The notes under the pieces are model-generated. The model searched no databases. It saw nothing but the letters and a program-made list of their open reading frames with translations, and was not told where the DNA came from. Of a DNA stretch of 44,333 bases, positions 1 to 44,333 are shown piece after piece. A program made the position numbers and the translations under genes. Positions within the stretch are counted from its first letter, which is position 1. Every line of letters starts with the position of its first letter. Origin of the DNA: Desulfococcaceae bacterium (GTDB lineage: Bacteria > Desulfobacterota > Desulfobacteria > Desulfobacterales > Desulfosalsimonadaceae); contig JAQYVU010000032.1 of the NCBI GenBank assembly GCA_030145385.1, positions 1 through 44,333 on the forward strand, given 5' to 3'.

Positions 1-773
1 GCTTTTGTGTATTGCGCAGACAACGCAGTGGTATTTTTGTCATTCCATTTCATGCCCGTGGCGGCCCGGGCATGGTGATCCCGGAACTGGCTGTTGGGGA
101 TTTTCTCTCCTGCCCCGGCTTCATAACTGTCATGGTCCCGGTAACTTCCCGAGGCATACATCCAGCGATCTTGGGTGTTAAAGGAGACATTGCCCCCGGT
201 GCCGATTCCCTTAGGATTATCCGCATATGCCAGGACGGTCTCGCCATGCCACTGAGGGCTTTTTGTAAACTGCCCTTTTTTGGTGATGACATTTACTACG
301 CCCCCCATGGAACCGGAACCATACAGGGCACTCACCGGGCCTTTGAGTACTTCAATGCGCTCGATGTCCAACGGGTCCACCAGCCCGAACTGCGCATTGA
401 TGTCTGTGGCGGTATTCACCCGGCATCCGTCAATGAGAAACACCACGCTGTTTCGGCCCAGGCCCCGGATATTAATGGCTGATCCCCAAACGGCATCTGA
501 TGATTTTTCCACCCCGGGAATGCGTCGTGTCAGGTCGGTCAGGCTCACGGCCTGCTGTTCTGCCACCGCCTGTGACGCAACCGCCCCTACACCGCCGGGT
601 GTCTGGGAAATCCGGCTGCCCGTTCCCCGGGCCGTGACAACGATGGTGTCCAGGATCACATTTTCTTTAGCGTTCCGGAGATTTTCTTTGGAGAAAACAT
701 TTTCCGGTGCTGCAAATACGGTTATCAACAGAAGCAGCAGTATTTTTGTATAATGCGTGAAATCAATTTTCAT
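1..773 (-). CDS. TonB-dependent outer-membrane receptor, N-terminal part (3' end outside window)
   Basis: The reading frame is open from an ATG at 773 to the window edge, giving at least 257 residues. It starts with a hydrophobic signal peptide (residues 1-28), followed by a TonB-box-like DTIVVTA and a plug domain. Typical plug signatures are visible: INIRGLGRNSVVFLIDG, DIERIEVLKGPVSALYGSG and GGVVNVITKKG. After that the first barrel strands begin. AAGGA lies about 7 bases before the ATG. The gene is the last visible member of the hydrogenase/ABC operon, 16 bases after the ATPase gene. It should bring a scarce ligand (metal chelate, corrinoid or similar) across the outer membrane and pass it to the neighbouring ABC importer. 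The ligand cannot be told from the plug. The family call is secure; the coupling to the ABC system is inferred from gene order. Confidence 0.93.
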   Translation of the reverse strand, partial: MKIDFTHYTKILLLLLITVFAAPENVFSKENLRNAKENVILDTIVVTARGTGSRISQTPGGVGAVASQAVAEQQAVSLTDLTRRIPGVEKSSDAVWGSAINIRGLGRNSVVFLIDGCRVNTATDINAQFGLVDPLDIERIEVLKGPVSALYGSGSMGGVVNVITKKGQFTKSPQWHGETVLAYADNPKGIGTGGNVSFNTQDRWMYASGSYRDHDSYEAGAGEKIPNSQFRDHHARAATGMKWNDKNTTALSAQYTK

Positions 774-789
774 TTTCCAGTCCTTTTAT

Positions 790-1434
790 TTATTTGCCCG
801 CGACCGCCGGCAAGTCAAGGCGCTCAAAATCGCTCGACAATTGGTTTTCTTTAAACAAAAGCATCTGTCGGGTGATCCGGGGCATTTCATCCAGATGATG
901 GGTCACCAGCAGCAGGGTAATCTCCGGGTAACCGGCACGAATATGGTCCATGATCTGTGTCCGGGAGGCCAGGTCCATGGATCTGAAGGGCTCGTCCATT
1001 AAAATCAGATCCGGCCCGGTGAGAAAGGCCCGGACCATGGCCGCCTTGTGTTTCATGCCCCCGGAAAGGGCATGGGGATAATAATCGGCAGCCCCGGCAA
1101 GCCCGGTTACAGCCATCCATCGGTCATATTGCTGTAAAATATCGTTACTCAGCGTGATGCCGTTGATCTTCAGGGGATAAAAGATATTCTGGGCCACGGT
1201 TTTGTACCAGAACAGCCCGGGCTCCTGAAAAAGCGTCACCCTGGCCCGGGCCGTCATGCCGACCGTTCCGGTAAAGGCCTTGTCCAGACCGGACAGGATA
1301 TGAATCAATGAGGATTTCCCGGCCCCGGTCGGCGCAGACAGACTCACCCGTTCGCCGGGATACAGGGTGAAACTCAAATCATCAATAATGGTGCGGCCAT
1401 GGATGGTTTTGGTAAGATGTGAAACAGAGAGCAT
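790..1434 (-). CDS. ABC transporter ATP-binding protein, NitT/TauT type
   Basis: This 214-residue nucleotide-binding subunit has all the expected motifs. They are Walker A (APTGAGKSS, about residue 36), a Q-loop (LFQEPGLFW), the signature LSGGMKHKAAM, Walker B (LILMDEPF) and a switch histidine in LLVTHHLDE. It is short for the family (usually 240-260 residues) but complete. It should energise import by the permease 31 bases upstream in the operon. The signature reads KHK where the family usually has RQR, a mild deviation. The start ATG at 1434 is preceded by AAGGA. The nitrate/sulfonate/taurine-type family also includes importers for thiamine precursors, riboflavin and other cofactors, so the substrate remains open. 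Confidence 0.93.
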   Translation of the reverse strand: MLSVSHLTKTIHGRTIIDDLSFTLYPGERVSLSAPTGAGKSSLIHILSGLDKAFTGTVGMTARARVTLFQEPGLFWYKTVAQNIFYPLKINGITLSNDILQQYDRWMAVTGLAGAADYYPHALSGGMKHKAAMVRAFLTGPDLILMDEPFRSMDLASRTQIMDHIRAGYPEITLLLVTHHLDEMPRITRQMLLFKENQLSSDFERLDLPAVAGK

Positions 1435-1465
1435 CAGTTCCTTCTTTTGGATCGCATATGGTGTA

Positions 1466-2227
1466 TCAATCCGGATAAAGGTATTTTTGGAAAAAAATCA
1501 CAAACAGACTGTTCAGAACCACCTGAAAGCACAGCATGAGCAGCAGCACCACCAGCAGATAAAAAAACACCGCCTCCATGTTAAAATAGATCTTTGCCGC
1601 ATTCAGCAGATATCCAATGCCATTGTCCGACGCAATGAACTCGCCTAACAGAACAATTTTAAGGGCCATGACAAGGCCCTGGGTGGCGTTGGTTTTCAGG
1701 GCCGGAACCAGGGACGGCAGGTAAAGATCCGTGAGGAGATGAAAAAATCCCCCGTTAAAGGAACGGATCACCCCCTCGAGCACGGGATTTCTTTTCATAA
1801 GGGTGTTGGCAGTATTGATGGCGATAAAGGGAGTTGAAAGGGTGACAATAAGGCACACCGGTGCCGCACTGCCCACCCCGAACATCAAAAGAAAAACGAT
1901 TCCCAGAATCAGGCCCGGGATCACCTGGAAGAGCACCAGGAGGGTTTCGACCGTGGCGGTGATGTGCAAGGTGAAGGAAACAATGCCAATGGCGGTGCCA
2001 AGAACCAATGAAACACCAAATCCCGTTAAGATCCGGCCCAGGGAAATGCCGAGATTTTCCATGAAAACCCCGTTGCACAGGCTATCCAGATTCTTTATCA
2101 CCGCTGCCGGCGGCGGCACAATATACGGGTCAAAAAAAAGGGAAAGCAGAAACCAGATTCCCATGAACAGAAAAAAAGCCGCCAGGCTGTTCTGCACCGG
2201 CTTAAAAAAAAGCATCAAATGTTTCAT
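1466..2227 (-). CDS. ABC transporter permease, NitT/TauT (SsuC/TauC-like) type
   Basis: This is a 253-residue polytopic membrane protein with about six hydrophobic segments. A binding-protein-dependent transport domain covers roughly residues 60-240, including the coupling region around FLLMFGVGSAAPVCLIV. The early motif LFDPYIVPPPAAVIKNL is typical of SsuC/TauC-like permeases, where a variant of LPSPxxV precedes the conserved core. The start ATG lies inside the end of the binding-protein gene (26-base overlap), which indicates translational coupling. It forms the membrane channel for the adjacent ATPase and binding protein. Family assignment is good; the substrate is unknown. Confidence 0.92.
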   Translation of the reverse strand: MKHLMLFFKPVQNSLAAFFLFMGIWFLLSLFFDPYIVPPPAAVIKNLDSLCNGVFMENLGISLGRILTGFGVSLVLGTAIGIVSFTLHITATVETLLVLFQVIPGLILGIVFLLMFGVGSAAPVCLIVTLSTPFIAINTANTLMKRNPVLEGVIRSFNGGFFHLLTDLYLPSLVPALKTNATQGLVMALKIVLLGEFIASDNGIGYLLNAAKIYFNMEAVFFYLLVVLLLMLCFQVVLNSLFVIFFQKYLYPD

Positions 2228-3152
2228 TCAAGGGATCGCCTGTGGTTTGATAATATTGATGAATCACCTGTCGTAAATTTTCATTCTCCCACAGATAAAA
2301 ATCTGTGCGTTCAAGGGCAGAGCGCAGATTTTTTTCGGAAAAACCCATGCATGCCGTCGCTTTTTCCACTGCCGGGCCCGGCGCTGTTTCAATTGACGCA
2401 ATGGCCCGGGCCAGGGCGATATTCAGCTTCCGGATCAGGGGGCCATGGGTGTCGGCAAATTTCCGATGCACAAAGGTGCCCACTTGGGGATAACCGTTGG
2501 GGTTGCCTGTATACCGTTCCCACAGGGATTTGTAACTCAGGGCATAAAAGACGGGGCCGGGTTCTTTGCCGGGTGTCAGCACCAGAGAGACAAAGGGTTC
2601 CGGCAGGGCGGCGGCCCGGATGCGATGGTGCTGCATCAGTGCCGCTGTCCCGGGAAAAGGGCTGTATTGAATGGCAATATCTTTTTTCCAGGTCAGTCCC
2701 TGGGCCCGGATAAAAAAGCGTGTCACCGCCTCCACCGGAGACCCGGGAAAGGGCAGGTAAAGCGTTTTTCCCATCAGGTCTTTTAAATCGTTTATCCGGG
2801 TGTCCGATACCAGCCAGGTCAGGCCGGACACATGGGAATTGATGATTTTTACGGGCACGCCCTGCCGGAAAAATCCCACCCCCACAGAAAGCCCCGTGCA
2901 CAGGATCTGAACCTCTCCCTTTAAAAACAGGGCATGGGCCTGACAGTGGTTGGTGAAGATTTTCAGCTCTACCCCGGGCAGGGTTTCCGTTGCCAGAATA
3001 AAGGGGATGGCCGCCGGGGTGGCCGGCGCATAGATTATTACCGGCATGCTTTCCCCGGCCTGAACCCCAAGGGTGAAGGACCATAAAATGCCCGTCAGAA
3101 CAATGACTTTTCTCCGGAAATCACAATGATGGGGCACGCCGGACAATTTCAC
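2202..3152 (-). CDS. ABC transporter substrate-binding protein, NMT1/TauA-like
   Basis: The protein has 316 residues with an N-terminal hydrophobic export signal (about residues 15-32, ending near VQAG). A mature two-lobed binding domain follows. VIIYAPATPAAIPFILA, GLSVGVGFFRQGVPVKIINS and INDLKDLMGKTLYLPFPGSP are typical of the NMT1/THI5/TauA superfamily. The start is GTG, and its GTGA overlaps the TGA of the hydrogenase gene. GAGG lies 8 bases upstream inside hydA. The tight overlap makes it very likely that hydrogenase and transporter are co-expressed. It delivers a small ligand to the permease. No lipobox is visible, so it is probably a free periplasmic protein. Confidence 0.88.
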   Translation of the reverse strand: MKLSGVPHHCDFRRKVIVLTGILWSFTLGVQAGESMPVIIYAPATPAAIPFILATETLPGVELKIFTNHCQAHALFLKGEVQILCTGLSVGVGFFRQGVPVKIINSHVSGLTWLVSDTRINDLKDLMGKTLYLPFPGSPVEAVTRFFIRAQGLTWKKDIAIQYSPFPGTAALMQHHRIRAAALPEPFVSLVLTPGKEPGPVFYALSYKSLWERYTGNPNGYPQVGTFVHRKFADTHGPLIRKLNIALARAIASIETAPGPAVEKATACMGFSEKNLRSALERTDFYLWENENLRQVIHQYYQTTGDPLNETFDAFF

Positions 3153-4948
3153 GTTCGTTCCTCAATCTCTTGCCAGATTTCCTTCATGGTATGCCTGACC
3201 AGTCGTTTGCGATCCGTGTAACCGGTGTGCAGCAGACGATGGGATTTGTGTCCCAGGGGTTTTTCAAGGTAATCGGTGTAGAGTTTCCGGATCAGGGGGT
3301 TGTTATGGGACTGACGCACGGGGGCCTCCTTGTCAATGGCGTAAAGTCCCTGACGGCGTTCTTCGCGGGCGGCCTGGTAGGCATGCTTGCTCCGGGGCTG
3401 GCCCCCGCCGCCGAGGCACCCGCCGGGGCAGGCCATGACCTCGACGAAATGGTAGGATGCCTCACCGGATTTAATGCGCGCCATGAGCTGACCCGCTGCT
3501 TTCAGGGTATGCGCCACGGCCAACTTGACTACCCCGATGCCTTCTCCGAGATCCACCGCTGCTTCCCGGATGTTTTCAAGCCCCCGCACGGCAGTGAATT
3601 CCACCTGGGAAAGCTCTTTGTCCGTCACCATCTTGTGCACCGTTCTGATGGCCGCCTCCATGACTCCACCGGTTGTGCCGAAAATCACTGCCGCGCCGGA
3701 GTAATCCCCCATCCAGTGGTTATCAAATGCTGAGGGCGCCAGTTCTGCCGGATTTAGGCCCTCGCGCTTTAAGAGCCTTGCAAACTCCCGGGTGGTGAGT
3801 ACCACATCCACCTCGGGGCGCTCATCCTTTATAAATTCATCGCGTTTGGCCTCTCCTTTTTTGGCCGTGCAGGGCATGATGGAGATCACCCGCATGCGGC
3901 AGGCATCGATCTCCATTTTTTCCGCCAGATAGGTTTTGGCAATGGCGCCGAAGCATTGCTGGGGAGACTTGGTGGTGGACACATGCTCCTTCATCTCCGG
4001 ATAGTTTTTTTCCATATAACTGATCCATGCCGGACAGCAGGAGGTGAACATGGGCAGGGGGGCACTGCTTTTCACTCGTTGCAAGAGCTCGCTGCTCTCT
4101 TCCATGATCACCAGGTCGGCGGTGAAATTGGTGTCCAGCACCACATCAGCCCCGAGTTTTTTCAATGCAGTGATGATTTTGCCTTCCACATTGGTGCCGG
4201 CGGGCAGGTTAAACTCTTCGCCAAGGGCGATGCGGATGGCCGGGGCAAACTGAAACACGGTGACCATGTCCGGATCATACAGATAATCCATGGCCTCTTC
4301 AATGTCGTCTTTTTCCGCCAGGGCCCCCACCGGACACACGAGAATACACTGGCCGCACCCCACGCAGTCGGAGCTTCCCAGGGGCAGATGATCCCGGACG
4401 CTGATCTGGGTGGACAGGCCCTTTTCCGTGACAACCAGGGCATCCACGCCCTGGATTTCCCGGCACACATTAACGCACCGGAAGCATCGGATGCACTTGC
4501 TCATGTCCCGCACCACTGATGGTGATGAGGTGTCCCGGGATCGCTGGAGATAAAAATGGGGATAGTGGTAACGGGTCTGCTGGAGCCCCACAAACTGGGC
4601 CACATCCTGGAGTTCGCAGTTGCCGTGACGGATGCAGCTGGCACAGTCCTGGTTGTGGTCTGCCAGGAGCAGTTCCACCTGCAGGCGCTGCATCTCACGG
4701 ACCTTGGGGGTTCGGGTTAAAACGGCCATGCCTGCTTCCATGGGGGTGGTACACGAGGTGACAATGTGATGGGCCGGATCATTTTTGCGTTTCATGTCCA
4801 CAAGGCACACCCGGCAGGTGCCCGGGGCATGATTGATATCGGCCATTTCGCAGAGGGTGGGGATAAAATGCCCCGTGCGCTTGGCCACGCTCAATATGGT
4901 TTCATTGTCCTGGAATTCAACCTTTTTTCCATTTATAGAACCGATCAT
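3149..4948 (-). CDS. hydA: [FeFe] hydrogenase catalytic subunit, HndD/HydA type
   Basis: It catalyses reversible proton reduction to H2. An N-terminal [2Fe-2S] domain has cysteines around residues 35-68 (CEMADINHAPGTCRVC). A His-ligated [4Fe-4S] site follows (DHNQDCASCIRHGNC, near residue 100), then two [4Fe-4S] clusters (CIRCFRCVNVC and CVGCGQCILVC). The H-cluster domain has all three signatures: TSCCPAW near residue 305, MPCTAKKGE and MACPGGCLGGGGQP. The C-terminal small-subunit-like region is present (NPLIRKLYTDYLEKP, then LLHTGY). This is a full modular M3 enzyme, predicted soluble since no export signal is seen. I place the start at the ATG at 4948, with GGAG 8 bases upstream; a TTG at 4954 is in frame but worse placed. 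It lies 12 bases after the flavoprotein gene, its probable electron partner. The maturases HydE, HydF and HydG are not in the window. Confidence 0.97.
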   Translation of the reverse strand: MIGSINGKKVEFQDNETILSVAKRTGHFIPTLCEMADINHAPGTCRVCLVDMKRKNDPAHHIVTSCTTPMEAGMAVLTRTPKVREMQRLQVELLLADHNQDCASCIRHGNCELQDVAQFVGLQQTRYHYPHFYLQRSRDTSSPSVVRDMSKCIRCFRCVNVCREIQGVDALVVTEKGLSTQISVRDHLPLGSSDCVGCGQCILVCPVGALAEKDDIEEAMDYLYDPDMVTVFQFAPAIRIALGEEFNLPAGTNVEGKIITALKKLGADVVLDTNFTADLVIMEESSELLQRVKSSAPLPMFTSCCPAWISYMEKNYPEMKEHVSTTKSPQQCFGAIAKTYLAEKMEIDACRMRVISIMPCTAKKGEAKRDEFIKDERPEVDVVLTTREFARLLKREGLNPAELAPSAFDNHWMGDYSGAAVIFGTTGGVMEAAIRTVHKMVTDKELSQVEFTAVRGLENIREAAVDLGEGIGVVKLAVAHTLKAAGQLMARIKSGEASYHFVEVMACPGGCLGGGGQPRSKHAYQAAREERRQGLYAIDKEAPVRQSHNNPLIRKLYTDYLEKPLGHKSHRLLHTGYTDRKRLVRHTMKEIWQEIEERT

Positions 4949-4960
4949 ATTCAAGACTCC

Positions 4961-6946
4961 TTATTGCTCAGTGATTACGGAATAGACCCGATAGCAGCGC
5001 ATGCACCGCTGGGCTTCATGGTAGGCTTCCTCAACGGAAATGGGTTTTTCCACCTCTTCAAAGATCTGCTTTCTCACATCGGGGTCCAGCTCCCGGACCT
5101 TGACCCGGTATTCATGCTTCACCGGAATATTCACCCCCGAGTCGATCATGGGCTGGACATCCGCCACCAGTCGGCTCATTCTGTCCTTGGGAAAAAACCT
5201 AACCCGGCCAAAGGTGAGATAATCATCAATGCACCGGGCCCCCTGTTCGCCCTGGGCCATTGCCTGGACCAGGGTGGCAGGTCCCGTGACGCAGTCGCCA
5301 CCGGCGAAAACCCCCTTGCGGGTGGTCATCAGCGAGTCATTTTTCACCTTGATGGTGCCCCAGCTGTTAAAGGCCACCCCGTCTTCATCCGGGGTGATGA
5401 AGCCCAGTTCCACCTTTTGACCGATGGCCGGAATCACATGATCAGTGTCCAGGACAAACTCCGAACCGTCAACGGGGGTGACGCTTCTGCGCCCGCTCTC
5501 ATCCGGGTCTCCCAGGCTCATTTTAACCAGCTCCACCGCCTTGATGGTTCCCTCTTCGGAGACGATTCTTGTGGGATGAGTCAGGAAATGAAAGATCACC
5601 CCCTCTTTTTCCGCAGCTTCCACCTCTTCATGGTCGGCGGGCATCTCGTTTTGGCTTCGGCGATACACCAGATGCACTTCCTTTACTCCCATGCGAAGGG
5701 CCGAGCGGACGCAGTCCATGGCCACGTTTCCGCCCCCCACCACCACCATTTTTTTTCCCAGCTTCATGGGAATACCCTTGTCAATGTAGTCGTGGTTGAT
5801 GCGCAAAAGAAAATCCACGCCGAAATCATATCCCTTTAAGTGGGGATCTTCTCCGGCGGCCCGGATCATCTTTCCCTTGTGAGTGCCAATGGCCAGAAAT
5901 ATGGCTTTATATCCGTTGCTGAACAGGCCCTTTACCGTGAAATCCCGGCCCATACGCCGGTTGTAGAAAATCTGGCCCCCCATGGTTTCTATGATGCTGA
6001 TTTCCTTGTTGAGCACGTCGTTGGGCAGGCGGTATTCCGGAATACCTGTGGCCGCCATACCGCCGGGCACGGATTTGGCCTCGTACACATCAACAGGATA
6101 GCCTTTGAGCAGCAGATGGTAGGCTGCGGCAATACCTGCAGGACCGGTGCCGACTACCGCCACCTTTAAATCCGGATCTTTTTTTTCAGGAATCATGTAA
6201 GAGGAAAACCAATCATGGGTGACATCCTGCTCATGGTCGGCCACAAACCGTTTAAGCACCTTGATGCCCACGGCCTCGTCCACCTGGGTCCGGCGGCAGG
6301 CCATTTCACAGAACCTAACACACACACGGCCGCAGGTGGCGGCCATGGGATATTTCTGCAGAATCACTCCCAGGGAATGGGTGAACTTGCCGTCCTTTAT
6401 ATAATCAATGTACCGGGGCACATCCACCTTGGATGGGCAGGCTTCAATGCAGGGTGCCGAAACATAAGTGGTGCAGTGCTGGCGGACCACGGGGGTGGCC
6501 CCGGCAATTTCTTCTTCAAGGGTTTCCCTGAAATACCGGATCATTTCAAGCAGCGCCACAGTGGCCGTCTGCCCCAGTCCGCACAGGGAGGTGGTGTGCA
6601 CATGTTCAGCAATGGATGCAATTTCATCCAGCATTTCCGGGGTACCATCCCCCCGGGTCAGAAGTTCCAGCTTGGACTTGATAATCTGGGTGCCCACCCG
6701 GCAGGGGGTGCACTTGCCGCAGGATTCCCGGGCCACCCGTTCCATGTACTGAAGGGCGGCATCCAGCAGATTGACATTCTTTTCAAAAATAAAAAATCCA
6801 TGACCGCCAAAAAACGCCTTGATGGGATTTCCCGGATTGAATTCGTCAAAATCGCTGAACTCAGGGTATTCTTCAATCTCAAACACCTTTTTTCTGCGAT
6901 TATCAATGACCGCATTGTCCCAGGCTCCGAAAATTACTTTTGCCAT
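4961..6946 (-). CDS. NuoF C-terminal / GltD-type fusion flavoprotein, hydrogenase electron-transfer subunit
   Basis: This 661-residue iron-sulfur flavoprotein is likely to pass electrons between NAD(P)H and the hydrogenase. Residues 40-145 match only the C-terminal cluster domain of NuoF/HydB (ESCGKCTPCRVG, then SLCGLGQT). The FMN and NADH domains of NuoF are absent. Residues 150-240 form a GltD-like N-terminal cluster domain (APCIEACPSKVDVPRYI and cysteines at about 205, 209, 213 and 217). The rest is a two-Rossmann glutamate-synthase-small-subunit-like oxidoreductase with an FAD site (VVGTGPAGIAAAYHL, about residue 264) and a nucleotide site (VVVGGGNVAMDCVRSALRMG). The C-terminus ends with CMRCYR. 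GltD homology suggests NADPH, but that is inference. GAGAGGA precedes the ATG. It is the first gene of the operon. Confidence 0.92.
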   Translation of the reverse strand: MAKVIFGAWDNAVIDNRRKKVFEIEEYPEFSDFDEFNPGNPIKAFFGGHGFFIFEKNVNLLDAALQYMERVARESCGKCTPCRVGTQIIKSKLELLTRGDGTPEMLDEIASIAEHVHTTSLCGLGQTATVALLEMIRYFRETLEEEIAGATPVVRQHCTTYVSAPCIEACPSKVDVPRYIDYIKDGKFTHSLGVILQKYPMAATCGRVCVRFCEMACRRTQVDEAVGIKVLKRFVADHEQDVTHDWFSSYMIPEKKDPDLKVAVVGTGPAGIAAAYHLLLKGYPVDVYEAKSVPGGMAATGIPEYRLPNDVLNKEISIIETMGGQIFYNRRMGRDFTVKGLFSNGYKAIFLAIGTHKGKMIRAAGEDPHLKGYDFGVDFLLRINHDYIDKGIPMKLGKKMVVVGGGNVAMDCVRSALRMGVKEVHLVYRRSQNEMPADHEEVEAAEKEGVIFHFLTHPTRIVSEEGTIKAVELVKMSLGDPDESGRRSVTPVDGSEFVLDTDHVIPAIGQKVELGFITPDEDGVAFNSWGTIKVKNDSLMTTRKGVFAGGDCVTGPATLVQAMAQGEQGARCIDDYLTFGRVRFFPKDRMSRLVADVQPMIDSGVNIPVKHEYRVKVRELDPDVRKQIFEEVEKPISVEEAYHEAQRCMRCYRVYSVITEQ

Positions 6947-7291
6947 TTCGCGTCCTCTCTTTTTTTGCCGGAAATAAATCTATGGTTCCGGTATGATCTT
7001 ATTCGTATCCCGTTTTGTAATCCGCTGTTTATCTTTTTCGCGCTTGCGGAGAAATTCTTTCTTATGATGGCATTGATGCGTGATGTGCCAAACAGAACCT
7101 GGATTTCTCAAAGCAACTGAATATGAATACAAAACCTGTGCCAGAACAGCCCGATTCTGTATGATTTATTCATATCTGAAATAATGAGATGTTTTTCAGG
7201 TGGGTTTAGCCAAAGGATCTTTATGAATTCAATGCAAAATGTCAAAGCCCTGAGATCGGGCGATTGCTTGCATCCGTATTTTTATTTCGAT

Positions 7292-7330
7292 TTTGAATTT
7301 TTACGAAAACCAGTTTCGCAAAATTTCAAA
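7292..7330. promoter_or_regulatory. 39-bp inverted repeat, putative activator (UAS) site, copy A
   Basis: The arm TTTGAATTTTTACGAAA, a 5-base loop and TTTCGCAAAATTTCAAA form an inverted repeat matching at 15 of 17 positions per arm. The same 39-bp element occurs at 20238-20276. In both places the first base of the repeat lies exactly 123 bases before the GG of a -24/-12 site. That geometry fits an upstream binding site for a sigma-54 activator. A hairpin in RNA is an alternative reading, but the fixed spacing to the promoter favours a DNA site. Confidence 0.65.
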
Positions 7331-7413
7331 TTTTATAGGGTTTCTGCATGATCTGAATGGGGGGTAATCGATAAGCATTTGAATAAAAGTTAAATTAATC
7401 AATGTTTATTCAG

Positions 7414-7429
7414 CGGCATGCATCATGCA
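7414..7429 (+). promoter_or_regulatory. Putative sigma-54 promoter (-24/-12) for CDF-NifX
   Basis: The sequence cGGCATGCATCATGCa has GG at 7415-7416 and GC at 7427-7428, separated by exactly 10 bases. This is the spacing of the consensus TGGCACG-N4-TTGCA. An identical GGCATGCATCATGCA occurs upstream of phaE. The transcript would start near 7440. No activator gene is visible in the window. Confidence 0.6.
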
Positions 7430-7579
7430 GTATCAAGTCGTTACATGCATCCGCGAATAGACGGGCGGTTGTGATTTGGCATAAGCCTCAGGTGAACATT
7501 GGTAGAACACGCAATATACAATGGTTCGTGTTTTTTTTTTATATAAATCAATCCAGGTGATTGAGAGGGTTAAGCACAT

Positions 7580-8776
7580 ATGCTGGAACACAAAGAAAAA
7601 ATCGGTGTTTATTCCGTGGGGATCAATCTGCTTCTGGTGAGCATCAAGGGAATTCTTGCATATTTTTCCGGTTCCATGGCCCTGGTTGCGGATGCGATTC
7701 ATTCCTCGACCGATGTGATTTCATCTATTACGGTGCTTGCCGGAATCAAAATATCTAAAAGAAAAAACAAAAATTTTCCTTACGGGCTGTATAAGGTTGA
7801 AAATGTCGTTTCTTTGGTAATATCCATTTTTATTTTTTTTGCCGGCTACGAGATCGTAAAAACGGTTTTTTTAAAACCGGTTGAGCTCAAATCCGAATAC
7901 CTGTTTTATGCCATGGCCGGCGTAATCGTCACCATGGGGATTACATTTGTTTTTTCCCGCTATGAACTGCGTCAGGGCCTGGTGACCGGTTCTCCGAGCC
8001 TGATTGCCGATGCCAAGCATATCCGGACGGACATGCTGTTATCAGCCGTTATTTTAACCGGTCTTTTAGGGGGATGCTTTGGATTAAATTTAGACAGGAT
8101 TTCGGCTGTTATTGTTGTGATTATCGCTTTAAAAGCCGGACTCGAAGTTTTTGTCGATGCGTTTCGGGTCCTGCTCGATGTTTCGCTTGATTTTGAAACA
8201 ATGGACTGTGTGAAAACCATTATCCTGGAAAATCCGGGTGTGATTTCAATCAACGGGCTCTGGGGGCGAAATTCCGGCCAGTATAAATTCATCGAGGCGG
8301 ATATTGTTATTAAGGCAAAAAATCTGGAAAAGGCGTATGCGGTCAGCCGCAAGATTGAAAATGAAATCAGGGCACAAGTATCACATGTAGACCATATTCT
8401 GATCCATTATATGCCCCAGGAAAAAGCGACATACGGTGTGGCTGTTCCCTTAAATGAGGACCAGACGAGCCTATCTGAACATTTCGGGGGGGCGCCGTAT
8501 TTTTATCTTGCCGCAATCAGGACAGAAGATAACGCCGTTTTATCGGAAACCTTTCTTTGCAATCCTTTTGCCGAAGAAGAAAAGGGAAAAGGAATTAAAA
8601 TAAGTGAATGGCTTCTGGAAAAAGGCGTTGACAGGGTTTATACCCCTAAGGGGTTTGAGGGAAAAGGTCCGGGATATGTGTTCTCGGATGCGGATGTTGA
8701 AGTGATCGTGGCCGGAGACAGACGTCTTGATGATATCCGGTCTGCTTTTTTAAAAAAAGAGGATACTTTTGGCTGA
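7580..8776 (+). CDS. Cation diffusion facilitator fused to a NifX/NifB-like (FeMo-co biosynthesis) domain
   Basis: The protein has 398 residues. Residues 1-280 are a CDF-type divalent metal/proton antiporter with several membrane spans. It has the two metal-site motifs VADAIHSSTD (helix 2) and IADAKHIRTD (helix 5), plus the C-terminal cytoplasmic dimerisation domain (ADIVIKAKNLEKAYAVSRKI, HILIHY). Residues 287-398 match the dinitrogenase iron-molybdenum cofactor domain family: GVAVPLNEDQTSLSEHFGGA, then GIKISEWLLEKGVDRVYTPK. It probably exports Fe2+, Mn2+, Zn2+ or a similar ion from the cytoplasm; the NifX-like tail may sense or bind a metal cluster. Such fusions are known in anaerobes; the exact metal is unknown. 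The ATG at 7580 is preceded by GAGAGGG. A putative sigma-54 promoter lies 165 bases upstream. Confidence 0.9.
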   Translation: MLEHKEKIGVYSVGINLLLVSIKGILAYFSGSMALVADAIHSSTDVISSITVLAGIKISKRKNKNFPYGLYKVENVVSLVISIFIFFAGYEIVKTVFLKPVELKSEYLFYAMAGVIVTMGITFVFSRYELRQGLVTGSPSLIADAKHIRTDMLLSAVILTGLLGGCFGLNLDRISAVIVVIIALKAGLEVFVDAFRVLLDVSLDFETMDCVKTIILENPGVISINGLWGRNSGQYKFIEADIVIKAKNLEKAYAVSRKIENEIRAQVSHVDHILIHYMPQEKATYGVAVPLNEDQTSLSEHFGGAPYFYLAAIRTEDNAVLSETFLCNPFAEEEKGKGIKISEWLLEKGVDRVYTPKGFEGKGPGYVFSDADVEVIVAGDRRLDDIRSAFLKKEDTFG

Positions 8777-8909
8777 TCACATTTTTGATTTCATATTTCT
8801 AAAAATATTTTGAATTTTTTCTAAATTTTGCCATATCACAAAAAAAATTATCAGCGATGATCCCGGATATCAATTTGTATTTATGATATATTTCGAAATT
8901 CTAAGTTAC

Positions 8910-8925
8910 TGGTATGTTTTATGCA
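8910..8925 (+). promoter_or_regulatory. Putative sigma-54 promoter upstream of the small P-loop protein
   Basis: The sequence tGGTATGTTTTATGCa has GG at 8911-8912 and GC at 8923-8924, spaced by 10 bases. It differs from the sites at 7414 and 20360 at only a few positions. About 100 bases upstream, TTTGAATTTTTTCTAAA (8809-8825) resembles the left arm of the 39-bp inverted repeat, but no matching right arm is present. Support is weaker than for the two complete modules. Confidence 0.42.
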
Positions 8926-9001
8926 TTATAATATTATAGATTAACAGCCGGTATCAAGTATTCAGTCCATGTAATCACGATCAAAAGAGGAGGTGATTAG
9001 A

Positions 9002-9265
9002 ATGCCCAGGGGAGATGAAGCCGGATCATACGGCCAGGAATCGGGAATGGGAAGAGTGCGGGGCGGCGGTTTTGGAGCAGGCCCCGGTAATAACATTGAC
9101 AGGACATCTAAAAAAAATGCTGTCAAAGCTTTACAAGCTCAAACACTACACCACGCTATGGCATCAATTAAACACAAATTTTTGTTTATGAGCACTCAGG
9201 GGCGAGTGGGTACAACCAGCGTTTTAGCAGTTTTGGCCATGGCACTTTCAAAAGAGAGTTCGTGA
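9002..9265 (+). CDS. Small Gly-rich protein ending in a degenerate Mrp/MinD-type P-loop (truncated remnant)
   Basis: This frame encodes 87 residues. The ATG at 9002 has a near-perfect AGGAGGTGA upstream, so it is preferred over the in-frame GTG at 8993. Residues 1-32 (MPRGDEAGSYGQESGMGR and following Gly-rich stretch) resemble the small Gly/Met-rich proteins encoded beside NifX-like and Mrp ATPase genes. Residues 55-84 (IKHKFLFMSTQGRVGTTSVL) align with the P-loop start of Mrp/NBP35 ATPases (typically KHKIxVMSGKGGVGKS), but both catalytic lysines are lost and the rest of the ATPase is missing. It looks like a fused relic of an iron-sulfur carrier cluster that still has a strong ribosome site. 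It cannot hydrolyse ATP as a normal Mrp. Whether the short product is functional is unknown. Confidence 0.6.
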   Translation: MPRGDEAGSYGQESGMGRVRGGGFGAGPGNNIDRTSKKNAVKALQAQTLHHAMASIKHKFLFMSTQGRVGTTSVLAVLAMALSKESS

Positions 9266-9314
9266 TACTGAAAAGATGCAAATAGGCTGAAAAATTAATG
9301 GATTGATATTTGAG

Positions 9315-10931
9315 ATGGAAATCTGTCAACAGTCGGAACTTTATAAGCAAATGGAAACCCGGGATTTTTATCCTCATCCGGCCGACACCATAGAACTGCG
9401 GGAAACGCACATTTCCATGGTGTTTCTGGCGGGCAGCTTTGTCTATAAAATCAAGAAACCGGTCAACCTTGGATTTCTTGATTTCACCACCCTGGAAAAT
9501 CGTGAGTATTATTGCCGACAGGAAGTGCTTTTAAATCGACGACTGACGCAAAATGTATACCTTGATGTGGTTGCCGTTACCTTTAAAAATGGCACTTTTC
9601 ATCTGGGCGGCACGGGTTCGGTTGTGGAATATGCGGTGAAAATGCGCCGGCTTTCCGATACCTGTTCTATGTTACAGCGGCTAAGCACAAATCAAATCCA
9701 TAAAAAGGAAGTTGAGGCGTTGGCAAAAATACTGGCCAGATTTTATAACACTGCCACTGCTGAGAGACAGGTGAATGATTTCGGAACATTGGAAATCATT
9801 GCCACCAATTGCGAAGATAATTTCAGACAAACGGCCATATTTGCGAAAAAATTATTTGATGAACAATTGTTTAAGATTGTTCGATTTTCCATGAACTCGT
9901 TTTTACATCGTCACAAACAGCTTTTTGATAATCGGATTAAAACAAAAAAAAATCGGGATTGCCACGGTGATTTGAGAGCAGGGCATATCTATTATACAGA
10001 TGACGGTATTCAGATCATTGACTGCATTGAATTCAATGATTGCTTCAGGTTTCAGGATGTGGCCTCGGACCTGGCTTTTTTGGCCATGGATCTGGATTAC
10101 GAGGGATATGACAGGATTTCGGAGATTCTTTTGAATGCTTATGTCCGGTATTCCAAAGATTTCAATATTTTTGTTATAATTAATTTTTATAAATGCTATC
10201 GCGCCATGGTTCGATTTAAAGTTAATTGTATCCGGCTGCAGGCCAAAGACCTTTCGGGAGCAAAAAGAAACCGGCTGCTTGCAGGAATGGAGAAATATTT
10301 AAATCTTGCTTACCAATATGCGATGAAGTTTACCCGTCCGATGCTCTGGGTTGTTTGCGGCATGCCGGCGTCAGGCAAAAGCACGATTTCTGAAGAACTT
10401 GCCAATGCATTCGGGATCAAAGTATTTAATTCAGACGTGATTCGTAAGAAAATGTTCGGTTCAATAATGCCGTTTGAAACCGGAATCTACTCAAATGGGG
10501 CAACCTCTCTTACTTACGGCAGACTGTTACTTCTGGCTCAGGAAGAGATTGAAAAAGGAAATTCCGTTATTTTAGATGCCACATTTAAGACAGCGCATCA
10601 TCGCAATGAGGCCAACCTTCTGGCAAAGGATATGGACGCTGACATCATGTTTGTCGAATGTGTTGCACCGGAAAATCTGCTGAAAAAACGGCTGCTGCTG
10701 CGAGAAAACAAACAATTGATCTCTGATGCCAGGATTTCAATCTATGAATCTTTTAAGCAGCAGTTTGAGTCGTTTGAAGAAATAAGCGATGAGCAGCACA
10801 TCATCGTTTATACTCAAAATCTGTTGGATGAATGTATGCAGCGAATTCTTAATTATGATTTCTCAAAGCCGGAGCAGATCAGGAACTGCGTTATTCATCC
10901 ATTGAAGTATTCGAATACGTTTTCAGGATGA
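9315..10931 (+). CDS. Bifunctional APH-like kinase / AAA (zeta-toxin-like) P-loop kinase
   Basis: The protein has 538 residues in two kinase-like domains. Residues 1-340 resemble the aminoglycoside phosphotransferase family: a nucleotide-binding lobe (VFLAGSFVYKIKKPVN), then the catalytic loop CHGDLRAGH near residue 217 and the IIDCIEFND metal-binding segment. Residues 345-510 form an AAA_33-type P-loop kinase with Walker A GMPASGKST near residue 350 and the basic lid RLLLRENKQ. This two-domain architecture recurs in bacteria, often beside universal stress genes; its substrate is not established. Antibiotic resistance should not be assumed. I start at the ATG at 9315; an in-frame TTG lies at 9303, and neither has a strong ribosome site. 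It lies upstream of two Usp genes in the same direction. Confidence 0.85.
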   Translation: MEICQQSELYKQMETRDFYPHPADTIELRETHISMVFLAGSFVYKIKKPVNLGFLDFTTLENREYYCRQEVLLNRRLTQNVYLDVVAVTFKNGTFHLGGTGSVVEYAVKMRRLSDTCSMLQRLSTNQIHKKEVEALAKILARFYNTATAERQVNDFGTLEIIATNCEDNFRQTAIFAKKLFDEQLFKIVRFSMNSFLHRHKQLFDNRIKTKKNRDCHGDLRAGHIYYTDDGIQIIDCIEFNDCFRFQDVASDLAFLAMDLDYEGYDRISEILLNAYVRYSKDFNIFVIINFYKCYRAMVRFKVNCIRLQAKDLSGAKRNRLLAGMEKYLNLAYQYAMKFTRPMLWVVCGMPASGKSTISEELANAFGIKVFNSDVIRKKMFGSIMPFETGIYSNGATSLTYGRLLLLAQEEIEKGNSVILDATFKTAHHRNEANLLAKDMDADIMFVECVAPENLLKKRLLLRENKQLISDARISIYESFKQQFESFEEISDEQHIIVYTQNLLDECMQRILNYDFSKPEQIRNCVIHPLKYSNTFSG

Positions 10932-11001
10932 AATGCCTTGTTCCTGAACCGCTCTGAGCAGTGAGAAAGCCGCTTTAATCATTATTATGAAGGAGAAAAA
11001 A

Positions 11002-12012
11002 ATGTTTAAAAATATTTTAGCTGCCACCGATCTTGTCAGTGTTGCCGATCCGGTGGTGATGGCGGCGGCAAACGTTGCCCAAAAATATCAGGCAAAATTC
11101 CATATACTCCATGTTTTGGAATCAGCCCACGCGGATAATCGGTTGCTTGTAAAACATTTTAAAACCGGAAAAGAGATTATTGTCGATGCGGATTATGAAA
11201 AAGAGGTTCATAAACAAATTGAAAATGTCTACGCCGGAATTCTGGAACCATCTGAAAATAGGGAAATCTGTGTAATGTCCGGCTTCCCATGGGAAGAGAT
11301 TATTCGCTGGTCCAGGTATCTGAATGCAAATATGATTGTCATGGGTCCGCATTCCGGACGGGCAGCGGAAAAAGGGGTTGTCCGAATCGCAGGAAAAATC
11401 GGGAGCACCGTGGAAGGGGTTGTCATGCGGGAAAACTGCCCGGTCATGATCGTCAACCTGACGGCTCAAAACAATATGGCTGAATTTAAAAATATTGTGG
11501 TGGGAGTTGATTTTTCCGTATCCTGTGAATGCGCTTTATCGTTGGCTGCAACGATGGCTGAAACTTCCGGCGCGTGTATTTATCCCTATCATATGATTCC
11601 TGTGGTTCCGTATCCCAAGTACAGCCGGGCGGATTATGAGGCGGATCTGGCCGCCGCAAAGCAGCGGCTTGAAGAATTCTGCTCAAAATTTTTAAATGAC
11701 GTGCCTCATGCGTATAATGTCTGGGGCGGCGCATTGGCCCACCTTGAGATCATTAAATGTGCTGGAAAAAATAAAGCTGATTTGATTATTATGGGATCTC
11801 ATACAAAGGCAAGGGCCGGAAAATGGTATGCCGGCAGTGTGGTCGAACGGACAGGATTTCGGGCAGATTGTCCGGTCATTCTTGTCACGGATCCGGATGC
11901 CCTGTTGGCATGGGATGAGAGTGCATTGCTGAAATCACAAATCGGAAAAGATAAGGATCGCATGATACATGTGTTTGGCAGGCGGAAAACAAAGATAAAA
12001 TCCGGACGATAA
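11002..12012 (+). CDS. Tandem-domain universal stress protein (UspA family)
   Basis: This 336-residue cytoplasmic protein has two UspA folds (about residues 1-155 and 160-305). Each begins with an alternating hydrophobic strand (MFKNILAATDL, then FKNIVVGVDFS). Each ends with the nucleotide-site region (IVMGPHSGRAAEKG, then IIMGSHTKARAGKW) and the terminal strand CPVMIV or CPVILV. The in-frame ATG at 10987 sits just before GGAG, which is the ribosome site for the ATG at 11002, so the shorter start is chosen. The first domain has a spaced variant of the ATP-binding GxxG motif. Its role is probably survival under stress or growth arrest. It lies 30 bases before a second Usp gene. Confidence 0.92.
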   Translation: MFKNILAATDLVSVADPVVMAAANVAQKYQAKFHILHVLESAHADNRLLVKHFKTGKEIIVDADYEKEVHKQIENVYAGILEPSENREICVMSGFPWEEIIRWSRYLNANMIVMGPHSGRAAEKGVVRIAGKIGSTVEGVVMRENCPVMIVNLTAQNNMAEFKNIVVGVDFSVSCECALSLAATMAETSGACIYPYHMIPVVPYPKYSRADYEADLAAAKQRLEEFCSKFLNDVPHAYNVWGGALAHLEIIKCAGKNKADLIIMGSHTKARAGKWYAGSVVERTGFRADCPVILVTDPDALLAWDESALLKSQIGKDKDRMIHVFGRRKTKIKSGR

Positions 12013-12042
12013 GAAATGGATTTTTTACTTTGAGGAGGGTGT

Positions 12043-12981
12043 ATGACAATTCAAAAAAAGTTGCTGGTATTGGTGGATGGTTCCGAACGATCCATACAAA
12101 CGGTTAATTATGTAAAGGATTTTATGCCTGTTGATGAGAATACGCACATTGTTCTGTTTCATGTGTTTAACGGCATGCCGGAAGAATATCCGGCGTTGAC
12201 GGAAAATCCAAATTGTCATAGTGAGGTGCGTCTATTAAGAGAGAGACAAGCGGAACAACAAAGAGCAACCAGGGAGTATCTTGAACGGGCGAAAAACATT
12301 TTGATCTCAGGCGGGTTTTCGGAACGGTTAATTGAAATTAAATTCCATTCCCTGAAACAAGGGGTCGCCAGAGACATAATAAAAGAAGCGAAGAAAGGTT
12401 ACAGTGCAGTCGTCCTGAGAAGGCGGGGAATGGGTGCGCTGGAAAGTATTATTCTTGGCAGTGTTGCCGTCAAGTTGCTACAATCTTTATCATTTATCCC
12501 GATTATCATCGTGGGGCAAACCCCGTCCGTTAAGAAACTTTTGTTTGCCGTGGATACTTCTCCTGCTTCGATGAAAGCGGTTGAATGTACGGCCTCATTG
12601 TTAGGCGGCAATGGGTATGAGGCCTGTATTTTTCATACGATTTTAAGTGTGGAGACGATAGATTTTCAACTATTTGGAAAAAATGATTTGGAAATGTCTA
12701 ATCACTGTATTGAAGCATTAAAATCAAAAGCGGCGTTAACGTTTAAGGCTGTCAAAGACATGTTGACGGTATCTGGTTTTGAATCTGAAAAAATATCTGA
12801 AAAAATAATTACCGGTGTAAGCAGTCGATCCGGTGCCATTGTCGAAGAAGCGGAAGGCGGCGGCTACGGCACAATTGTCGTCGGCCGAAGGGGGCTTTCT
12901 AAAGTTGAGGCTTTTTTCATGGGCAGGGTCGGTCATAAGGTTGTTTATAAAGGTAAAAAATTTACGGTCTGGGTTATCTGA
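12043..12981 (+). CDS. Second tandem-domain universal stress protein (UspA family)
   Basis: The protein has 312 residues with two UspA folds: KKLLVLVDGSERSIQTVNYV starts the first and VKKLLFAVDTSPASMKAVEC the second. The second domain has a clean ATP-type motif (VVGRRGLSKVEAFFMGRVG). In the first, the motif reads LRRRGMGALESIILGS, so its first glycine is replaced. GAGGAGGG lies a few bases before the ATG. It follows the first Usp gene closely and probably shares its transcript. The two proteins are only distantly alike, so this is not a recent duplication. Confidence 0.92.
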   Translation: MTIQKKLLVLVDGSERSIQTVNYVKDFMPVDENTHIVLFHVFNGMPEEYPALTENPNCHSEVRLLRERQAEQQRATREYLERAKNILISGGFSERLIEIKFHSLKQGVARDIIKEAKKGYSAVVLRRRGMGALESIILGSVAVKLLQSLSFIPIIIVGQTPSVKKLLFAVDTSPASMKAVECTASLLGGNGYEACIFHTILSVETIDFQLFGKNDLEMSNHCIEALKSKAALTFKAVKDMLTVSGFESEKISEKIITGVSSRSGAIVEEAEGGGYGTIVVGRRGLSKVEAFFMGRVGHKVVYKGKKFTVWVI

Positions 12982-13286
12982 TAACAGATTTTGGGCAGGG
13001 AAATTCTATGCGGACCGGATGGTCGCTCACAAATCGGATTTCCGAATTGGCCGGGTGGCACATGCGGAGTTGGGCGGCGGGATTCAGTTTAACCCGAACT
13101 GATTTGGGATTCGCCGCATCCGAAGTCCTGAAATACCCTCAACAGAAATAAGGTCTTCAATATTATGCAGTTCAACTTTTTCGTAAATCACGGTCGACTT
13201 CCTGAACTTGTCCAGGTTAATTCGGTAAGTTATAGGTTTCTTTACTTGAGAGGAATTGAGCTAAATGGATAACCATATTATTTTTT
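12982..13286. other. Intergenic region between convergent Usp and methyltransferase genes
   Basis: There is no complete gene or clear terminator in these 305 bases. A short plus-strand frame after the Usp stop (about 12991-13102) reads like protein (KFYADRMVAHKSDFRIGR, then AELGGGIQFNPN, then a stop). It has no start or ribosome site, and I could not assign it to a family. It may be the tail of a lost gene. Confidence 0.5.
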
Positions 13287-14093
13287 TTAAATTTTTCGGC
13301 CAGCAATCAGCAGGCGGGCGCTGACATGGATCATTTCCGGAGTCTCGGCGAACCGGTGGAAGATATCCCTGGCAGCAGCATAGGATTCATCATTTTCTAA
13401 TACAGCCACCTGTTCCGGATTCGGGGGAAAAGACAAAAAAGGGCATACTGCCGCCACATGCAGGACTTCCATGCCGCATGCGGTGAATAGTTCGCGGATC
13501 TTTTTTGGGGTAAAACTTCGGGAAACAAATCCCCCATTGGACTGACTTTTCCCGGAGTCCAGAACTTCGGCAGCGGCTGCCCAGTCATCATTTTTTGCAA
13601 GGTCCAGGGCTTTGCGATACTGGTTTGCCATATCACAGAAGACAAATCCTCCTTGTTTAATGACCCGATGTAATTCTGCCACGGCCTTGTGTGGATTGTC
13701 GCATAATCCTACAGGCGTTCCCAGGGCCAGTGCCATGTCAAAGCTTTCGTCCGCGAGTGTGTGCATATCGCAAATATCTATGACATGACAGGCCTCCACA
13801 CCATCAGACACTCCTTGCTCGTCAATCTGTTCGGAAGCTATACGAATCATTTCCGGTGAAAAATCCGACAGCACCACCCGATGTCCCAGCGGCACCAACC
13901 GGTACACCCATCGTCCCGTGCCGCATCCGGCTTCCAGAATGCGTCCGCCGCCGCCCGGCAGGAGCGGCTCTATAAATCGCCAGCAGGCTTCCTCATACAA
14001 AGCATTAAACCGGGCCATTTTTTTTGTTTGCATGAATGTTAAACGGGATGCCGCGCGTGCATCCCACAGATCGCGTGCTGTTTTTTCGGTCAT
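13287..14093 (-). CDS. Class I SAM-dependent methyltransferase
   Basis: This 268-residue cytoplasmic enzyme has the Rossmann methyltransferase fold. Motif I is ILEAGCGTGRWVYRL (about residue 51), followed by VVLSDFSPEMIRIA (motif II acidic residue) and FDMALALGTP (motif IV). A motif V helix (LHRVIKQGGFVFCDMANQ) follows. The region resembles Methyltransf_25/11 small-molecule methylases. Its substrate cannot be inferred. AAGGA lies 6 bases before the ATG. It is transcribed alone on the minus strand, convergent with the Usp genes and about 320 bases from the zinc-ribbon gene. Confidence 0.9.
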   Translation of the reverse strand: MTEKTARDLWDARAASRLTFMQTKKMARFNALYEEACWRFIEPLLPGGGGRILEAGCGTGRWVYRLVPLGHRVVLSDFSPEMIRIASEQIDEQGVSDGVEACHVIDICDMHTLADESFDMALALGTPVGLCDNPHKAVAELHRVIKQGGFVFCDMANQYRKALDLAKNDDWAAAAEVLDSGKSQSNGGFVSRSFTPKKIRELFTACGMEVLHVAAVCPFLSFPPNPEQVAVLENDESYAAARDIFHRFAETPEMIHVSARLLIAGRKI

Positions 14094-14223
14094 GGTTATC
14101 CTTTTTTTTATCGTATAGGTGTTTTGTTTGATATGTTAAATTTTGAAGATTTTGAAAAAAAATGTTCTGCATATCCATTGTGGTTAAGTTGTGTTTAAAA
14201 AAATAGATTTTGCTGAAATGTCG

Positions 14224-14284
14224 GGTGCATTCCATGCACCATTATTGAGCATGAAGGCTTTCGCATGGTGCGTAAAACGCAACC
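14224..14284. repeat. Two adjacent short perfect hairpins
   Basis: GGTGCAT-TCC-ATGCACC (14224-14240) and TGCGT-AAA-ACGCA (14269-14281) lie 28 bases apart in the gap between the methyltransferase and zinc-ribbon genes. They contain related GGTGC/GCACC elements and may be remains of a dispersed intergenic repeat. No coding function is seen. Confidence 0.4.
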
Positions 14285-14318
14285 TGCCTGAGTGAAGTGG
14301 ATAACTATGAAAAATATT

Positions 14319-14405
14319 TTACCACAGAGAGCACAGAGGACACAGAGAAAAAGATTGTATTTTCAAATTCTCCCTTTGTGATCTCAGTGTGCTCTGTGGT
14401 GAATT
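14319..14405. repeat. CACAGAG-type intergenic inverted repeat
   Basis: The left arm contains three copies of CACAGAG (ACCACAGAGAGCACAGAGG, then ACACAGAG). The right arm is its approximate reverse complement, ending GTGTGCTCTGTGGTGAA. The whole forms an imperfect palindrome of about 87 bases. Similar ACCACAGAG...CTCTGTGGT elements are scattered between genes in many environmental bacterial genomes. It lies between the methyltransferase start and the zinc-ribbon stop and may act as a transcription end. Confidence 0.7.
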
Positions 14406-14414
14406 TTACATGAA

Positions 14415-14618
14415 CTATCTTGGCGTCAGGCTGTCTCCTTTCCCGGAAAGGGTGCATTGTGTAAAATCAATTTTTTTACCGCACTTGGAACAAACATGTG
14501 TTTTATCAAATTCATCTGAAAAGATTTCATTTTCCGCACCGCATTCCGGGCAATTACAGACAAACGATTTTAATTCTCTGAATTGTTCGAATCCGGGGCA
14601 ATGTTGGGGTGTTGTCAT
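14415..14618 (-). CDS. Small zinc-ribbon protein
   Basis: This 67-residue protein has two CxxC pairs (CPECGAENEIFSDEFDKTHVC, broken here as CPEC at about residues 23-26 and CSKC at about 42-45), plus CNC just before the first pair. This pattern binds one zinc in a rubredoxin-like or zinc-ribbon fold. A strong AAGGAGG precedes the ATG, so it is very likely translated. It lies 48 bases after the P-type ATPase gene on the same strand and may be co-transcribed. Its function is unknown. Confidence 0.8.
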   Translation of the reverse strand: MTTPQHCPGFEQFRELKSFVCNCPECGAENEIFSDEFDKTHVCSKCGKKIDFTQCTLSGKGDSLTPR

Positions 14619-14666
14619 AAGAACCTCCTTTTAAATAATTTAAAATTGTTAGCTGGTTGAAAAAAC

Positions 14667-17444
14667 TTAACTTTTTATGTTTGAATAGTTTTTTTCATGG
14701 ATAAAAACCAGCCGCCCGTTATGAAAACCAAAATAAAAATGGAACCATTTGTATGCCTCGGCCATGATGAAAATTGGTAAAGAAACCAGAAAGATGATCC
14801 CCCAGTCCGACCAACCAAGCGGCACAGTGTGCAGGGCATTTTGTAAAAACGGCACATAAAGTGCGCATAAGAGGCCGCCGAAACTGACTACCCAGGCGAT
14901 CAGCAAAAACGGATTGGAAAAAAAGCCGGTTGTGGCAAGGGGCGCACGCAGGGCACGAAAGTTAAACACATTGATCATTTCCAGCACAATGATGCCGGTG
15001 AAAGCAACTGTCTGTGAGGTATACACTGCATCTGCCCCTTTTCCGGCAAAGAGAGAGTGATGGAACAGCCAGAGAGTTGCTGCCCCCATATATCCTCCCA
15101 GCAGTATAATCATCAGGATGCCTGCCTTATTCAGGATCGGTTCTCTGTCCGATCGGGGCGGCCGTTTCATAATACCTTTTTCAACCGGCTCCAGGCCGAG
15201 AGCCACTGCAGTCACGCCGTCAGTGACCAGATTTATCCACAAAATCTGCACGGGCAGCAGAATCAGCGGCCCGTCCAGCAGGATGTTGATGAAAATAGCC
15301 ACCACTTCCCCCATATTGGAAGACAGCAGGTAACGCACAAATTTTTGGATATTATCGTACTGGCGCCGGCCTTCCTCCACCGCGCCGATGATGGAGGCAA
15401 AGTTGTCATCCGTGAGTATCATGTCGGATGCCCCCTTGGCCACGTCCGTGCCCCGTAGTCCCATGGCAATACCGATATCCGCTTTTTTCAAAGCCGGTGC
15501 ATCATTCACCCCATCACCGGTCATGGCAACCACCGCTCCCATTTTTTTGAGCATACTCACAATGCGCAGTTTGTGTTCCGGGGTGGTTCGCGCAAATAAA
15601 ATATTTTGTTTCAGGATGTTTTTCAGGACATTATCATTCATTTGGTCAAGTTCCGGTCCGCTGACAGCCCGTATGACATTCAAGCCAATGGCGCGGGCAA
15701 TGGACTTTGCCGTGGCAGATGCATCCCCGGTAATCATTATAACGCGGATGCCTGCGCTGCGGGCCAGGCGGATGGCCTCCGGAACTTCGCGATGGGGCGG
15801 ATCAATGATTCCGACAATGCCGAGCAATGTGAGTTCCTGTTCCACGAGTTTTTCATCTGCAACCAGGTCTTTCGGAAGGATTCGACGCGCCAGGGCAAGT
15901 GTCCGCAAGCCTTGATCGGCCAGTGCCTGATAAGCGGCAATCGTAGACTCCCGGTCTATAGCGGTCATTCCCCGATCTTTGTTGTTGTCTGCAATGCGCG
16001 TACATCGTTCCAGGATTACTTCCGGCGCCCCCTTGATATGGGCAATTAATCTTTCCTGAACCTGCTCTATGATTGTCATGCGTTTTCGGCGGGAATTAAA
16101 AGAAAATTCATTGACCAGGCCGGCGTGTTCATCCGGATGCAGGCCGTTTTTTGCCGCTGCGGTCAGCAGGGAGGCTTCGGTGGGTTCGCCGATGTCGTGC
16201 CAGCCTTTTTCATCTTTGAAAATCTGTGCATGATTGCAGACTACGCCGGTTTTGAGAAGAGCCAGCAGGTCATGTCGTTTCCGGCAATCGATCGGGAGGT
16301 TGTTTTGTTCAAAATGACCCTGGGGATCATAACCGGTTCCGGTGACGGTCAGTTCCCCGGACGGCAGCCAGATGTGCGTCACGGTCATTTCATTTTGGGT
16401 CAGGGTTCCTGTTTTATCCGTACAGATAACCGTGGCCGATCCCAGTGTTTCAGCTGCCTGCAATCGCCGGAGCAGGGCGCGCTGTTTCACCATGGCGCGG
16501 ATACCCAATGCCAACGTGATTGTGACCACTGCGGGTAAACCTTCCGGGACTACCGCCACCGCCAGGGAGATACCGGTGAGAAACATTTCCATCAAAGGCC
16601 TGCCAAGAAGCCATCCGGCAACCGCCACCACAACGGATATCAAGATTGAGAATATGCCCATCTGTTTTCCCAGCACGGCCAGTTTACGCTGCAGCGGGGT
16701 GGGTTCCTGTTCGATGGTCAGGGTTAATCGGGCAATGCGACCGAATTCAGTTGCCATACCGGTGGATGTGACCACTCCCCGGGCACGTCCGTTGGTGACT
16801 TCCGTGCCCATCCAGGCCATGGATGACTGTTCGGCCAGGGGGGCGTTTTCATCAACCGGCTTTGTTTGTTTGGCAACGGATTCTGATTCACCGGTCAGTG
16901 ATGATTCATCCATTCTCAGTTCCCATGCTTCAAACAGCCGCAGATCACCCGGCGTTCTGTCACCGGTTTCAAGCACCACAATGTCGCCGGGGACCAGTTC
17001 TTTGGCATCGATCTTTTGTTCCCGGCCGTCTCGAACTACCCGGCAATGAGGTGCCAGCATTTTCTGAAGTGCTTCAATGGCTTTTTCCGCTTTCCATTCC
17101 TGAATGAAGCCCAATATGCCGTTTAAAATCACGATCACCATAATCGTTACCGCATCCGCCATTTCACCTAATACCACGGAGATAGATGCCGCTGCCAGCA
17201 GAATGAAAATCAGTACATCCATAAATTGTCGGCCCAGCACCATGTAGCAGTGTACCTTGCGCCTGTTTTCCAGGGTGTTGGTACCGTATTTTCCCAAACG
17301 ATCTGCTGCTTCACGGGAGTTTAACCCGTTTTGAGGATCCGTAACCAGTTGCAGGATTGTTGTTTCGGCATCCGAGTTGTGCCAGGCCTGGCTCTCAGAT
17401 CCATCATCGGTTGCGTTAGCGGTTGAATTGACATGCTGAATCAT
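14667..17444 (-). CDS. P2A-type cation-transporting ATPase (Ca2+-ATPase-like)
   Basis: This 925-residue membrane pump has the N-terminal cation-ATPase domain (residues 20-90), the actuator loop with SSLTGES, and the phosphorylation site CTDKTGTLT with Asp343. The hinge MTGDGVNDAPALKKADIG and ten predicted membrane helices complete it. Helix 4 has VVPEGLPAVVTITLALG and helix 6 has NLVTDGVTAVALGLEP. Both carry residues that bind Ca2+ in SERCA/PacL-like pumps, so Ca2+ (or Mn2+) export is likely. There is no N-terminal heavy-metal domain. I choose the ATG at 17444, preceded by AAGGA; an upstream in-frame ATG at 17489 has no ribosome site. Confidence 0.94.
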   Translation of the reverse strand: MIQHVNSTANATDDGSESQAWHNSDAETTILQLVTDPQNGLNSREAADRLGKYGTNTLENRRKVHCYMVLGRQFMDVLIFILLAAASISVVLGEMADAVTIMVIVILNGILGFIQEWKAEKAIEALQKMLAPHCRVVRDGREQKIDAKELVPGDIVVLETGDRTPGDLRLFEAWELRMDESSLTGESESVAKQTKPVDENAPLAEQSSMAWMGTEVTNGRARGVVTSTGMATEFGRIARLTLTIEQEPTPLQRKLAVLGKQMGIFSILISVVVAVAGWLLGRPLMEMFLTGISLAVAVVPEGLPAVVTITLALGIRAMVKQRALLRRLQAAETLGSATVICTDKTGTLTQNEMTVTHIWLPSGELTVTGTGYDPQGHFEQNNLPIDCRKRHDLLALLKTGVVCNHAQIFKDEKGWHDIGEPTEASLLTAAAKNGLHPDEHAGLVNEFSFNSRRKRMTIIEQVQERLIAHIKGAPEVILERCTRIADNNKDRGMTAIDRESTIAAYQALADQGLRTLALARRILPKDLVADEKLVEQELTLLGIVGIIDPPHREVPEAIRLARSAGIRVIMITGDASATAKSIARAIGLNVIRAVSGPELDQMNDNVLKNILKQNILFARTTPEHKLRIVSMLKKMGAVVAMTGDGVNDAPALKKADIGIAMGLRGTDVAKGASDMILTDDNFASIIGAVEEGRRQYDNIQKFVRYLLSSNMGEVVAIFINILLDGPLILLPVQILWINLVTDGVTAVALGLEPVEKGIMKRPPRSDREPILNKAGILMIILLGGYMGAATLWLFHHSLFAGKGADAVYTSQTVAFTGIIVLEMINVFNFRALRAPLATTGFFSNPFLLIAWVVSFGGLLCALYVPFLQNALHTVPLGWSDWGIIFLVSLPIFIMAEAYKWFHFYFGFHNGRLVFIHEKNYSNIKS

Positions 17445-17856
17445 GAGTTGTCCTTGATTTTCCCATACAGCAGGGCCAGGCCTATACATAAATTGCTAGT
17501 TATTTCTTTTTTCTTTAGTTAAACGTTTACAATTTATTTCTGCATCAAATATGCCATCCAATTCAAGTTCGTATGTATGATAAAAATTCAAAGACTTGGG
17601 TCTGATGCAGCTGGTCGTCATGGCAGGGTGCGGGCAAAATTAGAAAAATTACGATATCCATTATTGAAAAATCTCGAAATCAGGGCAGGGTGCAGGGATT
17701 TTTGCTCACTGTTTTTATTTGGCATTGAAACGGTTTTATCCCGTGCTGAACAATTTTCATGTTTGCGGCAAGCTTAAAACAACTAATGGTTGAAATGGAA
17801 CACCAGGGAGTCAGGGGCTGCGACACCGTCAATACAGAGAACCTCTGAATCCCCGA

Positions 17857-17872
17857 TGGCATGTATTATGCA
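17857..17872 (+). promoter_or_regulatory. Putative sigma-54 promoter upstream of class I phaC
   Basis: The sequence tGGCATGTATTATGCa has GG at 17858-17859 and GC at 17870-17871 with 10 bases between. It differs by two bases from the sites before CDF-NifX and phaE. The 39-bp inverted repeat is not found at the expected position. The palindromic repeat at 17944-18098 now separates this site from phaC, giving a leader of about 240 bases. Confidence 0.48.
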
Positions 17873-17943
17873 TTTTTAACACGCAGTAAAACCGATACGC
17901 ACCGATTGGATGTCATTGTATAAGCGTATAAAAGGATAAAAAA

Positions 17944-18098
17944 TTGATGGCTTCGTAAAAAGTCCAAATTCCGTGTTGCGCTGCATTCTTCGTTTCTTCA
18001 AAGTACACTAAGTACAAATCATTACTCAGAATTTGCGCGCCTTGAATTTGGAGCTTTTTTCTTTGCCATCGAAATTTGACTTTTTACGAGATTGTCAA
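17944..18098. repeat. Palindromic repeat element (MITE-like)
   Basis: The left end TTGATGGCTTCGTAAAAAGT and the right end ACTTTTTACGAGATTGTCAA are approximate reverse complements sharing the core TCGTAAAAAGTC. Inside, CCAAATTC near 17964 pairs with GAATTTGG near 18044. The structure of about 155 bases has no coding capacity. Elements with TCGTAAAAAGTC ends are, from memory, common between genes of Desulfobacterales, but I could not check copy number. It lies directly before phaC. Confidence 0.65.
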
Positions 18099-18124
18099 AA
18101 TTATGAATTAAAAGGAACGATTCA

Positions 18125-19861
18125 ATGAAAATTTCAACTAACAAAAATATTTACGATACGATGGATCATCTGTTTCATGCCTGGCAGGGGCGGTTTACCG
18201 CCGGCGTGTCACCCAACGCCACTTTGATGGCATATTATGACTGGCTGCTGCATCTGGCCAATTCACCGGGAAAACAAACAGAACTTTTGGAAACCTTTTT
18301 TTCTCAAACAATGACATTCTGGTTAAATGCGTTTAATAAAGTGGCCGATCCGGATTCCGCATCTGCGGTTGAAACGCCGATACCGGATAAACGTTTTAAA
18401 ACCGTGTCATGGCAGGTCTGGCCGTACAATATTATCTGGCAGTCATATTCACTGGCCGAGGACTGGTGGCAGAAGGCCACGACTGGGGTTGAAGGCGTTT
18501 CCACTCATCATCTGGATCTGGTGTCGTTTGGTTCCCGGCAATTATTTGATTTTTTTGCCCCGTCGAATTTTTTCTTTATCAATCCGGATGTTTTAAAAAA
18601 GACTATAGAGGACAAAGGCGCCAATTTGTACCAGGGGTGCCGGAATTTTGTCGAGGATCGCCGGCGGGCCATTGCCGGAAAAGGACCCATTGGAGTGAAA
18701 AATTTCAAAGTCGGTGTTCATGTGGCTGTCACCCCCGGCAAAGTTGTTTTCAGAAATAATTTGATGGAGCTGATTCAGTATATTCCAACTTCAAAGACGG
18801 TGTATGCGGAACCCGTATTGATCGTTCCTGCCTGGATTATGAAATATTATATCCTTGATTTGTCCCCGAATAATTCCCTGGTAAAATATCTGGTGGATAA
18901 AGGGCACACGGTATTTATGATTTCATGGAAAAATCCCGGGCCCGAAGACCGGAACCTGGCAATGAATGATTATGTTTCCTTCGGAATTATGGACGCTATA
19001 GACGCGGTGTCCAAAATTATCCCCGATAAAAAGATCAATGCACTGGGTTACTGTTTGGGCGGAACGCTTTTGTGCATTGCCGCCGCCGCCATGGCCCGGG
19101 ACAAGGATGATCGATTGAAAAGCATGACCATGCTCACCGCACAGACTGATTTTTCCGAAGCCGGCGAATTGATGGTATTTATAGCTGAAAGTGAAGTGAG
19201 CTATCTGGAAGATACCATGTGGAACCAGGGATATCTGGATACCAAGCAGATGGCCGGCGCGTTTCAGGTGTTGCGTTCCAATGACCTGATCTGGTCAAAA
19301 ATGATTCATGATTATCTTATGGGTGAACGTAACCCCATGAACGATCTCATGGCCTGGAATTCGGATGCCACGCGCATGCCTTATCGCATGCACAGTGAGT
19401 ACTTAAGAAAACTGTTTTTAAACAACGATCTGTTCGGCGGCCGCTTTGAAGTCCACGGTCAGCCCATCGTGATCAGTGCTGTCCATGTTCCGGTTTTTCT
19501 GGTGGCCACAATCAAAGATCATGTCGCGCCCTGGCGGTCGGTGTATAAATTTCATCTGGCATCAGATGCGCCGGAAATTACTTTTTTGCTTACTTCCGGC
19601 GGCCATAATGCCGGCATTATCAGTGAACCCGGTCATCCCCATCGGACCTGGCAGATGTGCACCAAAAACGAAGGAGATGCATATATGGATCCGGATACCT
19701 GGCGGGAAACCACCCCCGTGCAGAACGGATCCTGGTGGGTGCCCTGGCGGAAATGGCTGGCCAAGGGATCAAAAAGAATTGCACCGCCGGGTGTGGGCGC
19801 GCCGGATAACGGATTATCCGTTCTTTGCGATGCGCCGGGGGGGTTTGTGTTGCAAAGGTAA
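18125..19861 (+). CDS. phaC: Class I-like poly(3-hydroxyalkanoate) synthase
   Basis: This 578-residue enzyme polymerises 3-hydroxyacyl-CoA on storage granules. The N-terminal PhaC domain is present (IWQSYSLAEDWWQKATTG, then FDFFAPSNFFFINPDVL), followed by the alpha/beta-hydrolase core. The lipase-like box is GYCLGG with nucleophile Cys310. The catalytic Asp lies in KDHVAPW and the His in SGGHNAGI. The length matches class I single-subunit synthases (about 560-600). AAGGA precedes the ATG. It is separated from the class III pair phaE-phaC downstream by an aldehyde oxidoreductase relic. Genes for PhaA and PhaB, the monomer-supply enzymes, are not seen here. Confidence 0.93.
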   Translation: MKISTNKNIYDTMDHLFHAWQGRFTAGVSPNATLMAYYDWLLHLANSPGKQTELLETFFSQTMTFWLNAFNKVADPDSASAVETPIPDKRFKTVSWQVWPYNIIWQSYSLAEDWWQKATTGVEGVSTHHLDLVSFGSRQLFDFFAPSNFFFINPDVLKKTIEDKGANLYQGCRNFVEDRRRAIAGKGPIGVKNFKVGVHVAVTPGKVVFRNNLMELIQYIPTSKTVYAEPVLIVPAWIMKYYILDLSPNNSLVKYLVDKGHTVFMISWKNPGPEDRNLAMNDYVSFGIMDAIDAVSKIIPDKKINALGYCLGGTLLCIAAAAMARDKDDRLKSMTMLTAQTDFSEAGELMVFIAESEVSYLEDTMWNQGYLDTKQMAGAFQVLRSNDLIWSKMIHDYLMGERNPMNDLMAWNSDATRMPYRMHSEYLRKLFLNNDLFGGRFEVHGQPIVISAVHVPVFLVATIKDHVAPWRSVYKFHLASDAPEITFLLTSGGHNAGIISEPGHPHRTWQMCTKNEGDAYMDPDTWRETTPVQNGSWWVPWRKWLAKGSKRIAPPGVGAPDNGLSVLCDAPGGFVLQR

Positions 19862-19894
19862 TACCTGAATCTTTCACACGCCGGAAGTCTCCAT

Positions 19895-20221
19895 CTGCTG
19901 CGTTATTAATGATTTGCAATAGCCCTCGATGGCTTTGTCATTAAATGCCTTTTTACGGCATTCCCGGTACTTGACAACGAAGACGGCGTGCAGACCATCG
20001 TATCCCTGATCAATGCCCGATACGGTATCACTATGACACCCAATGATTTTCTGGATTTGGGAATTTCAATTTTAACAGACGAACACGCGTTTAACAAAGA
20101 AGCCGGTTTTACAAAAGCCGGTGACAAACTGCCCGATTTTTTCGCAGAACCCCTGCCGCAGCATAACACAACCTGGGATTTTACCGATGAGGAATTGCAG
20201 CAGAAAAAATTGTTTGAATAA
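19895..20221 (+). pseudogene. C-terminal remnant of a tungsten aldehyde:ferredoxin oxidoreductase
   Basis: The reading frame from 19913 to the TAA at 20219 resembles the last hundred or so residues of the AOR family. Landmarks are CLFTAFPVLDNEDG, INARYGITMTPNDFLDLG, FNKEAGFTKAGDKLPDFF and EPLPQHNTTWDFTDEEL. A stop at 19910 precedes it, and a second frame just upstream continues the similarity weakly (VINDLQ), suggesting a frameshift. The N-terminal tungstopterin and iron-sulfur domains are missing. A GTG at 19988 would give only 77 residues, too short to be an enzyme. It is a dead remnant between two PHA synthase genes, and suggests this strain or an ancestor had an AOR at this place. Confidence 0.8.
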
Positions 20222-20237
20222 ATGTTATTCTACTGGT

Positions 20238-20276
20238 TTTGAAATTTTACGAAAAAAGGTTTCGCAAATTTTCAAA
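20238..20276. promoter_or_regulatory. 39-bp inverted repeat, putative activator (UAS) site, copy B
   Basis: The arm TTTGAAATTTTACGAAA, a 5-base loop and TTTCGCAAATTTTCAAA match each other at 15 of 17 positions. The element is nearly the same as copy A at 7292-7330, and its start lies 123 bases before the GG of the next -24/-12 site, exactly as in copy A. It lies directly after the aldehyde oxidoreductase relic, and a terminator for that lost gene is a weaker alternative. Confidence 0.65.
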
Positions 20277-20359
20277 TTTCATGGATTCACCCTGGGATTT
20301 AAGTGCCGTTTGTATTCTAAATATTTCATAAAATTAGCTATTCGAAGTTTAGTATGCAG

Positions 20360-20375
20360 TGGCATGCATCATGCA
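20360..20375 (+). promoter_or_regulatory. Putative sigma-54 promoter for phaE-phaC-phasin
   Basis: The sequence tGGCATGCATCATGCa has GG at 20361-20362 and GC at 20373-20374 with 10 bases between. Its 15-base core is identical to the site before CDF-NifX. Transcription would start near 20386, about 113 bases before phaE. Confidence 0.6.
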
Positions 20376-20498
20376 CTATAAAATGGCATTGTAGGATTAA
20401 TCTAAAGCCCAAAACAGGTTTGATTGTGAAGATTTATTCAAAAAACGTGATTTGAGCAGAGATAATTCGCATCTTGAAAATAGAGGAGTTTGGTTGAA

Positions 20499-21374
20499 AT
20501 GAAAAATGAAAATTTCCAAGATATGGTAAATCCGCTGGCAGAAACCATGCAGGCATCCATTGATTTTTGGGGGCAAATGGCATCATCGGGCAGCAGCATA
20601 GCGGAAATGTACTCGAATCAGGCCGTTGAATGCATGGAGAATGGATCATTTGCCAAGGGGTTTTTGGGTAATCCGGCTCAGGCGCTGTGTCAAACATTGG
20701 CTGCCAATTTTTTAGGCTATGATATCAACGGTTTTGAAACGTTGACCCGAACCAATCAGGAAATATGGAATAATTTTATCAGCACGGGCCATCAATGGTC
20801 GGAAAGTTTGTCCGGTATCGAACAGTTTAATTCTTTGCTTCCGCTTGACGACACCTCCAGGGATATAATCAGCACGTTTAAAACGGCCTTTGAAAATGTT
20901 TTCGGAAAATTTACAAATATTCCGCAATTGGGCTTAACCCGTTCGTATCAGGAAAAAATGCTTCAGATGTTTGACAAATATAATCTTTTTCAAAGCAATA
21001 TTTCGGAGTTGGGGATGCTGCTGTATTTGCCGGTCAAAAATGCGTTCAAAACCATACGGCAAGAACTTTTGGGCACTATCGAGGGTAAAAAATATTCCGG
21101 AAATATAAAAGATACCTATAAACGGTGGGTGGAGATTTTGGAACAAAATTTTATGACTCTGTACAAGTCGCCGGAATATACCAAAGAGATGGCAAAGACC
21201 ATCCAGGCCATGGAAGGCTACATCAAGGTAAGAGATGATATTCTTTCCGATTGTCTCAAACTGTTTCCTATTCCCACACAAAAGGATGCGGAAGGCGTTT
21301 ATAAAGATATTTATGAATTGAAAAAAAAGGTTCGAAAACTTGAAAAACAATTGTCGGAATCCGCGCAGGGCTGA
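20499..21374 (+). CDS. phaE: Class III PHA synthase subunit PhaE
   Basis: This 291-residue, mostly helical protein has no catalytic motif. It is the accessory subunit needed by class III PhaC for activity and granule binding. The N-terminal region (residues 1-60) is phasin-like (ASIDFWGQMASSGSSIAEM). The central segment SLLPLDDTSRDIISTFKTAF and the conserved KTIRQELLGTIEGK region follow. The C-terminus (ELKKKVRKLEKQLSE, about residues 270-287) is a short coiled coil typical of PhaE. It has no membrane span. The ATG at 20499 is chosen over the in-frame TTG at 20490; GAGGAG lies about 10 bases upstream. phaC follows after 84 bases. Confidence 0.85.
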   Translation: MKNENFQDMVNPLAETMQASIDFWGQMASSGSSIAEMYSNQAVECMENGSFAKGFLGNPAQALCQTLAANFLGYDINGFETLTRTNQEIWNNFISTGHQWSESLSGIEQFNSLLPLDDTSRDIISTFKTAFENVFGKFTNIPQLGLTRSYQEKMLQMFDKYNLFQSNISELGMLLYLPVKNAFKTIRQELLGTIEGKKYSGNIKDTYKRWVEILEQNFMTLYKSPEYTKEMAKTIQAMEGYIKVRDDILSDCLKLFPIPTQKDAEGVYKDIYELKKKVRKLEKQLSESAQG

Positions 21375-21458
21375 CGCCTGGATTAAATTGTGCCCTGCAG
21401 AGAACATACGAATCTATCAACAACTAATTAAAGTTTTGTAAAGGTAAAAGGGGGATTT

Positions 21459-22610
21459 ATGCAAAACAATTATTCTCCGTTAAAAGATTATTTTTCAAAA
21501 ATTACTCAAAATGCGCCATGGATGAACGGCCTGACGCCTGAAGCTTCGGATGTGCTGATGAGTTCCCTGGACACAAATATCGCAACAACGCCGTTTGAGA
21601 TTGTTTATGAAGAAGATCATGTCAAGTTAAAACATTTCAAACCGGAAAAAACCGGTATCCTGGCGTCACCGCTGTTGATCAACTATGCGCTGATCAACAA
21701 AGAAACCATGCTGGATCTGCAGCCCGGCCGGAGCCTGATTCAAAAGCTGTTAAGCGCCGGTATCGAACTCTATGTTGTTGACTGGGGGTATCCCACAAAA
21801 AAAGACCAATACCTGACCATCGATGATCATGTGAACTGGTATCTGGGCAATATGGTGGATTTTGTCTGCAAAAGACATTATCAGCCTAACCTCAATCTCA
21901 TGGGCATCTGCATGGGGGGGACGTTTTGTGTGATGTATGCGGCCCTTCACCCGGAAAAAGTTAAAAATCTGATTACCACCGTTACGCCGACTAATTTTGA
22001 TACGGATCAGGGACTTTTGCATGTCTGGATGAAGGATGTGAACGTAACGTCCATGATGGAAACATTCGGCAATATGCCCGGCGATCTGATGAACCTGGGG
22101 TTTTTGATGTTAAATCCTGCGCGCCTGATGATTGATAAATACGAAGGATTTATGGAGAACCTGAACAACCGGGAATTTGTGGAAAATTTTATGCGCATGG
22201 AAAAGTGGATTTTCGACAGCCCGGATGTGCCCGGCGAAACGTTTAAGCAGTTTGTTGAAGACTGTTATCAGAACAATCTGCTCATTCAGAATAAAATGCA
22301 GCTGGACGGGAAAACCATTGATCTTAAAAAGATCACCATGCCGGTTTTAAATATCTACGGCGAACTGGATCATCTGGTGCCGCCGGAAGCCGCTGAAATG
22401 CTGCCGGAAAAAGTGGGGAGTAAAGATTGTGAAAATATGTGCATCAAAACCGGTCATATCGGTATTTATGTGAGTTCCAAATCACAAAAAGAATTTGCAC
22501 CCAAAATCATCAGCTGGCTGGAAAAACGTGACAACCAAGCAAATAAACCAACCGAAAAATTTAAAGGAGGACAAAATGTTACAAAATCCATTGATGAAAC
22601 AGATGCTTGA
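21459..22610 (+). CDS. phaC: Class III poly(3-hydroxyalkanoate) synthase subunit PhaC
   Basis: This 383-residue alpha/beta-hydrolase-fold polymerase has nucleophile Cys151 in GICMGG, Asp304 in YGELDHLVPP and His333 in TGHIGIYV. The spacing matches class III synthases such as that of Allochromatium (about 355 residues). The core ends near residue 360. The final 25 or so residues are a lineage-specific tail whose codons overlap the start of the phasin gene by 35 bases. It works together with PhaE, encoded just upstream. The window thus encodes two different PHA synthase classes. Confidence 0.94.
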   Translation: MQNNYSPLKDYFSKITQNAPWMNGLTPEASDVLMSSLDTNIATTPFEIVYEEDHVKLKHFKPEKTGILASPLLINYALINKETMLDLQPGRSLIQKLLSAGIELYVVDWGYPTKKDQYLTIDDHVNWYLGNMVDFVCKRHYQPNLNLMGICMGGTFCVMYAALHPEKVKNLITTVTPTNFDTDQGLLHVWMKDVNVTSMMETFGNMPGDLMNLGFLMLNPARLMIDKYEGFMENLNNREFVENFMRMEKWIFDSPDVPGETFKQFVEDCYQNNLLIQNKMQLDGKTIDLKKITMPVLNIYGELDHLVPPEAAEMLPEKVGSKDCENMCIKTGHIGIYVSSKSQKEFAPKIISWLEKRDNQANKPTEKFKGGQNVTKSIDETDA

Positions 22611-22851
22611 TTTCCAGAAAACATCTTTTGACAGTTCATTTAACGCAGTGGCCAAACTGCAGGAGCAGGGCGAAAACATGATGGGAATGTTTTTGAACCA
22701 GGCTGTATGGATCCCCAATGAAGGGAAAAAGGCTGTTTTGGACTGGGTGGATGTTTTAAAAAAAGGCCGGGATCAGTTTAAACAGACCGTGGAATTGAAT
22801 TTTTCCAAAATGGAAAGCGGTTTAGGTGCGGCAGAAGAAAAAAAGAAATAA
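22576..22851 (+). CDS. Phasin-like granule protein
   Basis: This 91-residue helical protein has MLDFQKTSFDSSFNAVAKLQ and a C-terminal amphipathic segment rich in charged residues. The pattern fits small phasins that coat PHA granules. The start ATG at 22576 has a strong AAAGGAGG, which lies within the end of phaC. The in-frame upstream extension to 22495 is only the phaC region read in another frame. The 35-base overlap implies coupling to phaC. The product is inferred from composition and context. Confidence 0.75.
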   Translation: MLQNPLMKQMLDFQKTSFDSSFNAVAKLQEQGENMMGMFLNQAVWIPNEGKKAVLDWVDVLKKGRDQFKQTVELNFSKMESGLGAAEEKKK

Positions 22852-22902
22852 ATATCTGAGTTGAGGGATTGTCAATTTAGGAAACAAAAAATTATTTGAT
22901 AT

Positions 22903-22927
22903 GGGGCGCAATCTTTTGCCGCGCCCC
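22903..22927 (+). terminator. Possible terminator after the PHA operon
   Basis: GGGGCGC and GCGCCCC form a perfect 7-bp GC-rich stem with an 11-base loop, 51 bases after the phasin stop. The following bases (TGATTTCCTT) are only moderately T-rich, so termination strength is uncertain. Confidence 0.5.
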
Positions 22928-22970
22928 TGATTTCCTTCACATATCTAAAACAAAAAAATGAGGGGGCGTC

Positions 22971-23429
22971 ATGAAAACCACATCAACGAATTGGGTTTTA
23001 AAAATCAGTCAATTGCGCTGCGTGCTGTGTGCCGGTTTTTTGTGTTTTGCGCTGTCCGGATGCCTTGTGGCACCGCCCCATGAATCATTGCAGCACAAAT
23101 GCGGGCCATATCCGGATGATTATCAGGCAATGATCATGGACTATCTGAAACAGGATCTCAGGCATCCGGACAGCATAAAGGATTTTAAAATCATCAAACC
23201 GCCGGAAATTGTCATACTGGATTCCAGGTTTCCGACTATCCGCCTGCATAAAGGGTTTGAGGTATGGGAATTTTTTATTGTGTATGATGTCAAAAACGAT
23301 GACGGGGTTTATATCGGCAGAGATCTGCATGTGGTCTGGATCAGGCATAATCGTCTGGTCGCATTTGATTATAACGACCTGAATCTGAAATACCGGATCA
23401 AGGAAAGAAAAAAAAATCCGGGATATTGA
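22971..23429 (+). CDS. Putative lipoprotein, paralogue of the 24501-24959 protein
   Basis: This 152-residue protein has a signal peptide and a lipobox ALSGC (Cys at about residue 31). I do not recognise the family. It shares a clear backbone with the lipoprotein on the other side of rsmA: YPxD/E near residue 44, IIKPPE, KGxEVWExFI, then DxHVVWIRxxRxVAFDYN and a terminal YR. The pattern of short strands suggests a small beta-rich periplasmic domain. GAGGGGG precedes the ATG. It lies 135 bases before rsmA on the same strand. No function can be stated. Confidence 0.8.
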   Translation: MKTTSTNWVLKISQLRCVLCAGFLCFALSGCLVAPPHESLQHKCGPYPDDYQAMIMDYLKQDLRHPDSIKDFKIIKPPEIVILDSRFPTIRLHKGFEVWEFFIVYDVKNDDGVYIGRDLHVVWIRHNRLVAFDYNDLNLKYRIKERKKNPGY

Positions 23430-23504
23430 TTTTACTGTGAATTTTCAGGTATTGAAAAAGGGTTTACCGAAGAGTTGAAAAAAAAAGTGGTAATTAAAAA
23501 AAAA

Positions 23505-23557
23505 GCCGGTTAAAGGTATAGGAATAAAAAAAAATGATACCTTATAAATTAACCGGC
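23505..23557 (+). promoter_or_regulatory. Stem-loop covering the rsmA translation start region
   Basis: GCCGGTTAA (23505-23513) pairs with TTAACCGGC (23549-23557), and the adjoining AGGTAT (23514-23519) pairs with ATACCT (23537-23542), leaving an A-rich loop. The hairpin ends 7 bases before the rsmA ATG, and no ordinary Shine-Dalgarno lies between. It may control rsmA translation. A terminator role is unlikely because no T-run follows. Confidence 0.5.
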
Positions 23558-23564
23558 ATAAATC

Positions 23565-24413
23565 ATGACTTCACCCAGAACCCTTCTTGCATCAAAATCA
23601 CTGCACCCGAAAAAACAGTTCGGCCAGAATTTTCTGGTGGATCCGTCCACCGCGAAGATGATTGTTGACCGCTCAAAATTATCATCCGAAGACATCGTTC
23701 TTGAAATCGGATCAGGCCTCGGTGCGTTGACCCTTCCGGCTGCCCGGCAGGCAAAATGGGTTTATGCCGTGGAAAAAGATCATCAGGTTGTCGAGGTTCT
23801 GCAAACGGAACTGGCAGCCAATGATATCCACAATGTCACATTGATTAATAAGGACATTTTAACCGTTGATATCAATGAAATCAGTGCAAAGGAAAACCGG
23901 AAATTAATCGTTTTGGGAAACCTGCCGTATAATATTTCTTCCCAGATCCTGGTGGCTTTGCTCAATGCGAAACAGTCCATTGACCGGGCATCTTTGATGT
24001 TTCAGAAGGAGGTGGCCCGTCGCCTGGCTGCGGGGCCGGGGTCCAAGGATTACGGCAGGCTGTCCGTGATGCTGCAATACAGTGCGGATGTGAAAAAGCT
24101 GGCCAATGTCGGGGCGCATCTTTTCTTGCCCAAACCCAAAGTGGCGTCCGAAGTAATTGAGATCCGGTTTAAAAAGAAGATTGAAAAACCGGTGGCAGAT
24201 GAAGTGCTGTTGTCGGCTGTTGTGAAGGCGGCTTTTTCCACAAGAAGAAAAACCTTGAAAAATGCGCTGGCAAACATCCGTATAAAGATTGATGCAGAAT
24301 CCATTAAAAAGATTCTGGCGCAGGCGGAAATTGACCCCGGCCGCCGGGCGGAGTCTTTGTCCGTTGCGGAGTTTGTGGACCTGGCCAATGCATTTTTGGA
24401 GTTTCAGGGATAG
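23565..24413 (+). CDS. rsmA: 16S rRNA (adenine1518-N6/adenine1519-N6)-dimethyltransferase
   Basis: This 282-residue enzyme dimethylates two adjacent adenines in helix 45 of 16S rRNA using SAM. The N-terminal KKQFGQNFLVDPSTA, the SAM site VLEIGSGLGALTLPA and the catalytic NLPYNISSQILVALL are all present. The C-terminal domain (AFSTRRKTLKNAL, DPGRRAESLSVAEF) is complete. The length is normal for KsgA/RsmA. It lies between two paralogous lipoprotein genes. A stem-loop instead of a clear ribosome site precedes the ATG. A bidirectional terminator follows. Confidence 0.97.
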   Translation: MTSPRTLLASKSLHPKKQFGQNFLVDPSTAKMIVDRSKLSSEDIVLEIGSGLGALTLPAARQAKWVYAVEKDHQVVEVLQTELAANDIHNVTLINKDILTVDINEISAKENRKLIVLGNLPYNISSQILVALLNAKQSIDRASLMFQKEVARRLAAGPGSKDYGRLSVMLQYSADVKKLANVGAHLFLPKPKVASEVIEIRFKKKIEKPVADEVLLSAVVKAAFSTRRKTLKNALANIRIKIDAESIKKILAQAEIDPGRRAESLSVAEFVDLANAFLEFQG

Positions 24414-24435
24414 CCTGGCGTCTGGAAAAAGAAAA

Positions 24436-24478
24436 CGCCGTTATTCTATGGTATAGAGAAATAACGGCGCTTTCTTTT
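24436..24478. terminator. Bidirectional Rho-independent terminator
   Basis: CGCCGTTATT (24436-24445) and AATAACGGCG (24460-24469) form a perfect 10-bp stem, extended by CTAT/ATAG. TTTCTTTTT follows on the plus strand, and the mirrored A-rich run precedes it. It can stop both rsmA transcription and the convergent lipoprotein gene. Confidence 0.85.
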
Positions 24479-24500
24479 TATAATCAGTTTACTTTGCAGG

Positions 24501-24959
24501 CTATTCTTCCGTCTTGTTTTCCGTCTCAATTTCAAGGCTTTCTTCGGGAACCGGTGTGGGATTGAACCGGTGTTCAAAACGGTAACCCAGATCCGGTTTA
24601 TTATAATCAAACGCCACAACCCGGCCGTTGCGAATCCAGACCACATGAAAGTCTTTTACAATTTTGTTATTTCTGTTTTTTGCTTCAAAAGTAATAAAGA
24701 TTTCCCAGACTTCATTGCCCTTGGCAAGGGATATGGATTCCTGTTTGTGTTCAATCACTATTTTTTCAGGCGGTTTAATAATGGTCAGGTTTTGTATGCT
24801 TTCCGGTTTTTCTAAATTCTTATCCAGAAATCCGTTGATGATTTCCAGGTGATTTTCAGGGTAAGTTCCGCTGTCCTTGTCAAAGGCCTGTTTGTAAGGC
24901 TCCATCATGCAGCCTGCAAACGCGCAGATTAAAAAAATAAAAATCAGTAATCGTTTCAT
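24501..24959 (-). CDS. Putative lipoprotein, paralogue of the 22971-23429 protein
   Basis: This 152-residue protein has a signal peptide and lipobox AFAGC (Cys at residue 17). The middle (IIKPPEKIVIEHKQESI, KGNEVWEIFITFEAK, DFHVVWIRNGRVVAFDYN) aligns closely with the lipoprotein upstream of rsmA. The signal peptide and C-terminal tail are unrelated; the tail is acidic (EESLEIETENKTEE). AAGGAG precedes the ATG. It is oriented against rsmA, and the shared terminator lies between them. I do not recognise the family. Confidence 0.8.
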   Translation of the reverse strand: MKRLLIFIFLICAFAGCMMEPYKQAFDKDSGTYPENHLEIINGFLDKNLEKPESIQNLTIIKPPEKIVIEHKQESISLAKGNEVWEIFITFEAKNRNNKIVKDFHVVWIRNGRVVAFDYNKPDLGYRFEHRFNPTPVPEESLEIETENKTEE

Positions 24960-25094
24960 GATGGTCTCCTTGGCGGATTATTAGTTGTGATTGTAATTAC
25001 TATTTGATATGTAAGTAACCAACTATGTACCAAACATTGTGATTTTATGTCAATCAGTTAAATCCGACTAATTAATGGTGGAAAGGATATGATA

Positions 25095-25682
25095 ATGAAT
25101 GCAAGAATCGCCCGGATTTGTTTAATCGTCTTAATGGCTGTCAGCGTATCCGGATGTTCTACTGTTTTGACACGCATGGGGCCGCTGGTTTACAAACTGG
25201 AAGATGGGGAAAAATCCGTGGGAGAATTTGCCAAATACAAATTTTCCGGCGGGATCCGGGCCAATGTTATTTATCTTGAAAAAGCACCGTTATGCGCGGA
25301 AATTTCCGAAAAAATTCAGGTTGCCCAGAAACAGCGCCGGGGCCGGGTTTTTTCCATGGTTGAGATGGTGATTTTTGGTCTGGGAATGATCGATGCGGCC
25401 AAGGCTTACGCGGTTGTCGAAGAATCCCGAATTGTTACGCCTCTGGCAAAATATGAAACCGGAAAATTCGTTGCCTGCGGAGAAAAAGAGCCGGCAGCCA
25501 ACGAAATGCTGGTGATTGAAGACAAGCAGAGAACCTTTCACAAGCAGGCGCAAACAGATGCAAACGGCAATCTGGATTTGTCCCAGGTATTGGCTGATGA
25601 AAACCGGGTGCTGAATTTGTCCATTCGCCTGGCATCCGACCAGACGAAAGCGGTTTCATTTATTTATGAGCCCGGCAAATAA
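25095..25682 (+). CDS. Putative lipoprotein of unknown function
   Basis: This 195-residue protein has a signal peptide and lipobox SVSGC (Cys at about residue 21 from this start). I do not recognise the family. A helical segment around residues 90-115 (RRGRVFSMVEMVIFGLGMID) is followed by a region with two cysteines and regular beta-like alternation. I prefer the ATG at 25095, since AAAGGA lies about 8 bases upstream; the ATG at 25089 is too close to it. A terminator follows 50 bases after the stop. Confidence 0.75.
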   Translation: MNARIARICLIVLMAVSVSGCSTVLTRMGPLVYKLEDGEKSVGEFAKYKFSGGIRANVIYLEKAPLCAEISEKIQVAQKQRRGRVFSMVEMVIFGLGMIDAAKAYAVVEESRIVTPLAKYETGKFVACGEKEPAANEMLVIEDKQRTFHKQAQTDANGNLDLSQVLADENRVLNLSIRLASDQTKAVSFIYEPGK

Positions 25683-25731
25683 GTCCTGTGCCCTTCAGCG
25701 GTTTGAAGTCTTGATCTTTCCGTTTTTTTAT

Positions 25732-25770
25732 ACCCTTAAATGAGTGTCCCTTGTTTAAGGGTTTCTTTTA
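25732..25770 (+). terminator. Rho-independent terminator after the lipoprotein gene
   Basis: ACCCTTAAA (25732-25740) pairs perfectly with TTTAAGGGT (25754-25762) and is followed by TTCTTTTA. It is preceded by a T-rich stretch that may give some activity in the other direction. Confidence 0.8.
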
Positions 25771-25851
25771 TATTTATTGATTCCGTATAGTTTTACCTTT
25801 AGAAGGTGTTGTTTTAAAATAATTTCTTGACATGCGGTCGTTTTTTGGAGC

Positions 25852-25877
25852 AACATGAGTGAGCGTTCACTCATGTT
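25852..25877. promoter_or_regulatory. TetR-type operator before the FGGY kinase / S1P lyase operon
   Basis: A near-perfect 26-base palindrome has the core TGAGTGAGCGTTCACTCA, with 24 of 26 bases symmetrical. The TGAxTGAxCGTTCAxTCA shape is typical of TetR-family repressor sites. A TTGACA at 25827-25832 lies upstream, so the palindrome covers the expected -10 region and start of transcription. No regulator gene is adjacent. Confidence 0.7.
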
Positions 25878-25912
25878 ATTTTTTACTGAGAATATAAAAG
25901 ATTAAAGTGATT

Positions 25913-27496
25913 ATGCCGAAAAATAAAGACAAGTATATCCTTGCCATTGATCTGGGAACGTCAGGCCCCAAATCCGCCCTTGTATCCACCCGGGGCAAAG
26001 TGATTGATTCTGCATTTGTTGAAAACTCCATTCATCTGCTGCCGGATGGCGGCGCGGAACAGGACCCGGAGCAGTGGTGGAAATCCATTCTTGAGACATT
26101 TAGGATTATATTGAATAAAAAACTGGTTCCGGCAGAAGATATTATAGCCGTCAGCTGTTCCACCCAGTGGTCAGGTACGGTGGCAGTGGATAAAAACGGG
26201 GATCATTTGACCAATGCCCTGATATGGCTGGATTCAAGAGGCAGCGAATATGTGAAGGAAATATCAGACGGCCTGATTAAGCTTGAAGGGTACGGGATCT
26301 CAAAGATTGCCCGCTGGCTTCGATTGACCGGAGGAGCTCCCAGTCATTCCGGAAAAGATTCCATTGCCCATATTCTGTATCTTAAAAATCAGCGTCCGGA
26401 TATTTATCACAAAACATACAAGTTTCTTGAACCCAAAGATTACATCAACCTGCGGCTGACCGGAAAATTTGCCGCATCCTATGATTCGATAACCCTTCAC
26501 TGGGTAACGGACAACCGGGACATCAACAATATCACCTATGATGACGGCCTTATCCGCATGTCAACCATTGATAAGGGTAAACTGCCGGAACTGAAACAGG
26601 CAGTGGATATTCTGGGCCCGTTAAAGCAGGAAGTGGCCGCGGAATTGGGCCTGCGCCCGGATGTAGAGGTTATCATGGGAACCCCGGATGTCCAGGCTGC
26701 CGCAGTCGGCTCCGGCGGGGTTGCCGATTATGACGCCCATTATTATATTGGTACGTCATCCTGGCTGACCTGCCATGTGCCGTTTAAAAAAACAGATATT
26801 TTTCGGGGTATTGCGTCTCTGCCCTCAGCGATTCCCGGCCGCTACTTTGTGGCCAATGAACAGGAGACCGCCGGCGCCTGTCTGACGTTTTTAAGGGACA
26901 ATATATTTTTCCACAAGGATGCGCTTGCAGTTGGAAAATGCCCGTCAAATGTATATCAGATATTTGATCAAATGGCTGAAAAAATCCCGGCAGGCAGCGG
27001 CGGAATAATTTTTACGCCCTGGCTTTATGGTGAACGGACCCCATTAGACGATAAATATGTTCGCGGCGGCTTTTTCAACCAGAGTCTGGAAACAACCCGG
27101 GAACACATGGTCCGTGCTGTTTTGGAAGGCGTGGCATACAATGGCCGATGGCTGCTGGAATCGGTGGAAAAATTTGTAAAAAGACGATTAGATACCGTTC
27201 GGATGATCGGCGGGGGGGCCGCATCTGATGTCTGGTGCCAGATCCATGCGGATGTCTTTAATCGGGAAATACTTCAGATCAAACAGCCCATTTTGGCCAA
27301 TGTCCGGGGAGCAGCATTTCTGGCATCCGTGGGGTTGGGGTATATGAGTTTTGATGAACTCGCGGATGTTGTTGAAGTCGGTAAGGTTTATTCCCCGAAT
27401 CCGGATCACACCGGCATCTATGATCGGATGTTTACGGAATTTAAAAATATTTATAAACGCAACCGACGGGCGTATGCCCGGCTGAATAAAGTATAA
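25913..27496 (+). CDS. FGGY-family carbohydrate kinase (xylulokinase-like)
   Basis: This 527-residue cytoplasmic kinase has the two actin-like domains of the FGGY family. [17 protein letters not shown] begins domain I, with the phosphate-1 loop. [13 protein letters not shown] follows. [13 protein letters not shown] and [12 protein letters not shown] give the substrate and phosphate-2 regions, and [18 protein letters not shown] the adenosine site. It phosphorylates a sugar, polyol or sugar-like compound; the exact substrate is unknown. The S1P lyase-like gene follows after 14 bases, so the two probably form one operon behind the TetR-type operator. GTG at 25907 is an alternative start; neither start has a strong ribosome site. 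Confidence 0.9.
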
Positions 27497-27510
27497 ATCA
27501 GGAGAAATCG

Positions 27511-29022
27511 ATGGATATTCAAGTGATTATGGATAAATATTTATCCCGTCTTCCCCAGGGAATCGCTACCCGGGTATTTAACACCATCAAGGATATTCCA
27601 TTTGTCAAAAAAACGATTCAAAAAGAATTAAATACCATGATGGCGGAGCTGGAAGGGTCGCTGAAACCATACAAGAATAAAGTGCAAAGCTTTGCAAAGC
27701 TGCCGGAAAGCGGTCTGGAGAAAAATGATGTCATCGCATTAATGCAAGGCATTCATGAGAAGGAAATCTCCCAGTGGGAGGACGGATATGTATCCGGTGC
27801 CGTGTATCACGGGGATGAGGACCATATTGAGTTCTTGAATAAAATCTACGCGTTCAATTCCCAGAGCAACCCGCTGCATTCGGATATCTGGCCGAGCGCC
27901 ACCAAGTTTGAGTCCGAGATTGTTTCCATGACCGCAATCATGCTTGGTGCGGATAAAACAGATGATGAAATCTGCGGTGTGGTTTCATCCGGCGGCACGG
28001 AAAGCATTCTGCTGGCCATGAAAACCTACCGGGACCGGGCCAGAAAAGAAAAAAACATCACCCGGCCGGAAATGATTGTTCCGGTGACCGCCCATGCGGC
28101 ATTTGACAAGGCTGCCCAGTATTTTAGCATTAAAATTATTCATATACCGGTGGGCCCGGATTTTCGGGCGGATGTGAAAGCCACGAAAAAGGCCATTACG
28201 AAAAACACCATTGTCATTGTCGGCTCTTCCCCGTGTTTTCCCCATGGGATGATCGATCCCATTGCAGAATTATCCGAACTGGCCCGCAAAAAAGGTATCG
28301 GGTTCCATACGGACGCCTGCCTGGGCGGATTTGTGGTGCCGTGGGCGGAAAAGCTGGGATATGACATTCCCTTGGTTGATTTCCGGCTGCCCGGGGTGAC
28401 CTCTATTTCTGCAGATACCCATAAGTACGGCTATGCGGCCAAAGGTACATCGGTTATTTTATATCGCAGCCCCGAATTAAGGCGCTACCAGTATTTTACC
28501 ATAACCGACTGGCCGGGCGGTTTGTATTTTTCCCCCACATTTGCCGGCAGCCGTGCGGGAGCCCTGAGTGCTGCCTGCTGGGCAGCCATGGTATCCATCG
28601 GCGAAAAAGGGTACCTGGATGCCACCCGAAAAATCATTGACACCGCATCCATTATAAAAGAAGGTATCAATAAGATCCCGGAACTTAAAGTCCTTGGGGA
28701 TCCTTTGTGGGTGATCGCATTTGCGTCTGATGATTTAAATATTTATCAGGTGATGGATCAGATGGGCCAAAAGGGCTGGAGTTTAAACGGCCTGCACAAA
28801 CCGGCATGCGTTCATATCTGCGTGACCCTCAGGCATGCCCGTTCCGGTGTGTCTGGACGGTTTCTCGATGATTTAAAGGAATCTGTTGAATTTGTAAAAG
28901 CCAATCCGGATGAAAAAGGTGAAATGGCACCGGTTTACGGCATGGCGGCCACTATTCCGTTTCGCGGTCTTGTGGAGGATATGATGGAGAAATATATTGA
29001 TCTTTTATATAAAGTTGAATAG
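27511..29022 (+). CDS. Sphingosine-1-phosphate lyase-like PLP-dependent enzyme
   Basis: The protein has 503 residues and is very close to eukaryotic sphingosine-1-phosphate lyase. The PLP lysine Lys305 lies in [15 protein letters not shown], almost identical to SGPL1. Other shared segments are [56 protein letters not shown] and [11 protein letters not shown]. The enzyme cleaves a phosphorylated amino alcohol to an aldehyde and phosphoethanolamine; here the true substrate is inferred. It lacks the N-terminal membrane anchor of the eukaryotic enzymes. AGGAGA precedes the ATG. Its operon partner is the FGGY kinase, which may supply the phosphate ester. Glutamate decarboxylase-like activity is an alternative, since the wider family includes it. 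Confidence 0.9.
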
Positions 29023-33035
<4,013 letters not shown>

Positions 33036-33075
33036 CGACTTGATGCTTAAGGGGTCGTGATCGTTTAATTGAGAC

Positions 33076-33112
33076 AGGAGGCCGTTTGATAAGCAAGCGG
33101 CCTCCTTTTTAT
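33076..33112 (+). terminator. Rho-independent terminator after the pyruvate oxidoreductase
   Basis: AGGAGGCCG (33076-33084) pairs with CGGCCTCCT (33098-33106), with TTTTTATTT following. The 9-bp GC-rich stem and T-run make this a strong terminator. Confidence 0.92.
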
Positions 33113-33144
33113 TTACTCTATTTTTCTATATTCATTGGTGTTTT

Positions 33145-33795
33145 ATGGATTTTTCAAACAATCAGAACTTTTCAGAATGTCAGCGTTGCGGTACCTGCTG
33201 TAAAAAAGGCGGGCCGGCACTGCATTATGAAGATCAAGAGATTCTCGATGCCGGCAGTATACCGCTGGCCTCTTTGTATACTATCAGAAAAGGGGAACTT
33301 GCCCGGAATAATGTCACTGGCGGGCTGATCAGCCTGCCGGTTGAAATTATCAAAATTAAAAGCCGTCCGGATGACAGTGCCTGCATGTATTATAATGACG
33401 CGGACGCATCATGTGAGATATATGAAAACCGGCCGTTTGAATGCCGGAACATGGAATGCTGGAATTCTGATAAAATAGCCGCGTTGTATGATCAAAACCG
33501 GCTTATACGGTCACTGGTACTGGAAAAAGCGGACTGGTTAAAAGACCTTGTGAGCACTCATGAATCTGAATGCGATCTTGATCAAATTCAGACGCTGGTT
33601 AATAAACGGGAGGCAGGGGATGCCGAAGCCGCATCCGTTCTTACGGAAATGATTAATTATGATTTCCATTTGCGAAGCATTGTGACGGAAAAAGGAAAAA
33701 TTGCACCCGAGATGCTGGATTTTTTGTTCGGCCGTCCGCTCAATGAAATAATTACCCGTCAGTTTAAGATAAAAATCGAAAAATCCAAATCATAA
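33145..33795 (+). CDS. YkgJ-family cysteine cluster protein
   Basis: This 216-residue cytoplasmic protein has the eight-cysteine pattern of the YkgJ (zinc/iron-chelating) family: CQRCGTCCKKGGPALHYED at about residues 12-30, then CMYYND, CEIYENRPFECRNMEC at about residues 80-110. The C-terminal half is helical and has one further cysteine. It probably binds Zn or an Fe-S cluster; the biological role is unknown. No good ribosome site precedes the ATG. It ends only 6 bases before the convergent RND gene. Confidence 0.85.
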   Translation: MDFSNNQNFSECQRCGTCCKKGGPALHYEDQEILDAGSIPLASLYTIRKGELARNNVTGGLISLPVEIIKIKSRPDDSACMYYNDADASCEIYENRPFECRNMECWNSDKIAALYDQNRLIRSLVLEKADWLKDLVSTHESECDLDQIQTLVNKREAGDAEAASVLTEMINYDFHLRSIVTEKGKIAPEMLDFLFGRPLNEIITRQFKIKIEKSKS

Positions 33796-33801
33796 TGACC
33801 G

Positions 33802-36396
33802 CTAATCCAGTTCGATGCCGGTCAGTTTAATGGCTGACGGTATGAGCAGGATCGAACCAACGGTCGTGTTGACCATGGTCAGGGCAATTAGGATGCCGAA
33901 CAGGATGATCGGCTGAAAGCTGGACGTTATCAGGACGAGGAACCCGCAGGTAAGGGCCAGGGATGTAAATACAATGGCTTTGCCGGCAACATACATGGTT
34001 TTTTCGATGGTGCCGGAAATACTGGTGCCTTTGTTTTTGTAATGTCGATAGGTATTCAGAAAATGGATGGTATCGTCCACGCCGATCCCGATGGTGATGG
34101 AAGCGATAATAGAGGTGACCATATCCAGATGAATCCCAAACCATCCCATAATTCCGAAATTGATGATAATCGTGACCCCCATATCGATCAGCGCCAGGGG
34201 CCCGGCGGTGAATTTTCTAAACAGTATAGTGATGACAATGGCGACAATAAACAGTGATAGAAGCAGGCCTGTCAGCTGCCCGGTTACCACATAATGGGCC
34301 AGCTGTACTTCGATAGCCGGGTAACCGGTAATGGTAAAGGAATAACCAGCGGGCAGGGTTGCTGTCAGGTGCTGTTCGATTTTATTCAGAATCCTTTTGA
34401 CTTGCACTGTGCCGATTCTTTCAACGGTTTTATGGCTTAACCGGGCAAGTATATTGCTTTGCTGAAAATCGGTATCCACAAAAGGCTCAAACTCATCAAT
34501 GCGGCCGTCTGAATCATCATCGTCCCCGGAATAGATTTCAAGGTAATCAACGATGTCCATCCGGGTTTCCGGAATTCTAAAATAGTCCGGATCATCGTTG
34601 TTCATGGCCATGTGCATCCGTTTAATAAAATCATTAAATGCATCGGTCCGGCCGATATTCAGGTCCGCGTTTTCATCGGCCACCAGCCATTGTCTGATTG
34701 ATTCGATGGTGTTTAAGAATTCAGGTGATTTAACGCCGTCAGGTTCATTGGAATCAATAATAACGCTGAATCCCCATCCTCCGCCGAATTTATCTCCGGC
34801 AATGGTCACATTTTGTCTGACCGGGTCATCTGCTTTAAAATAATGCAGGATATCCGTATCCACTTTTAATCTGAGGGCCCCGGCAATGGATATGGCAAGG
34901 ATGATTCCAACAACAACATAAATCTTTTTGGGATGCCGGATAGCGGTTTTGGCCGTGATAACCAGAAGCTTGTCTACGAACGTGAGTTTGGGGGATTTGT
35001 TTTTTCCTATCAGGGATTTGGGAAACTTGTGGGGAAGCATTACCAGGGCGCAGGGAATGAGTGTGATGGAAATAAAAACTGTAAACAAGATGCCCACAGC
35101 GGAAAAGACCGCCCATTCCTGGATGGCAGACACCTGGCTGGTGACAAGGGTTATGAAAGCGGCAAATGTGGTGAATCCGGCTAAAAAAACAGTGACGGAT
35201 ATATGCGTCATTGCGGTTTTGATGCCGATGCGCCTGTTATCCGGCGAGATTAGTCCGAAATCTGTATAGTACTGGTTTAACACATGAATTGCATAGGAGC
35301 TGCCTACTGATATTAAAAGCGGCGGGAGGGTGATTCCTACGGAAGTGATTTTATAACCCAGATGTCCCATCAGGCCGATTGTCCATATTTCCGCCATTCC
35401 CAGTGTGGCAAGGGGCAAAAAAACGCCTCGCAGTGATTTGAAATTCAGATAGAAAATAATAGTAACAACAAGAAGAATAAGCGGAACATTTTTGAACAGA
35501 TCTTTTTGAATATAGTCATTAAAGTTTTTTGCCACATACGGTACGCCAGAAATGTATATTTCCAGTTCCGGGTAGGCATTGATGATATTCATGAGTGCGC
35601 AGACAATTTCTTCCCGGGGAAGGCAGCCGGCAAATTTTATCAGAATTGCAAAATCAGTAATGCCTCCGGTCAGTTTTTCTGTTGCATAGAGACGGTTTCT
35701 GTACGCCGGATTTTTTTTTAAGCGCTGTTTGAATGCTTCAATATCTGTTTTTGTTTGGGGAATAACCCGCTGCCCGTTCGGTTCGCATTCTATCAGATCA
35801 TAGGTTTCAAGGCTGTCGTCCTCACCGCTGATATCCTTGGCAGACAAGGGCGATAAAATGGTGTCAATGATATTACTTTTTTTTAGCTCAAGATCATGAA
35901 GAATAAGTTTCTCAATAGTTTTTATATCGTTTTCATTCAGACGGTTTTTGTTCTGAATTTCTGAAGGGATTTTTCTGTTCAGAAATCTTAAAAAGGGCGG
36001 ATCCGCATTGAATTGATCCTTGATCTTTTCATAGCTGACGGGCAGAAGACGGGTTGCTGTATGAAATTGTTTCAGACGGCGGTCTTCTTTAACTTCGTCA
36101 AAATCCTCATATTCCTCGATATCTATGAGCAGTTCATTTATTGAATTCAGCGCATCAGCAGACCATAAGTTGGTGTGTGCCACGGATATTTGTGCAAACC
36201 GGTCATTGTCTCCATACGTTTTTTTTATTTCGGAGTATTCGATGTATTCGGCATCATGTTTGGGCATAAAGGATTCAATGGAGCTGTCCAGCTGAATTTT
36301 TAAAATGCCCAGCGCAAGATAGGCGGTGATTACGATCAGGCCAAGGATCGGGATGAACGGGCGTTTTAAGATCAGGGTCAGATACCTATTCATCAT
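33802..36396 (-). CDS. HAE3/MMPL-type RND transporter A
   Basis: This 864-residue protein has two sterol-sensing-domain-like repeats of about six helices, each following a large periplasmic loop. RND motifs include FKSLRGVFLPLATLGMAEIW (first half) and IIASITIGIGVDDTIHFLNT (second half). The family (TC 2.A.6.7, with HpnN-like relatives) moves lipids or hydrophobic molecules from the membrane. In the second periplasmic domain it carries an EF-hand-like loop at residues 626-637 (DDDSDGRIDEFE). GGAG precedes the ATG at 36396. It is divergent from the two paralogues to its right and more distant in sequence from them. The two operator-like palindromes nearest its start suggest TetR control. Confidence 0.9.
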   Translation of the reverse strand: MMNRYLTLILKRPFIPILGLIVITAYLALGILKIQLDSSIESFMPKHDAEYIEYSEIKKTYGDNDRFAQISVAHTNLWSADALNSINELLIDIEEYEDFDEVKEDRRLKQFHTATRLLPVSYEKIKDQFNADPPFLRFLNRKIPSEIQNKNRLNENDIKTIEKLILHDLELKKSNIIDTILSPLSAKDISGEDDSLETYDLIECEPNGQRVIPQTKTDIEAFKQRLKKNPAYRNRLYATEKLTGGITDFAILIKFAGCLPREEIVCALMNIINAYPELEIYISGVPYVAKNFNDYIQKDLFKNVPLILLVVTIIFYLNFKSLRGVFLPLATLGMAEIWTIGLMGHLGYKITSVGITLPPLLISVGSSYAIHVLNQYYTDFGLISPDNRRIGIKTAMTHISVTVFLAGFTTFAAFITLVTSQVSAIQEWAVFSAVGILFTVFISITLIPCALVMLPHKFPKSLIGKNKSPKLTFVDKLLVITAKTAIRHPKKIYVVVGIILAISIAGALRLKVDTDILHYFKADDPVRQNVTIAGDKFGGGWGFSVIIDSNEPDGVKSPEFLNTIESIRQWLVADENADLNIGRTDAFNDFIKRMHMAMNNDDPDYFRIPETRMDIVDYLEIYSGDDDDSDGRIDEFEPFVDTDFQQSNILARLSHKTVERIGTVQVKRILNKIEQHLTATLPAGYSFTITGYPAIEVQLAHYVVTGQLTGLLLSLFIVAIVITILFRKFTAGPLALIDMGVTIIINFGIMGWFGIHLDMVTSIIASITIGIGVDDTIHFLNTYRHYKNKGTSISGTIEKTMYVAGKAIVFTSLALTCGFLVLITSSFQPIILFGILIALTMVNTTVGSILLIPSAIKLTGIELD

Positions 36397-36494
36397 AGTT
36401 GATTGCTCCTGCAGGATTTTTATTAATCATCTGTAATTAAATTGGGAATTAAATTTTTTTCTTGCATTTTGAGACTGGCCATGGTTTTATTCGC

Positions 36495-36514
36495 ATGACT
36501 GACGTATCAGTCAT
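36495..36514. promoter_or_regulatory. RND operator site 1
   Basis: ATGACTGACGTATCAGTCAT has perfect 8-base arms around a CGTA centre. It lies about 100 bases before the minus-strand RND gene. The same palindrome recurs at 36641, 36783 and 39769, and in reduced form at 36548. The pattern fits a TetR-family repressor binding all RND promoters here. Confidence 0.7.
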
Positions 36515-36547
36515 TTTGCTTTTTAATGTTGTTGAATTATATACAGG

Positions 36548-36563
36548 TTGACGTAAAAGTCAA
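36548..36563. promoter_or_regulatory. Possible degenerate RND operator site 2
   Basis: TTGACGTAAAAGTCAA aligns with CTGACGTATCAGTCA of site 1 and has 5-base arms. It is weaker than the other sites and could be chance, but its position between sites 1 and 3 supports a relation. Confidence 0.35.
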
Positions 36564-36640
36564 TTATTCAAAATAGAAAGAAATTTTTATGAAGCAGGGA
36601 ACGGTTAAAATAAGTGCGGAAAATGATGGCGTTTTTTTTG

Positions 36641-36676
36641 CTTGGCGTATGACTGATATGTCAGTCATACGCCAAG
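36641..36676. promoter_or_regulatory. RND operator site 3, extended 36-bp palindrome
   Basis: A palindrome of 36 bases has 17 of 18 positions paired; its centre is the same TATGACTGATATGTCAGTCA core as site 1, and the arms continue into CTTGGCG and CGCCAAG. GATGGC and GCCATC extend the symmetry further outside. It lies midway between the divergent RND genes. It is either a stronger operator or a cruciform or hairpin; no T-run on either side suggests a terminator. Confidence 0.65.
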
Positions 36677-36782
36677 CTGCCATCAATCCTCTTGCTTGAA
36701 AGGGGTAACAGGCCCTGTGGTGATGAATCCGTCGTCATTATAAATTGATAAATAATTTTTTGAACTTTTTTTTGGTCATCTG

Positions 36783-36802
36783 GTGACTGACGCATCAGTC
36801 GT
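36783..36802. promoter_or_regulatory. RND operator site 4
   Basis: GTGACTGACGCATCAGTCGT has the same arms as site 1 with one outer mismatch. It is the nearest site to the plus-strand RND gene, 58 bases before its ATG. Confidence 0.65.
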
Positions 36803-36859
36803 GAATTTTCGAGTAAAATTTTTTTAAAAACATATTAATTCTTTTTTTAGAGGTTGGAA

Positions 36860-39514
36860 ATGGATCGATACATTAGATTCGTCTTGAAAAGACCGGTGAT
36901 TATGCTGTTGGCTTTTTTTATTGTAACGGTCATTCTGGGATCCGGGATGACGAAGCTGCAGTTTGACACGACCATTTCTACACTACTGCCCACATCTGAC
37001 CCGGAGTATAAGTATTATGACCGAGTCAAGGAAATCTACGGCGGGTGTGATGCGTTTGTCATTCTTTCTGTTACGGATAATAATCTGTTTCATCCGGATA
37101 CCTTTGAAAAAATAAATAATCTGATCATCGATATTGAAGAGTTTGAAGAGTTTGATCCGATTCTTGAAAAATCGAGAATGGATCAGCTCAATCAACTTTT
37201 TATTTCCGGGACTGTCACCGGGAGCCAGGTGGTCGCGACATTTCAGCAGGACCCGGGTTTTTCTCGTTTGCTGAACAGAAAAATCGAAAAGGTCACAGAA
37301 CTTGATAGTCCGTTAAAACCCAGAGAAAAACGCAAAATAATTTCGCTTGTTGAAGCTGCCAATCATCTTAAAGCCAAAAAGATGATCAATGAAATTCTGT
37401 CACCGATTACAATGAAAGATATTGTCGGTGAAGATGATATGCTGGAAACCATTGAACTGGTTAAGATCGATGATGACGGAAATCGTATCCTGCCAAAATC
37501 CGATGCTGAATTCCTGACATTTATTAAAAATTTGCGGCGTAATCCGGCATTTGAAAAGGGGATTTTTGCAACTGATGAGACCGGCAACATCACGGATTTG
37601 GGCGTCATTATCCGGTTTCATGATATTTCGAATTCAGACCCTATTGCCCGGGAAATCCTCGACATTGTAGAGTTTAATGATGCGCTGGAAATTGTTCCCC
37701 AGGGCGAACCGGTGGTGTTGATCTGGATTAATAATTTTATGCAGCAGGACCTGCTGCGGCTGGTGCCGCTGGTGATGCTGGTGGCGATCATTATATTTTT
37801 TATTAATTTTAAATCCGTACGTGGAGTTGTCCTGCCTTTTATCACATTGTCCATGGCAACCTTATGGATTCTCGGGTTGATGGGACATCTGGGTATAAAA
37901 ATAACCACCGTAGGCATTTCGATTCCCATTTTAATGATTGCAGTGGGCAGCTCTTACGCCATTCACATACTCAATCAGTATTATGCAGATTATAATTTTA
38001 TCAGTGAAAAAGGCAAAACAGAGGGGCTTGCCCATGCCATGGGCCATATATCCGTCACCGTATTGCTGACCGGCTTGACCACATTCGTGGCGTTTTTAAC
38101 CCTTGCAACCCATGAACTTTCAGCGATCCGGGAGTGGGGGATTTTTTCAGCTCTGGGCATTGTTTTTGCCGTGCTGATTTCTTCTACAATTATTCCTGCA
38201 GGTCTGAAGCTGATGCCGCATAAAAAGGATAACGGGCGAGTCATGGAAAAAACAGGTTTAAACTCCCCGGTCATTGACCGGCTGATTCGCTGGATGACTG
38301 CCGGCGCGCTTTATCATTATAAAAAAGTTTTGGCCGTTGTTCTGGTTTTGATGGTTCTTTCTGTCGCCGGCATGTTTCGTCTTAAGGTGGAAACCGAGCT
38401 GTTGTATTATTTTAAAGAGAATAATTTTATTCGAACCAGCGCCAAGCTGATTGAGGAAAAATTCGGCGGCCGGTGGGGGTTTAACGTTCTGATCGATTCC
38501 GGTCAGACTGATGGCGTTAAGAATGCCCATTACTTAAAATCCGTATCCGATTTCAGAAACTGGGCTGCGTGTGGAGAAAACAGCGATTTATGCATTGGAA
38601 GAACCGATGCGTTTCCGGATTTTATCAAAACCATGCACATGGCAATGAACAACGATGATCCTGCCTTTTTTAAAGTCCCGGACTCGGATATGGATATCCT
38701 GGATTATTTTGAGATTTATGCGGGTGAAGATGAAAACTCTGACGGCCGGGTGGATAGTTTTGAAGCCTATATCGATCCTGATTTCCGAACGTGCAATGTC
38801 ATGACCCGATTGGGTCAGAATGGTGATGGCTTGCTGGGAACGGCCGGCTTGAAGCATATCTTAAAGCGTATTTCAGAACATCTTTCAGCAACCCTGCCTG
38901 CGGAGTATACTTATAAAATCACGGGGTATCCCCTCATGCTGATTAAAAGTGTGGATTACATTGTCAATGGCCAGGTGCAGAGCCTGCTATTAACATTGCT
39001 GGTGGTCGGTATGGTGGTTCTCCTGCTACTCAAAGATATTCGGGCAGCTGTTCTCTCGCTGATACCCATGAGCGTTGCGGTTATTATCAATTTCGGGATC
39101 ATGGGGTGGTTCGGCATCCATTTAGATATTGCCACGTCAATTATTGCAGCGATTACCATCGGTATCGGTGTGGATGATACCATTCATTTTTTAAACACCT
39201 TCCGTTATTACCGTAAAGAGGGGTTTGATGTGGATACTTCCATTGAAAAGACCCTGCAGGTTGCCGGCAAAGCAATTATTTTTACGTCTCTTGCCTTGAT
39301 TTTTGGTTTTTCCGTGCTGGAGTTGTCAACGTTTAAACCATTGATGCTTTTCGGCCTCTTAATGGCCGTAACCATGGTGGCAACCACCATGGGTGCGCTT
39401 GTTGTCTTGCCTGCTGCAATTAAGTTGACTAAAATCAGACTGGTTCAGGATCAGGAAACACCAGCCTACAGCCGGGTCAAAACACTTATCCCGCTTTTTG
39501 TAAAGAAAAACTAA
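36860..39514 (+). CDS. HAE3/MMPL-type RND transporter B
   Basis: This 884-residue protein has two halves of about six membrane helices and two large periplasmic domains. Family signatures include FKSVRGVVLPFITLSMATLW, VGSSYAIHILNQYYADYN and ITIGIGVDDTIHFLNTFRYY. It is close to the protein from 39824 and more distantly like that from 33802. An EF-hand-like loop lies at residues 624-635 (DENSDGRVDSFE). I start at the ATG at 36860, with AGAGG 7 bases upstream; an in-frame TTG lies at 36854. It probably exports lipids or amphiphiles; substrate unknown. Operator site 4 lies just upstream. Confidence 0.92.
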   Translation: MDRYIRFVLKRPVIMLLAFFIVTVILGSGMTKLQFDTTISTLLPTSDPEYKYYDRVKEIYGGCDAFVILSVTDNNLFHPDTFEKINNLIIDIEEFEEFDPILEKSRMDQLNQLFISGTVTGSQVVATFQQDPGFSRLLNRKIEKVTELDSPLKPREKRKIISLVEAANHLKAKKMINEILSPITMKDIVGEDDMLETIELVKIDDDGNRILPKSDAEFLTFIKNLRRNPAFEKGIFATDETGNITDLGVIIRFHDISNSDPIAREILDIVEFNDALEIVPQGEPVVLIWINNFMQQDLLRLVPLVMLVAIIIFFINFKSVRGVVLPFITLSMATLWILGLMGHLGIKITTVGISIPILMIAVGSSYAIHILNQYYADYNFISEKGKTEGLAHAMGHISVTVLLTGLTTFVAFLTLATHELSAIREWGIFSALGIVFAVLISSTIIPAGLKLMPHKKDNGRVMEKTGLNSPVIDRLIRWMTAGALYHYKKVLAVVLVLMVLSVAGMFRLKVETELLYYFKENNFIRTSAKLIEEKFGGRWGFNVLIDSGQTDGVKNAHYLKSVSDFRNWAACGENSDLCIGRTDAFPDFIKTMHMAMNNDDPAFFKVPDSDMDILDYFEIYAGEDENSDGRVDSFEAYIDPDFRTCNVMTRLGQNGDGLLGTAGLKHILKRISEHLSATLPAEYTYKITGYPLMLIKSVDYIVNGQVQSLLLTLLVVGMVVLLLLKDIRAAVLSLIPMSVAVIINFGIMGWFGIHLDIATSIIAAITIGIGVDDTIHFLNTFRYYRKEGFDVDTSIEKTLQVAGKAIIFTSLALIFGFSVLELSTFKPLMLFGLLMAVTMVATTMGALVVLPAAIKLTKIRLVQDQETPAYSRVKTLIPLFVKKN

Positions 39515-39768
39515 GGTGCCAATCAAGAAAAAAAACAATGGTATATTAGCCTGATATTATGTATGATTTTGTATTCTGAATGGGAAAGAGATAACTGGAA
39601 TGGCGTTCAGAAGAGTCGCATATCCTATTGCCATTGATTGTGCTGACTGAACAAGTCTGGTTCTTTTGTTGCGCTGTGTATCTGTTTGTTTTTATTTTAT
39701 GAGAATCAGTGGAGAGTATTTGTCATAACACAACAGATGCTTCCTTTTTGCGGTTTTTTTGATCATAA

Positions 39769-39790
39769 AATGACTGACATATCAGTTGTA
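39769..39790. promoter_or_regulatory. RND operator site 5
   Basis: AATGACTGACATATCAGTTGTA keeps the TGACTGA-N4-TCAGT core, with one arm degenerate (rightmost bases). It lies 34 bases before the ATG of RND transporter C, so this gene may have its own promoter. The rest of the 309-base gap from 39515 holds no gene and no clear terminator. Confidence 0.55.
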
Positions 39791-39823
39791 ATGAAAAGTA
39801 TGATTTTTTAAGAGAGGTTTTTA

Positions 39824-42424
39824 ATGGATCGATATATTCGTTTTGTCTTAAAACGGCCGGTTTGGGTGCTGGTTGTTTTTTCGATTATGTCGGTCATATT
39901 GGCTTCCGGTATGCTTCATCTGCAATTTGATACAACCATCACTTCATTTTTACCGACCTCGGATATCGAATACGAAAATTATAATAGGGCAAAAGAGATT
40001 TATGGTGATTGTGATACCTTTGTTATTTTAGATATAACAGATAGGAATTTACTGCAATATGAGACGTTCAGGCGTATCAACGACCTGATAATCGATCTGG
40101 AAGAATTTGAGGACTTTAATGCAAAGCGGGAACTGCAGAGAATCGCACAGCTGGATCGGTTGCTGGCAGACCCGACCATTACCGGTGAAGCATTATTGAA
40201 TCATTTCATCGATGATCCGGCATTTAAACGATTACTCGCCCGCAAGTTTGAAATCATCAGTGACGACTCCGGCCGGTTAAGTAACCGTGTCAAAAGAAAA
40301 TTAAAGTCTGCTGTCATGACGGCAAATGAGTTGAAATCAGGTGAAATGATCGATGATATTATTTCACCGTTGACTGCCAAAGACATTACCGGTGAAGATG
40401 ATGCGCTGGAAACCATTGAGCTGATTGAGACAGATTCTGCCGGTAATCGAATCCTGCCAAAGACCCTTGAAGAATTTCAAGCATTTATTGCAAAATTACG
40501 GCGTAATCCGGTTTTCGAACAGGGAATTTACGTCTCAGATGCCAACGGTAAGATTACAAACCTTGGGATCGTTATCCGTTTTAAGGATATGTCCAATTCC
40601 GATCCCATTGCCAGAGAAATTCTTGAAATTGTTAACAGCCATGACGAATTAAACATAATCTCCCAGGGCCAGCCGCTGATCTACATCTGGATCAATAACT
40701 ATATGCAACAGGATTTATCCCGGCTGATACCGCTGGTGATGCTTGTTGTTGTTATTATTTTCTTTATCAATTTCAAGTCGATAAGAGGTGTTATCCTTCC
40801 TTTTGTGACGTTGTCAATGGCAACATTATGGATTCTCGGCTTGATGGGGCATCTGGGGGTTAAAATCACGACAGTGGGCACATCCATTCCTGTTTTAATG
40901 ATCGCTGTGGGCAGTTCGTATGCCATTCATATCCTCAATCAGTATTATGCGGATTATAATCTGATAACAAGAGAAGGAAAAACAGACGGCCTGCAGCATG
41001 CCATGGGACATATTTCGGTCACTGTTTTGCTGACTGGTCTGACAACGTTTGTGGCTTTTATGACACTGGCAACCCATGAGATATCAGCTATCAGCGAATG
41101 GGGGCTTTTTTCAGCAATTGGTATAATGTTTGCCGTACTGATTTCTTCGTCAGTCATACCGGCCGCCCTCAAATTGATGCCGCATAAAGCAGGCGGGGCC
41201 AGGTTCAGCAATAGAACCGGGGGCAGCTCTCCGGTGATTGATCGAATTATCCACCTGATGTCAGTCGGCGCAATTCATCATTATAAAAAGGTCCTGGCTG
41301 TTGTACTGGTTTTATTAGTTGTTTCCTTTATCGGATTGCTGAAAATACAGGTGGATACGGAATTATTAAGAAATTTTAAAAAAGATAATTACATTCGCAC
41401 CAGTGCGAAAATGATCAGTGACAAGTATGGCGGCCGATGGGGATTTAATATTATCATCGACTCTGGAAAACCGGACGGTGTTAAGTGTACCGAATATTTG
41501 AAGACAGTATCTGATTTTCGCACATGGCTGGTAGCGGAAGAAAATAAAGATTTGTGCATTGGAAGAACCGATGCTTTTCCTGATTTTTTAAAAACCATGA
41601 ATATGGCCATGAATAATGATGATCCGACATGTTTTTCAAACCCGGCCTGCAATATGGATATAGCGGATTATCTGGAAATATATTCCGATGATGATGATAA
41701 CTCCGACGGCCGGATAGACCAGTTTGAACCTTATGTGGATACGGAATTTTCGGCGTGTAATTTACTGGCCAGGTTGGGCGAAAATGGGGATACGCTGCTC
41801 GGAACATTCGGTATGGAACATATTTTCAAGAAGATATCCGAACATCTGGATCAGACACTTCCTCCCGGTTATTCTTTTAAGATCACTGGCCATCCCTCCC
41901 TTATGGTTCAAAGTGCCGGTTATATTGTAGACGGTCAGATCAATAGCCTGTTGTTAACACTGGTGGTCATTGGAATTATGATTCTTATTCTGTTAAAAGA
42001 TTTCAAGGCCGGTTTGCTTTCGCTGATACCGATGAGTGTTGCGGTGATCTTTAATTTCGGGATTATGGGGTGGTTTGGTATCTACCTTGATGTGGCAACG
42101 TCCACCATTGCCACGATCACCATCGGCATCGGTGTGGATGACACTATTCATTTTTTAAATACATTCCGGTATTATCGTAATTTAGGAGAAGATATCAACA
42201 CAGCCATTCAGCATACCTTGGAAGTTGCCGGAAAGGCGATTCTGTTTACGTCCATGGCGTTGATATTCGGATTTTCAGTAATGGGACTGTCAACATTTAA
42301 GCCGCTGATCCTGTTTGGTGTGTTAATGATAATTACAATGGTGGCAACCACAATCGGTGCGCTTCTTGTTTTACCTTGTGCGATCAAATTGACCAAAGTC
42401 AAATTGGTTAAAACGATGGCTTAA
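39824..42424 (+). CDS. HAE3/MMPL-type RND transporter C
   Basis: This 866-residue protein is a close paralogue of the RND protein just upstream, with the same start (MDRYIRFVLKRPV), the same helix layout and the same signatures (FKSIRGVILPFVTLSMATLW, ITIGIGVDDTIHFLNTFRYY). An EF-hand-like loop lies at residues 624-635 (DDNSDGRIDQFE), at exactly the same residue number as in paralogue B. AGAGAGG precedes the ATG. The gene leads into the LolA-like and barrel protein genes and probably works with them. Its own operator-like palindrome at 39769 suggests separate control. Confidence 0.92.
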   Translation: MDRYIRFVLKRPVWVLVVFSIMSVILASGMLHLQFDTTITSFLPTSDIEYENYNRAKEIYGDCDTFVILDITDRNLLQYETFRRINDLIIDLEEFEDFNAKRELQRIAQLDRLLADPTITGEALLNHFIDDPAFKRLLARKFEIISDDSGRLSNRVKRKLKSAVMTANELKSGEMIDDIISPLTAKDITGEDDALETIELIETDSAGNRILPKTLEEFQAFIAKLRRNPVFEQGIYVSDANGKITNLGIVIRFKDMSNSDPIAREILEIVNSHDELNIISQGQPLIYIWINNYMQQDLSRLIPLVMLVVVIIFFINFKSIRGVILPFVTLSMATLWILGLMGHLGVKITTVGTSIPVLMIAVGSSYAIHILNQYYADYNLITREGKTDGLQHAMGHISVTVLLTGLTTFVAFMTLATHEISAISEWGLFSAIGIMFAVLISSSVIPAALKLMPHKAGGARFSNRTGGSSPVIDRIIHLMSVGAIHHYKKVLAVVLVLLVVSFIGLLKIQVDTELLRNFKKDNYIRTSAKMISDKYGGRWGFNIIIDSGKPDGVKCTEYLKTVSDFRTWLVAEENKDLCIGRTDAFPDFLKTMNMAMNNDDPTCFSNPACNMDIADYLEIYSDDDDNSDGRIDQFEPYVDTEFSACNLLARLGENGDTLLGTFGMEHIFKKISEHLDQTLPPGYSFKITGHPSLMVQSAGYIVDGQINSLLLTLVVIGIMILILLKDFKAGLLSLIPMSVAVIFNFGIMGWFGIYLDVATSTIATITIGIGVDDTIHFLNTFRYYRNLGEDINTAIQHTLEVAGKAILFTSMALIFGFSVMGLSTFKPLILFGVLMIITMVATTIGALLVLPCAIKLTKVKLVKTMA

Positions 42425-42534
42425 TGCAAGGTGCTGTTATTCGCAAAACGGTTAGTCTGGACATTTAAATACGCGGATGTCACAAAATATAATTGTCTTC
42501 ATCCGTCAGCATTATTGATAAGGAGGGTTTTTGA

Positions 42535-43275
42535 ATGAGAGTAAAAATTGGTTTTGCCTGTTTGCTGGTTTTAATGATGTGTCACCCGCTATATGCATTA
42601 ACCGGTCGCGAGATCATGGAGAAAAGTGATGCGTTAACACAACCGGATACTGCGAAAAGTAAAATTTTAATGCTGATCCACAAGGGCGGAAAGGCTCAGG
42701 AAAAAGAATTCATTCTTCAGATGAAGAAGTTTGAAAACGATGAAGACAAGGCATTGATTTCGTTTACCCGGCCCACGCAAATTAAACTGCTCACCCATTC
42801 TCATAAAGACAAGGATGATGACCAGTGGCTGAGATTATCTTCAGGGAAAGTGAAACGGATTGTCTCTTCAGGAAGAGATAAACCCTTTGTGAATTCTCAC
42901 TTTTATTATGAAGATCTGACATCCATTGATATTGATGATTACGCCTATAAACTGATGGGCGAAGAAAAAGCCGTGGATGCGGATTGCTATAAGGTGGAAG
43001 GGGTCAAGCAGGTCGGCGAGAAAGTATATGATAAAGTGGCTTTCTATGTTCGCAAATCTGATTATTTTGTGGTCCGTGTTGATTTTTTTAAAAAAGGAAA
43101 ATTTCTTAAGTTTTTAGAAAACTATCAAATAAAAGAAATTGATGGTATACTGACTCCCTATAAAATAAAAATGGAACTGGCAAATGGTAAAGGCAAGACC
43201 GAGCTGATTTTAAAAGGTTTAAAATATAATATCGATATTGACAGTGCGAAGTTTCGCAAGGAAGCGCTAAGATAA
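42535..43275 (+). CDS. LolA-like outer-membrane lipoprotein-sorting protein
   Basis: This 246-residue exported protein has a signal peptide ending near YALT. The body (SKILMLIHKGGKAQEKEFIL, then DDQWLRLSSGKVKRIVSS, LTSIDIDDYAYKLMGEEK) matches the outer membrane lipoprotein-sorting protein family with a LolA/LolB-like fold. Such proteins are regularly encoded next to HAE3/MMPL RND transporters and may carry lipid or lipoprotein across the periplasm. GGAGGG lies before the ATG. It sits between RND transporter C and a barrel protein gene. Confidence 0.85.
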   Translation: MRVKIGFACLLVLMMCHPLYALTGREIMEKSDALTQPDTAKSKILMLIHKGGKAQEKEFILQMKKFENDEDKALISFTRPTQIKLLTHSHKDKDDDQWLRLSSGKVKRIVSSGRDKPFVNSHFYYEDLTSIDIDDYAYKLMGEEKAVDADCYKVEGVKQVGEKVYDKVAFYVRKSDYFVVRVDFFKKGKFLKFLENYQIKEIDGILTPYKIKMELANGKGKTELILKGLKYNIDIDSAKFRKEALR

Positions 43276-43295
43276 AGAGTTCAATACCACTTTCT

Positions 43296-44333
43296 ATGGC
43301 GGGATCGATTTTGCCCACACAACTATTACGATTATTATATGCAAAAGTGATTGGCCTCCTTCAGTTATGTGCCCTGATAGCTGTCTGGTGTGCAGTTTCC
43401 GGAAGTGGTTTGCTGGAAACACCGTCTGCTGTGTTCGCAGATGACAGCATTTCAGAATCAGAATCATTTGATGAGTTCGACGCAGCCAGTACTGAAGAGT
43501 CAGAGCCATTTGAAGCGTTTGAAGAAGACGGCATTGAAGAATCAGAATCATTTGATGATTTTGACGAAGGCAGCAGTGAAGAAGAATCCTGGGAGTTGGA
43601 AGATGACTGGGATGATGAATTCGATGAAGACGATGACAGTGAATCGGCTTCCTCTCCATTTACCTGGCGGTTTGAGACTGCGTTTAAAAATATTATTCAA
43701 ACCGACCGGGAACTGCATCTTGAAGATGCGTGGAAAAAAGATGAACTCAGCGCACTTTTCGAGTTCCGATACGGCTCATCAGACGATTATTTGTTTTCAT
43801 TAACCGGTTTCTATTTTTTCCCCACCTTTATAAATGACACAATTGGCGATGACTATATATATTCATCTTCAAGCAAAACCTACCGAAATCTTAGCATATC
43901 CAGTGATTCAAGCGAGATAATATTCCGGGAGCTTTATTACAACTGGTCCCGCGAGAAATTCCGGCTGCGGATCGGCAACCAGATTTTCGGGTGGGGGACC
44001 GCTGATTTTTTAAATTCCACATCCTATTTTAATCCCAGTGATTTAAGGGAACTGTTGTTTAAAGACCAGGACCAGGTCGCACTGGGTGTACCAGCCATAT
44101 CCAGCCTGTTTTTTTTCGAAGATTTCACTGTGGAGACCGTTTTTGTTCCGATTCATACGGCAGCAGCGTTTCCTGAAACCGGTAACTACTGGGCGGTCAA
44201 AATGGTCGAAGACTCCTATCCATTGATTTTCGGCGATGCAAACCCCATGGACGCCAACAGCAAAAATTTCGGGTATGGCGCCAGGATGGCAAGCACCTAT
44301 GAAGGGTGTGATTTTTCATTTTCCGGATATCAC
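43296..44333 (+). CDS. Outer-membrane barrel protein with acidic N-terminal repeat (3' end outside window)
   Basis: The frame is open from the ATG at 43296 to the window end (346 codons visible). A signal peptide covers about residues 1-47 (IGLLQLCALIAVWCAV, ending near VFA). Residues 49-125 are very rich in Glu, Asp and Ser, with a repeat of about 30 residues (SESESFDEFD, then EESESFDDFD). Aromatic-rich alternating strands follow (FRLRIGNQIFGWGTADFLN, then YFNPSDLRELLF), typical of DUF1302-like and porin-like barrels. It follows the LolA-like gene by 20 bases. It may be the outer-membrane partner of the RND proteins. The ribosome site is weak. The start could also lie a few codons downstream. 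Confidence 0.8.
   Translation, partial: MAGSILPTQLLRLLYAKVIGLLQLCALIAVWCAVSGSGLLETPSAVFADDSISESESFDEFDAASTEESEPFEAFEEDGIEESESFDDFDEGSSEEESWELEDDWDDEFDEDDDSESASSPFTWRFETAFKNIIQTDRELHLEDAWKKDELSALFEFRYGSSDDYLFSLTGFYFFPTFINDTIGDDYIYSSSSKTYRNLSISSDSSEIIFRELYYNWSREKFRLRIGNQIFGWGTADFLNSTSYFNPSDLRELLFKDQDQVALGVPAISSLFFFEDFTVETVFVPIHTAAAFPETGNYWAVKMVEDSYPLIFGDANPMDANSKNFGYGARMASTYEGCDFSFSGYH

Follow-up and report, generated by a model that had tools for sequence, protein, structure and literature searches.

The window (the whole stretch of DNA analysed, 44,333 nucleotides from a Desulfococcaceae bacterium) contains four promoter-like modules, named A, H, E and B. Each is composed of an upstream element and a -24/-12 sigma-54-like site, and A, E and B also carry an IHF-like block (Table 1). 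The genes behind them encode a CDF-NifX fusion, an operon with AAA_33/APH and Usp proteins, a calcium-type P-type ATPase and the class III PhaE-PhaC pair. When the window was scanned with a weight matrix of the element, these four places scored above 17.3, the highest value reached by 200 Markov sequences, and three of them did so on both strands because they are palindromic. The class I phaC gene at 18125 was considered as a further target and rejected. A good sigma-54-like site (at 17858, within 17857-17872 of the plus strand) lies 5' of it without the upstream element (score -18), and another activator may be the partner of this site. Elsewhere in the window, a [FeFe]-hydrogenase-like large subunit gene adjoins a gene for a protein that fuses an NADH_4Fe-4S domain with a pyridine nucleotide oxidoreductase (3149-6946, minus strand). 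Three large MMPL-type transporter genes stand in a row, one of them on the minus strand, and are followed by a LolA-like gene (33802-42424).

Table 1. Modules in the window and the genes that they precede.
Feature	Position	Strand	Remark
Copy A, putative upstream activating element, two tandem dyads	7291..7331	+	PWM 38.5; site in PWM training set
Copy A, IHF-like block, 43 bases before GG	7372..7384	+	8/9 positions of YAANNNNTTGATW
Copy A, -24/-12 sigma-54-like promoter, GG 7415	7414..7429	+	predicted start near 7440
Putative target A: CDF cation efflux protein, C-terminal NifX-type domain	7580..8776	+	
Module H, upstream element, weaker	8785..8825	+	PWM 21.7; R1 51.4 bits; in training set
Module H, -24/-12 sigma-54-like promoter, GG 8911	8910..8925	+	
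Putative target H, operon: 87-aa ORF, AAA_33/APH protein, two tandem-Usp proteins	9002..12981	+	
Module E, upstream element	17639..17679	-	PWM 37.6; R1 63.3 bits; in training set
Module E, IHF-like block, 43 bases before GG	17586..17598	-	8/9 positions
Module E, -24/-12 sigma-54-like promoter, GG 17555	17541..17556	-	
Putative target E: calcium-type P-type ATPase	14667..17489	-	765 bits, just below PMR1-type cut-off 798
Copy B, upstream element	20237..20277	+	PWM 46.3; in training set
Copy B, IHF-like block, 43 bases before GG	20318..20330	+	8/9 positions
Copy B, -24/-12 sigma-54-like promoter, GG 20361	20360..20375	+	
Putative target B: class III PHA synthase PhaE + PhaC	20499..22610	+	

The sequence-only reading of this DNA had paired a 39-bp inverted repeat with a -24/-12 site at A and B. 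The pairing was found as described and goes beyond chance. The repeats occupy 7292-7330 and 20238-20276, and in both copies the distance from repeat start to GG is 123 bases, with a gap of 84 bases. The repeat pattern (30 fixed bases, up to three mismatches allowed) matched the window at A and B only, and it matched none of 100 dinucleotide shuffles. In the 5.24 Mb of the own genome (G000) it was found at three places, namely A, B and a copy C (G000:C72:4056-4094), while the reversed control gave 0 matches in the whole own genome. Copy C also lies 123 bases from a GGCATGCATCATGCA, on its minus strand. A joint pattern (half repeat, N84 and GGCATN6TGC, up to three mismatches) had five matches in the own genome, which fell on A, on B, on C, on the P-ATPase site (17542-17656, minus strand) and on the palindrome of C, used oddly in the opposite direction. 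With 85 N instead of 84, no match was found in the own genome. The -24/-12-like pattern alone (up to three mismatches) gave 11 matches in the window versus 7.6 expected, a number equalled in 20 of 100 shuffles. The significance lies in the combination of element and -24/-12 site; the -24/-12-like sequence alone is not significant. The copies had been called nearly identical, which is true of the repeat and the -24/-12 site but not of the full 143 bases, where A and B are 71% identical. The genes downstream of the two copies are unrelated, as had been noted.

The element was then scored by a weight matrix seeded by matches to the consensus of the own copies, with the own sites included. The scored sites came from the own genome, from the same-genus genome G035 and from the neighbourhoods of orthologs of the candidate regulator described below. 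Of 213 sigma-54-like sites, 38 had an element above the cut-off of 14 bits, two scored 10-14 and the next scored 4. Base-shuffled upstream regions (20 per site) reached 11.1 bits at best against the 14-bit cut. The element starts at -123 to -125 from GG at 29 of the 38 element-bearing sites. A random spacing had been named as one result that would overturn the reading, and the geometry is not random. The consensus of the three own copies alone pointed the same way: at 21 of 29 sigma-54-like sites with a match of at least 20 of 34 bases, this match lay 121-127 bases before GG, a raw count over 22 loci that include the own C190 and G035. The sigma-54 core consensus is TGGCAC-N5-TTGCW. The modules have a GG-N10-GC core close to it and an upstream site at a defined distance, as is usual for sigma-54-dependent promoters. 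GG, A and TGC were invariant in 32 aligned modules from 16 genomes, GG and GC having been requirements for picking them. The fixed spacing supports the earlier proposal of an activator-dependent sigma-54 regulon, in which transcription would depend on RpoN.

The element appears to contain two TTYGAAATTTTTCKAA-type dyads whose symmetry centres are about 23 bp apart. The centres lie near positions 8.5-9 and 31.5 of 41, with scores of 0.50-0.52 and 0.64, and lesser peaks were seen at position 20 (the whole palindrome, 0.48) and position 26.5 (0.56). The sequence of the 39-bp inverted repeat is present at both A and B. A single palindrome is less likely as the binding unit because the element reads as two like-oriented dyads in other genomes, and the two-dyad reading appears the better one among several possible readings. 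About 43 bases before GG, a conserved block like TAA-N4-TTGAAT resembles the IHF consensus in reverse; this consensus is given as WATCARxxxxTTR in PMC3897727. In 17 of the 32 modules, versus 11% of shuffles, at least 8 of the 9 positions of the IHF-like YAANNNNTTGATW were matched, and 12 of these 17 have it at exactly -43. Of nine sites in the own genome, four (A, B, C and E) carry the block at -43 with 8 of 9 positions, and at the other five (H, D, C163, F and C23) it is poor (5-7 of 9). Taken together, the dyads, the frequent IHF-like block and the -24/-12 site match the arrangement typical of sigma-54 promoters that an enhancer-binding protein (EBP) activates.

A sequence-only profile, R1, was built from 16 genomes and used to score up to eight candidates per genome, with rough E-values. 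At least eight R1 modules were found in the own genome: the four in the window, two in one divergent intergenic region of contig C72, one on C163 that is followed by a 77-aa ORF and a gene for a class III cytochrome c, and a weak one (10.7 bits) on C190 beside the kinase gene. A regulon linking the CDF-NifX gene to PHA storage had been proposed. Both carry modules, and the set is larger, with four promoters in the window. A further own module, weak and at the odd spacing of -155, stands before a single-domain receiver gene. It was placed after the regulator gene because the ends of C190 and C23 share an exact stretch of 144 bases (end of L047, start of L170), and these two contigs are probably adjacent. 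One of the two C72 modules faces genes for a 257-aa protein, which matched no family and by eye looks like an outer-membrane protein, and for a fused EutB-EutC protein. The other faces genes for a class III cytochrome c, for a protein with a methylene-THF reductase C-terminal domain and for a 235-aa protein that likewise matched no family. The two modules at L031 3718-4638 point opposite ways in one intergenic region of about 0.9 kb. The fused EutB-EutC gene under module C (L031 562-2853, minus strand) is ethanolamine ammonia-lyase-like, and its product has an N-terminus that is signal-peptide-like by eye. Beyond the own genome, R1 matched 143 of 389 genomes of the order at E 0.001. At E 1e-5 it matched 13 of 394 other genomes in a phylum-wide draw, all 13 outside the order. 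The joint pattern also matched contig C446 of G035. Its matches with three mismatches in G020 and G024 were taken as chance because neither genome has an R1 match at E 0.001.

The candidate activator belongs to the NtrC-type response regulators, and its gene stands with that of a histidine kinase on contig C190 of the own genome. The protein is 85% identical to the regulator P0001 of G035, where one module is divergent from the pair of PAS histidine kinase and P0001, and another stands before a P-ATPase gene. Both regulators have receiver, sigma-54 interaction and Fis-type HTH domains, and P0001 has GAFSGA, a one-residue variant of the GAFTGA loop. No named EBP equivalog (AtoC, NtrC, ZraR and others) was reached, the best being AtoC with 399 bits against a cut-off of 714, and the best 25 of 116 NCBIfam rows were all under their cut-offs. 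Most of the orthologs examined have a highly similar recognition-helix region, NHHT(F/Y)RYRRKK. One ortholog, in G627 (L198 7191-8029), is split into two overlapping ORFs near a contig end. In a survey of the kinases at 27 loci, no kinase adjoined the regulator in 4. The catalytic half is kept across lineages and the N-terminal sensor part differs. Among 23 aligned kinases, all four cysteines of the PAS domain of the own kinase were seen only in that kinase and in the one of G035; two of these cysteines are present in 2 kinases and the other two in 12-13. This distribution rules out the four-cysteine PAS as a general sensor theme.

Regulator and module were compared over the genomes. In the family of the window, an ortholog at E 1e-110 was found in 2 of 36 genomes, G000 and G035, the same two that have strong modules. 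Twelve further genomes of the family lack an ortholog at this cut-off and show a single weak R1 match each (E 4e-5 to 1e-3), which may be either real or chance. Relatives of P0001 at E 1e-125 occurred in 107 of the 389 genomes of the order. Twenty ortholog loci were fetched (top-scoring, outside the family, one per genome); 16 had at least one element and 4 had none. A strong module (E 1e-8) was found in 33 genomes of the order, of which 25 also have the regulator (Fisher p 2e-9), and 82 of the 107 ortholog-bearing genomes had no module at this level. After removal of the 22 genomes that had been inspected ahead of the construction of R1, the cell counts were 7, 8, 78 and 274, and the association was not significant (p 0.053). 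Presence in a genome is thus weak evidence of association outside the inspected genomes, so that proximity and a blind test carry the claim.

For proximity, the regulator-bearing genomes of the order whose loci had not been fetched before R1 were used, and 16 genomes contributed. Among the modules listed (to E 1.8e-5), 21 of 45 lay less than 15 kb from the regulator gene where 0.6 would be expected if modules were spread uniformly over 4.5 Mb containing at most two regulator genes; some genomes have two close modules. The blind test used the 13 genomes outside the order, picked by R1 alone. An ortholog with 55-69% identity lay near the module in 11 of them, the exceptions being G517 and G561. 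The module followed the regulator gene within about 0.6 kb in 10 of these 11 cases. R1 may favour one orthologous promoter because it was trained on modules near the regulator, many of them directly 3' of its gene. The modules A, B, E and H of the window do not adjoin the regulator. The data indicate that the repeated module stands next to the same two-component regulator in many related bacteria, which makes this regulator the likely activator.

On these grounds, we believe with good confidence that the module is the promoter of a sigma-54 regulon switched on by the NtrC-type regulator of C190. The regulator would be phosphorylated via its histidine kinase and would bind the two tandem dyads. 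Where the -43 block is present, IHF or an IHF-like protein would bend the DNA there. The activator would then make contact with the sigma-54 RNA polymerase at the -24/-12 site, which lies about 104 bases 3' of the element centre. The genes switched on would be the CDF-NifX gene, the AAA_33/Usp operon, the P-ATPase gene and PhaE-PhaC in the window, and cytochrome c3, outer-membrane/EutBC-like and regulator-linked genes elsewhere.

The same sigma-54 module could instead be activated by another EBP, with the linked regulator being merely a target or a neighbour. The own genome has 43 EBP-domain genes, and the modules often stand directly 3' of the regulator, so part of the linkage may amount to one orthologous promoter. 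An ortholog at E 1e-125 was initially missing in 8 of the 33 strong-module genomes. In G292 the gene is cut by a contig end, and in 7 of the 33 no ortholog was found even with all first-look candidates scored. Two of these 7 are one-contig assemblies (G183 and G203), and in G183 a 45% identical regulator lies 11 kb from the module. Such genomes either use a different activator or lack the gene in the assembly. Against activation by another EBP stands the linkage to this regulator in 11 of 13 blind genomes. The element was also found at 0 of 90 sigma-54-like sites around 20 other EBP loci (208 kb), a control that is loose and partly drawn from other phyla. Moreover, no close second copy of the HTH segment of the regulator exists in the own genome; the best other segment has 34% identity, and a match on C23 reflects the contig overlap. 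Activation by a different EBP is therefore rather improbable in our view.

Recent duplication of a mobile or recombined cassette, in which the geometry would come from copying instead of function, could account for the 71% identity of A and B and for the extra flanking bases that B and C share beside the element, but it is very hard to reconcile with modules that precede unrelated genes and whose conserved bases, over 32 modules of 16 genomes, lie mainly in the dyads, the -43 block and the -24/-12 site. A role of the palindrome as a repressor operator or another kind of site, with an incidental -24/-12 likeness beside it, is just as improbable. A single -24/-12-like pattern is common by chance, which speaks for this reading, but element and site co-occur with the sharp drop in scores given above.

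The preferred reading, a sigma-54 regulon under the C190 regulator, raises the matter of what its targets do. Among 108 downstream operon genes, the families included Response_reg (18), Usp (9), HATPase_c (7), ParA/NUBPL (5), TauE (4), NifX (4), prismane (3), ATP-grasp acyl-CoA ligase (3) and P-ATPase (2). These are raw counts from a simple ORF caller with the own operons included, and any enrichment is an impression. The target set suggests survival under energy or redox stress. NifX-type domains recur (4 of 108; window 7580-8776 and L145 19087-19509), fused to the CDF transporter in the window, and ParA/NUBPL proteins account for 5 of 108. If the reading is true, PHA storage, metal and calcium transport and Usp proteins are tied to one switch in largely uncultured bacteria. 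For one EBP of the Desulfobacteria there is now a probable DNA code together with a list of targets, and the rigid geometry adds to making direct tests simple.

A regulon dependent on sigma-54 and an EBP is, as a kind, textbook knowledge. The DNA code, the target set of the regulator and its spread were not found in the literature searched; no description of the motif or regulon appeared in the open-access papers searched, and few subscription papers were covered. Among the bacteria surveyed in PMC12316311, Desulfobacteria have the largest number of enhancer-binding proteins. EBP regulons of another sulfate reducer, Desulfovibrio vulgaris Hildenborough, use the same promoter class (PMC4641369), and the main text of that paper does not contain 'TTCGAA', 'universal stress', 'hybrid cluster' or 'tandem'. 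In the orp1 promoter of D. vulgaris, as described in PMC3897727, the palindrome of the EBP DVU2106 is found at -131, and IHF binds functionally between this palindrome and the sigma-54 site. The layout and distance are similar to ours, whereas the EBP and targets are different. IHF was shown by experiment for orp, whereas for our module its role would follow from the block at -43.

By its working, the closest known system appears to be NmpR of Myxococcus xanthus (PMC11841059). NmpR is an NtrC-like regulator with tandem dyads 5' of sigma-54 promoters, and its targets, which act in oxygen use, include a Usp and a P-type ATPase (PMC11841059). Our system shares the NtrC-like regulator, the two tandem dyads, the Usp and P-type ATPase targets and a stress theme, which is oxygen in the case of NmpR. 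The differences lie in the dyads, which are GCGCA-N5-TGCGC in NmpR but TTYGAAA-type here, in the oxygen-use targets of NmpR and in the NmpR kinase, which has a protoglobin domain. The module consensus is TTYGAAATTTTTCKAA-type and has no GCGCA-N5-TGCGC dyads.

The DosR dormancy regulon of Mycobacterium tuberculosis includes APH/AAA_33, Usp, calcium-type P-ATPase, methyltransferase and carbon storage genes. The stretch 9002-17489 of the window, where APH/AAA_33, two Usp, a methyltransferase and a calcium-type P-ATPase stand side by side, resembles this gene set. DosR itself is a LuxR-type regulator and acts on other promoters. We tentatively suggest, as a possibility on the speculative side, a sigma-54 regulon that is found in several orders of the phylum and responds to anaerobic energy or redox stress. 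It would have a single conserved regulator and DNA code. The sensor halves of its kinases would differ by lineage, and so would its mix of Usp, receiver, NifX/Mrp, hybrid-cluster, P-ATPase and carbon-storage genes. Such a regulon would be a sigma-54 counterpart of mycobacterial dormancy control.
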